From the NCBI GenBank assembly GCA_946185535.1, contig CAMHJX010000007.1, forward strand, positions 62,001 to 126,000: DNA of 64,000 bases, written 5' to 3'. The notes below the pieces were generated by a model that saw only the letters and a program-made list of their open reading frames with translations, was not told the origin of the DNA and searched no databases. The stretch is from an uncultured Bacteroidales bacterium. Lineage in GTDB: Bacteria; Bacteroidota; Bacteroidia; Bacteroidales; F082. Of the stretch, positions 1 to 64,000 are shown piece by piece; position 1 is the first letter of the stretch; each line of letters begins with the position of its first letter. The translations under genes and the position numbers were made by a program.

Positions 1-3000
1 TTCATACAGAATGTGCCTTCATAAGGATTGTAATCGGTGACGATCCATCCGTTGATTTCCCATTCGTGCTGACTAAAATCACCGCTCTCGAAGTCCTCAC
101 GCAAATTAAATTCCATGTTCCAGTTCACCCTCACATACGGGCTTTGGTTGTCCTCTGGGTCGGGATCATACATGGCTGTGACTAAACCTACAGGTTTGAG
201 TTCGAAATGCGCCACCAAATCACGCTTTGTGGTGACGGTGAAGGAATACGTGGCATTCCTTGAAACCTCTGTGCCGTTCTCCGTCCACTTGGAGAAGTAG
301 TAATCCTCGTTGGGCGTGGCGACAAGCGTGCATTCAGTGCCGTAATCATACTCTCCAGTTCCAGAAACGGTGCCGCCCTCAGCAGGCGTAGCCGAAGCCG
401 TGATGGTGAACGGTAAGGCAAAGTTCGCCACCAAATCGCGCTCTGTGGTGACCGTGAAGGAATATGTGGACTCCGTGGAGATTACCTCACCGTTTTCAGT
501 CCAGTTGACAAAAGTATAGTTTTCGTTAGCCGTGGCCGTCAGGGTGCATTCCGTGTAGAGCACATAGTCGCCAGCTCCGGTGATGGTACCTCCTTCTTCG
601 GGATTAGCCGTGGCCGTGATGGTGTGAGGATAGGCTCTCAGAATCCTGTTCGACCTGGCCATATAGGTCGGATAAACTGTATCGAAACCTTCATAATAGG
701 CAGCGACACCATATTGGTACCAACCTTCGGCCAATGCACTCCAGTCCGTATCCACATAAGTGGTGTCCGAAACGTTGTCGGCTATCAGTTCCCACGAACC
801 ATTTTCAGGATACTCGGAACGGTAAACTTCATAGTGATGCACGGCACGGGTTCCGTCCCTTGTCACACCAAAGAAGTTGATGTTGTCCACATAGAAGCAG
901 TCGTCGTTGCTGTTCACACTGCCGTCCTTCGTGTAGGCCCACTTGAACGTGTGTTGTCCTGCGGTGATGTCATAGATGTGTTGCTCCCAACCGCCGTTGC
1001 CGCTCCACGCTCCTAACTGCTGGTCGTCAATGTAGAACCTACCGTAATCATAGCTGCTCTCAGAAGAAATCCTCGACCAGAAACTCATCTGTCCTTCCCA
1101 AGGAATGAATATGGTTGTCTGGACAGAGGAAGCTGTGTTGTGGGCTCCTCCGTTGTTGCTCCTCATGCAGAAACCTCCTTCGTATGGATTATAGTCAGTG
1201 ATGACCCATGGGTAACTGTCGGGGAACTCCCAAGCGTGCATATTGAAGTCGCCGCTCTCAAAGTTCTCCTGCATATTGGAGTCCCTGCTCCAGCTTACCC
1301 TCACATAGGGACTCTGGTTGTCATTGGGGTCTGGATCATACTCGGCCGTAACTGTGCCAACCAGCTTCAGCACAAAGTGCGCCACATAATCCGCATCTTC
1401 AGTAACTACAAAGCTATAGCTGGATTGGGTGGAAACCACGGTTTCACCCTTGGTCCAATTCACAAAGTTATAGTCCTCGTTTGGCGTGGCGACAAGTGTG
1501 CATTCAGTGCCGTAATCATACTCGCCAGCTCCAGAAACGGTGCCGCCCTCAGCAGGCGTAGCCGAAGCCGTGATGGTGAATGGCAAGGCAAAGTTCGCCA
1601 CCAAATTGCGCTCTGTGGTAACGGTGAAGGAATAGGTGGCATCGGTAGCAACCACTTCGCCGTTTTCCGTCCAATTCATAAAGGTATAGCCTTCGTTGGG
1701 TATTGCAGTCAAAGTGCAGGTCTCGCTGACGAAGTAAGTCCCAGCTCCTGTCACCGTGCCGCCTTCGATAGGATTCGGCGTAGCCTCAATGGAACAAGTG
1801 GTGGTCAGCACATTCTTCACCAGACGGACGGAATAGCCATACCATCTGCTGTCGATTCCCCAAGCCACAACATAGTCATTGGTGAAATCAAAACGATGAG
1901 CATACGGGCTGCCGCTTGGCGTGGTTGACCAATAAATACCAAGCGAGCCAACCGTAGGCATATTTTCATTGCGGATTCCGGCCGTAGGCAAGAACACAGC
2001 TCCTGCGGCTTCCATCTCATACCACTGTTCCATGGTATATTCATTGTCTGTGAACAACGATGAATAGGCATTGATATTGACGGGCAAGGCAATGCCTTCA
2101 GGGTGAGCATAATGGTCTGGGAAAAGGATCAAACCCGCTATTCCGTTCACCACCGCCTTGGCATGTCGGGCATTTTCGACGCCGTTCAATGTGGATGCCG
2201 GACGGCTGTTGATCAGATAATCCCATTCACCGTGGCTAAGGGTATGCCATTGGCCTTCCTGATTGCCGCCATTGCTGATGGCATTATAGCCCCAGTCGGC
2301 CTGGCCGGTTTGGTCGGACAAGCTTGCGCCAGAATCACCGTATGCCCAATAATCGGAGTTGTTTTGGCTTGTGCTCCATGGCTGGTAGGCATTGGCGCCA
2401 TGTTCGTAGCCGCTTGTGCCCCAACCGAAGAGGTCAATCCAACCATCGTAGGTTTCCGAGATGTTGGCATTGTCCGGCCCAACGCAATCCCACTGGTTTT
2501 CAGCAAAGCGCCAAGTGTCGGTGCTGGCTTGGTATTGCAGGTTGCCTTTCGAGAAGTTCACATAGCTGCCTTCTGCCACAGAGAAAGCGCCGGGCAGACA
2601 GCCATTGTCAATAGCATATAATTGCATCACTTCCTGATGGGTAAGGACGCGGCTGTAGATTCTCACCTCGTCCATAACACCCAACAAGGTATAGGCCCAA
2701 TTCGAAGGCACGCCACTATAATAGTGGCATCCAAGGGTCAGCGGCTCCGAATTGCCATAGCTGAACGGATGCGATAAAGTTCCTTCGGATTGAAGCACAC
2801 CGTCAACATAGAAACGTGCCTGATCGCCCTCCACCGTGCCAGTAATCATATGCCACTGATTCACCTCAGGGCTGTTCTCAATACCTACGCCATTGTTTCC
2901 GCTATATTCATTTTGAGCCCCAACTCCTGTAACATTCAGTCGGTATGAACCATTAGTGATATCTCTTCCTTTGTTTATGAGATAACCCGAACCATAGTTG

Positions 3001-6000
3001 TCGGCATCAGTATACACCCAAGCACTGAGCGTGAAACTGTTCAGGTGAAGGATTTCGGCATCAGGAACCGAGATGTAATTGAATGCTTGTCCAGGAAAGC
3101 GGTAAGCACCGTTAGGATTGCCGTGTCGGTCGGTCGCTGGCACAACGTTACCAATGATGGTGCCGTGGTTGCCGTTGCCGCTGTAGTCGTTGGCATCGCC
3201 ATCGAAGGGATAGTAAGCCACCAAATCTTCAGTAGGAATGAAGGGGTTCTCTAGCATGAAGTTCGCCACCAAATCACGATTACCTGTAACCGTGAACGAG
3301 TATTCCGCCTCAGCGGAAACCTCTTCACCGTTCTCCGTCCAATTGATAAAGGTGTAGCTTGCATTGGGTGTTGCAATCAGTGTGCAAGTGTCGCCGTGGC
3401 TAAATAGGCCTGCACCGCTTACCGTGCCACCTTCCTCTGGGGTGGCCGTGGCGGTGATTTCAATCACATTGTATCCATAAAGCATTTGCACTTCTTCGGG
3501 CGAAAGGGCACGGTTGTAGATTCTCACCTCGTCGAACGAGCCGATGAATCGGGTGGAAGTATCATACCACCAATGTCGTCCAAGGGCAGCCAGAGAAGTG
3601 TTGATGCCATTGAACGTTACACTTTCCTCTCCCACAGAGATTCCATTGACGTAGGCCTTCAGTGTGCCGTTTTCATCCAAAGTCAAACTGTACATCACCC
3701 AATTGCCAGTGTAGCTGTCCTCATTGGGGATAGAGATTTCCGCATCGTGGTAGACGAATCTGATCTGATCCAGATGGTGCATAATATACAATCTGTCCGT
3801 TTCAGTGTCCGAGCCAAAATTGATATAGGCTTCTCCATCGCTACTTGACAACCCCAAAGCATTGACCCAAAGGTTAAGCGTAACGCCTGTGGAGGCACCG
3901 AAATCCAATTCGGGAAGCATCACGTGTCCACCAGAACTTCCAGTATATCCTTGGCCTTCAACAGCAATACAATCACCAACGATTCCGTCCTCATATTGGT
4001 AGTTGTTGTATGGCGTAGCGTGGTATTCGTTGCCACTGTAGTCGTTGGCATCGCCGTCGAAGGGATAATAGGCTATGAGGCCTTCTGTTAATGTATTGAT
4101 ATTCACGTAATCCATGTAATGATAATGGCCTGTCCACCAGCCGTAAGGACCATATTTCACATTATAGTGATCCACTGTCTGTTCCGCAAGTCCGGGAACC
4201 GTCACCGTAGCCACCGACCCGTCCAGTTGGTAGGACAGTGTGCCTGTTGAAAAGTCCACTTCCACATACTCGGTGAGCCATGTGTCGAAACTGACGTCAC
4301 AAAGCCTGAGTTCCGATTGCGCCCCATCCAATTTGGTAATGAGATAGACTCCAATTTTAGGGGTACTTTGGTAGGCATCGTCATAATAATATGTATAGAC
4401 ATATTCTATTCGGAGGAATGAATTCTCATCGTCGTTGAGCTGGATGGTATTGCTTGCAAAATAGTAATTGTATGAATAGTGTACTAAAAACTCACGTTCC
4501 ATGTACACTCTCCCGTTGTCGGGGATGCGCAAGTTGACGGAGCGGAGATGCACGTCTTGGTCGGTGACGTTCTGCTGGAGCTTAAGCAGCCCATCCTCCT
4601 CTAGGACGGAGTTGCCAGTGTAGGTCCACAGTTCGGGGTCAATTTCGCCGTCGTTGAAGTCGTCGCTCAATGAGGTGCGATAAGAAACACTTTGCCCGAA
4701 GTTCGCCACCAAATCCCTGTCACCCATAACAGTGAACGAATATTCAGCCTCAGTGGAGACCACCTCATCGTTCTCCGTCCAATTAATAAAGGTGTAGCCT
4801 GTGTTGGCCGTAGCCGTCAGTGAACAGGTCGTTCCATATACGTATTCACCTGCACCAAAGACAGCACCACCCTCTAATGGAATAGCTTCTGTCGTAATAT
4901 CAAATGAAATCATCGGAACTCCAGCGCAATTTACATCAACCTCGTAATTAAAGCTATTATTCAAATAGGTGCCATTATAAATAACATCGCCATTAGAATA
5001 ACTCAGAGCGAAGGAGCAATCCTCTGGATACGACCCACTAATCCATGTTAACACGACGTGACTCCCATCCTCCACCAAACGGGTATATGTGGCATAACTC
5101 CCGCTTGGAACGGTAAGCCGATCTTGGATACCATTGCCATAGTCTACAACCAAGTAATTCCCAGTATACCCATCACCGTATGAATCATAAAGGTCGAAAA
5201 CAATGGCGCAAACCGATCCTTCCTCGGCAAAGTTCGCCTCCAAAGTCCTGTCACCCGTAACAGTGAACGAATATTCAGCCTCCGTCGACACCACCTCGCC
5301 GTTCTCCGTCCAATACATAAAGACATAGCCTTCGTTGGCAGCAGCCGTCATAGTACAAGTATCCCCATAATTATATGACCCCATACCCGTGATGTCACCT
5401 CCTCCTGTCGGATTGACAATGGCTGTGATGGTAAACGGGGAAAAGTTTGCCACCAAATCATGGTCAGAATCTACAACGAAAGAATATGTGGAATCAGAGG
5501 AAATCTGAGCTCCGTTCTCAGCCCAATACATAAAGCTGTAGCCCGCATTGGCTATGGCAGTCAAGACACAAGTATCTCCATAATTGTATGTGCCCGCTCC
5601 TACTATCATGCCGCTTTCAGCATGGTTGGCCGTAGCAGTAATGGTAAAAGGTAAGGTAAAGTTTGCCACTAAGTTACGATTGGAATTGACAACAAATGAA
5701 TATGTTGCATCGTCCATAACCCGTTCCTCATTCTCCGTCCAGTATATGAAAGTATAGCCTTCATTGGCCATAGCCGTCAATGTGCAGGTTGATCCACCCT
5801 CGTGTATTCCCGTCCCATTTATTGTACCTCCCTCGGTGGGATTGGCTGTGGCAGCAATACTGAATGGAGCATAGGCATCCTCACAACTCAAGTCGAACTC
5901 ATACAGGAAACCATTGTAAAGATTGGAACCGTGATATATCGAAACTGTAGTTTCAAAACGAATATCAAAGGAACAATCCTCTGGATACGACCCAATAATC

Positions 6001-7283
6001 CATGTTAGCACGATATGGCTCCCATTCGGGATTAGCAATGTGTGTGAGGCGGAAGAACCGCTCTCGACTGTAAGATGTGCTGTGAAACCGCCATAACTCA
6101 CAACCAAGTAATTCCCAGTATACCCATCACCGTATGAATCATAAAGGTCGAAAACAATGGCGCAAACCGATCCTTCCTCGGCAAAGTTCGCCTCCAAAGT
6201 CCTGTCACCCGTAACAGTGAACGAATATTCAGCCTCCGTCGACACCACCTCGTCGTTCTCCGTCCAATTAATAAAGGTGTAGCCCTCGGCGGGCGTCGCC
6301 GTGAGCGTGCATGTGGCGCCCTCTGCGTAGGAGCCACCGCCGCTCACCGCACCGCCCTCCACTGGGTTGGGCGTGGCGTTGATGCCAAAGGAATAATTCT
6401 CGGCAGGGGCAACGAGACGCACACTCCGACCGCTGTATCGGTAGTCGTAGCCGTCCGTGCCGAGGCTCGAATCGAAGAAGCCCACGCGGCACGCGTCGTT
6501 GCTATTGCTGTACGAAGCCGACCAGTAGTAGCCGCTGGAACCGACACCGTAGACCGAAGCCCCGTACCGGCTGCCCGCAGCAGGCAGGAAGACCGCACCG
6601 GCTTGCTCCAAAGCGCTCCACTGCGAAGTGGTAATCACATTGCTGCTGTAGCTGGCACCACCGCTGTTGGTGTTGCTCAAGCTGTAGGTGTCTCTGCTCC
6701 AATCGTCGGGCAGCAGGATTACGCCATTCACACCGTTCACAGTGGCCTTGGCATAGCGTATGCCAGAACTCGTTGTACGAGTGTTGAAGATATATGCCCA
6801 TTCGGGTTGGGTCAACGTTCTCCACTGGTTGGCTTGGTTGCCACCGTTGCTTATCGGGTTGTAACCCCAATCGGCTTGGCCGGTTTGGTCGTACAGGTTG
6901 TAAGTGTAGCTGCCATAGGCACAATAGTCACTAGAGCTTGAACTTGTACTCCAAGGTTGGTAGCAGATGGCACCGTGGTTGTAGCCGCTCGTGCCCCAGC
7001 CGAAGAGGTCGATCCAACCGCTATAGGTGGATGAGATGTTGCTGTTGGCATCTCCCACATAGTCGTACTGGTTCTCGGCAAACTGCCAGGTGTTGGTCGA
7101 GGCCTGGTATTGCAGGTTGCCTTGCGAGAAATACACTTGTGTGCTGTCGCTCACGGAGAACAGGCCTGCAATGGCTCCTGTAGGTGCCTGCGCTTCGGCC
7201 TTGCTCCATCCTATCCACGCCAAGCATAGGGCGAACAAGATGCCAACCGACACCTTTCTCTTTTGTAAATCTTTAATTCTCAT
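1..7283 (-). CDS. Giant modular surface protein, 5' part (runs off left edge)
   Basis: The reading frame is open from the ATG at 7283 to the window edge (about 2,427 codons, no stop seen). It begins with a signal peptide (MRIKDLQKRK, a hydrophobic stretch, then AEAQA). The modules in order are: a FISUMP-like domain (residues ~30-295, WGTSGY, LLPDDW); a divergent InlB-type B-repeat; a DSYGDGY-type domain; three B-repeats; a second DSYGDGY-type domain; another B-repeat; two LamG-like lectin folds (~1067-1267 and ~1345-1547, each opening YYPFDGDANDYSGN); a second FISUMP-like domain (~1557-1824); B-repeats; and a cleaved-adhesin-type jelly roll that starts to repeat at the edge. About ten B-repeats end in LVANF or close variants. 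This architecture suggests an exported adhesin. Any C-terminal sorting signal lies outside the window. The ligand is unknown. Confidence 0.85.
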   Translation of the reverse strand, partial: MRIKDLQKRKVSVGILFALCLAWIGWSKAEAQAPTGAIAGLFSVSDSTQVYFSQGNLQYQASTNTWQFAENQYDYVGDANSNISSTYSGWIDLFGWGTSGYNHGAICYQPWSTSSSSSDYCAYGSYTYNLYDQTGQADWGYNPISNGGNQANQWRTLTQPEWAYIFNTRTTSSGIRYAKATVNGVNGVILLPDDWSRDTYSLSNTNSGGASYSSNVITTSQWSALEQAGAVFLPAAGSRYGASVYGVGSSGYYWSASYSNSNDACRVGFFDSSLGTDGYDYRYSGRSVRLVAPAENYSFGINATPNPVEGGAVSGGGSYAEGATCTLTATPAEGYTFINWTENDEVVSTEAEYSFTVTGDRTLEANFAEEGSVCAIVFDLYDSYGDGYTGNYLVVSYGGFTAHLTVESGSSASHTLLIPNGSHIVLTWIIGSYPEDCSFDIRFETTVSIYHGSNLYNGFLYEFDLSCEDAYAPFSIAATANPTEGGTINGTGIHEGGSTCTLTAMANEGYTFIYWTENEERVMDDATYSFVVNSNRNLVANFTLPFTITATANHAESGMIVGAGTYNYGDTCVLTAIANAGYSFMYWAENGAQISSDSTYSFVVDSDHDLVANFSPFTITAIVNPTGGGDITGMGSYNYGDTCTMTAAANEGYVFMYWTENGEVVSTEAEYSFTVTGDRTLEANFAEEGSVCAIVFDLYDSYGDGYTGNYLVVDYGNGIQDRLTVPSGSYATYTRLVEDGSHVVLTWISGSYPEDCSFALSYSNGDVIYNGTYLNNSFNYEVDVNCAGVPMISFDITTEAIPLEGGAVFGAGEYVYGTTCSLTATANTGYTFINWTENDEVVSTEAEYSFTVMGDRDLVANFGQSVSYRTSLSDDFNDGEIDPELWTYTGNSVLEEDGLLKLQQNVTDQDVHLRSVNLRIPDNGRVYMEREFLVHYSYNYYFASNTIQLNDDENSFLRIEYVYTYYYDDAYQSTPKIGVYLITKLDGAQSELRLCDVSFDTWLTEYVEVDFSTGTLSYQLDGSVATVTVPGLAEQTVDHYNVKYGPYGWWTGHYHYMDYVNINTLTEGLIAYYPFDGDANDYSGNEYHATPYNNYQYEDGIVGDCIAVEGQGYTGSSGGHVMLPELDFGASTGVTLNLWVNALGLSSSDGEAYINFGSDTETDRLYIMHHLDQIRFVYHDAEISIPNEDSYTGNWVMYSLTLDENGTLKAYVNGISVGEESVTFNGINTSLAALGRHWWYDTSTRFIGSFDEVRIYNRALSPEEVQMLYGYNVIEITATATPEEGGTVSGAGLFSHGDTCTLIATPNASYTFINWTENGEEVSAEAEYSFTVTGNRDLVANFMLENPFIPTEDLVAYYPFDGDANDYSGNGNHGTIIGNVVPATDRHGNPNGAYRFPGQAFNYISVPDAEILHLNSFTLSAWVYTDADNYGSGYLINKGRDITNGSYRLNVTGVGAQNEYSGNNGVGIENSPEVNQWHMITGTVEGDQARFYVDGVLQSEGTLSHPFSYGNSEPLTLGCHYYSGVPSNWAYTLLGVMDEVRIYSRVLTHQEVMQLYAIDNGCLPGAFSVAEGSYVNFSKGNLQYQASTDTWRFAENQWDCVGPDNANISETYDGWIDLFGWGTSGYEHGANAYQPWSTSQNNSDYWAYGDSGASLSDQTGQADWGYNAISNGGNQEGQWHTLSHGEWDYLINSRPASTLNGVENARHAKAVVNGIAGLILFPDHYAHPEGIALPVNINAYSSLFTDNEYTMEQWYEMEAAGAVFLPTAGIRNENMPTVGSLGIYWSTTPSGSPYAHRFDFTNDYVVAWGIDSRWYGYSVRLVKNVLTTTCSIEATPNPIEGGTVTGAGTYFVSETCTLTAIPNEGYTFMNWTENGEVVATDATYSFTVTTERNLVANFALPFTITASATPAEGGTVSGAGEYDYGTECTLVATPNEDYNFVNWTKGETVVSTQSSYSFVVTEDADYVAHFVLKLVGTVTAEYDPDPNDNQSPYVRVSWSRDSNMQENFESGDFNMHAWEFPDSYPWVITDYNPYEGGFCMRSNNGGAHNTASSVQTTIFIPWEGQMSFWSRISSESSYDYGRFYIDDQQLGAWSGNGGWEQHIYDITAGQHTFKWAYTKDGSVNSNDDCFYVDNINFFGVTRDGTRAVHHYEVYRSEYPENGSWELIADNVSDTTYVDTDWSALAEGWYQYGVAAYYEGFDTVYPTYMARSNRILRAYPHTITATANPEEGGTITGAGDYVLYTECTLTATANENYTFVNWTENGEVISTESTYSFTVTTERDLVANFALPFTITASATPAEGGTVSGTGEYDYGTECTLVATPNEDYYFSKWTENGTEVSRNATYSFTVTTKRDLVAHFELKPVGLVTAMYDPDPEDNQSPYVRVNWNMEFNLREDFESGDFSQHEWEINGWIVTDYNPYEGTFCM
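5146..5298. repeat. 153-bp perfect direct repeat, copy 1 (inside giant gene)
   Basis: This stretch is identical, base for base, to 6100-6252 (offset 954 bp, a multiple of three). It covers the start of a DSYGDGY-type domain and the end of the preceding B-repeat. Flanking sequence is similar at protein level but diverged in DNA, so the identity points to recent gene conversion or duplication. Confidence 0.9.
6100..6252. repeat. 153-bp perfect direct repeat, copy 2 (inside giant gene)
   Basis: Second copy of the repeat at 5146-5298. The first mismatches bounding the identity are at 6099 and 6253. Confidence 0.9.
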
Positions 7284-7346
7284 AATATTATAATTTGATT
7301 TGTAACTATTTGCAATGCAATTGTCATTACCCAAAAACACGCCGAC

Positions 7347-7381
7347 CAAAGTATAGCAAAAATCTTTATGATTTGCAAAAA
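7347..7381 (-). promoter_or_regulatory. Candidate promoter of the giant surface-protein gene
   Basis: On the minus strand TATACTTTG (7347-7355) resembles the Bacteroidota -7 element TAnnTTTG with one extra base. A TTTTTG -33-like element lies at 7376-7381, about 20 nt away. The leader to the ATG at 7283 would be about 55-60 nt. Confidence 0.5.
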
Positions 7382-7433
7382 CACCGTAACTTTTATTACC
7401 AATTAATTGAACAAAATTTTCCGATAAGTAACT

Positions 7434-7700
7434 ATTCAAAATTAAACTACATGTTTATGACGGGATAATTCTTTAGCTGTAAGCAAACAGCCGTCAGCTA
7501 TCAGCTTGGTTGTACAAGGGCTGAGAGCTGATTGCTGATTGCTGAAAGCCAAATAAATATGTAAACTAAAATTGCACATCTACTTAAGAATATGAGACTA
7601 TGACCAGTGACTATGACCGCTTTGGCTGGCTTTTAGCTTTTAGCGGTTAGCTATTAGCTTGGTAGCTCCAAAGCTAAAGGCTAATAGCTAACAGCCCAGC
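7434..7700. repeat. Intergenic repeat cluster (AGCTATCAGCTTGG family)
   Basis: The 433-base gap 7284-7716 holds the promoter above and this repeat-rich stretch. It contains AGCCGTCAGCTATCAGCTTG (7489 onward) followed by a self-complementary GGCTGAGAGCTGATT stretch. A related palindromic block lies at 7621-7700 (TAGCTATTAGCTTGG facing CTAAAGGCTAATAGCTA). A diverged copy of the first part lies on the other side of the HTH gene (8113-8204). No reading frame in it looks real. Confidence 0.65.
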
Positions 7701-7716
7701 TTGGTCATAATCATCG

Positions 7717-8001
7717 TCACAAGTCAATGTCCGTAACATCTTGCGATTTCGCTTCTTTCATCATCTGTCTCAACCACACAGAGCATTCCCTGAAAAAGTC
7801 GTGATCCAAGGCTTGGCTGATCTTGAAAAGCATGTCGGTGCCGATATAGGGATGACGGAATACCTTGTAAAGGTTTTCCCGGGTGCAATGCACCTCCTCT
7901 GCCAACCAAGTGATGGTATGGCCCTGCCGACGCAGTTCGGCTTTGATACGGTTTCCTATATGAAATGAATCGGTAGGATATATGCTAAAATTCTTCGTCA
8001 T
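7717..8001 (-). CDS. Small helix-turn-helix (XRE-like) regulator
   Basis: A 94-residue protein. Residues ~13-70 read as an XRE-like helix-turn-helix: IGNRIKAELRRQGHTITWLA, then EEVHCTRENLYKVFRHP, then a third helix ending LFKISQALDHDFF. Proteins of this size and pattern are common in Bacteroidales; their targets are mostly unknown. It stands alone between two members of an intergenic repeat family, reads in the same direction as the ATPase genes upstream of it and as the giant gene, and has no evident TAnnTTTG promoter just upstream. A role in controlling neighbouring genes is possible but only inferred. Confidence 0.8.
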   Translation of the reverse strand: MTKNFSIYPTDSFHIGNRIKAELRRQGHTITWLAEEVHCTRENLYKVFRHPYIGTDMLFKISQALDHDFFRECSVWLRQMMKEAKSQDVTDIDL

Positions 8002-8112
8002 TGACGTCTCTTTTTCTCAAGGGAATATCCCCTGATTAATTAGAGGGTTCGACGAGGGGTTTTTAGTCCAAAAAAATGAAAAAAAGTGGATTTTTTAGAA
8101 ATTATTTAAGTA

Positions 8113-8204
8113 AATGTTCAAAACTAAACTGCAATTTCTTTTGACTTCGGGATTTATGAAGCTATCAGCCGTCAGCTATCAGCTTGGTTGCACAATGGCT
8201 GATG
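8113..8204. repeat. Intergenic repeat, second copy flanking the HTH gene
   Basis: Contains AGCCGTCAGCTATCAGCTTG (8167 onward) as at 7489, and upstream of it TTCAAAACTAAACTGCA, which resembles TTCAAAATTAAACTAC at 7436. The same order and orientation on both sides of 7717-8001 makes a direct-repeat pair. Confidence 0.6.
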
Positions 8205-8205
8205 T

Positions 8206-8241
8206 CATAGCTTCGGTGTATTCGTTTCGGTTGCAAAGATA
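8206..8241 (-). promoter_or_regulatory. Orphan promoter-leader of an ATPase-family gene
   Basis: On the minus strand TATCTTTG (8234-8241) is followed by a leader and ATG (8208-8206) matching the promoter-leader-ATG of the ATPase gene at 13109-13144 in 33 of 36 positions. Here the ATG opens only a 9-codon frame that ends in the repeat. It looks like the remnant of a lost or replaced gene of this family. Confidence 0.6.
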
Positions 8242-8298
8242 AACAATTATTTACACTCGCCAATTCGTTCCCATCTGCATATCGTGACTCATTGGGTG

Positions 8299-9897
8299 TC
8301 ACATTCCCCAAACCATAATTGTATGGCCATTGTATTCGTAGGCTTGGTGCCAAATACGTTCGTCCCAAGTCTTCTCTTGGGTGCGGTCAAAGATGATAAG
8401 ATGGCCTTCGTCGACGGAACCCACCGTGTCCATGTAGCCGGCCGTCTGCTCCAAGCCTTTCTCTATCACCTTGTCGAGGTCGCCCCGCTTGATTTTCAGT
8501 TCCAAGACCACACGTTGCACGGGGCCGCCATAATGGTCCGTCAAGGGTTTACGGATGAGCAAGTCAGTACGCTTGCGGCCCAAGCCGTATTCACGGTCGA
8601 TGTAGCCGCCACCGTTCACAATGCGTTGCAGGAAAGCCTGTAGCAGCAGCTGCGGACCCGCTTCCGCATAGTCGAACTTGCCAATCCACGCATCCGCGTT
8701 TTGGCGGAAGAACTGCTGGAAGTCGAGCAGTAGCTTTTCCATGTTGATGCTGTTGTCGGGGTTTTGGTACCATTGCGGCAGCTGTGTCAGTGTATCTTGT
8801 GTGCTCCATGTGAGTTCGCGGGGGATGATTTCGCGATAGATGCCGTTGGCGATGCGGCGCGGCTTGCCTCGCTCGCGCTTGATGAGACCCATGTCCTCGA
8901 CATACTGGATGTCGTCGGTGGGAATCAGTCCATCGTCTGCCTCATCACTATTAGCCAGCATTGGTTCGATGACCTTTCGCACCCGAGGTTCTTCCAACTT
9001 GTCGATGAGTATGTCAATGTGCGTGTCGCGACGGTAGATGATGTTCTCAATGGCCTTGTCGATCATCTCAGGGATAATGCGGACACTGCGGTCGCGGTTC
9101 TCTTTCATCTTGTAGGTCACTTCTCGTCCAAGGGCATTCACTAACCATGGCTGCCCTTCGGTAGCGTTCCAAACCATTGGGAAACAGGCCTCGTCAAACA
9201 CCTGACCCGTCTCGCGGGTGTGCTGCATATAAAGTTCGTGGATTTCCTCTTTCGAGAAATTGCCCAAGCGCAACGACTCGGTCTTGATGTTAAACGCCGA
9301 ACCGCCAGTAACGATGTCTTGGTTGGAGAGCACGATGCGGTAGTCCCTCACGTCGCGCACGCCGCAGAGGATGATGGACTGCGGGAAAGCCTTAGGCCGG
9401 TCGGCATAGCCCGACCTGATTTGACGGAGCACAGCCACCAAACTGTCGCCCACCAAAGCATCAATCTCGTCGAGAATAAGTACAAAAGGCTTCTCTACCG
9501 ACTTACTCAACAACGACAAAAACTGCGAGAGCATTGAATCAACCGAAAGGCTCTGCACCTGATTACAAATGGTATCGGCCTTTTCGTCATTGAAAATCAG
9601 GCGATAAGCTCCAGTCAATGTATCGATGATGGCCTTCACAACCGTTTCTTTGTCATTACGCGATGCCTGTCCGCCTTCCACATTGACATAAACAGCCATG
9701 TAGTCACCTTCCCTATTCAGGTAGTCGCGAAGGGCGAGCATGCAGGTGGTCTTGCCAGTCTGACGCGGCGCATGTAGCACAAAATACCGCTGCTGGCGGA
9801 TTAAAGTGAGAATGTCCTCCAAGTCGAAACGGCTCAGCGGGTCAATAGTATAGCTGTCAGGCGTTTGCGGTCCGGCGGTGTTGAAGAATCTTTCCAT
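8299..9897 (-). CDS. AAA-like ATPase with C-terminal PD-(D/E)XK nuclease-like domain
   Basis: 532 residues from the chosen ATG (MERFFNTAGPQ). An upstream in-frame TTG at 9918 overlaps the -7 promoter element and is unlikely to be used. The N-terminal half has a Walker A (HAPRQTGKTT, near residue 45) and a Walker B (FVLILDEIDAL), the AAA_35/AAA-like pattern. The C-terminus has a restriction-fold-like signature: GRKRTDLLI, then VVLELKIKRGD. Such ATPase-nuclease proteins are greatly expanded in Bacteroidota and have no settled function. Its own promoter lies in the 54-nt gap to the upstream ATPase. A role in defence or mobile-element biology is possible but not shown. Confidence 0.85.
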   Translation of the reverse strand: MERFFNTAGPQTPDSYTIDPLSRFDLEDILTLIRQQRYFVLHAPRQTGKTTCMLALRDYLNREGDYMAVYVNVEGGQASRNDKETVVKAIIDTLTGAYRLIFNDEKADTICNQVQSLSVDSMLSQFLSLLSKSVEKPFVLILDEIDALVGDSLVAVLRQIRSGYADRPKAFPQSIILCGVRDVRDYRIVLSNQDIVTGGSAFNIKTESLRLGNFSKEEIHELYMQHTRETGQVFDEACFPMVWNATEGQPWLVNALGREVTYKMKENRDRSVRIIPEMIDKAIENIIYRRDTHIDILIDKLEEPRVRKVIEPMLANSDEADDGLIPTDDIQYVEDMGLIKRERGKPRRIANGIYREIIPRELTWSTQDTLTQLPQWYQNPDNSINMEKLLLDFQQFFRQNADAWIGKFDYAEAGPQLLLQAFLQRIVNGGGYIDREYGLGRKRTDLLIRKPLTDHYGGPVQRVVLELKIKRGDLDKVIEKGLEQTAGYMDTVGSVDEGHLIIFDRTQEKTWDERIWHQAYEYNGHTIMVWGM

Positions 9898-9915
9898 GAC
9901 GGTTTCAATTTGGCG

Positions 9916-9948
9916 CAAAGATACACAATTTATTTTGGTTCATCCAAA
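9916..9948 (-). promoter_or_regulatory. Promoter of the third ATPase gene
   Basis: TATCTTTG (9916-9923) matches TAnnTTTG exactly, with TTTG (9945-9948) 21 nt upstream as the -33 element. The predicted leader to the ATG at 9897 is only about a dozen nucleotides, and this placement decides against the TTG start at 9918. Confidence 0.7.
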
Positions 9949-9951
9949 AAG

Positions 9952-11508
9952 TCAAACGACCACCTCAAAGATCCGTTTGCCGTTCCATTCCATCCATTGC
10001 GGCTCGGCATCTTGTTTGTCTTTCGAGAAGTCGAAGGTGACGAGGTAGCCTTCATCCATACCCCGTGTGGCAAGATAGCCTGAAAGCTGGTCGCGGCCTT
10101 TCTCCTCATATTTGTCGCCGTGCCAAATCTTTAGTTCAACAATAAACTCTTGCTTATCGTAGGTCACCACCAAGTCCATGCGGCGGTTGTCGCGGGTTTG
10201 AGGTTCCACATAGTAGAAGCCGATGCCGTTGATGATGGACTTGAGGAAAGTGAGGAACAGCAAACGGCCTTCTTTTTCGAGGAACGGTACGGTGCTCTCA
10301 CGATACTCCTCGTGCATCAAGTCGCGGAAACGTGTGACCACATGTTCCATGTTGAGCTTTCCATTTTGGACATAGTTCAACAAATAGGGTGAAATCCTTA
10401 TCCCCTGCTCGCGCATGGTCTTGTTGCCGAAATAGACGAACAGTGCCTCCTCGAAAATGAGGTTGTGTATCATCGTCTTGCCGCGTTGGTTCTCCTTGAT
10501 GTAGGAAAACATGTTGGTCAACTTCACCATCGGGTCAACAAAGGTGTAGGTGTATTCCTGTCCGTTGACGACCATGGAGTAGAGGAAGTCGCGCAACTCG
10601 GGGATGCTCTCCAAATTCTTGGAAAGGTCGTCGAGCAAGGTGACATTCTCACCTTTGGCGATGATTTTCACGGCCTTCTGCACGCCCTCCGCCGTCCATT
10701 CCTTGTCCAAGCGTTCGTCGATCAGCTTGCATATGGCGCTCACAAGATAGGGATAGCCCGACGTGTATTTGTATATCTCCTCTCCCATCGCCTTGAGGTC
10801 CATGCCCGTATGTTCATCGTTTTCATAATCTTGAAGCATCTGCGCGATTTCGTCGGGATGGAAGGTCATGTCCACGTTGAAGTCGGCGGCGATGTTCCAA
10901 GGCGAGTTGTATTTCCTTTCGGCGTCAGGGCGCAGTTTCAACTTGAGGTTCTTGATGTCGTAAACGCCTGCGAGGACAACGCTGTGGAAGGTGGATTCCA
11001 TCCCCTCACGGTCACGTTCAAGATATTTGTTGCGGAGCATTCCCAAGAAATTGAGGAACAATTGGTTGTCGCTGCTTTTGTCCACCTCGTCGATGGTGAC
11101 GATGACAGGTTTGGGGGCTTTCTGGCAGAATTCTGTGATCAGGGCCGAAAGGTCGTCCAAGTTCGACAACGTGCTTTCGCTCCACATCGTGGACCAATCG
11201 CCTTCCTTGTTGAACGAGGATAGCTTCCGGGCCATCTGACGGGCAAACATTTTAACGAATGCCTCATGCGAAGCGAAAGCGGAATCGTCAATCCCCTCAA
11301 AGCTCAATGGAACAACAATATACTGCTCCGACATCCTTTTCCAAATGAGATTCAAGGTGGTTGTCTTGCCGTATTGCCTCGCACGGTTGATGGTGAAATA
11401 CTCGCCTTTGTCAATCAGGTCTTTGACTGCATCAAATCGCTTTTCCGTATCCACCATATAGTGTCTTTCGGGGTTGCAACTGCCTGTGATATTGAATCTT
11501 CTTTTCAT
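9952..11508 (-). CDS. AAA-like ATPase with C-terminal PD-(D/E)XK nuclease-like domain (second subfamily)
   Basis: 518 residues. Walker A is RARQYGKTTT (~residue 43) and Walker B is PVIVTIDEVDK (~residue 135). The C-terminus carries NRRMDLVVTYDKQEFIVELK and then GRDQLSGYLATRG, the D..ELK core of a PD-(D/E)XK nuclease-like fold. The sequence differs clearly from both neighbours, so the three genes are separate subfamilies rather than recent duplicates. It starts 13 nt after the stop of the upstream ATPase (11522) and probably shares its transcript. Function unknown. Confidence 0.85.
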   Translation of the reverse strand: MKRRFNITGSCNPERHYMVDTEKRFDAVKDLIDKGEYFTINRARQYGKTTTLNLIWKRMSEQYIVVPLSFEGIDDSAFASHEAFVKMFARQMARKLSSFNKEGDWSTMWSESTLSNLDDLSALITEFCQKAPKPVIVTIDEVDKSSDNQLFLNFLGMLRNKYLERDREGMESTFHSVVLAGVYDIKNLKLKLRPDAERKYNSPWNIAADFNVDMTFHPDEIAQMLQDYENDEHTGMDLKAMGEEIYKYTSGYPYLVSAICKLIDERLDKEWTAEGVQKAVKIIAKGENVTLLDDLSKNLESIPELRDFLYSMVVNGQEYTYTFVDPMVKLTNMFSYIKENQRGKTMIHNLIFEEALFVYFGNKTMREQGIRISPYLLNYVQNGKLNMEHVVTRFRDLMHEEYRESTVPFLEKEGRLLFLTFLKSIINGIGFYYVEPQTRDNRRMDLVVTYDKQEFIVELKIWHGDKYEEKGRDQLSGYLATRGMDEGYLVTFDFSKDKQDAEPQWMEWNGKRIFEVVV

Positions 11509-11521
11509 GTCAATTGCTTTT

Positions 11522-13111
11522 CTAGTCCGTCAAATACCCCCCTACCGTCATCGTGTCCCTATCAAACTGCACGCCGACTTTCACCACGCGGCGGCCTTCA
11601 GTCTGGTAAGGCAGGTAATAGCCTTTGCCGTTGATCTGCTCGAAGGCCTGCTGTGCCGTGCCGTTCACCTTCAACTCGAAGACATAGGTTGTGTCGGGCA
11701 TCAGCACCACAAAGTCGATGCGACCGTTGGCGCACTTCACTTGTGTTTGGGCATACACGTTGAGCATGTTGAAGATGAGCCAAAAGGTGTATTCATAGAA
11801 GCCTTCGTAGTTCTTCACCTCCTCCAATTTCTTCTGGAAACCCTCCACATACGGGATGCTGGCGAGGAAAGCTTTCATCTCCTGCATGGCTGCATCGATG
11901 TCGTTTTTCTTGAGGGCGCGCCAGAACTTCAGGACAAAGCCGTCTTGTACCATACTGCTATCCAAGCCGATGTAGGTTGGAATCAGCCCATCGACCAAGC
12001 CCACCTTGACTTCCTTGTTGGGGATGGAAAGAATATACGTGTCCGACTCACGGTCGTAACCCTTGATGGTAATGTAGCCGCTTTGGTAGAGTAAGGGAAG
12101 CGCATTGGTCATAGCCTCGGTGGGGCGGTCAAAAGAGGAGGCTGAGGCCTCTATCCTGTCCATCGTGGTGATGTCGGTGCGGAAATATTGCATCTGGCAG
12201 ATGAGGAAGGTCGGCGTGCCGCTCTCGAACCAATAGTTGGACACTTTCTGCTGTACAAAACACTTCAACAGGCTGAAAGGATTATAGACATCTGGCGAGA
12301 CCTCTGAAAACCGATAGCCGTCATACTGTAACTTCAATTTGGCATGCATTTCCTCAAACGTAACTTCCTCCTTGTCTGCCAGCTTCTGTATGTCGGGGGC
12401 CATATCCGTCACAAATTCTTCCTCCGTAATCCCGCAAATGGCCGCGAATTTAGGATCCATCGAGATGTTGGTCAGGTTGTTGATGGTGGATAAAATGCTC
12501 AGCTGGCTGAACTTGGTAATGCCCGTGATGAAGCAGAAACGAATCATGGCCTCGTTGGCTTTCAGTTGAACGTAAAACTCTTGCATGACATTGCGGAAAT
12601 CTTCAAGTTGCTGGCTCTCGTGCAAGACATCGAGCAAAGGCGCGTCATACTCGTCTATTATGACTACCACTTGCTTGCCAGTTTTCCGGAAGGCTCTTTG
12701 TATCAGTCCGTTCAACATTTTACCTGGAGAGGTTTCAAGGTTAGACCTCCCATATTCCTCACACAGCGGATCCATTAACCACATCAAAGTGTTCCGAAGC
12801 TCATCAACGGAGGGTTGACGTTTGGCCACACTCAAATCGATATGAATGACAGGATAACTCTCCCATTCCGTCTCCAGGTCCATAATCTTCAGGCCCTCAA
12901 AAAGTTCTTTTTGGCCTTTGAAATACGAGTCCAACGTGGTGGTCAGCAACGACTTTCCGAACCTTCGCGGACGGCTGAGGAAGACAAACGGGCTCTCTTT
13001 GGTCATTTTCCAGACCAAGTCGGTCTTGTCGATATAGACGTAACCTTCCTTACGGATGCGGGAGAAGGTCTGAATCCCCACGGGGTAGCGACGTTCAGCT
13101 AAGTTAGCCAT
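11522..13111 (-). CDS. AAA-ATPase-like (PF09820 type) protein with PDDEXK_9 nuclease-like domain
   Basis: 529 residues. The opening YPVGIQTFSRIRKEGYVYID and Walker A SRPRRFGKSLL are the hallmark of the AAA-ATPase_like family. Walker B is VVIIDEYDAPL (~residue 160). The C-terminal GRIDFVVLMPDTTYVFELK followed by QINGKGYYLPY matches the PDDEXK_9 nuclease-like pattern. This family is one of the commonest of unknown function in Bacteroidales. It is first in a probable two-gene unit with 9952-11508 and has a promoter at 13137-13144. The leader sequence is duplicated at 8206-8241 without a gene. Confidence 0.9.
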   Translation of the reverse strand: MANLAERRYPVGIQTFSRIRKEGYVYIDKTDLVWKMTKESPFVFLSRPRRFGKSLLTTTLDSYFKGQKELFEGLKIMDLETEWESYPVIHIDLSVAKRQPSVDELRNTLMWLMDPLCEEYGRSNLETSPGKMLNGLIQRAFRKTGKQVVVIIDEYDAPLLDVLHESQQLEDFRNVMQEFYVQLKANEAMIRFCFITGITKFSQLSILSTINNLTNISMDPKFAAICGITEEEFVTDMAPDIQKLADKEEVTFEEMHAKLKLQYDGYRFSEVSPDVYNPFSLLKCFVQQKVSNYWFESGTPTFLICQMQYFRTDITTMDRIEASASSFDRPTEAMTNALPLLYQSGYITIKGYDRESDTYILSIPNKEVKVGLVDGLIPTYIGLDSSMVQDGFVLKFWRALKKNDIDAAMQEMKAFLASIPYVEGFQKKLEEVKNYEGFYEYTFWLIFNMLNVYAQTQVKCANGRIDFVVLMPDTTYVFELKVNGTAQQAFEQINGKGYYLPYQTEGRRVVKVGVQFDRDTMTVGGYLTD

Positions 13112-13136
13112 GGCTTCGGTATATTAGTTTCGGTTG

Positions 13137-13144
13137 CAAAGATA
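13137..13144 (-). promoter_or_regulatory. -7 promoter element of the first ATPase gene
   Basis: TATCTTTG on the minus strand, 26 nt upstream of the ATG at 13111. No clear -33 element at the usual spacing. The leader CAACCGAAAC...ACCGAAGC is shared with the orphan copy at 8206-8241. Confidence 0.6.
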
Positions 13145-13168
13145 TATATTTTTCCTTCACATGGCCAT

Positions 13169-14947
13169 TCAACGCCTTTCGACATCCACGACCAAGCGGA
13201 CAGATTGTGCATAATAGCGCATCGAGGAGAGAAAATAAATGTCATCATGATCGAATTTGATACCATGGACATATTTACCGCTTATGTACTCCGAAGTATG
13301 GTAATAGCCAATCGAACCTGTATGTTCAATATATTGTTCCTGCCTTCGCCCGGCTGCTGGCAAGAATATGGCTCCATGGAACTGCAAATACCGATCCCAT
13401 ATAAGACTTGATAGGACATTACCGCTAAAGCTTGCTTCAACTTGATTCACATTATTCAGATGATACATCGAACTGCTCCAATCATCGGGAAGCAAAATCA
13501 CCCCATTCACGCCCTCCACCTGAGCCTTGGCAAATCGGATGCCCGAAGGCGTGCTGCGATAATGGAAGATGTAATCCCACTCGTCCAACGTAAGGGTACG
13601 CCATTGGTTCTCAGTGTCCCCACCATTTGAGATGGCATTGTAGCCCCAATCCGCCATGCCCGTCTGATCGTATAAGTTGTAGTTCTCGTTTCCATACGCC
13701 CAATAGTATTCCACCGCGTTAATCGTACCCCAAGGCTGATAGCACATCGCACCGTGATCATATCCACTTGTCCCCCAACCGAAAAGGTCGAGCCAGCCGG
13801 CATAGTTTTCAGCTGCATTGGCATTGCTTTCGCCAATGTAGTCAAACTGGTTTTCGGCGAACTGCCATTTGTCCAAAGACGGATTATACTGGAGATTGCC
13901 TTGCGAGAACCACACTTGACGGTTCTCCGCCACAGAAAACCGTCCATCAAGAGCTCCTAAAGGAGCAAAAATATACTCCAAGGTGCTAAAGCTCATCGTT
14001 TCCCCATAATTGACACCTTTGCTGTTTTTGGCGTAGGCCCGCGCATAATAGGTGGTGTTGGCTTCAAGTTCGGCCATGCTTATGACATAGTCGCCCAACC
14101 CACCACCATCGGCATACACGAAATCGGCAATGTTAGGGTTAGGGTCAACACTCCAGCAAGCACCACGCTCAAACACTTCGGAGCCGCCGTCATCGACAAC
14201 AGTACATAGGCAGGAAGCCGTTGTGACCGAAACGCCAGTTATTTCCATGGTAACCACCGTGGGCAGATTCACCTCCAATCCAGTGACCAACTCCATCACA
14301 GCACCGTAGTTAGTGCCACAGGCATTTTTGGCGTAGGCGCGGACATAATACTTCGTGAAAGGCTGCAATCCCGTCAGCTGGCAGGTGTATTCACCCATTC
14401 CGCCTTCGGCATGGGTCAGGCGGTCGTCGTCGGTGGTCGGGTCGCCATATTCGTTCCAGCACACGCCACGCTCAGTCACCTCCGCACCTCCTTCATAACT
14501 CACCTTGCACTTCACCCGTGCCTTAAGGCTGTCAATCATTAATACTTCCAAGGTTTCCACCATGGGAAGTTCCGAAGCGGTCGTAAACGAATACACCTCG
14601 CTGTGCCAATCGGTTACGGAGCCGAAGTCGGCAATGTAGCAATAATAATACAAGGTGCCCGCCTCAAGTCCGGTGATGTTGACCGTGTAGGACTTGCCAC
14701 TGAGTGCAGCCGGAAAATCATCCGCTCCGTGCAGATGTTCTTCCTTGCTTACCCGTAGCTTCAAGTCGTTGATAACCCCTTGATAGACATATTCGCCCCG
14801 GATGGTCACACTGTCGACACCGATTTCAATTTTCTCCTTCTCCTTCAGAATCTGGATGGTTTGGGATTCTGGCTGAACGTCTTTTTCGCATGACGACAGC
14901 AAAGCGATGGCACAAAGCCACATAACAAATAAGATTTTAGAACGCAT
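13169..14947 (-). CDS. Lipoprotein with fibronectin-III-like repeats and a FISUMP-like domain
   Basis: 592 residues. A signal peptide ends in a lipobox (LLSSC, Cys20), so a surface or periplasmic lipoprotein is expected. Three beta-sandwich repeats follow (~30-330), with the Bacteroidota pattern GVCWNEYGDPTTDD...YYVRAYAKN. The last 255 residues form the FISUMP-like domain (YFSQGNLQY, DLFGWGTSGYDHGA, GVILLPDDW, SVRLV), also found twice in the giant protein at 1-7283. The gene overlaps the upstream outer-membrane protein gene by 11 nt, making it the last gene of the sigma factor-caspase operon. It may be the surface-exposed output or sensor of that system (inference). Confidence 0.85.
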   Translation of the reverse strand: MRSKILFVMWLCAIALLSSCEKDVQPESQTIQILKEKEKIEIGVDSVTIRGEYVYQGVINDLKLRVSKEEHLHGADDFPAALSGKSYTVNITGLEAGTLYYYCYIADFGSVTDWHSEVYSFTTASELPMVETLEVLMIDSLKARVKCKVSYEGGAEVTERGVCWNEYGDPTTDDDRLTHAEGGMGEYTCQLTGLQPFTKYYVRAYAKNACGTNYGAVMELVTGLEVNLPTVVTMEITGVSVTTASCLCTVVDDGGSEVFERGACWSVDPNPNIADFVYADGGGLGDYVISMAELEANTTYYARAYAKNSKGVNYGETMSFSTLEYIFAPLGALDGRFSVAENRQVWFSQGNLQYNPSLDKWQFAENQFDYIGESNANAAENYAGWLDLFGWGTSGYDHGAMCYQPWGTINAVEYYWAYGNENYNLYDQTGMADWGYNAISNGGDTENQWRTLTLDEWDYIFHYRSTPSGIRFAKAQVEGVNGVILLPDDWSSSMYHLNNVNQVEASFSGNVLSSLIWDRYLQFHGAIFLPAAGRRQEQYIEHTGSIGYYHTSEYISGKYVHGIKFDHDDIYFLSSMRYYAQSVRLVVDVERR

Positions 14948-15761
14948 AACCTATACCTATTTTAGTTTCTACATATTGGAATTGTGTGGTGACGGCTTCC
15001 AACGACACGACGAGACCATGCCAATGCACTTGGGCACCCGCCGAGAGGTCGAGCCCTTGCCAGCTGAACGCCTTGTTGCGATACCATTCGTTATCCGTAG
15101 TCTTCCAGCGCATGGTCCGGTTGCCATAGCCCACTCCTGCACGGAGCAGCAAAGGGCCTTTCACACGCATCAATCCGCCTGCCATGACGGAAAACCGCAT
15201 CTTGGAAACCTCACCCGTGTATGTCATCAAGTGGCCGTCGGAGAGGAGTCCTTGCTTGTCGCATTCGCCGTCGAAACGGAACCCGCCAAAATTGCCATTG
15301 GTCATCGCACTCACAAACCAGCCAAAATGCTTCACCTGTCCCACGCTGAAACCCAACGAACCTTGCGGAGCGAAGCTGTAGGCAGCATTGAGGGTGACAA
15401 AAGTCTCGCGCGGCCAACGTTCTTTCAACTTCAAGCCTAATTTGAAGCGCACCGTCTCATTATCGAACGACTCAAGGCCAAGCTCCTTCAGCACATCCCA
15501 AAGGATACTGTGGCCAAAGCCCGCCTCCACATCGGCGACATCGCCGCTCACCTGCTGCAACGGGCCACGATAGGTGGCTCCACCATCCAAAGAGACATAC
15601 AAACGCACGAAGTCGGCATCGGCACCCAAGTCATACTCCACCACAATGTTTTTTCCTCTCGGATAAGCCTTCACAATATTGGCCACCTCTTGCGCCAACA
15701 TAGGTTGCCACATCAAGCTGCCAAGCAAAAACATTATCGCTGCTAACTTTCTCATCAACAT
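14937..15761 (-). CDS. Predicted outer-membrane beta-barrel protein
   Basis: 274 residues. It has a signal peptide (ending near MLAQE) and a short N-terminal beta domain (ANIVKAYPRGKNIVVEYDLG, then VRLYVSLDGGATY). Alternating amphipathic strands follow up to a terminal aromatic (GIGYAF), as expected for an outer-membrane barrel. I do not recognise a named family. It starts 3 nt after the caspase-like gene and overlaps the lipoprotein gene, so it is co-translated with both. It could anchor or export the lipoprotein, but this is only inferred from context. Confidence 0.75.
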   Translation of the reverse strand: MLMRKLAAIMFLLGSLMWQPMLAQEVANIVKAYPRGKNIVVEYDLGADADFVRLYVSLDGGATYRGPLQQVSGDVADVEAGFGHSILWDVLKELGLESFDNETVRFKLGLKLKERWPRETFVTLNAAYSFAPQGSLGFSVGQVKHFGWFVSAMTNGNFGGFRFDGECDKQGLLSDGHLMTYTGEVSKMRFSVMAGGLMRVKGPLLLRAGVGYGNRTMRWKTTDNEWYRNKAFSWQGLDLSAGAQVHWHGLVVSLEAVTTQFQYVETKIGIGYAF

Positions 15762-15764
15762 AGC

Positions 15765-17009
15765 TTATTTGAGTTTTATGGTTCTCCATTCTTCCATGGT
15801 GCCGATTGCCGAAGGACGTTGTGGCTTCAAACCTTGCAAGGCCGCCATTCGGGCAACGTTTTCGTTGAGATAGTCGGCCAACTCGCCTGCGGTGATGTCG
15901 CCACCCGTCTCCTTTAGTTTCTTCAAAAGATAATAGGTGAACAAGCCATGCGACTTCTCCTGATAGGCGAAGGCGGTTTCGTTGCCTCGCGCAGCCGAAA
16001 ATGCTATGGCATTACCTTGCAGTTCACCGGCCTTGGAGTTGACGGCCACGCCACGGCTTTCGGCCATCATGTCGCCCTCACGGGTGGCTCCGCTGAAGCA
16101 GGCATCGACGAAAAACATCATCAACTCGGCATCAGCCGAACCCAATTGGGCATAAAGGTCATCCAATCCATAGCTCGACTCCATGTTGGAGCCATAGCCG
16201 TCGACAGGCAGTAGATAGGCGTTGCGGCTTGTCTCATCGGGGATGCCATGACCTGAATAATAGAAGACGCCTTTCGCCTCGCCGTGGAAGGCCTGCAAAG
16301 TGGCTTCCAACCAGTCCACCTCATACCGTATGTTGTTCAACGTGCCATCCGTCACGATATGGATGTTCTTCTCAGGGATACCCAACAATTGTGTGCAATA
16401 CTCCTTAAAGATCTCGCCATCGTGAATGGCAAAAGGAACATTCTGTTCGAGTTGATAATCCTCATTGGCGATGATGACAACAAAAGTTCGGTCGTTCACC
16501 ACGTCAGTGACGGGAATATCGGTATCCACTTCGGAGGGGACAATGCCCTTGCTAAATTGGCTGATATGGAAGCTGTAGAGCGGCGACTCCACTTCGTAGA
16601 GGCTTGTTCCCTCCAGCATGAAAAGCATCTCATCAGGCGACATGCCGCTCAGCTCATAATAACGCGTTCGCGCCTCTTTGACCTTGTTTTTGGGAACCAT
16701 GATGACGCTAAGTGTGTCCGCTGTAGTCAGCGTCCATTGACGCGTCACGTGCAGATTCACCACCTCATAGCCCTGCTTTTTCACTTCCAAACCATGGACC
16801 ACATCCCCGACACGGTGTTTTGCAAAACGCAAACGGAAACATCCCTTGGCATCACTCATCGTAGGCTGACAGTCATGTTCCGAAGGGATGGCGAGCGTAA
16901 CGCCTACGAGTGGATGGTCATCTTCTCCCACAATCTTACCATATTGCACCGTTTGGCCGAAGAGTGGACCTACCAGCAACAACATTGTAAACAGCATCAG
17001 GTTTCTCAT
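15765..17009 (-). CDS. Exported caspase-like peptidase (family C14) with carboxypeptidase-regulatory-like domain
   Basis: 414 residues from the ATG at 17009, which overlaps the upstream stop (ATGA). The alternative start 23 codons earlier would bury the signal peptide (MRNLMLFTMLLLVGPLFG). Residues ~25-107 form a CarboxypepD_reg-like fold (GKIVGEDDHPLVGVTLAIP). The C14 domain spans ~170-400: the catalytic His254 is in YYSGHG and the catalytic Cys304 in FFVDACFSG. Asp preceding Ala-Cys is typical of metacaspase-like prokaryotic enzymes, which usually prefer basic P1 residues (family knowledge). Having a signal peptide, it should act in the envelope or periplasm. It lies between the anti-sigma candidate and the outer-membrane protein, which suggests signal-dependent proteolysis. 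Confidence 0.9.
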   Translation of the reverse strand: MRNLMLFTMLLLVGPLFGQTVQYGKIVGEDDHPLVGVTLAIPSEHDCQPTMSDAKGCFRLRFAKHRVGDVVHGLEVKKQGYEVVNLHVTRQWTLTTADTLSVIMVPKNKVKEARTRYYELSGMSPDEMLFMLEGTSLYEVESPLYSFHISQFSKGIVPSEVDTDIPVTDVVNDRTFVVIIANEDYQLEQNVPFAIHDGEIFKEYCTQLLGIPEKNIHIVTDGTLNNIRYEVDWLEATLQAFHGEAKGVFYYSGHGIPDETSRNAYLLPVDGYGSNMESSYGLDDLYAQLGSADAELMMFFVDACFSGATREGDMMAESRGVAVNSKAGELQGNAIAFSAARGNETAFAYQEKSHGLFTYYLLKKLKETGGDITAGELADYLNENVARMAALQGLKPQRPSAIGTMEEWRTIKLK

Positions 17010-17782
17010 GGCTCGACTCCTTTCTCCAAAGTAATCAACCAGGGCTCCGTTGCCGAAGGCCTGTAAAGCTCGTCCCAAGTCTGATAGCCCTCCTTGGCGA
17101 CCAGCACACGTTGGGTTTCGTCCTGCTTCTCGTAAGGAATCTCTATCCTGAATTGGCCCAACGCATCGGTGACAGTGCTAAATTCGAGCAGACTCACCGT
17201 GGCACCTTCGATGGGCTGGCCGTTCTCGAAATCACACACCCTGCCAAAAACCACGCCGAGCTCATTGTTGCGCCTTATGCACAACTCCACGGCGCGTTGC
17301 GCTTTCACCACTGTATCGATGGTCTGGTAGCCCTCCGATTCAAAGACGAGATGCACGCGGCTGCCTTTCAAATGATAAGGGATGTCGTTCAGGAACACCG
17401 TCCGGTTTTCTGAGGTAACAGGTATCGTTTGCAAGGCGTTGCCAGCATATTCGCATTGGAGTGTGCCGCCTTCGAAAGGAAGGACAGGTATGGAACAGGA
17501 TGAGTCTTCCGTGATGTTGACCTTCATCTGCAATGGTGTGAACAGTCGCCACAATAGCAAGGCGAGGCATCCCACCATCACCAATGCAGCTATGGCGTAG
17601 ACGAAGAAACGTCGTTTGAGACGCTTGAATCCCAACTCGTATCGTGTCAACATGACAGCATTCATGGCATCCTCATGTTCAGACAGGTACCGTTCCACAG
17701 CTGCCTTCTCAGTCGCCGTCAACTTGCCTTCGAGATAGCAGGCCAACAGCTCGTCCGTGACTTCCATCTTGTCATTTTTCAT
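17006..17782 (-). CDS. Single-pass membrane anti-sigma candidate with periplasmic carboxypeptidase-regulatory-like domain
   Basis: 258 residues from the ATG at 17782, which overlaps the sigma-factor stop by ATGA. Residues 1-45 are a helical cytoplasmic segment (LLACYLEGKLTATEKAAVER) like anti-sigma N-termini, but without the zinc-binding His-Cys-Cys set. One membrane helix lies near 59-78 (FVYAIAALVMVGCLALLLW). The remaining ~175 residues are extracytoplasmic, with a beta-sandwich (GVVFGRVCDFENGQPIEGAT, then TDALGQFRI). Position and topology support regulation of the adjacent sigma factor. The overlap with the caspase-like gene on the other side suggests that the peptidase is part of the same circuit. 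Confidence 0.75.
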   Translation of the reverse strand: MKNDKMEVTDELLACYLEGKLTATEKAAVERYLSEHEDAMNAVMLTRYELGFKRLKRRFFVYAIAALVMVGCLALLLWRLFTPLQMKVNITEDSSCSIPVLPFEGGTLQCEYAGNALQTIPVTSENRTVFLNDIPYHLKGSRVHLVFESEGYQTIDTVVKAQRAVELCIRRNNELGVVFGRVCDFENGQPIEGATVSLLEFSTVTDALGQFRIEIPYEKQDETQRVLVAKEGYQTWDELYRPSATEPWLITLEKGVEP

Positions 17783-18363
17783 TGGTCTTTCCCTTTCATC
17801 ATCTTTTTCACTGCTTTTCGGGCTTTCTTGGTCAGGTTGTAGACCGCTGTGACGGTGCATCCAAGTTCCTCCGCAATCACCTCTACATTCTTGCCTGTGA
17901 GCTCACCGAGGAGGGCAAGACGCTCCCTCGGTTTCTTGAGGCGGTCGATAGCTTCATAAAGCTCGACCCTCGACATTTCGTGAAAGATGTCATAGTCGTC
18001 AGCTTTATTTTCGGCCTCATACATTAATAGAGGGTCCAACATCTTGTTTTTAGTCTGTGTTGATGCTTTTTTTGCACTGAAATAGCGAGCGGCAACAATG
18101 GCCAACCAGGTATCGAGCGCCGAGCGAAAACCAAACTGCCTGAGTCTTTTCCAATCGTTGTCCCTAAGGTAAAGATAAAACTCAGTGATGAGCTCCTCTT
18201 TCTTGCCTTGTGACGGATTGAAGCTGTTTACAATATGTTCCAACATACCGTCACAACGGTGGAAAAAGACATACTCCACCGCATCCTCGTCGTTGGCGAG
18301 AAGCAGGTCCACCAATTGACGGTCCGACAAACGGTTCATTCTATGCCGTTGTTTCTCAGTCAT
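17779..18363 (-). CDS. Sigma-70 family (ECF-like) RNA polymerase sigma factor
   Basis: 194 residues. Region 2 spans ~15-95 (ELITEFYLYLRDNDWKRLRQ, FRSALDTWLAIVAARYF). Region 4 lies at ~140-190, with a helix-turn-helix that reads GKNVEVIAEELGCTVTAVYN. It is the first gene of a five-gene operon in which the next two junctions are ATGA overlaps. A TATTTTTG promoter element lies just upstream. By analogy with other ECF systems it should bind the downstream membrane protein until a signal releases it, then transcribe its own operon and other targets. The targets are unknown. Confidence 0.9.
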   Translation of the reverse strand: MTEKQRHRMNRLSDRQLVDLLLANDEDAVEYVFFHRCDGMLEHIVNSFNPSQGKKEELITEFYLYLRDNDWKRLRQFGFRSALDTWLAIVAARYFSAKKASTQTKNKMLDPLLMYEAENKADDYDIFHEMSRVELYEAIDRLKKPRERLALLGELTGKNVEVIAEELGCTVTAVYNLTKKARKAVKKMMKGKDQ

Positions 18364-18386
18364 TCAGAAATGAATGGATTTTGCGG

Positions 18387-18394
18387 CAAAAATA
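18387..18394 (-). promoter_or_regulatory. -7 element upstream of the sigma factor operon
   Basis: TATTTTTG on the minus strand, 24 nt upstream of the sigma-factor ATG. It suggests basal transcription by the housekeeping sigma. No convincing -33 element at the normal distance. Confidence 0.55.
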
Positions 18395-18418
18395 GGAAAA
18401 AAAGCAAAACAGCGTCAC

Positions 18419-19765
18419 TTAATTTTTCACAAACGCCACAATCATCTCCAACACCTCGGGTGAGATGGTCTCGTCAATCTCAAAATATTCGTTGGGCGAA
18501 CCCGTCTCGCAATGTTGGAAAAGATGGTTCAAGTTGGGCAACTCATGCAGCGTGAGGTTGGTCTTGCCATGTTCGGCAATAATTTTCTCATAACCAGACA
18601 GATTCTGTGAGGCTATCACTTGTAAATCCTTAGAACCATTAAGCAGCAAAGCAGGACAGTTGGTCTTCACAATGGCTTCGGTGGGGTCGTATTTCAGGAA
18701 ATAATACATCCACGGCGACGCCATTTGTGATACGGTCTGCTCAGTCAATTCTTCGTTGTAACCCCAGCCTTTCAACAATTGGCGCAACAGGCTGTCGGCC
18801 TCTTCCCTACTGCTTGAGGCTTCGATGATGTCGAACATCTGAGCGTTAGTATTACTGTTGAATTGAACAGCTTCATCCGTCATACCCGAAGCCCTAAGTA
18901 TGGCCTTTTGTTGCTCTTTGAGAACTTCAATGCCATTAACAGACGGACCTGCTAAAGAGACCAAAAACGCCACCTCAGGCCGACGCGCCGACACCATAAA
19001 GTTGATGACGCCGCCTTCGCTGTGGCCCAAGATACCGACCTTCGAAGCATCGATTTCCTTGCGGTTACGGAGATAGTCGAAGGCAGCCTCGGCATCGTAG
19101 GAGAAGTCCATGGAGGTGGCATTCTTCACTTCACCTTCAGAGCCACCAACACCACGGTCGTCGTAACGCAACACAGCAATGCCATGGAGAGCGCAATAAT
19201 CCGCGATGACCCAGAAAGGACGATGGTTCATCAACTCCTCATCGCGATCCTGCTGACCACTACCCGAGACGAGCACCATGGCTGGAAACGGGCCCTCGCC
19301 TTTGGGGATAGTCAAAGTGCCAACTAACTTGTTGCCTTCTTTTTCATTGACAAAGGTCACTTCCTCGATATGATAATCGAATGGAGGCAGTGGATCTTGT
19401 AGGCGTGCCTTTTTCTGTTCTTTTTTCTCTGCCTTGGCAAGGTTGAGCGTAAAGGTCATGCCGTGTTGAGTGAACTCCCCTTCTATGGTCGAGTCTTTCA
19501 GCACACCTAAATAAGTGGCACCCAAGGCGTTCATTTTCAATTCCAAATGTCCGTCTTGGAAGGTTGTTTCGTCCACTGGAATATCATACGCACCTTGTGC
19601 AGGCACATCAAAAGTGGCAGAATAGCCGCTTTCAATGGCTTTGATGTCGAAAGCCGTCTCCAACTTTTGTACACCTAGGTCAATCTCACCTTTCCAATAG
19701 CCCTCGATTTGGGCTTGGGATTGCAGGACGGCAAATAACAAGAAGAATAAGATTTTGTTTTTCAT
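18419..19765 (-). CDS. Exported alpha/beta hydrolase
   Basis: 448 residues with a signal peptide (MKNKILFFLLFAVLQSQAQ). An N-terminal beta-rich domain (~20-125) is followed by a serine hydrolase domain. The oxyanion region is VSGSGQQDRDE, the nucleophile elbow is GHSEGG (Ser249), the acid probably lies in LLNGSKDLQV, and the His in NLNHLFQ. The pattern fits the serine aminopeptidase/acyl hydrolase group that Bacteroidota export in many copies. The substrate cannot be read from the sequence. The sigma-factor gene lies 55 nt upstream but a promoter element in that gap suggests separate units. Confidence 0.9.
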   Translation of the reverse strand: MKNKILFFLLFAVLQSQAQIEGYWKGEIDLGVQKLETAFDIKAIESGYSATFDVPAQGAYDIPVDETTFQDGHLELKMNALGATYLGVLKDSTIEGEFTQHGMTFTLNLAKAEKKEQKKARLQDPLPPFDYHIEEVTFVNEKEGNKLVGTLTIPKGEGPFPAMVLVSGSGQQDRDEELMNHRPFWVIADYCALHGIAVLRYDDRGVGGSEGEVKNATSMDFSYDAEAAFDYLRNRKEIDASKVGILGHSEGGVINFMVSARRPEVAFLVSLAGPSVNGIEVLKEQQKAILRASGMTDEAVQFNSNTNAQMFDIIEASSSREEADSLLRQLLKGWGYNEELTEQTVSQMASPWMYYFLKYDPTEAIVKTNCPALLLNGSKDLQVIASQNLSGYEKIIAEHGKTNLTLHELPNLNHLFQHCETGSPNEYFEIDETISPEVLEMIVAFVKN

Positions 19766-19875
19766 AAACTACGGATTACACGGATTTTACGGATTAATTA
19801 TAACTACACAAATTATACGAATGAATTTTGCTGCTTCGCAGCTGATTAAACGAATCGCCAACTACTAATTAATGA

Positions 19876-20070
19876 TTACGGGGTCATAGAATTGTCGTCG
19901 CGCGTGTAAAGCAGCATGGCGATGAAACCTATCGGAAAAAACATTATGAAACACACGCCGAACCAAATCCAAAAAGATTTACAACGGTTGCGGGCAATCA
20001 AGCCACCCACTACAGCTTGCAGAAGGTAAAGGAATACCACGAGTATGATGATCCAAGTTTCTTTGTCCAT
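19876..20070 (-). CDS. Small two-helix membrane protein
   Basis: 64 residues with two hydrophobic helices (WIIILVVFLYLLQAVVGGLI and FWIWFGVCFIMFFPIGFIAM) joined by a short basic loop, then a polar tail. Helix positions and the basic loop make a real membrane protein likely, similar in size to small PLDc_N-like or DUF proteins. It lies between the hydrolase and the ribbon-helix-helix gene on the same strand. No function can be assigned. Confidence 0.65.
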   Translation of the reverse strand: MDKETWIIILVVFLYLLQAVVGGLIARNRCKSFWIWFGVCFIMFFPIGFIAMLLYTRDDNSMTP

Positions 20071-20191
20071 AATGCATTATTTTACAAGGTTAATCCTCAA
20101 GTTCTCCGCAAGGAGAAACCTATTTACGATAGATTTATGTATGATTTAACTACGTTGAATGCAGAGCATTTGTTTCCAAAAAAAACATCAT

Positions 20192-20368
20192 TTACTTCTT
20201 TTTCCTTCCACTCTTCTTCAATGCCTCAGCGATAATCCACTGCAGCTGCCCGTTGACAGAGCGGAACTCGTCGGCAGCCCATTTCTCCACCGCTTCCATC
20301 GTCTCGGCATCGACGCGGAGCAGGAAGGTCTTAGTATTCGCACTATTTTCTTTCTCCTTTGCCATCAT
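20192..20368 (-). CDS. Ribbon-helix-helix (Arc-like) DNA-binding protein
   Basis: 58 residues from MMAKEKENSA. The chosen start follows a strong GGGAGG ribosome-binding site; an ATG 18 codons earlier would start inside the adjacent palindromic repeat. TKTFLLRVDAETMEAVEKWA, then NGQLQWIIAEALKK, is the strand-helix-helix pattern of Arc/MetJ-type dimeric DNA-binding proteins, with a lysine-rich tail. Bacteroidales commonly carry this kind of short protein. No toxin-like partner is adjacent. The target is unknown. Confidence 0.75.
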   Translation of the reverse strand: MMAKEKENSANTKTFLLRVDAETMEAVEKWAADEFRSVNGQLQWIIAEALKKSGRKKK

Positions 20369-20373
20369 CAATT

Positions 20374-20379
20374 CCTCCC
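20374..20379 (-). promoter_or_regulatory. Strong Shine-Dalgarno deciding the RHH start
   Basis: GGGAGG on the minus strand, 5 nt upstream of the ATG at 20368 and 8 nt from the second ATG at 20365. Strong SD sequences are unusual among the genes of this window. Confidence 0.6.
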
Positions 20380-20391
20380 TTTCTTTGACAT

Positions 20392-20469
20392 GGGACTTCG
20401 AGACACGAGACTTCGGGACCAAATGTGTTGGCCCGTCTCGTAGTCCCGCAGTCTCGCAGTCTCGCGTCT
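20392..20469. repeat. Palindromic intergenic repeat (GGGACTTCGNGAC family), copy 1
   Basis: The left arm has several GAC-rich units (GGGACTTCGAGACACGAGAC, CTTCGGGACC). The right arm has their complements (CCCGTCTCGTAGTCCCGCAG, TCTCGCGTC), so the RNA could form a long imperfect hairpin. A related copy lies at 43391-43460. Confidence 0.65.
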
Positions 20470-20497
20470 TAATTTTAAACTAAACTCGTTCATATAC

Positions 20498-21406
20498 TTA
20501 CCTTCCTATTGCTTCACCCAAGGTCATCGAGAGAATGTCATCCTTGGAAATGTACTTATCATAAATCCAAATGCACAAAATGGTCACCACCATGACGATG
20601 AAGCCCGACAGGCCTGCCATGCCGTTCAGGAAGTCGTTGCCACCCAAGGTGAAATAAATGGTCGTACCTGAAACCGCATTGATAGTGCCGTGCAGGATGG
20701 CTGCCACAATCATGGACTTGGATTTCAGCACGAAATACAATTCTACGATACCCAGCAGGATGCACATCATCACCATGAGCAGCACGCCCCAATACGGCTC
20801 GTTCGGGTAATTGTGGCCCATCAAAATGAGCGGGAAATGCCAGATGCCCCAGACGATACCGATGAACAAGGCGGCCTTCCAGAACTTCAGCTCGCGCAAG
20901 GCGCCAACAAGGTAATTGCGCCAGCCATATTCCTCGCCGAAGGCGGCGATGGCGTTGACGGTGATGCCTGCCAGCAACCCACTGAAAACAACGGAAATCA
21001 ACATCAAATAGCTGGGCATGTTACCCAACTGCTCACGCACCATCTCCTGTTGCTCCTCGGGAACATGATACTGGTTGATGAGTTGCTCGGAGTTGTATTG
21101 CAGTTCCACGCCTGGAAACAAGCCATTAATTGGTATACAGAGGAACACCATCACCACGGGTAGCAGCCAAGCCACCACCCACACCCACGACACCCTGAAA
21201 TTGACCAAGCCCGTGTGGTTGAACTTCTCCTTGTCGATGGCCTGCAACACAAGGGCCGTGATGAGCGGGAAAAACATATACACTGCGGAGAAGACCATGA
21301 GTCCCGTAGGGGTGTCTGCTCCTATGCCGAAACCCCAGTGGGCCACAGCAAACATGGTCCAGCTAAAGAGGCAAACGGTTATGGAGTATCTTATCGCTTT
21401 TTTCAT
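20498..21406 (-). CDS. CPBP-family intramembrane metalloprotease
   Basis: 302 residues, with about eight hydrophobic segments. The Abi/CPBP signature residues are present: EEYGWR (motif 1), WHFPL (motif 2) and LHGTINAV (motif 3). Family members are Rce1-like intramembrane proteases involved in processing of prenylated or bacteriocin-type peptides; the substrate here is unknown. It overlaps the upstream DUF3784-like gene by 4 nt and is probably co-translated with it. Confidence 0.9.
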   Translation of the reverse strand: MKKAIRYSITVCLFSWTMFAVAHWGFGIGADTPTGLMVFSAVYMFFPLITALVLQAIDKEKFNHTGLVNFRVSWVWVVAWLLPVVMVFLCIPINGLFPGVELQYNSEQLINQYHVPEEQQEMVREQLGNMPSYLMLISVVFSGLLAGITVNAIAAFGEEYGWRNYLVGALRELKFWKAALFIGIVWGIWHFPLILMGHNYPNEPYWGVLLMVMMCILLGIVELYFVLKSKSMIVAAILHGTINAVSGTTIYFTLGGNDFLNGMAGLSGFIVMVVTILCIWIYDKYISKDDILSMTLGEAIGR

Positions 21407-22188
21407 AGTTTGATTACTTTTTTCACTTGTTCAATCATCTCCAGCGTTTTCTCTTCCGTAGCGCAGTTGAGATAATACAATCCACCGTCAGCCGTTCGCA
21501 GTTCGAGCAAGGGACCGCCGTCTTTATGAATGAACATCATGCAATTCTCGCCGTTTTTCAAGCGGAAATGACCCAAGTTCGCCTTATTGGTCGATATACC
21601 GTTGGTGCGCATGGCAATACCAGGCCATTGTTCACAGACGCTGTCAGAGGTGATGTCGGCAACAGGAATCGTCGCATGGTATCCCCCACCCTTCACCTTG
21701 ATGCATTCGCTTGAAATCTCATACTTGGGCCCTTTGTTGCCCCAAAAGAAAAGAATCGGAATCAAAGCCAAGGATAATAAAGTGATGACAACCACAGACC
21801 AGATGGTTATCTTGTTTTTCTTTTTCTCCCTCTGTTTGACATCTTTGGAAAGACATTTTTCTTTATCACGACCAAAGCCGTTGTATTTCCACATGGCGAT
21901 AAACAGGGGTACCATCATGGCCGTCACCAGTGCTATCATCACATACAAGCTTGTCATCTCGCCAATGACTTTGGTCATGGAGAGCGTAGCTGTGACAATC
22001 AACAGGAAACCCGTTACGCCAAAAGTGATGGCCACCACTTTTTTTAGGCTTTCGATGTCGACCAAGGCTTTCCGTTCAGGCGACATGCCCCCGTATGGAT
22101 TAATCAGATTCGGATTACGGTAGCACAGCAAGCCTGACACAATAAGAAGCAAGCCTATTCCTAAATTGGTAATATCGATGACATTCAT
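21403..22188 (-). CDS. DUF3784-like membrane protein with C-terminal PH-like domain
   Basis: 261 residues. Three N-terminal membrane helices (~1-100) are of the DUF3784 type (GLLLIVSGLLCYRNPNLINP). They are followed by a lysine-rich stretch, another helix (TIWSVVVITLLSLALIPILF), and a beta-rich C-terminus (~155-261) resembling bacterial PH-like domains. The ATGA overlap with the CPBP protease gene suggests joint function, perhaps as a membrane partner of the protease. That partnership is inference. Confidence 0.75.
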   Translation of the reverse strand: MNVIDITNLGIGLLLIVSGLLCYRNPNLINPYGGMSPERKALVDIESLKKVVAITFGVTGFLLIVTATLSMTKVIGEMTSLYVMIALVTAMMVPLFIAMWKYNGFGRDKEKCLSKDVKQREKKKNKITIWSVVVITLLSLALIPILFFWGNKGPKYEISSECIKVKGGGYHATIPVADITSDSVCEQWPGIAMRTNGISTNKANLGHFRLKNGENCMMFIHKDGGPLLELRTADGGLYYLNCATEEKTLEMIEQVKKVIKL

Positions 22189-22208
22189 AGTGTTTTATTG
22201 CTTTCTTT

Positions 22209-22320
22209 ACCCAAACCCTCACTGCGGGCTTGCCCCGCAATCTCCTATGCATTGTGACAACCCTCTGCTTAGGAGATGGCGGATCCTTGTCCGCCATGAG
22301 GGTTTGGGGTGGGTTCTTGA
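22209..22320. repeat. Cloverleaf-forming intergenic repeat, copy 1
   Basis: An outer stem (ACCCAAACCCTCA against TGAGGGTTTGGGGT) encloses three hairpins: TGCGGGCTTGCCCCGCA, TCTCCTA...TAGGAGA, and GGCGGATCCTTGTCCGCC. An inverted copy with the same arms lies at 51021-51112. The element sits between convergently placed neighbours (SPFH gene end and DUF3784-like gene start). Confidence 0.75.
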
Positions 22321-22328
22321 CCTTCGGT

Positions 22329-23273
22329 TTAGTATAGACTTCCCGTATTCACCACCGGTTGTGCCGACTCGTCGGCGCAGAGCACCACCATGAGGTTGCT
22401 CACCATGGAGGCCTTGCGTTCCTCGTCGAGTTCGACGACACCTTCGTCCTTCAGTTTGTCCAAAGCCATCTTGACCATCGACACGGCACCTTCCACAATC
22501 TTCTCACGGGCCGAGATAATGGCGGCAGCCTGCTGACGACGCAGCATCACAGCAGCAATCTCAGGCGAATAAGCCAAATAGTTGATGCGTGCTTCAAGCA
22601 CTTCCAGACCCGACATGGCCAAACGCTCGTTCAGTTTTGCCAGCAACACATCGTTGATTTCCTTGCCGCCGGCACGAAGGGTCAGTTCGTCCTTTTCGGC
22701 TTCGTTTTCATCGTAGGCGTACATGCCCGCCACCTCACGCAAGGCGGCATCACTCTGCACCTTGATGAAGCTCTCAAAGGCTTTCATGCGGTTGGAGACC
22801 GACACCGTAGCTGTGCTACCTGCCGCACCGCCTGCCATGGTCTGCGAATCAATCTCGAACATGGCCTTGTAGGTGTCTTTCAGTTTCCACACCAAGATTT
22901 GGCCAATCATAATCGGGTTACCCGTCTTGTCGTTCACCTTGATATTGTCTGGGTTGAGGTTACGGGCACGCAACGAAACTTTTTTGGAGGTCATGAAGGG
23001 ATTGACCCAGTGGAAGCCCGTCTTGGTGAAAGTGCCTTTGTACTTGCCGAAGAACAGCATCACCATAGCCTCGTTAGGCTCCAACTTACGGAAGCCGATG
23101 GGCCAGATGCAAGCCAGCAATAAACCGATGATGGAAAGGAACGGCGTTGAAAAAGCGCCCAATGCAAATGCGACAATACCCCAAATGCTCAAGGCGATGA
23201 TAGCGAGTTCGATGAACAATGCGATGAAACCGTTCATCGCAAATCCTTTAAATTCAAATTCTTTTGTTTCCAT
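22329..23273 (-). CDS. SPFH/band 7 domain membrane protein
   Basis: 314 residues starting at METKEFEFKG; an open frame extending 119 codons further upstream overlaps the divergent M48 gene and is not likely to be coding. It has two N-terminal membrane helices (~10-60) followed by the SPFH/prohibitin-type domain (RKLEPNEAMVMLFFGKYKGT, GFHWVNPF, LRARNLNPDNIKVND). A coiled region (RRQQAAAIISAREKIVEGAV) sits near the C-terminus. Such proteins form large membrane rings that organise proteases or microdomains. A promoter lies at 23307-23335. Confidence 0.9.
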   Translation of the reverse strand: METKEFEFKGFAMNGFIALFIELAIIALSIWGIVAFALGAFSTPFLSIIGLLLACIWPIGFRKLEPNEAMVMLFFGKYKGTFTKTGFHWVNPFMTSKKVSLRARNLNPDNIKVNDKTGNPIMIGQILVWKLKDTYKAMFEIDSQTMAGGAAGSTATVSVSNRMKAFESFIKVQSDAALREVAGMYAYDENEAEKDELTLRAGGKEINDVLLAKLNERLAMSGLEVLEARINYLAYSPEIAAVMLRRQQAAAIISAREKIVEGAVSMVKMALDKLKDEGVVELDEERKASMVSNLMVVLCADESAQPVVNTGSLY

Positions 23274-23306
23274 AGGTGATATTATTTTGATATTATTTTG
23301 ATGTGG

Positions 23307-23335
23307 CAAAAATACATTAATTTTGGAACATGCAA
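23307..23335 (-). promoter_or_regulatory. Promoter of the SPFH gene
   Basis: TATTTTTG (23307-23314, minus strand) with TTG at 23333-23335, 18 nt upstream. It lies 34 nt from the ATG and is divergent from the M48 promoter. Confidence 0.6.
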
Positions 23336-23352
23336 GAAAAAATTGAACTTTT

Positions 23353-23386
23353 TTTGAAAATTTTTCCTTTTTATGCATTATTTTTG
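23353..23386 (+). promoter_or_regulatory. Promoter of the M48 lipoprotein gene
   Basis: TTTG (23353-23356) and TATTTTTG (23379-23386), separated by 22 nt. Transcription would start near 23393, just upstream of the ATGs at 23404 and 23425. Confidence 0.6.
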
Positions 23387-23424
23387 CGGTGACAAAACGG
23401 AATATGATCAAAAACTTATTCAAT

Positions 23425-24351
23425 ATGAAGAAATTAGCATTACTTGGAGCTTTGGCTGTCATGATGATGACCAGTTGCTCAACCTTGAAAATCGTAGACC
23501 AAAACTCCGCCATCAACGCGGGGACTGCCGCCGTGCAAGCCTTGACCATCAGTGACGCACAAGTCAAGCAACTGTGCAGCCAATACATGGTGGAATCCGA
23601 TGGGCAAAACACCATCTTGCCTGCCGACAACAGCTACACGCAACGCCTAAGCCGCATCATGTCCAGGTTCCACAACATCAGCAATTTGGACTTGAACTAC
23701 AAAGTGTATCAATCCAACACGGTCAACGCCTTCGCCAGTGGCGACGGTAGTGTGCGTGTCTATACTGGCTTGATGGATGTTATGAATGATGATGAGGTGT
23801 TTGCCGTCATCGGACATGAATTGGGGCATCTTATTAATAAGGATGTGCGCGACGCTTATCGTGCCGCCTATCTCGTGGTAGCCGCCCGTTATGGTATCGC
23901 TGCCGTCAATACAACGGCTGGTGCCCTATCGACGGGTTTCCTCGGTGACATCGGTCAACAGCTGGCCCAAAACGCCTACTCGCGCCGCCAAGAGACCCAA
24001 GCCGATGAAACTGCCTTCCAGTTCTGCGTCCAAAACGGCGTGGATCCTTACGCCATGTATCACGCTCTGAATGTGCTGACCCAACTCAGCGGAGAAAGCG
24101 GACAACAGGGTAAATTGGCAGAATTGCTTTCCACCCACCCCAACACCTCCAAGCGTGCCGCCCACATCAAAGACATGTGCGAATCAGCGGGTTACAAGAT
24201 GAGTACAAAGAGCAACAACAATTCCTCGAATCCCAAGGGGTCTTCCACCAAGCCCAGTGTCACCAAGCCTAAGAAAAACAGCAACAACAGCGGCAACAAT
24301 GACAATGGATCAACGGGAGCGGGGAAGAAACCAACTATTAAAAAGAACTAA
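23425..24351 (+). CDS. M48-family zinc metallopeptidase, lipoprotein
   Basis: 308 residues from MKKLALLGAL; an ATG seven codons earlier and a GTG at 23389 are possible but fit the signal peptide and promoter less well. The lipobox is MTSC (Cys18). The zinc-binding HELGH motif is at ~131-135, with the third ligand expected in the ETQADETA region (~190). These are features of the BepA/LoiP-like periplasmic M48 enzymes that degrade or assemble outer-membrane proteins. The last ~55 residues are a low-complexity Ser/Asn/Lys tail. A strong bidirectional terminator follows. Confidence 0.9.
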   Translation: MKKLALLGALAVMMMTSCSTLKIVDQNSAINAGTAAVQALTISDAQVKQLCSQYMVESDGQNTILPADNSYTQRLSRIMSRFHNISNLDLNYKVYQSNTVNAFASGDGSVRVYTGLMDVMNDDEVFAVIGHELGHLINKDVRDAYRAAYLVVAARYGIAAVNTTAGALSTGFLGDIGQQLAQNAYSRRQETQADETAFQFCVQNGVDPYAMYHALNVLTQLSGESGQQGKLAELLSTHPNTSKRAAHIKDMCESAGYKMSTKSNNNSSNPKGSSTKPSVTKPKKNSNNSGNNDNGSTGAGKKPTIKKN

Positions 24352-24354
24352 TCG

Positions 24355-24381
24355 AAAAGCCGAGTTCGCTCGGCTTTTTTT
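24355..24381. terminator. Bidirectional rho-independent terminator
   Basis: A 10-bp stem, AAAAGCCGAG/CTCGGCTTTT, with loop TTCG and flanking A/T runs. It serves the M48 gene and overlaps the stop codon of the convergent murD-like gene. Confidence 0.85.
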
Positions 24382-25768
24382 ATGCAATTTTGAAACCTTC
24401 TGCTAAGGACTTGAATTTACGCCCACGCTCCTCAAAGTTCTTGTATTGGTCATAGCTTGAGGCACCGGGCGAAAGCAGGCAGACATCGCCAGGCTTGGCG
24501 TGAGTAGCGAGGTAGGCGAAGGCTTCTTCCATGGAGGCATAATAATATAAGGTCGGCCCTTCGACAGGCTCAGGGACCTTAACTTCTGACAGCCGCTTTG
24601 CATCATTGCGAGGAACGAAGCAATCCAGATTGGTCGGCCCTTCGACATGCTCAGGGACCTCGGTGTTGCAGGCCGTTGAGCCTGTCGAAATGCCGTCTAA
24701 CAAGGTCATCATCCTCTCCCCTGCTTTTCCAGTAAACAAAAGGTGTGGCACAGGATGTTCTTTCAAATAGTCCACCAAGGGCTGGTAGTCGATACCGCGA
24801 TCGAAGCCACCAAGAAGCAGGAAATCGACGCGCCCTAAGGCCTGGCAAGCTGAGATGGCAGCCTGAGGAATGGTGGAGATGCTGTCGTTGACGAAGGTCA
24901 CGCCACCGAAGGTGCCGACTGGCTCCAAACGATGTTCCAAGGGCTTGAAAGTATAGAGATAAGGCACAAGCTCACGGATATCCACGCCATAGGCATAACA
25001 CGCCAACAGAGCCGCTTTGACATTCAATAGGTTATGCTCACCAAGCAGCGGCAAGGTCGTGCGGTCGACCAAATCATCGATGTCAAACAAGGAGAACACG
25101 ATGTTGTTGACAAAAAGCCTCCACGCCTCCTCCATCAAAGTCTCATGGATGACGGCCGTATCATCCTCACCCATATAGCGCATGATGTTGAGTTTGGCAC
25201 CTGCATAGCGTTGCATTGTCCCGAAATGGTCGAGGTGTTCCTCAAAAATGTTGAGCAGCACGCCCACACGAGGGCTGTTGTGCACATATTCCAACTGATG
25301 CGCCGAAAGTTCATACACTACGATGGAATCTGGCTTGATGTCTTCCATCACATCGAAACAAGGTATGCCAATGTTGCCGGTGAGGATGGCATCGCGACCC
25401 GATGATCTCAGCATATGATAGATGAGGCTTGTTGTTGTGCTTTTACCTTTTGTGCCTGTAATGCCGATAGTTTGGTCATGGAACTGACTGAGAAACAGAT
25501 CTGTCTGGGAGGTAATCTCCACCCCTTTCGTGTCGAAATCCTTGAGTGAGATGCCTGGTGTCTTGATGACAATGTCGTAGTCATACATAGCCTCAAGATA
25601 GCCTGTGCCAAAATATTGCACAGCCTCCATTTGGTTCATGTCGGCCACTGCAACGACTGCATCCGGAAGGTATTTGTTCAGAAAGCGCAAGGTCGACTTT
25701 CCCTCGCGTCCAAAACCAAGAATGAGGATGCGCTTGCCGCATAATCGGTTTAGGATTATATCAAACAT
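24380..25768 (-). CDS. MurD-like UDP-MurNAc-L-Ala--glutamate ligase (probably MurD2 type), with in-frame repeat insertion
   Basis: 462 residues. It has a Rossmann start (ILILGFGREGKSTL), the Mur ligase P-loop GTKGKST (105-111), the AKLNIM lysine (~192) and C-terminal LLSPGASSYDQYKNFEERG, all as in MurD. Canonical MurD has NDSKATN, where the Lys belongs to the D-Glu pocket; here it is NDSISTIP (294-301). With the overlapping MurL-like gene (25761-25768) this suggests an L-glutamate-adding MurD2 ligase. Residues ~359-406 are translated intergenic-type repeats (two VPE-VEGPT units) between two conserved blocks; most MurD proteins lack this insert. Cytoplasmic, peptidoglycan precursor pathway. 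Confidence 0.8.
   Translation of the reverse strand: MFDIILNRLCGKRILILGFGREGKSTLRFLNKYLPDAVVAVADMNQMEAVQYFGTGYLEAMYDYDIVIKTPGISLKDFDTKGVEITSQTDLFLSQFHDQTIGITGTKGKSTTTSLIYHMLRSSGRDAILTGNIGIPCFDVMEDIKPDSIVVYELSAHQLEYVHNSPRVGVLLNIFEEHLDHFGTMQRYAGAKLNIMRYMGEDDTAVIHETLMEEAWRLFVNNIVFSLFDIDDLVDRTTLPLLGEHNLLNVKAALLACYAYGVDIRELVPYLYTFKPLEHRLEPVGTFGGVTFVNDSISTIPQAAISACQALGRVDFLLLGGFDRGIDYQPLVDYLKEHPVPHLLFTGKAGERMMTLLDGISTGSTACNTEVPEHVEGPTNLDCFVPRNDAKRLSEVKVPEPVEGPTLYYYASMEEAFAYLATHAKPGDVCLLSPGASSYDQYKNFEERGRKFKSLAEGFKIA
24551..24694. repeat. Compound REP-like repeat inserted in frame in murD-like gene
   Basis: Two copies of GGTCGGCCCTTCGACAKGCT...GGGACCT (24551-24578 and 24632-24660) and an inverted partial copy (TTGAGCCTGTCGAAA, ~24676-24690) surround a second element, ATTGCGAGGAACGAAGCAAT (24605-24624). 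Elements of this kind are normally intergenic; here they are read through as ~48 residues. Confidence 0.8.
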
Positions 25769-27137
25769 AGAGGCGGGATTTTAGTATTCTTTCAAACTTT
25801 GTGGGCAAGAAATGGTGGGTGTTGAATCGGGAAAGAATCTCTACTATGGTCGGCCCTTCGACAGGCTCAGGGACCTTTGCGGTAGCAACCAAACATGCCC
25901 TCACTTCCTCCACAGTACCCACACACTCGAAAGGTTTCACGGCGGCGGTGCCGTTCAACTCTTCCAGAATGGGTCGCAGGCTCTCGTCGGCCATCAGATC
26001 CTTGCCGAAAATGGCCGTCAACTTCTCCCTTGAAAGGAAGGGCGAGAGGATAATCCATGTGAACAGACACTTGGGACATTTGCCGCACCACGAGTCGGTC
26101 TTACTTCCCGCATTGCAACTGCGGAACACGGAATGATAGGCCTCACATTGTGAGAACAACTTGGCAATCTGCAACTCACTCAATGGACGCAAGAAGCTGA
26201 AATACTGTACTTCATCATTGATATTCTCAGCCACATACTGACGGAAATCGCTCTCAAACTCAATGGATTTGCTGTACTGATGGTTGATGTTCGTCCCAGG
26301 AACAGTGCTTTCGTTTGCGCTGTTCTCATTCGACAAAGCAATGTACTTTGAACGACTGCCAAACGCCACCAAAATGCTGATAAAAGCCAGCAAAGCTGAA
26401 AAAGGCGTATGTCCGTTCAGATAGCCTTCTGCATTGAGTTGCAGCATGGTCGGGTCGAGGGTGCGGTTGATGATGATGAACTCGTTTTCATTGTAACCCG
26501 CCGTCTTCACACAGTTCAAGGTCGCGCCACGAGGATTCACAATCAGCGGAATGACTGGCATTTCGTTGCGCAGACATTCCAAGGTGACCACAGAATCTTT
26601 GCCGCCACCAACGGGAACTAAAGTGCGTTCTTCAAATTGCACGCAGCTGCCCATGTCATTCCAACGGAGGCCGTGCGAGGGCATGGAATCTATGGGCAGC
26701 GTCACAATTTCCATCAAATCCGCCTCCGAAACCGTGATACTATTCAAATACAAAAACTCACCCAATCCGTTGTAATACAGCTTCTTCCAAAACACTTTCT
26801 GCGACTCGGTCAAAGCAAAAGGCTTCACCACCACCCTTTTCGGGCAAGCGATTTTCCAATAACTCACCAACTCGGTCATGCCGACTTGGAAAGCCAAAGT
26901 CTGCAATTGCGCTTCGGGGATGCTGTCCCAATCGAAAAATGGTTTTGCGGGGATTTCCAAGGTCGGGCGGAAATGGTATCGGTCGTCCAAGTTGAAGTCG
27001 AAAGCCAAGGACAAGGCACCGTTCTCACGCTTCACCGTCTGTCGTTCGAAAGTGAAAGTCGAAAACTCCCTTCGCAGGGCGTCGAATTTGGATTGATTGT
27101 CGGTTCGTTTCAAGATAAGCTCGATTTTATGCCACAA
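25761..27137 (-). CDS. MurL-like UDP-MurNAc-L-Ala-L-Glu epimerase (PP-loop type)
   Basis: About 458 residues. The middle carries a PP-loop-like motif PVGGGKDS (175-182), then NGHTPFSALL (241-250), SNENSANES (269-277) and a Cys cluster (WCGKCPKCLFT, 350-360). MurL of Xanthomonas epimerises the L-Glu of UDP-MurNAc-L-Ala-L-Glu to D-Glu with ATP going to AMP and PPi, which suits a PP-loop fold. The overlap with a murD-like gene mirrors the MurD2/MurL pairing. No ATG is available: an in-frame TAA lies just upstream, so translation starts at TTG 27137 or TTG 27113. The first overlaps a TAATTTTG promoter-like element, which favours the second. Residues 421-430 (KVPEPVEGPT) are a translated repeat. 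Confidence 0.7.
   Translation of the reverse strand: MWHKIELILKRTDNQSKFDALRREFSTFTFERQTVKRENGALSLAFDFNLDDRYHFRPTLEIPAKPFFDWDSIPEAQLQTLAFQVGMTELVSYWKIACPKRVVVKPFALTESQKVFWKKLYYNGLGEFLYLNSITVSEADLMEIVTLPIDSMPSHGLRWNDMGSCVQFEERTLVPVGGGKDSVVTLECLRNEMPVIPLIVNPRGATLNCVKTAGYNENEFIIINRTLDPTMLQLNAEGYLNGHTPFSALLAFISILVAFGSRSKYIALSNENSANESTVPGTNINHQYSKSIEFESDFRQYVAENINDEVQYFSFLRPLSELQIAKLFSQCEAYHSVFRSCNAGSKTDSWCGKCPKCLFTWIILSPFLSREKLTAIFGKDLMADESLRPILEELNGTAAVKPFECVGTVEEVRACLVATAKVPEPVEGPTIVEILSRFNTHHFLPTKFERILKSRLYV
25848..25875. repeat. REP-like repeat inside murL-like gene
   Basis: GGTCGGCCCTTCGACAGGCT continuing to GGGACC: the same element as at 24551-24578, again in the frame that encodes VPEPVEGPT. 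Confidence 0.8.
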
Positions 27138-27186
27138 AATTACGAATTATCACGTGAATATCACCTAAAAACCATATTTTTGCACG

Positions 27187-27777
27187 ATGGATTTAGGAGA
27201 AAAGTTTGTCATAAGGAGCAATTCGTTGGAGCCGAAACAAGGTAAAATCCTGATTTCCGAGCCTTTAATGAACGATTTCCACTTCGGTAGAGCAGTGATT
27301 CTGCTCATCGACCATGTGGAATCGGAAGGTAGTTTTGGCATCATCATCAACAAGAAGCTGGAGGTACTGGTCAATCATATCGTTGACGAGTTCCCAGACT
27401 TTGAGGCTCCTGTGTATCTGGGCGGTCCCGTGGCCGATGACCAGCTTTTCTTCATCCACACCTTAGGCGAGATGATTCCAGAGTCCTACCCCATTGTCGA
27501 CGGACTGTATTGGGGCGGCGACCACGAAACCTTGGCCACCTTGATCCACACGGGCATCGCTAATGAGGACAATGTGCGTTTCTATTTGGGTTATTCAGGA
27601 TGGGATTCAGGTCAGTTGGTCACTGAATTGGTGCGCAACACTTGGCTCATCGGCGACATTACAGCTGAGCAATACCTCAATACTCCGCCAGAAAAGATGT
27701 GGCAGTACTTCGTCAATCAGATGGGACACTCCTACGACATGTGGAAGCATTTTCCAAAGGACTTTCAAGACAACTAA
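27187..27777 (+). CDS. yqgE: YqgE/AlgH family protein
   Basis: 196 residues with the full YqgE (DUF179) pattern: PKQGKILISEPLMNDFHFGR at the start, SFGIIINK, YLGGPV (~78), GLYWGGD (~108) and FYLGYSGWDSGQL (~138). The family is conserved in many bacteria, often annotated as a transcriptional regulator, but its biochemistry is unsettled. A TATTTTTG element lies at the 5' end (27175-27182). The M16 peptidase gene follows after 26 nt and is probably co-transcribed. Confidence 0.9.
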   Translation: MDLGEKFVIRSNSLEPKQGKILISEPLMNDFHFGRAVILLIDHVESEGSFGIIINKKLEVLVNHIVDEFPDFEAPVYLGGPVADDQLFFIHTLGEMIPESYPIVDGLYWGGDHETLATLIHTGIANEDNVRFYLGYSGWDSGQLVTELVRNTWLIGDITAEQYLNTPPEKMWQYFVNQMGHSYDMWKHFPKDFQDN

Positions 27778-27803
27778 AACAATATCAATTTAATACATTT
27801 AAG

Positions 27804-30740
27804 ATGAGAAAATTAAACAAATTCTTTTCCAAAGGAGTGTTGTTGTTTGGTGCAACGGCACTCATGTTGCTTGTCTCATGCACACCCAAAGAAGAGGTCA
27901 AGTACAAGTATGAAACTGTAAAGGGCGACCTCAGCGAAGCCCGCATCTACACGCTCGACAATGGTCTGAAGGTCTATCTGAGCGTCAACAAGGAAGAACC
28001 CCGTATCCAGACCTACATCGCGGTACGCACGGGTTCCAAAAACGACCCTGCCGAGACCACCGGTCTTGCCCACTATCTGGAGCACTTGATGTTTAAGGGA
28101 ACAACAAATTTCGGCACCACCGATGCAGCAGCCGAAAAGCCTCTACTTGACGAGATCGAGGCCCGCTACGAGAAGTACCGCACCCTCACCGACCCCGAAG
28201 AACGCCGCATCGCCTATCATGAAATCGACTCGGTGAGCCAAGTCGCCGCTCAGTACTTCATCCCCAATGAATACGACAAGCTCATGTCAGCTATCGGAGC
28301 GGAAGGCACCAATGCCTACACCTCGAACGATGTGACCTGCTACACTGAAGACATCCCCTCCAACGAAGTGGAAAACTGGGCCAAAATCCAAGCCGACCGT
28401 TTCCAAAACATGGTCATCCGTGGATTCCATACTGAGTTGGAAGCTGTTTACGAGGAGTACAACATTGGCATCGCCCAAGACAACCGCAAAGTGTGGGAAG
28501 CCTTGAGCGCCCTGCTCTTCCCGACGCACCCTTACGGCACGCAGACCACCATTGGCACTCAGGAGCACCTGAAGAATCCTTCAATCACCAATATCAAGAA
28601 CTACTTCAACAAGTGGTATCGTCCCAACAATGTGACCATCTGCATGGCTGGCGATTTCAATCCTGACGAGGTCATCGCTATCATCGACAAGTATTTTGGC
28701 AGCTGGCAACCTGGCGCGGATGTGAAGCAACCCGAGTTCCCCGCTTTAGCACCCATCACTGCTCCTCACGACACCACTGTCTATGGTTTGGAAGCAGAAT
28801 CCATCATGCTTGGCTGGCGTTTCGACCGTGGCAACTCGCTGCAAGCAGACACGCTTGAAGTTATCGGCTCAATGTTAAGCAACGGCACTGCGGGTCTCAT
28901 CGATTTGGACATCAACCAACAGATGCAGATGCTTTATGCTTATGCGGGATCTCAAACCCTGCGCGACTACTGCAGCTTCCTCATGGGCGGTTCACCCCGT
29001 CCGGGCCAGACCCTCGAAGAAGCCCAAGCCTTAATGCTTGCAGAGATTGAGAAGCTGAAGAAAGGAGAGTTCTCAGACGACCTCCTGCCTTCAGTCATCA
29101 ATAACGCAAAGCTCGATTATTACAACTCTATGGAGAACAATATGGCTCGCGCCAACATGTTTGTCGACACCTATATTAATGAGGTGCCTTGGGAACAGAG
29201 CGTTGGCCGCCTCGATCGTATCTCCAACATCACCAAGGATCAAATCGTGGCTTTTGCCAACCGTCATTTCAATGACAACTATGTGGTGGTTTACAAGCGC
29301 CAAGGCGTAGATGAAAACCAGAAGAAGATTGACAAGCCTGCCATCACCCCCATCCCGACCAACCGCGACCTCGTGAGCGACTTCGTGACGGAAGTGCAGA
29401 ATGCGGAAGTGACACCTATCCAACCCCGTTTCGTCGACTTCAAGAAGGACCTCACTTTCGGCAACACCGAAGCTGGCCTGCCTTACATTTATGTTCAAAA
29501 TAAGGAAAACGGACGTTTCACCTTGTCGTTCCGCTATGATTTTGGTCAAGAGTCAGACCTGCGCTATAACATGGCGACTCAGTATCTCGAATACCTCGGC
29601 ACCGACCAACTCACCAATGAGCAAATCAAGCAACAGTTCTATAAACTGGCTTGCGAGTATTACATCAGCGTAGGCGCACGCAACATTACCGTCACCTTGC
29701 ATGGTCTTGGCGAGAACATGCCTGAAGCTTTGGCACTGCTTGAAAACGTGATGCAAAACGCCCAAGCTGACCCGATGGTGGCCGAGATGTGTATCCAACA
29801 ATTGGAGAAGGCTCGCATGGATGCCAAATTGAACCAGCGCAGCAACTTTAGCGCCTTGGTGGATTACGGTATCTATGGCCAATACAACCCGAGCCGCAAC
29901 CAGCTTTCCATCGATCAACTTCGACAAATCGACCCGCAAGAGCTTCTCGACCTCTTGAAGAACCTCAAGAACTACAAACACACCGTGCTGTATTACGGTC
30001 CGATGACTGCTGAGGAGGTAGCCCATGTCATCACCGAGAACCACAAGACCGTGGCCGAGTTGCAAGACGTCCCCGAAGGCAAGCACTATGAGATGCAGCC
30101 TACACCTGAGAACGAAATCCTCATTGCCCCTTACGATGCCAAGAACATCTACATGCGTATGGTCCACAACGAGCAACGCGACTGGAACCCTGACGAGGCT
30201 GCTGTGAAGGCGCTGTTCAATGAATACTATGGAGGTGGCATGAACACCATCGTGTTCCAGGAAATGCGTGAGGCACGCGGACTGGCTTACAACGCTTTTG
30301 CCGCATATATGGAGCCCAGCTACAAAGACCAGAAGGAGTATTTCTTCACCCACATCATCACGCAAAACGACAAGATGGTTGACTGCGTGACACACTTCCT
30401 CGAGATCCTCAATGAAATGCCTGAGAGCGAACAAGCCTTTGGCATTGCCAAAGACGCTCTCACCAAGCGTTTGGCCAGCCAACGCACCACCAAGTTCGGT
30501 CTCATCAACGCTTGGCTGAGTGCCCAAATGCGCGGCATCGACTATGACATCAACGAGCGCATCTACAATGCCTTGCCGAACATCACCTTGCAAGACATCG
30601 TGAGCTTCGAGCAAGAACAAATGGCCAACAAGCCTTACCGTTATGTCATCCTCGGCGATGAGAAGGAACTCGACATGGAGGCCCTCAAGGAGATCGGCCC
30701 CATCCGCCGCTTGAGCACTGAAGAGATCTTCGGGTATTAA
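27804..30740 (+). CDS. M16-family (insulinase/pitrilysin-like) zinc peptidase, lipoprotein
   Basis: 978 residues from MRKLNKFFSKG; a longer frame reaching back into yqgE is not credible. The lipobox is LLVSC (Cys26). The inverted zinc motif HYLEH (His90, Glu93, His94) with the distal Glu in ELEAVYEEYN defines an active N-terminal M16 unit. The second half repeats the fold without the motif, including EMREARGLAYNA, so one chain forms the clamshell. Bacteroidota M16 lipoproteins degrade peptides in the periplasm or at the outer membrane; the substrate is not predicted here. Confidence 0.92.
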   Translation: MRKLNKFFSKGVLLFGATALMLLVSCTPKEEVKYKYETVKGDLSEARIYTLDNGLKVYLSVNKEEPRIQTYIAVRTGSKNDPAETTGLAHYLEHLMFKGTTNFGTTDAAAEKPLLDEIEARYEKYRTLTDPEERRIAYHEIDSVSQVAAQYFIPNEYDKLMSAIGAEGTNAYTSNDVTCYTEDIPSNEVENWAKIQADRFQNMVIRGFHTELEAVYEEYNIGIAQDNRKVWEALSALLFPTHPYGTQTTIGTQEHLKNPSITNIKNYFNKWYRPNNVTICMAGDFNPDEVIAIIDKYFGSWQPGADVKQPEFPALAPITAPHDTTVYGLEAESIMLGWRFDRGNSLQADTLEVIGSMLSNGTAGLIDLDINQQMQMLYAYAGSQTLRDYCSFLMGGSPRPGQTLEEAQALMLAEIEKLKKGEFSDDLLPSVINNAKLDYYNSMENNMARANMFVDTYINEVPWEQSVGRLDRISNITKDQIVAFANRHFNDNYVVVYKRQGVDENQKKIDKPAITPIPTNRDLVSDFVTEVQNAEVTPIQPRFVDFKKDLTFGNTEAGLPYIYVQNKENGRFTLSFRYDFGQESDLRYNMATQYLEYLGTDQLTNEQIKQQFYKLACEYYISVGARNITVTLHGLGENMPEALALLENVMQNAQADPMVAEMCIQQLEKARMDAKLNQRSNFSALVDYGIYGQYNPSRNQLSIDQLRQIDPQELLDLLKNLKNYKHTVLYYGPMTAEEVAHVITENHKTVAELQDVPEGKHYEMQPTPENEILIAPYDAKNIYMRMVHNEQRDWNPDEAAVKALFNEYYGGGMNTIVFQEMREARGLAYNAFAAYMEPSYKDQKEYFFTHIITQNDKMVDCVTHFLEILNEMPESEQAFGIAKDALTKRLASQRTTKFGLINAWLSAQMRGIDYDINERIYNALPNITLQDIVSFEQEQMANKPYRYVILGDEKELDMEALKEIGPIRRLSTEEIFGY

Positions 30741-30785
30741 TCCGACTACGGCTCATGACTATGCTAAGGCCAATGTCATGAAAAT

Positions 30786-30820
30786 AATGGCCGCTCTCAC
30801 ATAATGTGGGGGCGGCCATT
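30786..30820. terminator. Hairpin between convergent M16 and TonB-receptor genes
   Basis: A perfect 9-bp stem, AATGGCCGC/GCGGCCATT, with extra inner pairing (CTCACATAATGTGGG). It sits between two convergent stops and probably ends transcription both ways, though it lacks a long U-run. Confidence 0.6.
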
Positions 30821-30849
30821 GTCATAGGCCATAAACCATAGTCAAACTA

Positions 30850-33480
30850 TCACTCCAAGCTGTCGCCAGTCTCGCTGTCGCCTTCCTTCGCCCTTTGTTC
30901 GAGTTCCAGCTTACCGAAACGCAGTGTAAAGCCTGCCGAGATATAGCGGCTGTTCAACATCTTGCGGGTGCTGTCGCTGAGATAATAGGGGTTGGTATTG
31001 CTTGAACCCGAACCAATCTTGGCACCCCAGTTGAAGATGTCCTGCACGTTGACAAATACCGACAGGCGGCGGTTGAAGAAGTCGCTGCGGAGGCCCATGT
31101 TGAGGAAATAGCGCGCCTTGCGTTCGCTCATCAGGCTGATAGTCGGTGAGTTGTAGTTGGCCGAAGCCGTGACTTGCAGCTGATTGAAGAGTTTCGCCCA
31201 AGCGTTGACGCGCACACTCCACGACCATTTGTCGCGCTCGTCAATCTGATGAACACCGTTACGGTCATACTCCATGCGATAGCCATAGTCGTAAACATTG
31301 GCATACAGACGCACATTGAAGAATCCCGTGGGGCGATAAGTCATATTAAGTGAAGTACCGTAACGCCACGAGGTACCCATATTATAAGGCATCGAATAGC
31401 TGACGATACGATCCAGATAATCATCATACTCGGCATCGGTAAGCCTGCTGATTTCGTTGGTACTCCAACGGCCGTAAGCTTCGAGGCCAATGTTGCCAAA
31501 ACGCTCGAAAAACTTCTGCCATCCTGCTTCCACATTATGGGTATAAGCGTTTTTGAGTCCAAGGGGATTACCCGTCGAATAGCTGTCATCGCCATACCTG
31601 CGGAAGGTACTGATTTGGTCTTCACCCGGATGCGACATCCGCATCGAATAGTTAAGTTTCCAATTGTGCATGCTTTCCGTGCGGTAAGTCAAGTGGATGG
31701 AAGGACGCACATTGAGGAAATACAAAGTGCTGTCGTCAGCAAACGGCATATCGCTCATGTAGTTGTAACCTATACGGTCACCGCCAATGCCCAAGCCTGT
31801 GCTCAAGGTAAAACCGCCCCAACGGTGTGTCCAGTTGACATCACCGTTGAGACCCGTTTCAACGCCTTTAAACTTATAAGTACGAAGTATATCGATGCTG
31901 TCATAAGTAATGCCGCCATCATTGGAATAGTAACGATTATAGTCACTGTTACTGAGCTGATTGTCGACGCGCAAGCCATAACTAAGCTCGCCGTTTTCAC
32001 TATAAGGTCTATTGTAGCGCACATCGAGATTGAAGCCATAACCCGTTTGCTTACTCAATAGATATCGGTTTTCATCAAAGTCGGTGTAAACATCATAGAA
32101 ACGGTTGTTGTAATAGTCGGAAGCATTCTTGTTGAATCTGCCATTCAAACCGATTCGGAGATTGTGTCCCTTGTCGTCAAACTTCTTGGTGTAGTCCGCT
32201 CCAAAATGGCCGAAGCCGGATTGCGAAAGGGTGGTATCGCCCATGCTGTAGGCCAAAATGCTATCCAAAGGCTGCAAATAGAAAGTTTGTTCTTCGCGAC
32301 GGCTGCCGAGACTGCGGTTGTTATTATAGAAGCCCCCGCCATCGAAGGAGATGTCACTCGTAGAGTCAATTTCATAGTCGATGTTCATGAAAACATTGCC
32401 GCTGATGCTACGGTTGTCCTCTTTTTGGGTCGTAGTCTTGTACCACACTGAGTCATACATTCCCTCGGTTGCAGCGTCTTCGCGTTTCAGCTCCCAACTG
32501 TCGGTGGTGTTGAGCCTGTCACTATATCGCCCTGAAGCAAACAAATTGATGCTCAGTTTCTCCTTCTTCCACATGTAACTCACCCATGGTGAGACAAAAG
32601 GCTGGTTGGAGCCGTTCACGCCAAAACTCACAAATTGGTTGCTCTTGATGTGAGCCGAAGTCACGATGTTGATAACAGCCTCGGCCTCAGTAGCATACTT
32701 GGCTGAAGGATTAGTGATAGTCTCAATGCGGGCAATGGCGTTGGCGGGCAAGGTCTGGAGGTAGGTCTTCAGGTTCTCTTCGGTGAGTTTCGAGGGTTTG
32801 TCGTTGACCCAAATCTCCACGCTCGACACGCCACGCAAGGTGATATTGCCTTCCACATCGACCTCCACGCCAGGTGCGTTCTGCAAGGCATCCTCAGTGG
32901 TACCTGTCTGGATGGATGGGTCTTCGCTGACGTTGTAAATCAACTTCTCGCCTTCCATCGCATACAGCGGTCGCTCGGCGGCCACCGTGACCTCACCTAA
33001 CGAGGTCACACCAGGATTGATTCGTAAGGTTCCAAGATTGGTGTTGTTAGTCACCTTGAACGGATGCATAAAGCTCTCATAACCAATGGCCGAAACGCGC
33101 AGCACGAAAGACCCTTGTGGCACGCCATTAAGCTCGAAAACGCCGTCTATATTGCTGATGCCGCCTTTGACCAACTCTGAATCGATGGAGTCGAGTACTG
33201 CCACATTGACATAAGGCATATACTCCCCTGTCTTGGCATCGCGCAACACGCCGACCACTTGGAAAGTATCGCCCTCGCGCACTTTCTTTTTCTGCTTCAC
33301 TGTGGGCATGTTGCCCTCGGTCTGTCCCCACTGACGGTCACCACCGAAAGGTGGTCTTCCACCAGGAGGTCTGCTACCCGGAGGGCGTCCTCCACCACCG
33401 GGAGGTTGGGCCATACATATTACTGTCGAAAGGACTATTGCCACAAAAAACAACGATTTCAAAAAATCAAATCTCTTCAT
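30850..33480 (-). CDS. TonB-dependent receptor, outer-membrane beta-barrel family
   Basis: 876 residues. A signal peptide (ending near ICMAQ) is followed by an unusual Pro/Gly/Arg-rich stretch (~25-48, PPGGGGRPPGSRPPGGRPP). A CarboxypepD_reg-like domain follows (GVLRDAKTGEYMPYVNVAVL, ~75-160), then a plug (LQNAPGVEVDVEGNITLRGV, ~200-290) and a long C-terminal barrel of the OMP_b-brl_3 type. No SusD partner is adjacent, so this is not a classic SusCD glycan pair. Substrate unknown; metal or peptide import or remodelling of the envelope are options. A TATTTTTG promoter element lies at 33501-33508. Confidence 0.88.
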   Translation of the reverse strand: MKRFDFLKSLFFVAIVLSTVICMAQPPGGGGRPPGSRPPGGRPPFGGDRQWGQTEGNMPTVKQKKKVREGDTFQVVGVLRDAKTGEYMPYVNVAVLDSIDSELVKGGISNIDGVFELNGVPQGSFVLRVSAIGYESFMHPFKVTNNTNLGTLRINPGVTSLGEVTVAAERPLYAMEGEKLIYNVSEDPSIQTGTTEDALQNAPGVEVDVEGNITLRGVSSVEIWVNDKPSKLTEENLKTYLQTLPANAIARIETITNPSAKYATEAEAVINIVTSAHIKSNQFVSFGVNGSNQPFVSPWVSYMWKKEKLSINLFASGRYSDRLNTTDSWELKREDAATEGMYDSVWYKTTTQKEDNRSISGNVFMNIDYEIDSTSDISFDGGGFYNNNRSLGSRREEQTFYLQPLDSILAYSMGDTTLSQSGFGHFGADYTKKFDDKGHNLRIGLNGRFNKNASDYYNNRFYDVYTDFDENRYLLSKQTGYGFNLDVRYNRPYSENGELSYGLRVDNQLSNSDYNRYYSNDGGITYDSIDILRTYKFKGVETGLNGDVNWTHRWGGFTLSTGLGIGGDRIGYNYMSDMPFADDSTLYFLNVRPSIHLTYRTESMHNWKLNYSMRMSHPGEDQISTFRRYGDDSYSTGNPLGLKNAYTHNVEAGWQKFFERFGNIGLEAYGRWSTNEISRLTDAEYDDYLDRIVSYSMPYNMGTSWRYGTSLNMTYRPTGFFNVRLYANVYDYGYRMEYDRNGVHQIDERDKWSWSVRVNAWAKLFNQLQVTASANYNSPTISLMSERKARYFLNMGLRSDFFNRRLSVFVNVQDIFNWGAKIGSGSSNTNPYYLSDSTRKMLNSRYISAGFTLRFGKLELEQRAKEGDSETGDSLE

Positions 33481-33500
33481 GCTAACGAAAATTTAGGATG

Positions 33501-33508
33501 CAAAAATA
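33501..33508 (-). promoter_or_regulatory. -7 element of the TonB-receptor gene
   Basis: TATTTTTG on the minus strand, 21 nt upstream of the ATG at 33480. The -33 element is unclear. Confidence 0.55.
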
Positions 33509-33510
33509 AG

Positions 33511-33551
33511 AAAAAAATGCCGCATTTAAATGAATCGATGCGACATTTTTT
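33511..33551 (-). terminator. Terminator after the P-type ATPase gene
   Basis: On the minus strand, AAAAAATGTCGCA pairs with TGCGGCATTTTTTT around a 14-nt loop (one internal mismatch), ending in a T-run. It lies just before the promoter of the TonB-receptor gene. Confidence 0.7.
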
Positions 33552-33631
33552 GATGACTCGAATATGCTATAGGACACATTCTCAGGTTTCCATAGCTTTC
33601 TCTATTTCAATGCAAACTGCGATAGCCTTAT

Positions 33632-35686
33632 TCATTTCACTTTCAGTGTTCTCATGGCATTCAGCACAGCCAGCACCGTAACACCCACATCGGCGAAGAC
33701 GGCCATCCACATCGTGGCGATGCCGAAAGCAGCCAAAACGAGTACCGAGACCTTCACTCCGATGGCAAACCAGACATTTTGCTCAGCTATCCGTAGAGTG
33801 CGACGCGCAATGCGGATGGCAAGAGCAATTTTTGAGGGTTTGTCGTCCATCAAGACCACATCAGCGGCTTCGATGGCGGCATCGCTGCCGAGACCGCCCA
33901 TGGCTATGCCTACATCAGCACGAGCCAACACAGGCGCATCGTTGATACCATCGCCTACAAAAGCGAGTTGAGAGTTTAGAGTTGAGAGTTTAGAGTTAAG
34001 CAATTCATCCACATAAGCCACTTTGTCGGCGGGCAATAATTCAGCATGGTATTCGCTCAAACCAAGTTTTTTGGCCACATCCTCCCCTACTTCCTTGCGG
34101 TCGCCGGTAAGCATCACTGTGCGGTTCACGCCTAATGATTTCAAGGCTTGAATGGCCGCTGCACTGTCTTCCTTCAACTTGTCGTTGATGACAATATGAC
34201 CCGCATATTCTCCATCAATGGCGACATGGATAATCGTTCCTACATGTTCGCAATCACGCCATTGTGCACCAACAGTCTCCATCATCTTCGTGTTGCCTAC
34301 ACAGACCGTCCAGTTTTCCACCTTGGCTTTAATCCCTTGACCAGCAATCTCTTCCACATCACTTAACTTGCAGCCATCGGTAGCCTCGTCGGGGAAAGCA
34401 TCGCGCAAGGCAGCCCCAATGGGATGCGTGGAATAATGCTCCACATGGGCGGCAAGGTGCAACAAATGACGCTCGTCGCATTTCTCAGGATGCACTGCGG
34501 TGACGGCAAACTGACCGTGAGTCAAAGTGCCCGTCTTGTCGAAAACCACCGTGCCGACCTTAGCCAACACATCCATGTAGTTGGCCCCTTTGATGAGGAT
34601 GCCCTTTCGCGAAGCCCCTCCTATACCGCCAAAGAATGTCAGCGGCACGCTGATGACCAAAGCGCATGGGCACGATACCACTAGGAACATCAAGGCGCGA
34701 TAGAGCCAAGTGGCGAAAGTACCACTGAAGTCGCCCGAAAACAGTGGTGGCAACAAGGCTAAGGCCAAGGCTGCAAAGACCACAACAGGCGTATAGATAC
34801 GGGCAAATCGGGTGATGAAGGTCTCGCTTTTCGACTTGCTTTCAGTGGCATTTTCCACCAAATCAATAATCTTGGAAACGGTGCTCTCACCAAAACTTTT
34901 GGTCGTGCGCACCTTGACCACACCCGAAAGGTTGACGCAACCCGAAACGACCTCATCGCCCTCGGCAATGTCACGTGGGAGGCTCTCGCCTGTCAAGGCC
35001 ACCGTGTTCAAAGCAGTATTTCCTTCTATTACGATGCCATCCAACGGAACCTTCTCTCCTGGACGGATGACAATGGTCTCGCCAACTGCCACATTCTCAG
35101 GGCTGACGCTTTCCAACTTGCCGTTACGTTCCACATGCGCCACATCGGGACGGATGTCCATCAAGTGGGCGATGCTTTCACGACTTTTGCCCTCAGCATA
35201 ACCTTCGAAAAGCTCACCGACTTGGAAAAACAACATTACAAAGACCGCCTCGGGGAACTGCGTCTCGGCACCTGGCAGGAAACCGATGCAGAGTGCCCCG
35301 ATAGTAGCGATGGACATAAGGAAATGTTCGTTGAACGCCTCGCCATGCGCCAGTCCCTCGGCGGCTTCCTTGAGCGTGTCAAAACCAATGATCAGATAAG
35401 GAACCAAATAGACAAGCAGTAGCTGCCATGTGGGCAAGTCGCATTTTTTCTCTATGATGACCGCCGCAACAAGCAGTACAACTGTGACTGCAATCTTGAT
35501 AATTGAGCCTTTCAGGCTACCTTCATGATGATGCTCATGGTCATGATGGTGTTCATGCCCACAGCATTCGTGTTCGTTGTGATAATGATCGTGTTCATGA
35601 TGATGCTCATTCTCGTGTGAGCAGCATTCGTGTTTTCCCCCTTCGTAATGGGGGCAGGGGGAATTCTGATGATGATTGTGTGCCAT
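33632..35686 (-). CDS. Heavy-metal-translocating P1B-type ATPase with His-rich N-terminus
   Basis: 684 residues. The first ~55 are a metal-binding His/Glu/Cys-rich tail (HECCSHENEHHHEHDHYHNE, then HECCGHEHHHDHEHHH) in place of an HMA domain. Six or more membrane helices, the TGES motif (232-235), the CPC metal site (339-341), DKTGT (383-387) and GDGINDAPVL follow. CPC with this His-rich tail fits a Zn/Cd/Pb exporter of the ZntA/CadA type (PIB-2). Residues 564-574 (NSKLSTLNSQL) are a translated short repeat between VDELL and AFVGDG. The gene is followed by a terminator. Confidence 0.92.
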   Translation of the reverse strand: MAHNHHQNSPCPHYEGGKHECCSHENEHHHEHDHYHNEHECCGHEHHHDHEHHHEGSLKGSIIKIAVTVVLLVAAVIIEKKCDLPTWQLLLVYLVPYLIIGFDTLKEAAEGLAHGEAFNEHFLMSIATIGALCIGFLPGAETQFPEAVFVMLFFQVGELFEGYAEGKSRESIAHLMDIRPDVAHVERNGKLESVSPENVAVGETIVIRPGEKVPLDGIVIEGNTALNTVALTGESLPRDIAEGDEVVSGCVNLSGVVKVRTTKSFGESTVSKIIDLVENATESKSKSETFITRFARIYTPVVVFAALALALLPPLFSGDFSGTFATWLYRALMFLVVSCPCALVISVPLTFFGGIGGASRKGILIKGANYMDVLAKVGTVVFDKTGTLTHGQFAVTAVHPEKCDERHLLHLAAHVEHYSTHPIGAALRDAFPDEATDGCKLSDVEEIAGQGIKAKVENWTVCVGNTKMMETVGAQWRDCEHVGTIIHVAIDGEYAGHIVINDKLKEDSAAAIQALKSLGVNRTVMLTGDRKEVGEDVAKKLGLSEYHAELLPADKVAYVDELLNSKLSTLNSQLAFVGDGINDAPVLARADVGIAMGGLGSDAAIEAADVVLMDDKPSKIALAIRIARRTLRIAEQNVWFAIGVKVSVLVLAAFGIATMWMAVFADVGVTVLAVLNAMRTLKVK
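33966..34001. repeat. AGAGTT repeat array within the P-type ATPase gene
   Basis: Tandem GAGAGTTTAGAGTT units, in frame, encoding NSKLSTLNSQL in a loop before the conserved VGDG block. Confidence 0.7.
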
Positions 35687-35764
35687 ATTTTTACAGTTTT
35701 ATTACTTTGTCGTGAATTTCGACTGCAAAAATGCGGCAAAAGTTTTGCAACTGGGTTGCAAAGA

Positions 35765-37333
35765 TCATCTCCCTGCCTTCACCACCTTCTGGACACTGAA
35801 AGTACCATCGGTCGTCAAAACGCGAAGCAGATAAACTCCCGATGGCAAATCAGCCAGCGAGATTTCTGTGGCATCCAAATTCTCAGCGACTTGAGTCAGC
35901 ACACACTGTCCCAAGGTATTGAACAGCTCCACCCGTTGCATGTCATGACCATCGACAAACAACTTGTCACTAGTCGGATTGGGATGCACGGAAAATCGGT
36001 CATCTGAAAGCGATCCATCTGCTTGATGGTCTTCAATGCCATCGTCGAAGAAGTGGACATGGAAGGTCAACTCGTTTCCATTCTCTTGGATGTCGGTAAT
36101 CTCGAAGCTGTTTTCGGGCGTACCGTCAGTCAGATAAGGATGCGGATTGGTGTTGGGACCAAACCTCGTGCGGCCCGTGGCATGGCTGAAATGGGCATTG
36201 TTAAGGTTGCCGTTCTGGATATCACTACTGCTGCCAGGACGGAAAATCCAATACTGGTTGGCAATGTTGACATTGTCGAAGAAAGCATTGGCGAACATTC
36301 CATCATAATCGAGCGTAACAGTGTCGTTCCAACGCGCCACAATAAGACCCGTGCCAGGAATGCCTTCATCAAAGAGGTCTTGCTTGTTACGATATTCAAA
36401 CACATACCATTGCGTGCTGTCGATGGCCGATTTGATGTAATAGCAGTTCTGCGACTGGCTCGACCCGACGCTCTTCAAGGTATAGTCACCGTCATGGGTA
36501 ATCTGTATCGGATCGTCAGCCACGTGAAGGATTTTGTTCTTATAGATGGCCGCCATTTGGTTGGGGCCATAGTTGTAGCACATCATATCCCAAGAACCTG
36601 CGGGAGAGACATCGGTGTAATGGATGTAATGGTACAGGTCGGGCAGATTCAGCGAATGTCCCATCTCATGCCTGAACACATGAGCGGTGAAATAAGTCGG
36701 CGCACCTTCAAACTCGAGATTGAACGTGTTGGGCTTAATTCCGTTGATTTCGACGGGATAATCGATGGAGTCATGAGGGAAATACTCCATGTGGGGCCAC
36801 AGTATGGAAGCCCATGCTCCCGTGCCACCTTTAACGACAAAGCTCACGTTGTCGATATAGCCATCGCCGTCGCCATCAAGGACCACATCGTCGTCAACCA
36901 GATGCAGGGAATCCACATAATGGAAAGCACGCGCCAGCAGTTCTGCTTCCCTCCTACAAATGCCCATAAACGGCAATTCACCCTGATAACCGATAGGATT
37001 GGAAGGGCTATATGGCTCAAAATAGCCACGAGGCATGCTATCCTGATACGAAACGATTTGTCCGTTCTGAATGTTATTGGTGTACACCGTATTATAATTG
37101 ATGTGACCATAAGTCATCGTGTTGTAGAAATTGGCAACACTCAGATAGCCCGGAGTCTTTCCATTGAACATGGTATCAATGGAACTGAATGAATGCGTAA
37201 TCTCATTGTCATCGGCAAAACGCATGAAGATGACCAAATTGGTAAGGTCTCTATCCACGATTTGAGCCTTCATCACGACAGGGGAAATGCCAAGGATGAG
37301 GGCTAGTAAGAATTGAGTATAAATGTGTTTCAT
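35765..37333 (-). CDS. M6-like metallopeptidase with T9SS type A sorting domain
   Basis: 522 residues from MKHIYTQFLLALILG (signal peptide); an upstream ATG ten codons earlier lies beside the promoter and is less likely. The zinc motif is HEMGHSLNLPDLY (222-226), followed by GSWDMMCYN, as in M6/immune-inhibitor-A-like peptidases. VLDGDGDGYIDN looks like a calcium loop. The last ~75 residues form a T9SS C-terminal domain (VHPNPTSDKLFVDG, LPSGVYLLRV, QKVVKAGR), so the enzyme should be secreted or anchored at the surface. Promoter element at 37353-37360. Confidence 0.9.
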   Translation of the reverse strand: MKHIYTQFLLALILGISPVVMKAQIVDRDLTNLVIFMRFADDNEITHSFSSIDTMFNGKTPGYLSVANFYNTMTYGHINYNTVYTNNIQNGQIVSYQDSMPRGYFEPYSPSNPIGYQGELPFMGICRREAELLARAFHYVDSLHLVDDDVVLDGDGDGYIDNVSFVVKGGTGAWASILWPHMEYFPHDSIDYPVEINGIKPNTFNLEFEGAPTYFTAHVFRHEMGHSLNLPDLYHYIHYTDVSPAGSWDMMCYNYGPNQMAAIYKNKILHVADDPIQITHDGDYTLKSVGSSQSQNCYYIKSAIDSTQWYVFEYRNKQDLFDEGIPGTGLIVARWNDTVTLDYDGMFANAFFDNVNIANQYWIFRPGSSSDIQNGNLNNAHFSHATGRTRFGPNTNPHPYLTDGTPENSFEITDIQENGNELTFHVHFFDDGIEDHQADGSLSDDRFSVHPNPTSDKLFVDGHDMQRVELFNTLGQCVLTQVAENLDATEISLADLPSGVYLLRVLTTDGTFSVQKVVKAGR

Positions 37334-37352
37334 TGGTAAAAGATTTGTTTGG

Positions 37353-37360
37353 CAAAAATA
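37353..37360 (-). promoter_or_regulatory. -7 element of the M6 peptidase gene
   Basis: TATTTTTG on the minus strand, 20 nt upstream of the ATG at 37333. Confidence 0.55.
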
Positions 37361-37437
37361 CAAAACTTTAGGTTACAGAACTCAAGAAAAAACACCGTTT
37401 CTTATCATCGTTTCGAACGCATCAATTTCAGTGAATT

Positions 37438-37472
37438 TTTGACAGATGGAATGAAAAAAAGCACTATTTTTG
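37438..37472 (+). promoter_or_regulatory. Promoter of the first riboswitch transcript
   Basis: TTTG at 37438-37441 and TATTTTTG at 37465-37472, 23 nt apart. The predicted start is immediately before the riboswitch. Confidence 0.6.
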
Positions 37473-37477
37473 CAGCC

Positions 37478-37633
37478 GATTTGTGGTGTCCCTTGCGGAC
37501 TCAATAGGGAATCGGGTGTAAATCCCGGACAGTTCCCGCTGCTGTGTTGGTTACAACGCTTGCCATAAACGTCACTGAAAGCCTTGTCTTTCGGGAAGGC
37601 GGCAAGAAAAGACCTCAGTCAGAAGACCTGCCT
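37478..37633 (+). promoter_or_regulatory. Cobalamin riboswitch (forward)
   Basis: Conserved blocks are seen in order: GGGAATCGGGTGTAAATCCC, GGACAGTTCCCGCTGCTGTG, a variable arm with GGGAAGGCGGC, and the 3' B12-box AGTCAGAAGACCTGCC. The order and spacing match the adenosylcobalamin-type riboswitch. It lies about 160 nt upstream of the ATG of the fibronectin-III surface protein (37791), leaving room for an expression platform. No transporter follows. Confidence 0.9.
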
Positions 37634-37790
37634 CAAGTCACGAAACAAGGCTTCCGGGAATTGGAGCTGGGATTCTATATTAAATAAGGTATACCCCAAC
37701 GAGGGTGTTATCTTCATTTTAGGTATTCCAACATTTTTCCAGAAGTTTTTGGGTAATGAATTGAATGTCAAACCTATAAACTTTTGTATT

Positions 37791-40700
37791 ATGTATTCAA
37801 AATTATTTACGCGATTGTTCCTTTTGATAGGGATGATTGGAATGTTTTCGGTTCCTTTGAGAGCCGAAGAAGTAACGATTGGTTCAGGAACGACGACAAA
37901 TGCCTGGCTCCCAAGCCATTCCTACTACAAGTACTCTCTAACACAGCAAATCTATACTGCGGATGAGATTGGTGGAGCAGGCACCATCAACAGCATTGCT
38001 TTCTACAATGGTGGTACAGAGAAAACACGTACTTACGACGTTTACCTTGTCAATATTGAAAAAAGCTCGTTTTCTGGTTCTTCAGATTGGGTTTCGGTCT
38101 CTTCCAACGATTTGGTCTTCAGCGGGAGCGTGACCATGACAGCCAACGGGTGGACTACAATCAGTTTTACATCCACATTTGATTATTCAGGCGACAATTT
38201 GGCCGTTGTGGTAAACGACAAAACAGGTGGCTATTCTCAAGGAATGGAATGCCGTGTTTTCACACCTTCTGGCGACCCAGGGGTCGTATCGCTATATGCT
38301 TCAAAAGACGGCTACGACAATTATGATTTGTCCAATCCCGGGAACGCATCTGGTACTGTAACCTTCAAGAATCAAATCATTCTGGACATCGAAATGGCTT
38401 CCGTCACTTGCGCCAAGCCTAAGAACTTCACAGCATCCAACATTGCCGCCCATACGGTTACATTGACTTGGACCGCTGGTGCGGAAGGACAAAGCAACTG
38501 GGATGTGTATGTAACCGCCAATGCCTCAGACGTTCCTGATGAGAATACCATGCCCACCTATCAAGTCACAGAATGCACCAAGTCCTTAAGCGGTCTAACT
38601 ACACAGACTACCTATTACGCGTATGTCCGTTCCGCTTGCGGTGGCGATGATGGTAACAGCAAATGGGCCAGTACTTCTTTCACTACCACACGCGAAGCTT
38701 TAACCATAGATGCAGAAAACCCATACTCACAAGACTTTGAGACCAACAACGATTGGAGTTTTGCCAATGGCACATTAACTAACCAATGGCAATACGGCAA
38801 CGCCACCCACAATGGTAATGGATCAAACGCCATATATATCTCGGATGACAATGGCGCGACCAATCATTATACTAACAATAAAGCTGTCGTGGTTTACGCT
38901 TCCCAGTTGTTTAACTTCGCACAAGGCACCTACACCTTCTCTTTCGATTGGAATGCAAACGGCGAAAGCTCCTATGATTTTCTCCGTGTAGCTTTGGTTC
39001 CTGGAGACAAAACCTTTACTGCCGGTGGCTCATTACCATCAGGAGTCACCGCAAGTGCATTACCCAGCACATGGATTGCGCTCGATGGTGGAAGCAAACT
39101 CAACCAAAGCAGTGATTGGCAAAACAAAGTAGCCGAAACTACGCTTTCGGGCACGTACACTATGGTCTTCCTTTGGCGTAACGATAATAGTGGAGGCAAC
39201 CAACCCCCTGCGGCCATCGACAACATCAGCATCAGTTACATGACTTGCCCAAGACCCACAAACTTAACCTCCAGTAACATTGCTGGCCGCATGGCTACTC
39301 TCTCTTGGACGGAAAACGGCACAGCCACTAACTGGGTGTTACAATACGCGACTGACGCGAACTTCAGTGAAAATCTAGTAGAGGTAAACACCAGCGGAAC
39401 ACCTTCCAAGGATTTGAGTGGCCTCTCACCCGAAACTACCTATTATGCCCGCGTAAAATCCGTTCTCGGCAGCGATGAAAGCTCTTGGAGTGATGTCGAA
39501 AACTTCACCACCATTGCTACCTGTCCCAAACCCACTTTGAGCTATGTTTCTTATTCGGCAACAGCCTATACTGGTACGGTTCAATGGACGGGAAGCACTG
39601 CTGATGCATTTGAAGTGGCTTACAGACCGACGAGCGATTTCGCCCCTACCGACTATACTTTAGAGAATGTTACTCGTGTTCTGCTTGAAAACATTAATGA
39701 CTATAACTACACTTTAAAAAACCTTAATCCCGAAACCAAGTATTACATCTATGTGCAAGCTGATTGTGGTACCGAAGACGGCAAGAGTGCATGGAGCAAC
39801 AGGACGATTTTCACCACCTTGGCCACTTGCCTTGAGCCTTCAGGCTTATCGGCCACAGCAACCAGTTCAACTATCACCCTTAGCTGGACGGCTGGTGCCG
39901 AAGGCCAAGACGCATGGGACATCCGCTACAAAAAGAGCACCGATGGCGAATACACCTATATCCATCTTGACAACTATCCAGAAACAAGCTACACGATAAC
40001 TGGTCTCAGTCCTGTCTCTACTTACGATGTAAATGTGCGTGCCTGGTGCAATGAAAACGACCAAAGCAAATGGGGAGCCAGTGTCAACCAAAGCTATGAT
40101 AAATCTGTCACTACAGCTTGCGGAGCCATTGAATTGCCCTACATTTGCGACTTTGAAGGCTCTATGCAGAACGTAAACAGTTGCAAGATACCAAGTTGTT
40201 GGAGCGTCATCAAAGGCTATCAAAACAACACTTACAACTATGGTATCCCCACTGTAGCTAACCAAAGTTATAGCCCCCAGCCCATCGCTTATCCTCACGG
40301 TGGTAGTTATTGCCTCTATTTTCTCAACAGCACAGCTTCTGGAACTGCCGAAGAGTATGCCATTTTGCCTGAAATCAGTGGAGATTACAACATGAGTGAC
40401 ATTCAGATTAGTTTCTGGGTAAGAAGCAATAACACTGATTGCCAAATGGAAGTCGTTGTGATGACTGAACCCAGCAATGCCAATACTTATGTAAAAGTCG
40501 CAGATGTCGAAATATCAAGTACCTATACTGAAAAGATCATCGGTCTGAGCAGCTATTCAGGAAAAGGACGCTACATCGCGCTCAAATGTCCTGCTGCCAG
40601 CATGTATTCCCAGGCTTTCTATGTCGATGACATTACCGTGGAATACATCCCTTCCTGCCTTATACCTGAGAGTCTTGAAGCAGAAGTTGGTGTGAACGAA

Positions 40701-41960
40701 GCCACACTGACTTGGACACCTCGCGGCAATGAAACCGCTTGGAACATTCAATACAAGAAAGCCTCCGAAAGCGAATGGAGCGAGCCGATTGCAGTCAATG
40801 AGACTACCTACACTTTGACTGGACTTCAACGTTCCACCGAATATGAAGTCCGTGTACAGGCTAACTGCGATGACAACGACCAAAGTGACTGGACGAATCC
40901 TATTAGCTTCACCACCGAATGTGGCATTTGGGCTATTGACGACACGCACGCTTTGATTGAGAACTTTAATGGCGAGACCTTCCCACCCGACTGCTGGCAA
41001 AAGGTCAATTTCGGCGAGATGGGCGTTACCAATGGCTGGCTTCAATCTTTCAACAATCCCTTAGATAACAACGGTGCCGTTTCGAGCGATTTCAAACACG
41101 AAACATGGCTCTTCCTGCCACAAATGCACATCGATAGAGAAGCCTTCCTCTCTTTCGACCATCTGTTTGGCAGCGGCGATGATTACATCCCCAGTTCAAT
41201 TATGATTTCAACAACTCAAGACCTTGATGCACAAGACATCCTCACTGACGGCTTCATTGATGCGAACTTCTCTCAGCTATGGATCTCCGATGAAAACAAC
41301 CTCCCTTCGACGAAGCGAAACGAACTTGTCTCTTTGAGCGGCTATGATGGAGAAGACGTTTACATTGCTTTCAGGTATGAAGGCACTTACAATTATTCAG
41401 GAAAAATGTGGTACATCGACAATGTTCAAGTATATGTTCCAGCTGAACAAACGGTTGAACTTGCCCAAGGCATGAACTGGTGGTCGACCAACCTCAACAT
41501 CACCCTTGACCAACTCAAGGATGCCATCGAAGCCGCATTGGGACCGAACGGTACCGCCACAATCAAGTCGCAGAATAGCTCCATCAGCTACAGCAACGGA
41601 CAGTGGAGACCTACCGACATGGACTTCGACATTCGTGAAATGTACCAAATTTTGGTCAGCAACGGATGCGAAATCACGTTGACAGGCATGCATGTCAATC
41701 CTGCCAATTATGAAATCACTATCCTCTCTGGTGTTAACTGGATTGGATTCCTTCCGAGCGAGAGCATGTCAATTGGCGATTTCTTCTCGGGACTCAATCC
41801 TGAGGTGGGCGATGTCGTCAAGTCATCAGAAGGCTCTTCCTCCTTCACCGGTGAAGGTTGGAGAGGATCATTAGAGACCCTGGAGCCTGGGCATGGTTAC
41901 ATCTACTATTCCAAGGCAACAGATAGCAAGACATTCACCTTCCCCACAAACGCAAAATAA
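37791..41960 (+). CDS. Large exported fibronectin-III/jelly-roll protein under a cobalamin riboswitch
   Basis: 1,389 residues from MYSKLFTRLF (signal peptide to LRAEE); a longer frame would run through the riboswitch and is rejected. An N-terminal beta domain (~25-200) is followed by repeated FnIII modules (TLTWTAGAEGQSNWDVY, TLSWTENGTATNWVLQY, TLTWTPRGNETAWNIQY). These are interleaved with cleaved-adhesin/MAM-like jelly rolls (YICDFEGS...DDITVEY; LIENFNGETFPPDCW...IDNVQVY). The last ~150 residues are a GMNWWSTNLNI-type module, not a T9SS sorting domain. The riboswitch implies repression by B12, so roles in corrinoid capture or in B12-poor conditions are attractive inferences. Confidence 0.85.
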   Translation: MYSKLFTRLFLLIGMIGMFSVPLRAEEVTIGSGTTTNAWLPSHSYYKYSLTQQIYTADEIGGAGTINSIAFYNGGTEKTRTYDVYLVNIEKSSFSGSSDWVSVSSNDLVFSGSVTMTANGWTTISFTSTFDYSGDNLAVVVNDKTGGYSQGMECRVFTPSGDPGVVSLYASKDGYDNYDLSNPGNASGTVTFKNQIILDIEMASVTCAKPKNFTASNIAAHTVTLTWTAGAEGQSNWDVYVTANASDVPDENTMPTYQVTECTKSLSGLTTQTTYYAYVRSACGGDDGNSKWASTSFTTTREALTIDAENPYSQDFETNNDWSFANGTLTNQWQYGNATHNGNGSNAIYISDDNGATNHYTNNKAVVVYASQLFNFAQGTYTFSFDWNANGESSYDFLRVALVPGDKTFTAGGSLPSGVTASALPSTWIALDGGSKLNQSSDWQNKVAETTLSGTYTMVFLWRNDNSGGNQPPAAIDNISISYMTCPRPTNLTSSNIAGRMATLSWTENGTATNWVLQYATDANFSENLVEVNTSGTPSKDLSGLSPETTYYARVKSVLGSDESSWSDVENFTTIATCPKPTLSYVSYSATAYTGTVQWTGSTADAFEVAYRPTSDFAPTDYTLENVTRVLLENINDYNYTLKNLNPETKYYIYVQADCGTEDGKSAWSNRTIFTTLATCLEPSGLSATATSSTITLSWTAGAEGQDAWDIRYKKSTDGEYTYIHLDNYPETSYTITGLSPVSTYDVNVRAWCNENDQSKWGASVNQSYDKSVTTACGAIELPYICDFEGSMQNVNSCKIPSCWSVIKGYQNNTYNYGIPTVANQSYSPQPIAYPHGGSYCLYFLNSTASGTAEEYAILPEISGDYNMSDIQISFWVRSNNTDCQMEVVVMTEPSNANTYVKVADVEISSTYTEKIIGLSSYSGKGRYIALKCPAASMYSQAFYVDDITVEYIPSCLIPESLEAEVGVNEATLTWTPRGNETAWNIQYKKASESEWSEPIAVNETTYTLTGLQRSTEYEVRVQANCDDNDQSDWTNPISFTTECGIWAIDDTHALIENFNGETFPPDCWQKVNFGEMGVTNGWLQSFNNPLDNNGAVSSDFKHETWLFLPQMHIDREAFLSFDHLFGSGDDYIPSSIMISTTQDLDAQDILTDGFIDANFSQLWISDENNLPSTKRNELVSLSGYDGEDVYIAFRYEGTYNYSGKMWYIDNVQVYVPAEQTVELAQGMNWWSTNLNITLDQLKDAIEAALGPNGTATIKSQNSSISYSNGQWRPTDMDFDIREMYQILVSNGCEITLTGMHVNPANYEITILSGVNWIGFLPSESMSIGDFFSGLNPEVGDVVKSSEGSSSFTGEGWRGSLETLEPGHGYIYYSKATDSKTFTFPTNAK

Positions 41961-42007
41961 TCTACCCCAAATCATTAACTAAATCCCTTTTTTATTTCCA
42001 TGTTGTT

Positions 42008-42037
42008 GGTCGGTGGTAGTGGAGCCTGCCACCGACC
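42008..42037 (+). terminator. Hairpin after the riboswitch-controlled gene
   Basis: A perfect 9-bp stem, GGTCGGTGG/CCACCGACC, with a 12-nt loop, 36 nt upstream of the CoA-transferase ATG. It lacks a U-run, so it may only attenuate or stabilise. Confidence 0.45.
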
Positions 42038-42072
42038 ATTAAAACCACCGATAATAACTGTAGGTCAGAAAC

Positions 42073-43389
42073 ATGAAGAAACAGTATCAAGCAGTCACGG
42101 CCGAAGAAGCCGTCAAAGTCATCAAGTCAGGCGACCACGTTCACATCAGTTCGGTGTCGAATGTGCCCCAATGTTTGGTCAAGGCCTTATGCGACAGAGG
42201 TCGTGCGGGCGAACTCAAGAACGTTTACATCCATCACCTGCACACCGAAGGCGCCGCGCCGTATGTCAACCCCGAGTTTGAGGGTATCTTCCAACACAAC
42301 GCCTTCTTCGTGGGTGCCAATGTGCGCGAAAGCGTCCAAAAAGGATTGGCCGATTACATCCCCGTTTTCCTCGGTGAGACCTCGAAACTCTATCGTGAAC
42401 GTTACATCAAGTGCAATGTAGCCATGATTCAGGTGTGTCCACCCGACAAGTTCGGCTATGTGTCGCTAGGCTCGTCGGTGGATGCTACTTTGGCCGCCAT
42501 GGAGAGCGCCGAGTTTGTCATCGCTGTGGTCAACAAGCATGTGCCGCGCACTTTCGGCGATGCATTGGTCCACATCAGCAGAATCAACATCTTTGTTGAA
42601 GATGACACTCCCCTACTCACCGTCGACATGCCCGAACCCAATGAAGTGGAGAAAACCATTGGACGCTACTGCGCCGAACTCATTGAAGACGGTGCCTGCC
42701 TGCAGATGGGCATTGGCAGCATACCCAATGCCATCCTTTCGTGCCTCCACAACCACAAGGACATCGGCATCCATACCGAGATGTTCAGCGACGGCATCCT
42801 GCCTTTGGTGAAGGAAGGGGTCATCACGGGCAACAACAAAAAGCTCAACAAAGGCAAGATTGTCTCCACATTCGTGATGGGCTCGCAGAAAATCTACAAT
42901 TTCATCGACGGCAACCATGAGGTGCTGCTAATGGATGTGGAATACACGAACGATCCCTTCATCATCGCACAGCAGCCCAAGATGACTTCCATTAACTCGG
43001 GCATTCAAATTGACCTATCGGGACAGGTGTGTGCCGACTCCTTGGGCGAACGCATCTATTCGGGGGTGGGCGGACAGATCGACTATGTCTACGGTGCCTC
43101 GCGTTCCAAAGGTGGCAAGGCCATCATCGCCATGCCTTCCACCACACGCAAGGGTATCAACAAAATTGTGCCTACCTTGGATTTAGGCTCGGGTGCTGTC
43201 ACCACGCGCAACCACATCCATTGGTTTGTCACCGAATACGGCGCTGTGAACCTTTACGGACGCTCATTGCAGGAAAGGGCCAAACTCATCATTTCCGTAG
43301 CGCATCCGCAGTTCCAGGAAATGCTTGACGAGGCCGCTTTTAAGCGTTTCGGACCGCATTTCCATTACTTGTGGAATACTATCGTCTAA
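42073..43389 (+). CDS. Acetyl-CoA hydrolase/transferase family CoA-transferase (4-hydroxybutyrate/butyrate type)
   Basis: 438 residues, the usual length for class I acyl-CoA:acetate transferases. The catalytic Glu is likely Glu236 (IGIHTEMFSDG), with GVGGQIDYVYGASRSKGGKA forming the C-terminal oxyanion region. The LGSSVDATLAAMESAEFVIA block is family-typical. It moves CoA between acetate and an acyl acid such as butyrate or 4-hydroxybutyrate in fermentation, in the cytoplasm. Substrate choice cannot be read reliably. MarC-type gene downstream, same strand. Confidence 0.9.
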   Translation: MKKQYQAVTAEEAVKVIKSGDHVHISSVSNVPQCLVKALCDRGRAGELKNVYIHHLHTEGAAPYVNPEFEGIFQHNAFFVGANVRESVQKGLADYIPVFLGETSKLYRERYIKCNVAMIQVCPPDKFGYVSLGSSVDATLAAMESAEFVIAVVNKHVPRTFGDALVHISRINIFVEDDTPLLTVDMPEPNEVEKTIGRYCAELIEDGACLQMGIGSIPNAILSCLHNHKDIGIHTEMFSDGILPLVKEGVITGNNKKLNKGKIVSTFVMGSQKIYNFIDGNHEVLLMDVEYTNDPFIIAQQPKMTSINSGIQIDLSGQVCADSLGERIYSGVGGQIDYVYGASRSKGGKAIIAMPSTTRKGINKIVPTLDLGSGAVTTRNHIHWFVTEYGAVNLYGRSLQERAKLIISVAHPQFQEMLDEAAFKRFGPHFHYLWNTIV

Positions 43390-43390
43390 A

Positions 43391-43460
43391 GACGCGGGAC
43401 TTCGGGACGCGAGACGCGGGATGGGGTTGGTCCCGTGTCACGCAGTCCCGTGTCTCGTGT
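43391..43460. repeat. Palindromic intergenic repeat (GGGACTTCGNGAC family), copy 2
   Basis: GACGCGGGACTTCGGGACGC and GAGACGCGGGA in the left arm, with TCCCGTGTCACGCAGTCCCG and TGTCTCGTGTC in the right arm. Related to 20392-20469; here it separates the CoA-transferase and MarC-type genes. Confidence 0.65.
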
Positions 43461-43475
43461 CAAAAAACAACAACC

Positions 43476-44072
43476 ATGTTCACTCAAATCAACTTCGTAG
43501 AAATCTTCGGCGCCTTCATTGTGATGGCCGCCATCATCGACATTTTCGGCTCTATCCCCATCTTCATGAGCATGAAAGAGCAAAACAAGACCATCAAGGC
43601 GGGACAGGCTTGCCTGACGGCTTTGGGCTTGTTTCTTGCCTTCTTCTTCGCTGGCGATGCACTGCTGAAACTGTTCGGCATCGATGCGGCCTCTTTTGCC
43701 GTGGCAGGTGCTTTCGTGCTATTCATCCTCGCCGTCGAGATGATCCTCGGAAGAGAAATCATCAAAAACGAGGGCGGCAAAGGCGGTGCCAGCATCGTTC
43801 CCATTGCCTTCCCGCTGATTGCGGGTCCAGGGGCATTGACGGCTTTGCTCTCGCTGCGCGCCGATTACGCCGTGGTCAACATCATCATCGCACTGTTGCT
43901 CAACATTCTGCTAGATTACATTGTCATCAGTCAATTGGACAGAATCCACAAACTCTTGGGTGAGAACCTGATCTTCATTTTGCGCAAATTCTTCGGGGTT
44001 ATTTTGTTGGCCATCGCGGTGAACATGTTTGTGAACAACATTACCGTCATTATCTCGCAGGTCCCAAGATAA
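43476..44072 (+). CDS. MarC/NAAT-family integral membrane protein
   Basis: 198 residues starting at MFTQINFVEIF. Six predicted helices and the family signature (IDIFGSIPIFMSM, LRADYAVV, PIAFPLIAGPGALT) identify the MarC family. MarC proteins are membrane proteins of poorly defined transport function; the NAAT label comes from one archaeal amino acid transporter. The start is placed after the palindromic repeat. A rho-independent terminator follows at 44107-44142. Confidence 0.92.
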   Translation: MFTQINFVEIFGAFIVMAAIIDIFGSIPIFMSMKEQNKTIKAGQACLTALGLFLAFFFAGDALLKLFGIDAASFAVAGAFVLFILAVEMILGREIIKNEGGKGGASIVPIAFPLIAGPGALTALLSLRADYAVVNIIIALLLNILLDYIVISQLDRIHKLLGENLIFILRKFFGVILLAIAVNMFVNNITVIISQVPR

Positions 44073-44106
44073 CCGTAGAGATACTTTTTTTCTTTCATAT
44101 TGTTGC

Positions 44107-44142
44107 GCCGGTGATAGTTGTGACTGTCACCGGCATTTTTTG
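44107..44142 (+). terminator. Rho-independent terminator after MarC-type gene
   Basis: Stem GCCGGTGA/TCACCGGC followed by ATTTTTTG. Confidence 0.85.
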
Positions 44143-44213
44143 TGACACTCAAAGAAGAAGCGACCCCAAAAGGAGCCGCTTCCTCACACTCAAAAATCTA
44201 TATGTTCCATTGC

Positions 44214-45857
44214 TTATTGGACAATCACTTTCTGCGTCAAACACTTGGCATCACACTTCACTGAAATGAAATAGACTCCCTTGACAACGCCACTCAAATC
44301 AAGTGTCATTACAGGGCTTAGGCATTTGCCTTTTATAACAGTTCTTCCCGCGAGGTCAAGCACCTGATACTCAAAGGCAGAACCCTCGCCAATGGCAATT
44401 GTGACCACACCTTGAGTTGGGTTAGGATATACGGAAAAGTTTCCAACCGTTTCCTGCTCACCAACGGCATAGATTTCATTATACTCATCGGCACCTGCGC
44501 AAGGCGTATTGGGACGCACTTCTCCGTCGATGTCAGTGGCTGCATACTCCAAAGGATGTGCCACGGTGATGCCTTCGGGGCTAGTCAAGTGGTAATCACC
44601 GTTGCCTGCAAAATGAGGTGAACAAGTGGCAGTTTGGGCATCAAAGCCCGAAGTGGAAGTCCATTCAGCCAATGTCGCACAATCTGTACCAGCGAAAATG
44701 CCAACATAACTGCCCGTGAATGAAACGCGATTGTAGTCGCAATAGCGAGCCTCGCTCTCATTATTGAAGCGGAACACATAGCCATCCGTCTCGTTGACAA
44801 ACAGGTTGTTATAAACATAGAGATTCGACCAATCCTTTTGAACCATCAGATTGCCCGATGCTCCCGTGCCGCTGCATAAACCCGTGTTGTGGACGAAATA
44901 GATATAATCGCTGTCGGCATTGTCAAAAGAATAGCACCAGCTTGATGCAGCACCATAAAAATCAACAATGTTGTTGCGGACAATCACCGGCTCTGCTGCT
45001 GTGCCCGTGCAGGGACGAAGTTTCACCACAGTAGCATATTTGGTGGGATGGTTCACGGTCATCATATTGTTTTCGACAAGGCAACCATAACGGCAACGGA
45101 ACATATCGATGGCATTGAAGTCGGTGTGCGTATCGTTGTTGTTGTCAATCGTGTTTCCGCTGAGGGTCACATGGTCGGTGAAGGTAGTATAGATGGCCTT
45201 GCTGCACTGGTTGGTGAACGAGCAGCTCTGCACCAAGAGACCGTCGTTGAATTGGGTCATGTCGGTACCTTGGTAATAGAGGCCGATGAAACCATTGACA
45301 AACTCACAGCCGACAAAAGCATTATCGGTATCCATCCAGCCACCAGAAACCCGATAAACCAAATTCTTTTCGTTGTCGGTATTGGAAGCCTCAGAATAGC
45401 AGCCTTCAAAGCGTACCTTCTCAAAACGGTCGTTTGAAAGTCCACCACGTAAGGTCACCACAACGGCATTTTCTTCCGAAGTGGATGACAAGGTCATGTT
45501 TTCGAAGGTCACATAATCCGCACCATCGAGTGTAAGTGTGCTGTTTTGGGTATAACCTGCATTACTAGTCAACACGATTTGTTGGTTGTCGGCTCCCGTG
45601 CCACGGAAAATAACGCGGTCGGAGGCACTTGCCCCAGAGATGGCGTTAAGGGTAACATACTCCTCGTATGTGCCTGGGGCAACTTCAAAAACCACTTCAC
45701 CGGCAATACCCGCTGACAAGGCTGATACCGCCGCACCAAACGAAGTAAAGTCAGGGTTTTGCGAAGCATCGGAATTGATGGTATAGATGCCAGAAAGTTG
45801 GGCATTTGCAACTGTTGCCATAAATAGAGATAAGAACAATAATAAACACTTGTGCAT
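44214..45857 (-). CDS. T9SS-exported parallel beta-helix protein under a cobalamin riboswitch
   Basis: 547 residues from MHKCLLLFLSLFMATVANAQ (signal peptide). The body (~25-440) is a right-handed beta-helix of the pectate-lyase/NosD-like type: short repeating strands with GADYVTFENMTL, NDRFEKVRFEGC, DHVTLSGNTIDNNNDTHTD and NNIVDFYG. The end is a T9SS type A sorting domain (VYPNPTQGVVTIAIG, VVKGVYFISVKC, TQKVIVQ). Beta-helices of this kind often bind or cleave polysaccharides; no catalytic residues are obvious here. The upstream riboswitch implies B12-dependent repression. It is convergent with the MarC-type gene. Confidence 0.88.
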   Translation of the reverse strand: MHKCLLLFLSLFMATVANAQLSGIYTINSDASQNPDFTSFGAAVSALSAGIAGEVVFEVAPGTYEEYVTLNAISGASASDRVIFRGTGADNQQIVLTSNAGYTQNSTLTLDGADYVTFENMTLSSTSEENAVVVTLRGGLSNDRFEKVRFEGCYSEASNTDNEKNLVYRVSGGWMDTDNAFVGCEFVNGFIGLYYQGTDMTQFNDGLLVQSCSFTNQCSKAIYTTFTDHVTLSGNTIDNNNDTHTDFNAIDMFRCRYGCLVENNMMTVNHPTKYATVVKLRPCTGTAAEPVIVRNNIVDFYGAASSWCYSFDNADSDYIYFVHNTGLCSGTGASGNLMVQKDWSNLYVYNNLFVNETDGYVFRFNNESEARYCDYNRVSFTGSYVGIFAGTDCATLAEWTSTSGFDAQTATCSPHFAGNGDYHLTSPEGITVAHPLEYAATDIDGEVRPNTPCAGADEYNEIYAVGEQETVGNFSVYPNPTQGVVTIAIGEGSAFEYQVLDLAGRTVIKGKCLSPVMTLDLSGVVKGVYFISVKCDAKCLTQKVIVQ

Positions 45858-45975
45858 AAGAACCAAGATTATTACGCATGAAACAAATGATGCAAGACCA
45901 TCGCAAGAAGCCATGCTAATTGCCGCGCTTAGCGTCGCCCTTGTTCCCGAAGGCTTGCAATTGAACTCACGGTTT

Positions 45976-46190
45976 GGCAGGTCTTCTGACTTGTCCGAGC
46001 CCTGAAAGGGCGACCCGACATTGTGCGAGCGGTTTTAACCCTCGCATAATAAGGCAGGTCCCTTGTAGGGTGAGCCTGTCGCCTTCCCATACGGATGAGC
46101 CGTACAGTGGCTGGTTTGACAGGCCTTACACGGGCTTACAGCAGCGGGCACTGTTGCCGACTTTCACGGCATTCCCTTGGCCAAACTGGG
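45976..46190 (-). promoter_or_regulatory. Cobalamin riboswitch (reverse)
   Basis: Read on the minus strand: AAGGGAATGCCGTGAAAGTC, GGCAACAGTGCCCGCTGCTG, TAAGCCC, a variable arm with GGGAAGGCGAC, a GC-rich hairpin (GGGTCGCCCTTTCAGGGCTC) and the B12-box AAGTCAGAAGACCTGCC (45976-45992). It lies about 120 nt upstream of the ATG of the beta-helix protein. Confidence 0.92.
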
Positions 46191-46192
46191 TG

Positions 46193-46224
46193 CAAAGGTA
46201 CGCTTTTTCCGACAGTCACACAAA
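46193..46224 (-). promoter_or_regulatory. Promoter of the second riboswitch transcript
   Basis: TACCTTTG (46193-46200) with TTTG (46221-46224) exactly 20 nt upstream: a near-ideal Bacteroidota promoter directly before the riboswitch. Confidence 0.75.
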
Positions 46225-46267
46225 ACAACTTTTTCTTACCCAATAATTAGTGATTAAAAAGCCGTCA

Positions 46268-46319
46268 AAATCCCAAAATATGGGGATTTCACAGTTTTCG
46301 GAAAGGCCGTTACTTTGCA
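46268..46319 (+). promoter_or_regulatory. Palindrome-N27-TTTGCA promoter-like element, copy 1
   Basis: AAATCCC (46268-46274) and ATGGGGA (46280-46286), then exactly 27 nt, then TTTGCA (46314-46319). It has the same arrangement as 48229-48308 and 57716-57795. Downstream is a short region ending in a terminator, then the gene at 46545. The 344-base gap 46201-46544 is filled by this element, the terminator and the beta-helix gene's -33 element. Confidence 0.65.
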
Positions 46320-46324
46320 GCAGA

Positions 46325-46404
46325 TTTTTGTCATACATTTTGGATGAGTTTTGAGTTAGTTTTACCAAGTGCGAGACGGAGCCATCTGTCTCGCATGTTT
46401 TTTG
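46325..46404 (+). ncRNA. Candidate short transcript (leader or small RNA)
   Basis: About 80 nt between the TTTGCA element and the end of a strong terminator. It holds the start of a 31-codon frame (ATG 46344, stop 46437-46439) that runs through the terminator stem. The transcript could be an attenuated leader of the gene at 46545 or an independent small RNA. Evidence is only positional. Confidence 0.35.
46370..46404 (+). terminator. Rho-independent terminator upstream of the gene at 46545
   Basis: Stem TGCGAGACGGA/TCTGTCTCGCA (11 pairs, one G-U) followed by TGTTTTTTG. Its position before a gene on the same strand is unusual. TATTTTTG just after it (46404-46419 region) could restart transcription. 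Confidence 0.75.
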
Positions 46405-46544
46405 TATTTTTGCAACAACAATACTCAAGGGTTTATTGATGACCATCAACCAATATGTGCTCGCACTTGCAAAAGGAACTATTCAATAAGAGCTGCGAAT
46501 ATCATGAAGGTAACGGTAATTTAACATGGAAATAAAGCAAGAAT

Positions 46545-46856
46545 ATGAAGCTATCAGCAATATTTGAAGAAAAACCTAAAAGATGGGGGTTCAGGGGAGA
46601 TCCGTATTTCTGGGATTACCTTAAAGAACTAGCGGAGAATATGGATATCATTTCTCCTGACGAACTGGAAAAGTGGATAAAAGAGGAATACTTTTCACTT
46701 TCAGGCAAGGTCATGACCGACAAATATGGCGATTTTGCCGTAATAGAGCAGTTTGCTCATGGCGGAATGAGTTCCGGCGGCGTTGACAACCTATGGTGGA
46801 TAGAAGAAGGAATTCCACTGCTGAAAAGCAGGTTGACTGTCATCAATAAGAAATAG
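46545..46856 (+). CDS. Small protein of unknown function (103 aa)
   Basis: 103 residues, rich in Trp and acidic residues, with no signal peptide or membrane helix. The pattern RWGFRGDPYFWDYLKEL, then FSLSGKVMTDKYGDFAVIEQFAHGGMSSG, looks like a compact soluble domain. I do not recognise the family; the size, charge and isolation recall immunity proteins of contact-dependent toxins, but no toxin is adjacent. It ends in a 14-bp overlap with the 3' end of the convergent phosphatase gene (46843-46856). Confidence 0.6.
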   Translation: MKLSAIFEEKPKRWGFRGDPYFWDYLKELAENMDIISPDELEKWIKEEYFSLSGKVMTDKYGDFAVIEQFAHGGMSSGGVDNLWWIEEGIPLLKSRLTVINKK

Positions 46857-48117
46857 TGGCAGTTTTTATCCGTTGAACCAGTGCATCAAAGGGATAAAGA
46901 CCATCACCATTGGCGTTCATGCCTTTGAGATGAACAGGAAACACCATCGGTGGGTTTTCCAAATCCAGCAAGGTCATGTTGCGCAGCTGCTCGGTGCTTT
47001 GGTACACAAGGTTGAGTGCGACAAAAGGATGTCCCTCGGTGTCTTCCCATTTCTCAATGACTAACTTACTACCTATGGGAGTCTTCTTCTCGATGGTGTA
47101 AGGCAAGCTATAGTCTTCTACATCCAGTGATGCCAGCACGCTACCGATGTTGGAGTCGTGGCCGCAAAGGAAGGTAAACTTTCTGCCATCTTTCTGCAGT
47201 TCTTCGAGCATCGTCCTCAAGAGCGGTCGAGCCACTTGGCGGGCTACCACAGGTGCGGTGAACAACACATCACCATACCAGTCCTTGATGGCGGAAATGT
47301 TTTCCCAGTCTTCCCATGTCAACATATGGCCAAAGGCGGCCTTCACTGTATCAGGTTCCTCGTAGTATTGCAGGATAAGTGCATCGGCAGCTTGACAAGC
47401 GAGACGCAACGAGCCACCCATGCCAGGCTCGCGGTATTTGACAAGGTAGACATGCGCATCATCAGTACGGAAGTGGCAAGTGTCGCCTTCAAGACAGGCT
47501 TTGCTTTGGTCCATGTCGAGCACACGCTCCAGCACCATGTAGTTTTCCGCCATCTTCTCTCCTATTCCGACCAATCCTTTCTCACCTCCCATTGCCGTAA
47601 TCTGCTGTTGGGCAAGGGCTTTGAAACCCTCGCTTTCATCGGTAATCTGCGGTGCAAATACGGAATCCATCTTGCCCACTTCACAATGGTGCTCAATGCG
47701 GACATTGGCTACAGGCAGCATCCCCGAGGAGAAATACTGTGCCGTGGCTATGGTGCGCTGAAGGGAGTTGGCATAGAAACGCATGGTACCCTCGGCTAGG
47801 ATTTCGTTTTCTCGTATCATTCCCTCGCTCACGAGCCATTTTCGGAAATACTGACCCATCATTGTCTCCAATGCGCCTCCGCGCAGTGACAGCTCGCTGG
47901 GAGCCGATGACCAATGATACCATTCATGGGGCGTAATTCGCTGCAGCGTCGTGCGTCTTCCTGAAAGAGGTGAGCGGATGTTGTGGCGGCTCAGCACCAC
48001 GACTTGTTTGAGTGTGTAACGTTCCCTAAAATCGTCATCACGCTTGACTTGGGCGAATGCAGTAAACGAGACGCCCAGCAAAAGGGAAATCAGTATGGTT
48101 TTAGATAATTTTGACAT
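46843..48117 (-). CDS. Histidine acid phosphatase (phytase/glucose-1-phosphatase-like), exported
   Basis: 424 residues from MSKLSKTILISLLLG (signal peptide); a TTG six codons earlier lies inside the promoter element. The active-site motif VVLSRHNIRSPLSG (Arg44-His45) is the RHGxRxP pattern with Asn in place of Gly. The second motif, CGHDSNIGS (~residue 315), supplies the HD proton donor pair. Branch-2 histidine phosphatases hydrolyse phosphomonoesters such as phytate or sugar phosphates in the periplasm. Asn for Gly is frequent in the Bacteroidota branch, so activity is expected. Confidence 0.9.
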   Translation of the reverse strand: MSKLSKTILISLLLGVSFTAFAQVKRDDDFRERYTLKQVVVLSRHNIRSPLSGRRTTLQRITPHEWYHWSSAPSELSLRGGALETMMGQYFRKWLVSEGMIRENEILAEGTMRFYANSLQRTIATAQYFSSGMLPVANVRIEHHCEVGKMDSVFAPQITDESEGFKALAQQQITAMGGEKGLVGIGEKMAENYMVLERVLDMDQSKACLEGDTCHFRTDDAHVYLVKYREPGMGGSLRLACQAADALILQYYEEPDTVKAAFGHMLTWEDWENISAIKDWYGDVLFTAPVVARQVARPLLRTMLEELQKDGRKFTFLCGHDSNIGSVLASLDVEDYSLPYTIEKKTPIGSKLVIEKWEDTEGHPFVALNLVYQSTEQLRNMTLLDLENPPMVFPVHLKGMNANGDGLYPFDALVQRIKTATISY

Positions 48118-48132
48118 AGGCTTAGTTTGCTG

Positions 48133-48140
48133 CAAAAATA
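48133..48140 (-). promoter_or_regulatory. -7 element of the phosphatase gene
   Basis: TATTTTTG on the minus strand, 16 nt upstream of the ATG at 48117. Confidence 0.55.
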
Positions 48141-48228
48141 CGCTTTTTTTGCGACCCGAAAAGTGATTTTTGAGTTTGTATTACTGTGCGGAAAGAAAGA
48201 CAATCCATGCTGTACGGTGTTTCTACAT

Positions 48229-48308
48229 CCTCATTATTAATGAGGCATGAAGCCAAAAATCCCCAATGATGGGGATTGGTCTGCGAGGACAAAACCAAGA
48301 GTTTTGCA
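48229..48308 (+). promoter_or_regulatory. Palindrome-N27-TTTGCA promoter-like element, copy 2
   Basis: An upstream palindrome, CCTCATTATTAATGAGG (48229-48245), is followed by AATCCCCAATGATGGGGATT (48258-48277) and, exactly 27 nt after ATGGGGA, TTTGCA (48303-48308). The porin ATG is 28 nt downstream. The -7 region lacks the TA of the standard element. Confidence 0.75.
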
Positions 48309-48336
48309 ATCGATTTTGAACGAATAGTATCCAACT

Positions 48337-49632
48337 ATGAAACTGAAAACGATAGCAAAATGTGCCGCATTAGCTTTGACATTGTGCGTCAGCTCTTTGC
48401 AGGCCCAAGATTCCATCACTACGAAACCTCGCTTGACCATTGGCGGTTACGGCGAGGCTGTCTACACCCGCAACTTCTATAGCGACAACATGTTCCGCTA
48501 CTCCCATGCCGAGCGGTACAAAGACGCCAAGGGCCACGGTCGCATCGACCTGCCCCATGTGGTCATCAACCTGGGCTACGACTTCGGCAAAGGCTGGAGT
48601 ATGGGTTCAGAAATCGAGTTTGAACATGGTGGCAGCGAAGTCGCTATGGAGATTGAGGCCGAAGAGACTGGCGAGTTCGAGCACGAGATTGAGCGCGGCG
48701 GCGAGGTGGCTTTGGAACAATTCTGGCTGCAAAAGTCATTCGGCAAGGGCTTCAACATTCGTATGGGCCACATCGTGGTGCCCGTTGGACAGACCAATAA
48801 CGCCCACTTGCCCACCGAGTTCTTCACCTGCTACCGCCCCGAAGGCGAGTTCAACATCCTGCCCTGCACCTGGCACGAGACGGGCATCAGCCTGTGGGGC
48901 AAGCTCGGCGACTGGCGCTACGAGGCCATGGTCATCCCCGCTTTGAACTCCAACATGTTCAACAACGCCAACTGGGTGAAGAACGGCTCCGCCTCGGGCT
49001 ATGAGTTCCGCGTGGCCAACAACCTTGCTGGTGCCTTGCGCATCGACAACTACAGCATCAAAAACCTGCATATTGGTGTGAGCGGCTATATCGGCAACAC
49101 CTTTAATAATGATATCGTCACCAACGAGTTCAGCGAGACCAGCCAATACAAAGATGTGAAAGGCACCGTCGTCATCGGCACGGCCGAGTTCGACTACAAA
49201 GGCCACGGCCTCGTGGTACGCGGCAACTTCGACTACGGCTACCTCAGCGATGCCAACCTCATCTCATCATGGAACAAGAACCAAAACCACCAGAGTTTCT
49301 CTCCATATCCGCGCTCCTTGGTTGGAGAGAAAGCCATCGCCTATGGAGGTGAAGTCGCCTACGACATTATGCATCCCATGCATAACACCGGTGATCAAAA
49401 GCTCTACCTCTTTGGCCGCTACGATTACTACGACACCTATATCCCCACCGTCAACGCCCTCACCGACTACCAATGGACCGACCGTCACGTGATGACCCTC
49501 GGCGCGAACTACTACCCTATTAAGCAGGTCGTCATCAAGGCGGAATATGCCAAGCGTTTCCTGAAGGAGCAATACAACGATGAGCCGATGTTCAGCTTAG
49601 GGGTAGCTTATAGTGGGTTTTTCACGAGATAA
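48337..49632 (+). CDS. Outer-membrane porin (phosphate-selective porin O/P-like)
   Basis: 431 residues with a signal peptide (to LQAQD) and a barrel-forming alternation throughout: LTIGGYGEAVYTRN, KGWSMGSEIEFEH, GFNIRMGHIVVPVG, VVIKAEYAKRFL, then a C-terminal aromatic strand (YSGFFTR). The GHIVVPVG and CYRPEGEFNILPCTWHETG blocks resemble the O/P porin family. It heads the imelysin and dihaem cytochrome genes and carries the palindrome-N27 promoter, so it may be the outer-membrane entry for the ion handled by that module (inference). Confidence 0.85.
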   Translation: MKLKTIAKCAALALTLCVSSLQAQDSITTKPRLTIGGYGEAVYTRNFYSDNMFRYSHAERYKDAKGHGRIDLPHVVINLGYDFGKGWSMGSEIEFEHGGSEVAMEIEAEETGEFEHEIERGGEVALEQFWLQKSFGKGFNIRMGHIVVPVGQTNNAHLPTEFFTCYRPEGEFNILPCTWHETGISLWGKLGDWRYEAMVIPALNSNMFNNANWVKNGSASGYEFRVANNLAGALRIDNYSIKNLHIGVSGYIGNTFNNDIVTNEFSETSQYKDVKGTVVIGTAEFDYKGHGLVVRGNFDYGYLSDANLISSWNKNQNHQSFSPYPRSLVGEKAIAYGGEVAYDIMHPMHNTGDQKLYLFGRYDYYDTYIPTVNALTDYQWTDRHVMTLGANYYPIKQVVIKAEYAKRFLKEQYNDEPMFSLGVAYSGFFTR

Positions 49633-49636
49633 ATAA

Positions 49637-49769
49637 GAGATTCCCTTCGGGAATGGAGTGGAACCATTTTGCATATTGCGGCGGCTCGAGGCTTTTCAAG
49701 TCAGTAAACGTTTGAGGCCGCCGCAGTTTAACACACAAAACACACTCCATTCCCCGAAGGGGGAAACTC
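49637..49769. repeat. Nested inverted repeat between porin and imelysin genes
   Basis: The outer arms are GAGATTCCCTTCGGGAATGG and its partner ending CCATTCCCCGAAGGGGGAAA. The inner arms are TTGCGGCGGC and GCCGCCGCA (49676-49685 and 49717-49725). This would fold into a long bulged hairpin covering most of the 172-nt gap. Confidence 0.75.
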
Positions 49770-49804
49770 AATAAAGCAAGAAACAACTTTAAAACTATAA
49801 TCAA

Positions 49805-50977
49805 ATGAAGCATTTATTCAAATCCGCAGCCCTAGTCGCTGCATCCCTCTTGCTCGCAGTGAACTTCAGCTCCTGCAACAAAGATCCTCAAGACAACACT
49901 GAGGAAGCCAACAAGGCCCAAAAAGAGGCCATCGTGAAACAGTACCTCAACCACACGGTGTATCCCACATACGCCAGTTTGGCTGAAAAGACAAACGCTT
50001 TGGTGGAGAACCTCGAAGCTTTGAAGGCCAACAAGACCCAAGCCAACGTGAATGCCGCCACTGTTACCTTCCTCGAAGCCCGCAAGTGGTGGGAAATGAG
50101 CGAGGCCTTCCTCTTCGGCGCCGCCTCCGACTTCGGCATCGACCCGCACATCGACTCATGGCCGCTCGACGAAGATGCCTTCAACAACCTGATGGCCAGT
50201 CCCAACATGATTGCCGCCCTCGCCACCGATGAAGACGGTATGGTGGCCGGCGAACAGCTTGGTAACGCCCTGCTCGGCTTCCACGGCATCGAGTTCATCC
50301 TTTTCCGTGAGGGTCAGCCCCGCGATGTGAACGAAATCACCGATGACATGATGACCTACATCGTGGCCGTGTCGCGCGACTTGCGCAACCGCTGCTTCCA
50401 ACTCGAAGTGAGCTGGAACGCCAATGCCCCTCAAGCCCACAAAGACCTGATGGAAGAACTGGAGTTCAACACCACCGTCAACGGAGGCGACAACACCTAC
50501 GGCGAGAACATGCTCCAAGCCGGTCAAGCGGGTAGCACCTTCGCCACCTTCACCAATGCCCTCGAAGCCATCGCCGACGGTTGCATCGACATCGCCGACG
50601 AGGTGGGTACCTCCAAGATCGGCAAATGCCACACGGGTGAAGACGTGACCTATGTGGAGTCACCCTACAGCCAAAAGTCCATCACCGACTTCTACGACAA
50701 CATCACCAGCATCAAGAACGCCTATATGGGTGGTATGGAAAACCAACGCGATGAAGCCCTCTCGCTGCATACCTATATTAAGGACAACAACAAAGAGCTT
50801 GACACCAAGGCCATGAATGCCATCGAAAACGCCATGACGAAGATTCAAGCCATGAAAGCGCCTTTCGTGCAGTTCTATGCCGATGCCAGCGCTGGTGAGG
50901 CCATGGAAGCCTGCCAAGAGCTCTCCGACGTGATGGCAGAAGTGAAGGCTGAGTTTGCAAAGATTGACAGAAAATAA
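49805..50977 (+). CDS. Imelysin-family lipoprotein (iron-linked peptidase-like/EfeO-like)
   Basis: 390 residues. The lipobox is FSSC (Cys24). The imelysin signature GFHGIEFILF contains the GxHxxE motif (His160, Glu163), and SEAFLFGAASDFGIDPHIDSWPLDE is also family-typical. The fold is two four-helix bundles. Imelysin-like proteins are iron-regulated and are found with EfeUOB or dihaem oxidoreductases; most probably bind metal rather than cleave proteins. The gene lies between a porin and a dihaem cytochrome gene. Confidence 0.92.
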   Translation: MKHLFKSAALVAASLLLAVNFSSCNKDPQDNTEEANKAQKEAIVKQYLNHTVYPTYASLAEKTNALVENLEALKANKTQANVNAATVTFLEARKWWEMSEAFLFGAASDFGIDPHIDSWPLDEDAFNNLMASPNMIAALATDEDGMVAGEQLGNALLGFHGIEFILFREGQPRDVNEITDDMMTYIVAVSRDLRNRCFQLEVSWNANAPQAHKDLMEELEFNTTVNGGDNTYGENMLQAGQAGSTFATFTNALEAIADGCIDIADEVGTSKIGKCHTGEDVTYVESPYSQKSITDFYDNITSIKNAYMGGMENQRDEALSLHTYIKDNNKELDTKAMNAIENAMTKIQAMKAPFVQFYADASAGEAMEACQELSDVMAEVKAEFAKIDRK

Positions 50978-51020
50978 TAACGACACACATGAGACCAAGA
51001 AACACACAATCGAGCCTATA

Positions 51021-51112
51021 GCCCTCATGGCGGACAAGGATCCGCCATCTCCTGAACGCGAAGACGACACCCTTCCGTTCAGGAGATTGCGGGTCAAACC
51101 CGCAATGAGGGC
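51021..51112. repeat. Cloverleaf-forming intergenic repeat, copy 2
   Basis: Outer stem GCCCTCA/TGAGGGC. The three inner hairpins are ATGGCGGACAAGGATCCGCC(AT), TCTCCTGAACG...CGTTCAGGAGA (11 perfect pairs) and TTGCGGGTCAAACCCGCAA. It is in inverse orientation to 22209-22320 and lies within the imelysin-cytochrome gap (50978-51181). Confidence 0.8.
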
Positions 51113-51181
51113 AAAGGGCGTTTGGGTAGTGATTCCCGGTCTCAAATCATAACAATATGAAACCCACAAAACCCAAATATC

Positions 51182-52777
51182 ATGATAAATCACAAACATT
51201 TAAGCATCTATGCCCTTGCAGGCCTCATGGCATTGGCCGCCTGTAATCCGAAGGACCCCATCCCCGAGGTCATCAGCGAAGAGACCTATGCAGGCGGCGA
51301 GTTGGGCACCACCTTCAACACTTCCCAATCCGCCTACGAAGACCCCACCCCCGCCGTTGAGCAGGCTGGTTTGACCACCGCCTTCAAATATGGCGAGTAC
51401 TTCTTTGAGCGTACCTACACGCAAAACAACGAGCCCTTCAACGGCCTCGGTCCTCTTTACATCCGCAGTAGCTGCATCGCCTGCCATCCTGGCTATGGCC
51501 ACGGCATGCGCATGAACCGCTATCGTGCCGACGACTGGGGCAATGGCTATCTACTCGTCTTTACTGACAAGAACGACACTTACCTGAGCTCCTACACCGG
51601 TATGCCTCAAACCAAGGCCGTCGCACCCTTCAAGGCTCCTTTGGACGAGACCCAGATCCAAATCAACTGGCTGAGCTACACCGATGAGTGGGGCAACCAG
51701 TTCCCCGACGGCGAGACCTACAACCTCACCTATCCTGAGGTCTACATCCCCGAAGAGGCTTTCTATGCGCCCCTCGAGGTGGGTGGTCAGCCCATCCCGT
51801 ACAGCGACTTCGTCTGCCGCCTCGAATCGACCATCGGCATCTATGGCACCGGCTTGATCGATGCCATCCCCGATGACTCGCTGAGAGCGCAATACCAAAA
51901 AGAATACAATGACGGCTACATGCCGAACGGCCTTAATCCCGCCATGTGGGCCGGCTCTGACTTCGCCCCAACGGGCTATTATGGCAACACCACGCATCCC
52001 AAGAAGTACACCTATGCCCTCACGCGTGGTCCCTTGCAGGATGCTCCCGGTGCCAACGCCATCTGGAACATCACCAATGTGACGCACCGCACCAAGATGG
52101 GTCATTACATGACCGCAGCCTATGCCACCAAGGCTTCGCAAGACCCCGACGTGCAGGCTGAGTTCTACAACTACTTCCCGCAGTACAACCTCACGGGCAA
52201 TGTAGAGACCGACATCTACAACTACCTGATGATGAACGACCAAATCCCCGAATCCCTGAAGGTTCCTGAGATGAAGGATGAGGATTATGTCAACTTCATG
52301 GTTTGGCACCGTGGTTTGGCTGTTCCTGCCGCCCGTAACATGGACGATCCCGAGGTGCAACGCGGCAAGGAACTCTTCAACAACATGGGTTGCGCCTACT
52401 GCCACCGTCCTTCGTGGAAGACCGGCGATGACATGTTCACCGACCCGACTGGCTTCTTTGCCGACGGCGATGCCCGCCTGCCTCGCTACCCCAACCAGAA
52501 GATTTGGCCTTATAGCGACTACATCCAGCACAAGCTCCACATGGAGAACGACATCCGCACAGGTTGGTGCCGCACCACCCCGCTTTGGGGTCGTGGCTTG
52601 AGTGCCAGATGCACCGGCCGCAGCGACCGTTTGCACGACTGCCGCGCCCAAACCGTCATCGAGGCCATCATGTGGCACGGCAATTCCCAAAGCGACGCCC
52701 GCCGCACGGTCGAGAAATTCCGTGAGCTGCCCAAGAAGGACCGCGACGCTGTTGTGAAATTCATTGATGCGATTTGA
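51182..52777 (+). CDS. Dihaem c-type oxidoreductase (DUF1111/DHOR family), lipoprotein
   Basis: 531 residues. The lipobox is LAAC (Cys21). Two haem-binding motifs are present: CIACH (98-102) and CAYCH (404-408). The end RTTPLWGRGLS...LHDCRAQTVIEAIMWHG is typical of the dihaem 'thiol oxidoreductase' family related to MauG and cytochrome c peroxidases. In other bacteria members sit in iron-regulated operons with imelysins. Here it follows porin and imelysin genes and may oxidise or reduce the imported metal. It would need cytochrome c maturation, for which a ResB/CcsA gene lies at 57818. Confidence 0.92.
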   Translation: MINHKHLSIYALAGLMALAACNPKDPIPEVISEETYAGGELGTTFNTSQSAYEDPTPAVEQAGLTTAFKYGEYFFERTYTQNNEPFNGLGPLYIRSSCIACHPGYGHGMRMNRYRADDWGNGYLLVFTDKNDTYLSSYTGMPQTKAVAPFKAPLDETQIQINWLSYTDEWGNQFPDGETYNLTYPEVYIPEEAFYAPLEVGGQPIPYSDFVCRLESTIGIYGTGLIDAIPDDSLRAQYQKEYNDGYMPNGLNPAMWAGSDFAPTGYYGNTTHPKKYTYALTRGPLQDAPGANAIWNITNVTHRTKMGHYMTAAYATKASQDPDVQAEFYNYFPQYNLTGNVETDIYNYLMMNDQIPESLKVPEMKDEDYVNFMVWHRGLAVPAARNMDDPEVQRGKELFNNMGCAYCHRPSWKTGDDMFTDPTGFFADGDARLPRYPNQKIWPYSDYIQHKLHMENDIRTGWCRTTPLWGRGLSARCTGRSDRLHDCRAQTVIEAIMWHGNSQSDARRTVEKFRELPKKDRDAVVKFIDAI

Positions 52778-52809
52778 TTAGCGTCTGTAGATACGTAGTG
52801 TTAATAAAA

Positions 52810-52850
52810 TGTAGAGACGTGCCATGGCGCGTCTCTACATTTTTATTTTC
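52810..52850 (+). terminator. Terminator after the dihaem oxidoreductase gene
   Basis: Stem TGTAGAGACG/CGTCTCTACA (10 bp) around TGCCATGGCG, then a T-rich tail. The same palindrome is a common intergenic element in Bacteroidota. Between here and 53000 nothing else is recognisable. Confidence 0.85.
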
Positions 52851-53000
52851 TTGATTTTTTTTCTGTCCGCGACAAGATAGGCAGGCGAAATCATAATGGT
52901 AATAGCAGTGGCTTTAATCCATGCCGCCCGCTGATTCACCTGTAAAATGACCTGAAAACAAAAAAAACAATCGTTTTTCATTCGGTTTCTTAAAAAACTG

Positions 53001-53008
53001 TATCTTTG
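53001..53008 (+). promoter_or_regulatory. -7 element of the large T9SS protein gene
   Basis: TATCTTTG, 68 nt upstream of the ATG at 53077; no clear -33 element. Confidence 0.6.
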
Positions 53009-53076
53009 TAGGCTAAAAAATCTAGAGAAATCTTGAAAAACCTATTATCATAGTATTAACTTAAACACAAAACAAA

Positions 53077-56000
53077 ATGAAAAGAAAGAGTTTACTTTTC
53101 GCGCTGCTAGTGGCATTGTTTATGCCTTGGGCAGCGAACGCACAAGAATCAATCCCTTACACCGAGGGATTTGAAAGCATGAGTTCCGCCGACGACCTCA
53201 CTGCCGCTGGTTGGATTTCGTACCAAACGCACAGTGGAAGCCTCTTAGCTATTGAAACAAACGCCTCGAATGTTCACAGTGGTTCCCAGGCTCTTAACAT
53301 TGACAGCTGGAACGCTGGTAGTACTTCTGATTTTGTAGTCGTTGGACTTCCTCTGGTTGATGCAGCTATCAACACACTGCAAATCACCTTCTCTTACAAA
53401 GTTTCAACGGGTAACGTTTATGTCGGTTATCTGACCGATGCCAACGATGCCAGCACTTTTGTGTCTTTGGAATCGTATATAGCTTCATCAAGCTACACAA
53501 CTGTTACCAAGGAACTGAACGAAGCTCCGGCCACAGCTGCCCGTATTGCTATCAAGTATCTGAATTGGTACAGATGCTATGTTGATGACATTGAGGTGAA
53601 AGCCTTGCCCACCTGTGTCAAACCAACGTTGGGCAACGCGCAATTTATCTCAGAAGAAGGAGCTTCCTTACAATGGACTGAGAACGGAAGCGCCACTAGC
53701 TGGGTGCTCGAATACAGCTCTAATCAAAACTTCACAGATGCCACTTCGGTGACCCGTAACGGTATTTCCAGTTATGCCATTACAGACCTCACCGCTGGAA
53801 CCACTTACTACGTCCGTGTGAAATCCAGCTGTGGTGACGGCGACGAAAGCGACTGGAGCAACGTGGTCACCTTCACCACGCTCTGCGAGTCAATCAACGC
53901 CGAAGGCTATAGCGAGAACTTTGACGAGTATGAGGTGGCTTCAAACTACACCGCTCCTTCAGCTCGTGTACTGCCTGACTGCTGGAGTGCCATCAATACA
54001 ACCTCTTACAGCAACTATTCGGTTTTCCCGACCATTTATTACTACAGTAGCACCAACTATGCCAACTCAACGCCCAACAGCTTGAAATTATATTCATATT
54101 ATTCAAGCTATAGTGATTATGATCCGCAGCCGCAATACGCCATCCTGCCTCCTATGAATAGCTTGGCCGGTATGCAAGTGACGCTGCAGGCCCGTGGCTA
54201 CAACACCAGCAGCACCTTCAAGATTGGAACGATGAGCGACCCGAGCGACGCCAGCACCTTCACGATGATTACGGAACAAACCGGGCTGACCACTTCCTAT
54301 CAGGAATTCGAATACGTGATTCCTGCCAACTGCCACGACAACTTCCTCGCCATCATGATTGATGCCGCCTCTTCGAGCAGAACATACAACGGTGCCTATA
54401 TCGACGACATCGTTATCACTGAGGCACCTGCCTGCACAAAGCCCTTTGGTCTGGCAGTTGTGAGTGCCTCCACCACGTCGGCCACCCTTAGCTGGACCGC
54501 TAGTGGCAACGAAACCGCTTGGCAGATTTGCCTTGACGGCGACGAAACCAACCTCATTGACGCCAACAGCAACCCCTTCACCATTGAAGGCCTCACCGCT
54601 GCCACAAGCTACACCGCCAAGGTTCGTGCCAACTGCGGCGATGAAGACTATAGCGACTGGAGCAACACGGTGACCATCGAAACCTTGTGCGATGTCATCA
54701 CCATCACCGAATCGTGGAGCGAAAACTTCAACAGCCTCACTGCGGGTATTCCCAACTGCTGGGATAACAGCGAAGGCACCACAACAAATGCCTCATACAA
54801 GTGGAGCTACTATACCACTGGCCATGATGGCGCTGGTTTGCGTTTCAACTCCTATAGCAACAGCAATAACAACACCAACTTCTTGAAGACCCCGACCTTT
54901 AACTTCGCAACTGGAAAGGTCATGCAGCTGAGGTTCTGGTACAAGAACCCCACGGGTGGCGACTTCTCCGTCTTTATCTCCACCGACGGCGGCAGCACCT
55001 ACACCACCGCATTGGCCACTGGCCTCACTGGTGTAAGCAGCTGGACACAACAAGAAATCAACCTCACCAACTATGTCGATGCCGAGAATGTGGTCATCGT
55101 GTTCAAGGGCACGTCCAACTATGGCAGTGGCGATGCTTACATCTATTTGGATGATGTCGCTATTGTAGAGGCTCCTTCCTGCCTGAATCCTACCGAACTT
55201 GCAGTGACTACCAACGGCCTAAACGCCACCCTCACCTGGGAAAGCGAAGTTGGCGAATACGAAGTGGCTTATTCCACTGATAACACTGCCAACCCCGACG
55301 AAAACATCGCTGGCACGGCTACTGAAGAGACCTACACGATGAACGACCTCGCCCTTGGAGACCATTACTTCTGGGTGCGCGCCAACTGCGGTAGCGACGG
55401 CTACAGCGAATGGGTTGGTCCCGTCAGCGTGCATATCGGCTACTGCGTGCCTACTCCCAGCAATGTGGACGGCAACGGCATTTCCAATGTGACCTTCGGT
55501 ATGGGTGACAATATCGTCAACAACGACACACCCAAAGCCACTTATGCCGACTATACCAGTGAAATTGGTGCAGTGCAAGCTGGTGTGGAATCCACCATTG
55601 CCATCACCTACGCTACAGGCTACACCTACGGCACTATCATTTGGGTTGATCTCGACAACAGCTTGAGTTTCGAAGACAGCGAAATCGTTTATAGGGGTAC
55701 CAGTGGAAGCGATAACCCCACCACACTGAACGCCGCTATCACCATCCCTGCCACGGTAACTCCTGGCGATTATATGATGCGCATCGGTGGCGCCGACAGT
55801 GGCTTTGACAGCTACATCAGCGATCCTTCCACCACAGCTCCTTCCGCTTGCTACACTGGCAACTGGGCTTGCTTCCAAGACTACACCCTGCGTGTGCTTG
55901 AGGCTCCTTCCTGCATGATGCCTACCGACCTTGCCGTCAACTACACTGGCGGCACCGAAGCCACCATTAGCTGGACCAGCGATGCCGAAGCTTGGAACAT

Positions 56001-57645
56001 GCGCGTGAACGGCGTTGATGTCAACGGCATCATCACCAATCCTTACCTGTTGACCGGACTTGAACTGGCCACCACCTACAGCGTGGAAGTGCAGGCAAAC
56101 TGTGGCGAAGACGGCACCAGCGAATGGAGCAATGCCGTCAGCTTCACCACCGACTTCTGCATGCCTGAAAACCAATGCGAAATCAGCTACAGCTTCTATG
56201 ACCAATACAATGACAGCTGGAACGGTGCTTCCATGAACATTGTGGATGCCGCAACACAAGAAGTGCTTTACGAACTGACTATGCCTGAAGTCGATGGACC
56301 ATACGAAGGTTCTTTCAATGTTTGCGACGGTCGTGATATCCAATTCGTTTGGGTGAGCGGAAACTATCCTAACGAATGTGGTTACGAATTTACTCACAAT
56401 GGCGAGACTATTCTTGAAAAGGGAACGGGTGAAACAGCTCCTTCAGCAGGTGTCGTTCTCACCTACACCGTGAATTGCCCTGCTGCCCAGACCTTACCCA
56501 AGGAAATCCTTGGCTACGGTGAAAGCGATGGCAACTACTATCTCATCGCTTTGCCCTTCGACGGTGGCGAAGAGGGTGTTAATCCCGAAACCATTGAGGG
56601 CATGCTTAACGATGAAGATGAATACGACCTTTACTATTTCGATGAGGAAGGCGACGATGAAGGTAATGAATGGATGAACTACAAAGTCGCTCCTTTCAAC
56701 CTCGTTTCTGGCAAGGGCTACCTCTATGCCAGCAAGAATCCAACCACCCTTACCTTCACCGGTAATCCTATCGAAGGCACCGAGTACAATGTCACATTGA
56801 AAAAGACAGATGGCGCTGATTGGTCGGGCTGGAACCTCGTGGGCAACCCCTTCAATGTAAAAGCATACATCGACCGCGGCTTCTATACCTTAGATGGTGA
56901 TGGAAAAGAGGTCGTCATCTCTAGCAGCACCAGCATTGAACCCATGGAAGGCATTTTCGTCGAAGCCAATTCCAATGGGGAGCAGATGACCTTCACCACC
57001 AACGAACCTCTCCAAGGCAAGAAACAAATCGTTCTCAACCTTACCCAAGGCCGTGGCAACACCATCGACCGTGCCATCGTCCGTTTCGGCCAAAGCCAAA
57101 TGATGCCCAAGTTTATGCTGAACGAGAACCACACCAAGATGTACATCCCCAAAGACAACAAGGACTTCGCTATGGTGTCTGGCAGCAATAATGGCAGACT
57201 TCCCGTCAACTTCGAGCCTGCCGAAGACGGCACATACTTCATCAACGTCGACATCGAGAATGTGAGGGTGAAATACCTGCACCTCATCGACCGCGAGACG
57301 GGTATGGATGTTGACCTGCTCCTGAACCCGACTTACAAGTTCGAGGCCAAGAAGGCTGAAAAGCCCAACCGTTTCGAACTGGTGTTCAAGACAGGTTCCA
57401 GCCAATTCAAGGAGGTGTTCTCCAGCTTTAGCGGAGACAACTTCAGCTTCTGCAACAATGGCAACTGGATCATCAACAACTATGGCGATGCCATCCTCCA
57501 AGTGATCGACATCAATGGCCAAATCCTGAGCAGCGAAAGAATCAGTGGTAGCGTCAGCAAGCACATCGATGCCACTCCTGGTGTCTACATGCTCCGCCTC
57601 GTCAACGGCGAGAACGTGAAGGTCCAGAAGATCGTTGTTGAATAA
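53077..57645 (+). CDS. Large T9SS surface protein with FnIII, jelly-roll and GEVED-like domains
   Basis: 1,522 residues with a signal peptide (to AANAQ). Cleaved-adhesin/MAM-like jelly rolls (SIPYTEGFESMS; YSENFDEYE; WSENFNSLTAGIPNCW) alternate with FnIII modules (ASLQWTENGSATSWVLEYS; ATLSWTASGNETAWQIC). A GEVED-like domain lies near 790-935 (GTIIWVDLDNSLSFEDSEIV), then a DQYNDSWNG domain (~1030-1130), which matches the DSYGDGY domain of the giant protein. The last ~60 residues (YGDAILQVIDINGQIL, PGVYMLRLVNG, VQKIVVE) are a T9SS sorting domain. It resembles the protein at 37791 in its FnIII/jelly-roll repeats but has no riboswitch. Confidence 0.9.
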   Translation: MKRKSLLFALLVALFMPWAANAQESIPYTEGFESMSSADDLTAAGWISYQTHSGSLLAIETNASNVHSGSQALNIDSWNAGSTSDFVVVGLPLVDAAINTLQITFSYKVSTGNVYVGYLTDANDASTFVSLESYIASSSYTTVTKELNEAPATAARIAIKYLNWYRCYVDDIEVKALPTCVKPTLGNAQFISEEGASLQWTENGSATSWVLEYSSNQNFTDATSVTRNGISSYAITDLTAGTTYYVRVKSSCGDGDESDWSNVVTFTTLCESINAEGYSENFDEYEVASNYTAPSARVLPDCWSAINTTSYSNYSVFPTIYYYSSTNYANSTPNSLKLYSYYSSYSDYDPQPQYAILPPMNSLAGMQVTLQARGYNTSSTFKIGTMSDPSDASTFTMITEQTGLTTSYQEFEYVIPANCHDNFLAIMIDAASSSRTYNGAYIDDIVITEAPACTKPFGLAVVSASTTSATLSWTASGNETAWQICLDGDETNLIDANSNPFTIEGLTAATSYTAKVRANCGDEDYSDWSNTVTIETLCDVITITESWSENFNSLTAGIPNCWDNSEGTTTNASYKWSYYTTGHDGAGLRFNSYSNSNNNTNFLKTPTFNFATGKVMQLRFWYKNPTGGDFSVFISTDGGSTYTTALATGLTGVSSWTQQEINLTNYVDAENVVIVFKGTSNYGSGDAYIYLDDVAIVEAPSCLNPTELAVTTNGLNATLTWESEVGEYEVAYSTDNTANPDENIAGTATEETYTMNDLALGDHYFWVRANCGSDGYSEWVGPVSVHIGYCVPTPSNVDGNGISNVTFGMGDNIVNNDTPKATYADYTSEIGAVQAGVESTIAITYATGYTYGTIIWVDLDNSLSFEDSEIVYRGTSGSDNPTTLNAAITIPATVTPGDYMMRIGGADSGFDSYISDPSTTAPSACYTGNWACFQDYTLRVLEAPSCMMPTDLAVNYTGGTEATISWTSDAEAWNMRVNGVDVNGIITNPYLLTGLELATTYSVEVQANCGEDGTSEWSNAVSFTTDFCMPENQCEISYSFYDQYNDSWNGASMNIVDAATQEVLYELTMPEVDGPYEGSFNVCDGRDIQFVWVSGNYPNECGYEFTHNGETILEKGTGETAPSAGVVLTYTVNCPAAQTLPKEILGYGESDGNYYLIALPFDGGEEGVNPETIEGMLNDEDEYDLYYFDEEGDDEGNEWMNYKVAPFNLVSGKGYLYASKNPTTLTFTGNPIEGTEYNVTLKKTDGADWSGWNLVGNPFNVKAYIDRGFYTLDGDGKEVVISSSTSIEPMEGIFVEANSNGEQMTFTTNEPLQGKKQIVLNLTQGRGNTIDRAIVRFGQSQMMPKFMLNENHTKMYIPKDNKDFAMVSGSNNGRLPVNFEPAEDGTYFINVDIENVRVKYLHLIDRETGMDVDLLLNPTYKFEAKKAEKPNRFELVFKTGSSQFKEVFSSFSGDNFSFCNNGNWIINNYGDAILQVIDINGQILSSERISGSVSKHIDATPGVYMLRLVNGENVKVQKIVVE

Positions 57646-57687
57646 TATAGTTTGAAATGACGTGCTTTGGCTCGTCACTAAGGTTCA

Positions 57688-57713
57688 GTAGGGCTGCCAT
57701 ACGACAGCCCTAC
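57688..57713 (+). terminator. Hairpin after the large T9SS protein gene
   Basis: A perfect 9-bp stem, GTAGGGCTG/CAGCCCTAC, with loop CCATACGA. No U-run. Confidence 0.55.
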
Positions 57714-57715
57714 AT

Positions 57716-57795
57716 CCTTATTAATGAGGACATACCCACCCAAAAATCGCCAAACATGGGGAGATTGGACAAATAATTTTTTTCGGACATTTGCA
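57716..57795 (+). promoter_or_regulatory. Palindrome-N27-TTTGCA promoter-like element, copy 3
   Basis: CCTTATTAATGAGG (57716-57729), AATCGCCAAACATGGGGAGATT (57745-57766), and exactly 27 nt after ATGGGGA the TTTGCA box (57790-57795). The CcsA-like gene starts 22 nt downstream. Confidence 0.7.
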
Positions 57796-57817
57796 GCGTA
57801 ATTGAAACTATACTGCA

Positions 57818-58990
57818 ATGAAATACATTCGCCACATCACATCAGTCCTGGTCATCATACTCATTGCCGTCCTTGCCGTTGGAACGGTTGTCGAAAAACT
57901 GCACGGCTCGGAATTCGCACTTGCCCATGTCTATTCGGCATGGTGGTTCGTTAGCCTATGGGCTTTGATGGCGGGGCTCATCATCTATATGGCGGTGAAA
58001 TGCCGACTGTGGAAACGGATGGCGGTATGTGCCCTGCATGCGTCTATCCTGCTCATCCTCCTTGGCGCCTTGCTCACCATGCTCACGGGTCAACACGGCA
58101 GGATGAAACTCGAACCCAACCGACCCAACAGCCAGTTCTTCATCCAAGACAAAGGCGAGATCACAAAAGAAGCGCTACCCTTCAGCCTCACCTTGGACCG
58201 TTTTGAGATAGAGACCTACCCCGACTCAAAAAAACCTAAGGACTACATCAGCCATCTTCATATCACTGACGGCAACACCACAACGGAGACCGTTATCTCG
58301 ATGAACAACATATTGAGGCACAAACATTACCGTTTTTACCAAAGCGATTTCGATGAGCAAGGCAACTCCATCCTCGACGTCGCCCGCGACCCTTGGGGCA
58401 TCGGAGTGACCTACGCAGGTTATGCATTGCTTTTCATCGCATTGGTAGCGATACTTATTGAGCGGCGAAAGTCCTTCCGTGCTGTCACATGGTCATGGCT
58501 TGCGGTGCTCGTAGTATTGATGGTGGTGCTCTACATCAGGATGCTCACCCATCCTCTGTTGCCCGTGCTGCGCTCGCCTTTCTTCAGCTTCCACATCTCT
58601 ACCATTGTCACGGCCTACGCCTTATTGCTCGGCATTCTGGTAGTTGGCATCATCGCCCTTATCAAGCCGAAAGACAAAGTTCGTTTGGAGCGATTGAAAA
58701 GCCTTAGTACGGCGATGCTTTATCCTGCAGTGGCTCTGTTGACCATTGGCATTTTCATCGGTGCCATTTGGGCCAACGTCTCTTGGGGCAACTACTGGTC
58801 GTGGGATCCGAAGGAAGTTTGGGCACTCATCACCCTGCTCATCTACGCTGCCCCGCTACACGAAAAGCTTTGGAAATCGTTCCAAAAGCCTATATTTTTC
58901 CATATCTATGGCATCCTTGCCTTTTTGAGCGTACTGATTACATACTTTGGCGTGAACCTGATTTTGGGCGGAGTACATGCCTATAGTTGA
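57818..58990 (+). CDS. ccsA: Cytochrome c biogenesis protein, ResB-CcsA type
   Basis: 390 residues with about eight membrane helices. The N-terminal ~215 residues resemble ResB (three helices and a periplasmic domain, DKGEITKEALPFSLTLDRFE). The C-terminal part has the haem-handling WWD-type motif WGNYWSWDPKEVWAL (323-337) of CcsA, with conserved His in HISTIV and LHEKLW. System II cytochrome c synthases deliver haem to CXXCH sites outside the membrane. The dihaem oxidoreductase at 51182 is a likely client. The two loci share the palindrome-N27 promoter element. Confidence 0.9.
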   Translation: MKYIRHITSVLVIILIAVLAVGTVVEKLHGSEFALAHVYSAWWFVSLWALMAGLIIYMAVKCRLWKRMAVCALHASILLILLGALLTMLTGQHGRMKLEPNRPNSQFFIQDKGEITKEALPFSLTLDRFEIETYPDSKKPKDYISHLHITDGNTTTETVISMNNILRHKHYRFYQSDFDEQGNSILDVARDPWGIGVTYAGYALLFIALVAILIERRKSFRAVTWSWLAVLVVLMVVLYIRMLTHPLLPVLRSPFFSFHISTIVTAYALLLGILVVGIIALIKPKDKVRLERLKSLSTAMLYPAVALLTIGIFIGAIWANVSWGNYWSWDPKEVWALITLLIYAAPLHEKLWKSFQKPIFFHIYGILAFLSVLITYFGVNLILGGVHAYS

Positions 58991-59049
58991 TAGATCAGAC
59001 ATAATACCGCATTACTCAAATAATTCCTTTTGCAATGATAGTTTTTTCT

Positions 59050-59057
59050 TACTTTTG
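59050..59057 (+). promoter_or_regulatory. -7 element of the dipeptidase gene
   Basis: TACTTTTG, 23 nt upstream of the ATG at 59081, with a TTTTG about 17 nt further upstream. Confidence 0.6.
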
Positions 59058-59080
59058 CAAAGAATAAAACCTATCATTCT

Positions 59081-60778
59081 ATGAAAAGACTATTATTTGT
59101 CACACTGATGGCCATCATGGGTTGGGAGACTGTGATGGCTTGCACTAACTTAATCGTAGGCAAGAAAGCATCCACTGATGGCAGCGTGATGTGTACCTAC
59201 AACTGCGACGGTTTCGGCTTTTCCGGCTCACTGTCATACAGTCCTTCAGGACAACATGAAAAAGGCGAACTCATTGCCATTCACGGCTGGGGGCCATCGC
59301 ATGAGGGACAATATGTGAAACAAGCGGATTATACCTATAACGTGGTTGGCCTGATGAACGAAAAGCAAGTGACCATCGTGGAGACCACCTTCGACGGACG
59401 ATTGGAACTGGTCAATCAAGAAGGCTTGTTGGACTACTTCTCGCTGATGCGTTTGGCTTTGCAGCGCTCCTCGACTGCACGAGATGCTATTCGTTGCATG
59501 GTGGAACTCGTTGAGGAATACGGCTACAACAGCAGCGGCGAGACGCTCACCATCTGTGACCCCAACGAAGCATGGATTATGGAAATCATCGGTAAAGGTC
59601 CTGGCCGCAAGGGCGCCGTTTGGGTGGCACTTCGCATCCCCGACGACTGCATTTGCGCCCATGCCAACCTGAGCCGCATCCGTCAGTTCCCGTTGGAGAA
59701 GCGGTCAAAAAACAGCATCAGCAGCAAGAACCTCAAGAAAATCAACAATCCTGAGATCGAATGTGTCTATGCCGCTGATGTGATCAGCTTCGCCAAGGAA
59801 CGGGGGTATTTCAACGGCAAGGATGAGGACTTCTCTTTCCGCGATGCCTACTGCCCTATCGACTTCGAAAATGTACGCTATGCCGATGCTCGCGTGTGGA
59901 GTTTCTTCCGTCATCACTATAGCCACGAGGAAATGGACAAATACCTGCCCTACATCAATGGCGACTTTGATGTTTGCGACCATTTGCCACTCTGGATCAA
60001 ACCCGACAGCCCTTTGTCATTGCGTGACTTACAGGCCGACATGCGCGACCATTTCGAAGGCACGCCCCTTGATATGACCTCCGACATGACCGCTGGTCCT
60101 TGGGGTATGCCCATCCGTCCATTGCCGATGCATTTCAAGGATAACGACAGCGTCAACTACTACCGTGAGCGCCCCATCGCCACGCAACAATCAGGTTTCA
60201 CGATGACCTGCCAAATGCGCTCGTGGCTACCCAACGACGTGGGTGGCGTCACTTGGTTCAACTGTGATGATGCCAACATGGTAGCCTATGTACCGCTCTA
60301 TTGCTGCATCACGCAAGTGCCCGATTGTTTCCGCCCCGAGAACAACCCACGCAATGAGTTCAGCGACAGGTCAGCCTTTTGGATGAACAATTGGGTGGCC
60401 AACATGGTCTATCCCCGCTATTCGATGATGATTGGCGACCTCCGCAAGGCTCAAAACGAGCTGGAAGACTACTATTTCGCCGACCAAGACAGCGTATACA
60501 CCGCCATCGAAAAGATGACGCCAGCCGACCGTCAAGGCTACCTGAACCGCAAGAGTATTGCCTACGCCGACAAGATGATGCAACGTTGGGACAAATTGGC
60601 CAAATACCTCATTGTGAAGTACAACGACCAAGTGGTAAAACGTGTCGACAAAGACGGGAACTTCCAACGTTGGGGATACGAAACGCCTGGTTACGACCAA
60701 CAATTCATCGATGCCATTGGCAAATCCACTGGCGACCGTTACAAACTGAAAAAGGTCATTGAACGCAGGGAAAGGTAA
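59081..60778 (+). CDS. C69-family dipeptidase (PepD-like)
   Basis: 565 residues. The signal peptide ends just before Cys21 in MACTNLIVGKKASTDGSVM; after cleavage this Cys becomes the N-terminal nucleophile of an Ntn hydrolase. The block ETTFDGRLELVNQEGLLDYF and the C-terminal ANMVYPRYSMMIGDL are typical of family C69 dipeptidases. Export to the periplasm is expected, where it would finish peptide degradation in an asaccharolytic or mixed diet. Stands alone with its own promoter; convergent with the SDR gene. Confidence 0.92.
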   Translation: MKRLLFVTLMAIMGWETVMACTNLIVGKKASTDGSVMCTYNCDGFGFSGSLSYSPSGQHEKGELIAIHGWGPSHEGQYVKQADYTYNVVGLMNEKQVTIVETTFDGRLELVNQEGLLDYFSLMRLALQRSSTARDAIRCMVELVEEYGYNSSGETLTICDPNEAWIMEIIGKGPGRKGAVWVALRIPDDCICAHANLSRIRQFPLEKRSKNSISSKNLKKINNPEIECVYAADVISFAKERGYFNGKDEDFSFRDAYCPIDFENVRYADARVWSFFRHHYSHEEMDKYLPYINGDFDVCDHLPLWIKPDSPLSLRDLQADMRDHFEGTPLDMTSDMTAGPWGMPIRPLPMHFKDNDSVNYYRERPIATQQSGFTMTCQMRSWLPNDVGGVTWFNCDDANMVAYVPLYCCITQVPDCFRPENNPRNEFSDRSAFWMNNWVANMVYPRYSMMIGDLRKAQNELEDYYFADQDSVYTAIEKMTPADRQGYLNRKSIAYADKMMQRWDKLAKYLIVKYNDQVVKRVDKDGNFQRWGYETPGYDQQFIDAIGKSTGDRYKLKKVIERRER

Positions 60779-60788
60779 GCACCTTCTT

Positions 60789-61628
60789 TTACTTTACCGC
60801 CTTGATCTTTCCACCCTTCCGCATCATGGCATCCCACCAACGGGCAGGCATGAGTGCATGCATAACTCTGCCAAAAATCGAAAAACGGCCGCGGGAATAG
60901 CGTGCTTGGGGGTGACGACTGTTGACAGCGCGACTGATAGCCTTGGTGATGACGGAGGGCTTTGACAGGAAATTGGTCTTATAGAACCAATCTATGTTTT
61001 TGGCCCACTGTGTGCCGACCTCTTCGTAAGCCGTACCCGCCGACGCTTCCATCAGATGTTTGGCTGCGATGGGTCCCCAGTCAGTCTTGATGGCACCCGG
61101 CTCAATCATCACCACATCGATGCCAAAAGGTTTCATCTCCATGCGCAAGGCATCGCTAAAGGCCTCAACAGAGTATTTGGTCACATTGTACCAGCCACCC
61201 ATGTAAATCACCATCTTGCCCGCTATCGATGAGGTGTTGATGATGCGGCCGCTCCCCTGCTTGCGCATATAAGGCAACACCAACTGCGTCAGTCGCGCCA
61301 AGCCGAAGACATTCACTTCCACCTGACGACGCGCATCCTCAAGCGGCACAGTCTCGATAGTACCAAAGTAACCGTATCCCGCATTGTTGACCAACACGTC
61401 AATTCGACCTTCGGCTTGTATGACGGCCTCAACGCCTTGACTCATAGACGCTTCATCGGTGACATCCATCTTAATCACCTTCACACCGTATGTCTTCAAA
61501 GGCTCCATCAGCTCTACCCTTCGGGCGGCAGCATATACCTTATGGCCTTGTTGGGCCAAAGTCTGGGCAGCGTCGAAACCAATGCCACTGCTGGCCCCTG
61601 TGATAAGAATTACCTTGTCTTTCTTCAT
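60789..61628 (-). CDS. Short-chain dehydrogenase/reductase
   Basis: 279 residues. The cofactor motif is TGASSGIG (10-17). NNAG is at 81-84, and the catalytic Ser (133-134), Tyr147 and Lys151 (WYNVTKYS) are all present. Arg at the end of beta-2 (AAARR) suggests NADP(H). The C-terminal ~50 residues (NSRHPQARYSRGRFSIFGRV) resemble the SDR group that acts on lipids or retinoid-like substrates. The substrate is unknown. Divergent from the thioesterase gene with two facing promoters. Confidence 0.92.
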   Translation of the reverse strand: MKKDKVILITGASSGIGFDAAQTLAQQGHKVYAAARRVELMEPLKTYGVKVIKMDVTDEASMSQGVEAVIQAEGRIDVLVNNAGYGYFGTIETVPLEDARRQVEVNVFGLARLTQLVLPYMRKQGSGRIINTSSIAGKMVIYMGGWYNVTKYSVEAFSDALRMEMKPFGIDVVMIEPGAIKTDWGPIAAKHLMEASAGTAYEEVGTQWAKNIDWFYKTNFLSKPSVITKAISRAVNSRHPQARYSRGRFSIFGRVMHALMPARWWDAMMRKGGKIKAVK

Positions 61629-61636
61629 AATGGTTG

Positions 61637-61667
61637 CAAAATTACAAATTCCCGCAACGATTCCACA
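61637..61667 (-). promoter_or_regulatory. Promoter of the SDR gene
   Basis: TAATTTTG (61637-61644, minus strand) and TTG about 21 nt upstream. Confidence 0.6.
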
Positions 61668-61686
61668 AGGATTCGTGTTTTTTCTG

Positions 61687-61694
61687 TAATTTTG
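61687..61694 (+). promoter_or_regulatory. -7 element of the thioesterase-exporter operon
   Basis: TAATTTTG, 29 nt upstream of the thioesterase ATG. Confidence 0.55.
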
Positions 61695-61723
61695 CCGCTT
61701 CTTTTTACCTATGTAAAACTACA

Positions 61724-62131
61724 ATGAACACCTACAAACACGAAGTAAAATACTACGAATGCGACCGTATGGGTGTGACGCATCACTCCAACTACGTTCG
61801 TTTCATGGAAGAGGCCCGAGTCGACTGGCTTGACCAACTGGGATTCGGCTTCGAGAAAATCGAAGCGGAGAATGTCTTCTCCCCTGTCATTTCCATCTCA
61901 TGCGAATACAAACATCCTACGACTTTCAAAGACATTATTGAAATTGAGGTGAAAATCAGCAAGATGAGTGAAATGAAGTTTGAGTTTGAATACACGATGC
62001 GCTCCAACGGCAAGTTGGTCTGCCTTGGCCACAGTGCACATTGTTTCATCGAAAACGGTCGTCCCGTGGCCATCTCAAAGCGACTCCCCGACTTTTATCA
62101 ATCACTAAAAAGCTATATATCAACTGAATAA
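61724..62131 (+). CDS. Acyl-CoA/ACP thioesterase (4-hydroxybenzoyl-CoA thioesterase-like hot-dog fold)
   Basis: 135 residues from MNTYKHEVKYYE; a longer frame would start upstream of the promoter. YYECDRMGVTHHSNYVRFMEEAR has the Asp and His pattern of YbgC/FadM-type hot-dog thioesterases, and FSPVISISCEYKHPTTFKD follows as usual. It hydrolyses acyl thioesters in the cytoplasm. Its stop overlaps the start of the MMPL exporter gene by one base (TAATG), so the two are translationally coupled, as seen in some lipid and aryl-polyene gene clusters. Confidence 0.9.
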   Translation: MNTYKHEVKYYECDRMGVTHHSNYVRFMEEARVDWLDQLGFGFEKIEAENVFSPVISISCEYKHPTTFKDIIEIEVKISKMSEMKFEFEYTMRSNGKLVCLGHSAHCFIENGRPVAISKRLPDFYQSLKSYISTE

Positions 62132-64000
62132 TGCATAAAATTTTTGTCCCTTTATACCGTTACTTCAACAACCACAAGGTCTTGATGTACCTGATTATGG
62201 TCATCTCGGCTGTGGTATTTGTTTTCTTTGGGCTGCGACTCCATTTCGAGGAGGACATCTCTAAGCTTTTGCCTACCTCAAGCGTCGAGAGTCAGCTGGC
62301 CTTCACCTCCATCCAGCTCAAAGACAAGATTTACCTTCAAGTGACCTCTGCCGATGAGCGTTTATCACCAGAAATCCTCGCCGAACGGACAGATGAATTC
62401 GTCAACCTGCTCTACGAGAAGGATTCTACGACCCATTACATCGGCAATGTGCTTTACAAAATGGAACCCGAGGTGGCCATCAATGCCTTGGACTTTGTGC
62501 TTGAGCACATCCCTTCCTTCATCGACACCTCGGCCTACCACGACTTTGAGAAAGCCCTTGAGCCTGAGGCCATTCAAAACCAGATGTGGGTCAACTACGA
62601 GCAGATGATGGAAGACGAGACGGGCGACATCACCCAAGCCATTATGTATGACCCGCTCAACTTGCGTGATGTGGTGCTCGGCGATGTGATGCGGGGTGCT
62701 ATCAACGGCTTCAACATCATCGATGGGCAACTCTTCTGCCCCGACAGTACCGTGGCCATCGCCTACCTTGCCCCAGCCTTCCAGTCCTTGGATTCGAAAT
62801 CCGCCAACAAATTCTCTAAAATGTTGAAACAAACGCAAGAAGAATTTGAAATAATCCATCCAGACGTGAAAGTGCACGCCCACGGTGACCCCATCGGCAG
62901 TGTTTCGAATGCTGGCCGCATCCGCTCCGACCTTGTCGTAACTGTGGGTATTTCCCTTGTTTTGATATTGATACTTATCAGCTTGTGTTTCAGAAGTTTG
63001 CATTTCATTTGGGAACTACTGTTGCCCATCATTTACGGCATAGCCCTCTCGTTGGCTAGCATTTACTGGATTAGAGGCGAGATGTCGCTCATGGCCTTGG
63101 GATTGGGAGCCATCGTGCTAGGTGTGGCCATCAGCTACAGCCTGCATGTGCTTATCCACCACTTCTTTGTCGGCGACCCCGAAAAACTGCTGAGGGATGA
63201 GTCCACGCCAGTTTTCCTAAGCTGCGTGACCACAGTGGGTGCTTTTTGCAGTCTCCTTTTCACCGATAGCGACTTACTCCGCGACTTCGGCCTGTTTGCC
63301 TCCTTCGCTTTAATAGGCTCCACCCTTTTCGCCTTGATTTTCCTGCCTCATTTCTTGCCTACACGCAAGGCCGACAGCAATAGCAAGACCTTCCGCCGCA
63401 TCTCGCGCCTCAACAACCTGCCTTTCGACAAAAAGCCATGGTTCCTGATGCTGATTGCGGTCATTACTATCATTGGCATCATCTTCGCCCACAAGGTGAA
63501 ATTCGACAGCGACCTCCGTAACCTCGACTACAACTCACCTGAAGAGACCAAGGCCGAGGGCCTTTACAACGCGAAAAACAACGACGGATTCTATCACCTT
63601 TATTTTGCGACAGTTTCCACCAACCTCGACGAGGCCCTGGAAGCCGACAAGTCTCTCATGGTACTGCTCGATTCTCTGAAGCATGAAGGTATAGTGCATA
63701 GCTATACCGACATCATTCCCAAGTTGTTTGTCACCCAGGCCGACCAAAAGCAGCGCATTGCCGCATGGAATGATTTCTGGACCGAAGAAAGGAAAGCCTA
63801 CGCCATCTCACGCGTTGAAAAAGGTGCCTTAGGATTCGGCCTCGACCCGATGATGTTCTACGACTTCAAGGAGCTCTTGGATGCCGATTACGAAGCTGCT
63901 TCACTGATGGAAAGTGGTGTGGTACCCGATAACCTTTTGGGTAACTTCATCGAATGCAATGCCGACAACCAATACATGGTGTTCACCGATGTCTCCATGA
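62131..64000 (+). CDS. MMPL/RND-type exporter, 5' part (runs off right edge)
   Basis: The frame is open from the ATG at 62131 to the window edge (623 codons). A membrane helix at ~18-37 (VLMYLIMVISAVVFVFFGLR) is followed by a periplasmic domain (~40-265). A helix bundle comes next (VVTVGISLVLILILISLCF; ALGLGAIVLGVAISYSLHVL; a further pair to ~410), then a second periplasmic domain after FDKKPWFLMLIAVITIIGII. This is the first half of a predicted lipid-type RND/MMPL exporter. Coupling to a thioesterase suggests export of an acyl product. Confidence 0.88.
   Translation, partial: MHKIFVPLYRYFNNHKVLMYLIMVISAVVFVFFGLRLHFEEDISKLLPTSSVESQLAFTSIQLKDKIYLQVTSADERLSPEILAERTDEFVNLLYEKDSTTHYIGNVLYKMEPEVAINALDFVLEHIPSFIDTSAYHDFEKALEPEAIQNQMWVNYEQMMEDETGDITQAIMYDPLNLRDVVLGDVMRGAINGFNIIDGQLFCPDSTVAIAYLAPAFQSLDSKSANKFSKMLKQTQEEFEIIHPDVKVHAHGDPIGSVSNAGRIRSDLVVTVGISLVLILILISLCFRSLHFIWELLLPIIYGIALSLASIYWIRGEMSLMALGLGAIVLGVAISYSLHVLIHHFFVGDPEKLLRDESTPVFLSCVTTVGAFCSLLFTDSDLLRDFGLFASFALIGSTLFALIFLPHFLPTRKADSNSKTFRRISRLNNLPFDKKPWFLMLIAVITIIGIIFAHKVKFDSDLRNLDYNSPEETKAEGLYNAKNNDGFYHLYFATVSTNLDEALEADKSLMVLLDSLKHEGIVHSYTDIIPKLFVTQADQKQRIAAWNDFWTEERKAYAISRVEKGALGFGLDPMMFYDFKELLDADYEAASLMESGVVPDNLLGNFIECNADNQYMVFTDVSM

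What the first reader, a model, noticed from the sequence alone, without database searches (positions are those of the whole stretch)
13169..18363. Sigma factor, membrane anti-sigma candidate and exported caspase-like peptidase in one overlapping operon
Five genes are joined by ATGA overlaps (17779-17782, 17006-17009), a 3-nt gap and an 11-nt overlap: ECF-like sigma, one-pass membrane protein, C14 peptidase with intact His254/Cys304, outer-membrane protein, lipoprotein. Known ECF circuits use site-2-type proteases to release sigma. An exported metacaspase-like enzyme between an anti-sigma candidate and an outer-membrane pair would be a different logic: either it cleaves the periplasmic part of the anti-sigma, or it processes the surface lipoprotein. 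I know of no named system with this layout.
Basis: partly seen in the sequence, partly recalled or inferred. Interest (0 to 1): 0.75.

Follow-up and report, generated by a model that had tools for sequence, protein, structure and literature searches.

The report
Sigma-factor operon with fused exported caspase
In one group of uncultured animal-gut bacteria, a gene switch that probably senses the cell envelope shares a conserved operon with an exported caspase-like enzyme fused to what looks like the switch's own partner domain; what the enzyme cuts is unknown.

Summary
The operon is real and conserved: eight other genomes of the genus carry sigma, one-pass putative anti-sigma, exported C14 peptidase and OMP in this order, with the lipoprotein next in the seven whose contig reaches it. 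The caspase gene is a fusion. Its N-terminal domain (NDOM) heads a separate protein encoded just upstream of sigma in 21 other loci. Its caspase part belongs to a more widespread envelope module (often with DUF4384), with no sigma in 28 of 28 stretches read. The fusion looks like a single event. Sigma-anti-sigma(-NDOM) and caspase-OMP have conflicting trees in the window. Best reading: an ECF sigma/anti-sigma switch took over an envelope protease cassette and fused its partner domain to the protease. "The caspase cleaves the anti-sigma" is not excluded, but near-identical anti-sigma domains occur without a caspase, and no basic residue is special to the fused class. Many relatives carry a C39-type peptidase domain, catalytic residues in place, inside the anti-sigma gene; this lineage lacks it. 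Sigma-caspase pairings have precedents: a new variant of a known kind.

The parts
17779..18363 (-). SIG: ECF-type sigma factor, 194 aa (P0001)
17006..17782 (-). ANTI: putative membrane anti-sigma, 258 aa (P0002): N-terminal domain, hydrophobic stretch from residue 59, C-terminal region ending in CarboxypepD_reg; lacks the C39 domain of many relatives
15765..17009 (-). NDOM::C14 fusion, 414 aa (P0003), caspase-like peptidase with a signal-like N-terminus (by eye)
   Evidence: fusion
16647..16955 (-). NDOM, about residues 19-121; weakly CarboxypepD_reg-like (0.02, below cut-off); elsewhere the head of a separate protein encoded just upstream of SIG
15768..16544 (-). C14 (caspase) part, residues 156-414; His254 codon 16248-16250, Cys304 codon 16098-16100, Asp302
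14937..15761 (-). OMP: putative outer-membrane beta-barrel protein, 274 aa (P0004)
   Evidence: next to C14 in all 13 C14 loci of this clade (window, L033-L038, L092-L094, L096, L098, L099)
13169..14947 (-). LIP: lipoprotein with fn3-type domains and a C-terminal paralogous domain, 592 aa (P0005)
18386..18394 (-). TATTTTTGC box 31 nt upstream of SIG (Bacteroidota -7 type; consensus recalled); a TAnnTTTG box lies upstream of SIG in 9 of 9 fused loci, by eye, at varying distance
18419..19765 (-). EstD-like alpha/beta hydrolase, upstream neighbour in most but not all fused loci (not seen in L092 and L099); probably not part of the switch

Best explanation
An ECF sigma/anti-sigma switch with an exported partner (the NDOM protein) has taken over an exported caspase-OMP-lipoprotein cassette as its co-transcribed output, and in one lineage fused its partner domain NDOM to the caspase. 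Proposed working: the anti-sigma holds the sigma at the inner membrane through its N-terminal domain (inferred). Its periplasmic region reads an envelope signal, with NDOM as contact or co-sensor (inferred: NDOM lies in the SIG gene run in 30 of 37 loci). Freed sigma raises the envelope operon (inferred; no promoter evidence). The caspase then cuts an envelope or foreign substrate after Arg/Lys beside the OMP and lipoprotein (inferred from the caspase family). Shown by computation: operon, conservation, fusion, one clade of fused genes, conflicting trees, dyad in place, purifying selection. Not shown: binding, signal, export, substrate, regulon.
For: Same order and near-identical spacing in 9 loci. 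Fused rows form one clade for NDOM (100/99) and C14 (98/97). In the alignment NDOM plus a short linker stands where unfused C14 has its signal peptide. Unfused relatives hold NDOM::TPR-SIG-ANTI and, further along the same strand, LPP20-like, DUF4384, C14, OMP (L036, L037, L096). In 28 C14 stretches outside this clade (25 from other families, 3 from the same genus) DUF4384 is near in 14, the LPP20-like gene in 10, SIG in 0. SIG-ANTI heads operons with a TGL-type and a lipoprotein-like gene in two other families (L210, L213). Conflict: SIG+ANTI+NDOM rejects window with L098/L033 (p 0.025); C14+OMP rejects window with L092/L034 (p 2.6e-7; with L093 added 5e-4); base identity shifts at about +1800. 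Median dN/dS 0.08-0.18.
Against: No interaction, regulon or substrate data. On SIG+ANTIc the fused class is not one clade on the best tree (2 changes; 15% of bootstrap trees have 1). NDOM alone rejects nothing (p 0.083-0.495) and the window+L092+L034 group has only 74/97 on SIG+ANTI+NDOM; the tested groups were chosen after seeing trees. The box upstream of SIG is the generic one (14 of 31 such matches in the window lie just upstream of an ORF), so autoregulation is not evidenced. The anti-sigma call rests on position, topology and a weak zf-HC2 match. Seven of 37 SIG loci have no NDOM. NDOM, TGL and OMP labels rest on weak matches.
Confidence: 0.55

Rival explanations
1. One reading: the NDOM-tethered caspase is the activating protease. 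On a signal it cuts the periplasmic part of the anti-sigma after Arg/Lys and so starts release of the sigma.
For: The fusion places the caspase on a domain of the sigma/anti-sigma gene run; His and Cys in place in 9 of 9 fused rows; a caspase-like protease relieves sigma inhibition in CRISPR type III-E (PMC10028731, passages read).
Against: Closely similar anti-sigma periplasmic domains occur in SIG loci with no C14 in the flanks fetched. Of 13 K/R positions conserved in the fused class none is exclusive to it (each basic in 5 to 18 of the 18 other rows; two of these, L036 and L096, have an unfused C14). No added loop or stalk in the fused class. C14 and SIG-ANTI trees conflict.
Confidence: 0.2
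2. One reading: the caspase processes the neighbouring surface lipoprotein or OMP (maturation or shedding).
For: C14, OMP and LIP are contiguous in 8 of 9 fused loci (the ninth contig ends in OMP) and in unfused L036-L038; window and L098 group in LIPc (100/100) as in C14+OMP.
Against: LIP varies in length (490 to 594 aa in the fused loci) and its C-terminal domain is the least conserved part (56% median identity). In unfused L096 no LIP directly follows OMP. No conserved cleavage site in LIP was searched for.
Confidence: 0.17
3. Operon hitch-hiking: the caspase cassette merely shares a transcript with the switch, and NDOM is only a localisation domain.
For: C14-OMP-LIP without SIG in the 12 kb read of L038 (the contig starts 2.7 kb upstream of C14, so an upstream SIG is not excluded), whose genome has SIG on another contig; no SIG in 28 of 28 other C14 stretches.
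Against: The layout is kept in nine genomes with purifying selection on all parts, and NDOM lies in the SIG gene run in 30 of 37 loci.
Confidence: 0.08

Closest known systems
Metacaspase-sigma-70 operons of Myxococcus, Anaeromyxobacter, Haliangium, Sorangium, Ralstonia and Fibrobacter (PMC3501461; section on operons read)
   Same: caspase-homologue gene and sigma-70-type gene in one predicted operon, conserved between genera; that survey also reports OmpA domains in 14 metacaspase operons
   Different: that section names no membrane anti-sigma and no fusion of a sigma-module domain to the caspase; other phyla
EACC2/TRADD-N caspase systems with ECF sigma (PMC8195603, passages read) and ECF54 with CHAT proteases (PMC8999054, passages read)
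   Same: ECF sigma coupled to caspase-like protease genes
   Different: here a membrane anti-sigma and an apparently exported enzyme; the EACC1-caspase model stays below its cut-off (54.7 against 140 bits); EACC2 was not tested; ECF54 control is proposed there without an anti-sigma
Type III-E CRISPR Csx29/Csx30/CASP-sigma (PMC10028731, passages read)
   Same: ECF sigma, its inhibitor and a caspase-family protease in one locus; inhibitor cleavage is proposed to relieve the sigma
   Different: RNA-triggered CRISPR effector; no Cas match among the 7 window proteins scanned (no CRISPR search was run); the caspase here has a signal-like N-terminus
Dma/Das (ECF21) dual membrane-spanning anti-sigmas of Bacteroides (PMC13088901, PMC9308784; passages read)
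   Same: Bacteroidales ECF sigma with a neighbouring one-pass anti-sigma; envelope signalling
   Different: here the anti-sigma is 258 aa without tether or barrel; the barrel candidate is a separate gene; a caspase is present
Paracaspase MALT1 (PDB 3V4O)
   Same: best solved-structure match of the NDOM::C14 profile, 1.4e-5, in the caspase part
   Different: eukaryotic protein with other accessory domains (recalled)

Membership tests
ECF sigma factor | full-length relation to sigma-E type factors (sigma2 and sigma4 regions) | tested here: met
   family profile matches 1OR7 over positions 8-184 at 4.8e-7; Sigma70_r4_2 8.8e-6; the single sequence is below NCBIfam's ECF cut-off and Pfam reports no region 2 match
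Class I membrane anti-sigma | N-terminal anti-sigma domain, one TM, periplasmic part, gene beside sigma | tested here: inconclusive
   gene pairing in 37 of 37 loci, two of them on weak or C39-only matches; one hydrophobic stretch; zf-HC2 weak, 25 of 38 members at E<=1; only one Cys and one His in the first 58 residues
Class I membrane anti-sigma | binds and inhibits the cognate sigma | not testable with these tools
   structure prediction switched off; no two-chain fold offered
Peptidase C14 / caspase homologue | Peptidase_C14 match with His-Cys dyad and Asp two residues before Cys | tested here: met
   1.1e-15; dyad in 23 of 24 rows, K and S in L139
Peptidase C14 / caspase homologue | proteolysis after Arg/Lys | not testable with these tools
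   inferred from family (PMC6426788, start of abstract seen in the listings)
EACC1-associated caspase (NF047832) | score above curated cut-off | tested here: not met
   54.7 bits against 140
Dma dual membrane-spanning anti-sigma | one polypeptide with anti-sigma domain, TM, long disordered tether and C-terminal beta-barrel | tested here: not met
   258 aa, ends in CarboxypepD_reg; OMP is a separate gene
CRISPR type III-E Csx29/CASP-sigma | gRAMP/Cas7-11 and TPR-CHAT in the locus | not tested
   no CRISPR or Cas search was run; none among the 7 window proteins scanned
Regulated intramembrane proteolysis circuits | site-1 and site-2 cleavage of the anti-sigma | not testable with these tools
   needs experiment; no genome search for site-2 proteases was run

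The most novel reading that the evidence does not exclude
A Bacteroidales ECF family in which control of the anti-sigma is tied to cysteine proteases from either side of the inner membrane. In many members a C39-type peptidase domain with Cys and His in place is built into the anti-sigma between its N-terminal domain and the membrane span. In the window's lineage that domain is absent, and a paracaspase-like enzyme tethered in the periplasm by the module's own partner domain gates the switch.
Probability: 0.2. Interest if true: 0.8.

Novelty: new variant of a known kind. Interest (0 to 1): 0.52.

Why it matters
Caspase homologues are common in bacteria and mostly without a known pathway. Here one is fused to a domain that elsewhere marks a specific sigma/anti-sigma gene run, with nine natural versions and unfused relatives from which an order of events can be inferred. 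That gives a testable link between an apparently exported caspase and transcription. The C39 domain inside the anti-sigma of relatives is a second testable protease-sigma link, for which the rows listed showed no report.

Tried and rejected
Strict C39-for-C14 exchange: rejected. C39 is also absent in L036, L047, L048, L051, L100-L104 and L139, which lack the fusion; L037 and L096 have both. C39 needs at least 3 changes on the SIG+ANTIc tree; that these are losses is my reading.

Cleavage site special to the caspase-linked anti-sigmas: none of 13 conserved K/R positions is exclusive to the fused class.

Autoregulatory ECF promoter: only the generic -7 type box was seen upstream of SIG.

Dma membership and EACC1-caspase membership: not met.

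Class-wide spread: at E<=1e-25 the SIG profile matched 1 of 295 class-level genomes, the window's own; order level 16 of 393 at 1e-20, 11 of 393 at 1e-15 with the single sequence. Single-sequence searches of P0001, P0002 and P0003 against solved structures gave nothing or chance-like matches, as did the profile of the anti-sigma N-terminus.

The first ORF pass hid the OMP gene in L093 and L098 behind longer opposite-strand ORFs; six-frame reading and tblastn showed it in place.
Full report
1. Observation. Domain scans give an ECF-type sigma factor; a 258-aa protein with one hydrophobic stretch from residue 59 and a C-terminal CarboxypepD_reg domain; a protein with Peptidase_C14 at residues 176-387; a weak beta-barrel match; and a lipoprotein with fn3-type domains. 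Signal peptides and the lipobox were judged by eye only. The sigma assignment is firm as a family (1OR7, 4.8e-7). The anti-sigma assignment is weaker: gene position, topology and a zf-HC2 match below the cut-off in the window's member (25 of 38 members match at E<=1).

2. Source. The window lies in a 3.67-Mb draft genome of 86 contigs. G450, of the same genus, has a SIG locus on a contig of 471,467 bases, the length of JAGHUX010000005.1, titled Candidatus Limimorpha caballi. Other named records are uncultured Bacteroidales, several with horse faeces, yak abomasum or red deer in the title (lineage). That the genus is Limimorpha or close kin is inferred from the contig lengths.

3. Conservation. 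The C14 protein was sought in 100 relatives (38 with a match at 1e-3), the sigma in 99 genomes of the genus (25 at 1e-15, 29 places) and the anti-sigma in the same 99 (23 at 1e-10, all among the 25). I read 37 SIG loci: 25 of the 29 genus places, 6 from order-level genomes, 6 named records. Nine have SIG-ANTI-NDOM::C14-OMP at nearly the same offsets (NDOM 1402-1408, C14 1813-1822, OMP 2599-2605 except L094 at 2827): window, L033, L034, L035, L092, L093, L094, L098, L099. LIP follows in eight; the contig of L033 ends inside OMP. Of the four other genus places, two were read later (L217, L218), one is cut by a contig end (L105) and one with stops inside (G047:C5) was not read. Upstream chromosomal genes are shared by all eight other fused loci as far as their contigs reach (L033 shows EstD only; L092 and L099 lack EstD but share genes beyond it), so the locus looks orthologous. 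Median pairwise dN/dS is 0.08-0.18 per part; dS was saturated in many pairs (15 to 35 usable per part, of 28 or 36).

4. The fusion. The window's own genome has a second SIG locus (L049) with a TGL-type gene, an NDOM protein, SIG and ANTI. An NDOM protein encoded just upstream of SIG is the rule outside the fused class: 21 loci (11 close relatives, L100-L104, and the more distant L106, L136-L138, L140). Its C-terminal part is clearly TPR in L106 (2.4e-37) and only weakly so in L049 (0.0028). NDOM itself matches CarbopepD_reg_2 only at 0.02 in the window and no such Pfam family in L049. 'TGL' (transglutaminase-like, Pfam 0.16) and 'LPP20-like' (no Pfam match) are my labels; DUF4384 passes its cut-off (2.5e-6). 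L036, L037 and L096 carry NDOM::TPR-SIG-ANTI and, further along the same strand, LPP20-like, DUF4384, an unfused C14 with its own signal-like N-terminus, and OMP. In alignment A2 the fused protein reads NDOM, a short linker, then the sequence that follows the signal peptide of unfused C14. Trees place the nine fused rows in one clade for NDOM (100/99) and C14 (98/97). SIG+ANTIc puts them with L036 and L051 (100/100) but leaves L099 unresolved: 2 changes on the best tree, 1 in 15% of bootstrap trees.

5. Origin of the caspase part. C14 relatives (E<=1e-20) occur in 85 of 393 order-level genomes. I fetched 20 of the listed stretches, all from other families, and reread 8 earlier ones (5 from other families; L039, L040 and L043 from the same genus): DUF4384 in 14 of 28, LPP20-like in 10, TGL-type in 5, OMP in 2, SIG in 0. 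L174 had a weak ANTIc hit (3e-5). The caspase thus belongs mostly to a sigma-free envelope module; that the module is the older state is my inference.

6. Conflicting trees. On SIG+ANTI+NDOM the window sits with L092/L034 (74/97), and holding it with L098/L033 is rejected (p 0.025). On C14+OMP it sits with L098/L033 (97/96), and holding it with L092/L034 is rejected (p 2.6e-7; with L093 added 5e-4; C14 alone with L093 0.034). NDOM alone rejects nothing (p 0.083-0.495). The groups were picked after seeing trees. Base identity of the window to L098 is 78-94% upstream of SIG, 56-73% from SIG to about +1800, then 71-83% apart from the last step (61%); L092 is the closer one only from SIG to about +1800, by small margins around +1200. 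So SIG-ANTI(-NDOM) and C14-OMP-LIP appear to have exchanged separately, with a break near the NDOM/C14 border. This favours NDOM belonging with the switch and speaks against tight co-adaptation of C14 with ANTI.

7. C39. Eighteen of 37 loci have a C39-type domain in the gene after SIG; in 13 of these the gene also has the membrane span and ANTIc part. Pfam Peptidase_C39_2 1.1e-6 in L049. Cys and His are present in 19 of 19 aligned copies, Asp in 18 by eye (not L111). C39 presence needs at least 3 changes on the SIG+ANTIc tree. Distant SIG plus C39 heads stand before dynamin-like genes (L108, L109, L143; Hsp70 shown in L108), TIR and nSTAND1 genes (L111) and an M48 peptidase (L107); SIG with an anti-sigma-type gene stands before TGL-type and lipoprotein-like genes in L210 and L213. 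The head looks like a modular switch.

8. Mechanism. What is shown and what is inferred is marked in the best explanation.

9. Literature. Searches: 20 of 61 listed; 6 of 6; 15 of 93; 4 of 4; 3 of 3; 20 of 39; 10 of 690. Read in passages: PMC8999054, PMC10028731, PMC13088901, PMC9308784, PMC8195603; passages and the operon section of PMC3501461; PMC6426788 only as the start of its abstract. These give precedents for sigma-caspase operons and for a caspase-like protease acting on a sigma inhibitor. No listed paper described a C39 domain in an anti-sigma or this operon, as far as titles and abstract starts show; unlisted rows and papers outside the library were not seen.

10. Verdict. Real, conserved and informative; a new variant of a known kind, interest 0.52.

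Noticed in passing
L037, L049, L050, L052, L095-L097, L106, L110, L136-L138, L140 (anti-sigma gene downstream of SIG): Putative anti-sigma proteins with a C39-type cysteine-peptidase domain, Cys and His in place, between the N-terminal domain and the membrane span; presence changes at least 3 times on the tree.
   Followed up: partly
L108:9704-14128, L109:6330-9321, L111:9780-14459, L143:1717-4590: The same sigma plus C39 head before dynamin-like GTPase genes (Hsp70 also in L108) or TIR and nSTAND1 genes (L111), which look like conflict or defence components.
   Followed up: partly
L139:6085-8136: Caspase-like domain whose dyad positions read Lys and Ser instead of His and Cys, upstream of a SIG gene with a 110-aa anti-sigma-like ORF and an ORF that looks Hsp70-like by eye.
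   Followed up: no
window 8299-13111 (-): Three tandem genes of 539, 518 and 529 aa; the one scanned is AAA-ATPase_like plus PDDEXK_9. They follow the lipoprotein gene and had no match in the 13 relatives' loci tested.
   Followed up: no
window 3-7439 (-): Very large protein (2479 aa, runs off the window) with two matches to the lipoprotein's C-terminal domain; that domain recurs near several SIG loci.
   Followed up: no
L039:5058-13203, L040:5444-8709: Exported-looking C14 proteins (three in L039) near LPP20-like and DUF4384-type genes, a sigma-free form of the caspase module in the same genus.
   Followed up: partly
window 18386-18394 and 13 other sites: TAnnTTTG boxes: 14 of 31 in the window lie within 150 nt upstream of an ORF start in a crude ORF set, as expected of the Bacteroidota -7 element (consensus recalled).
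   Followed up: partly
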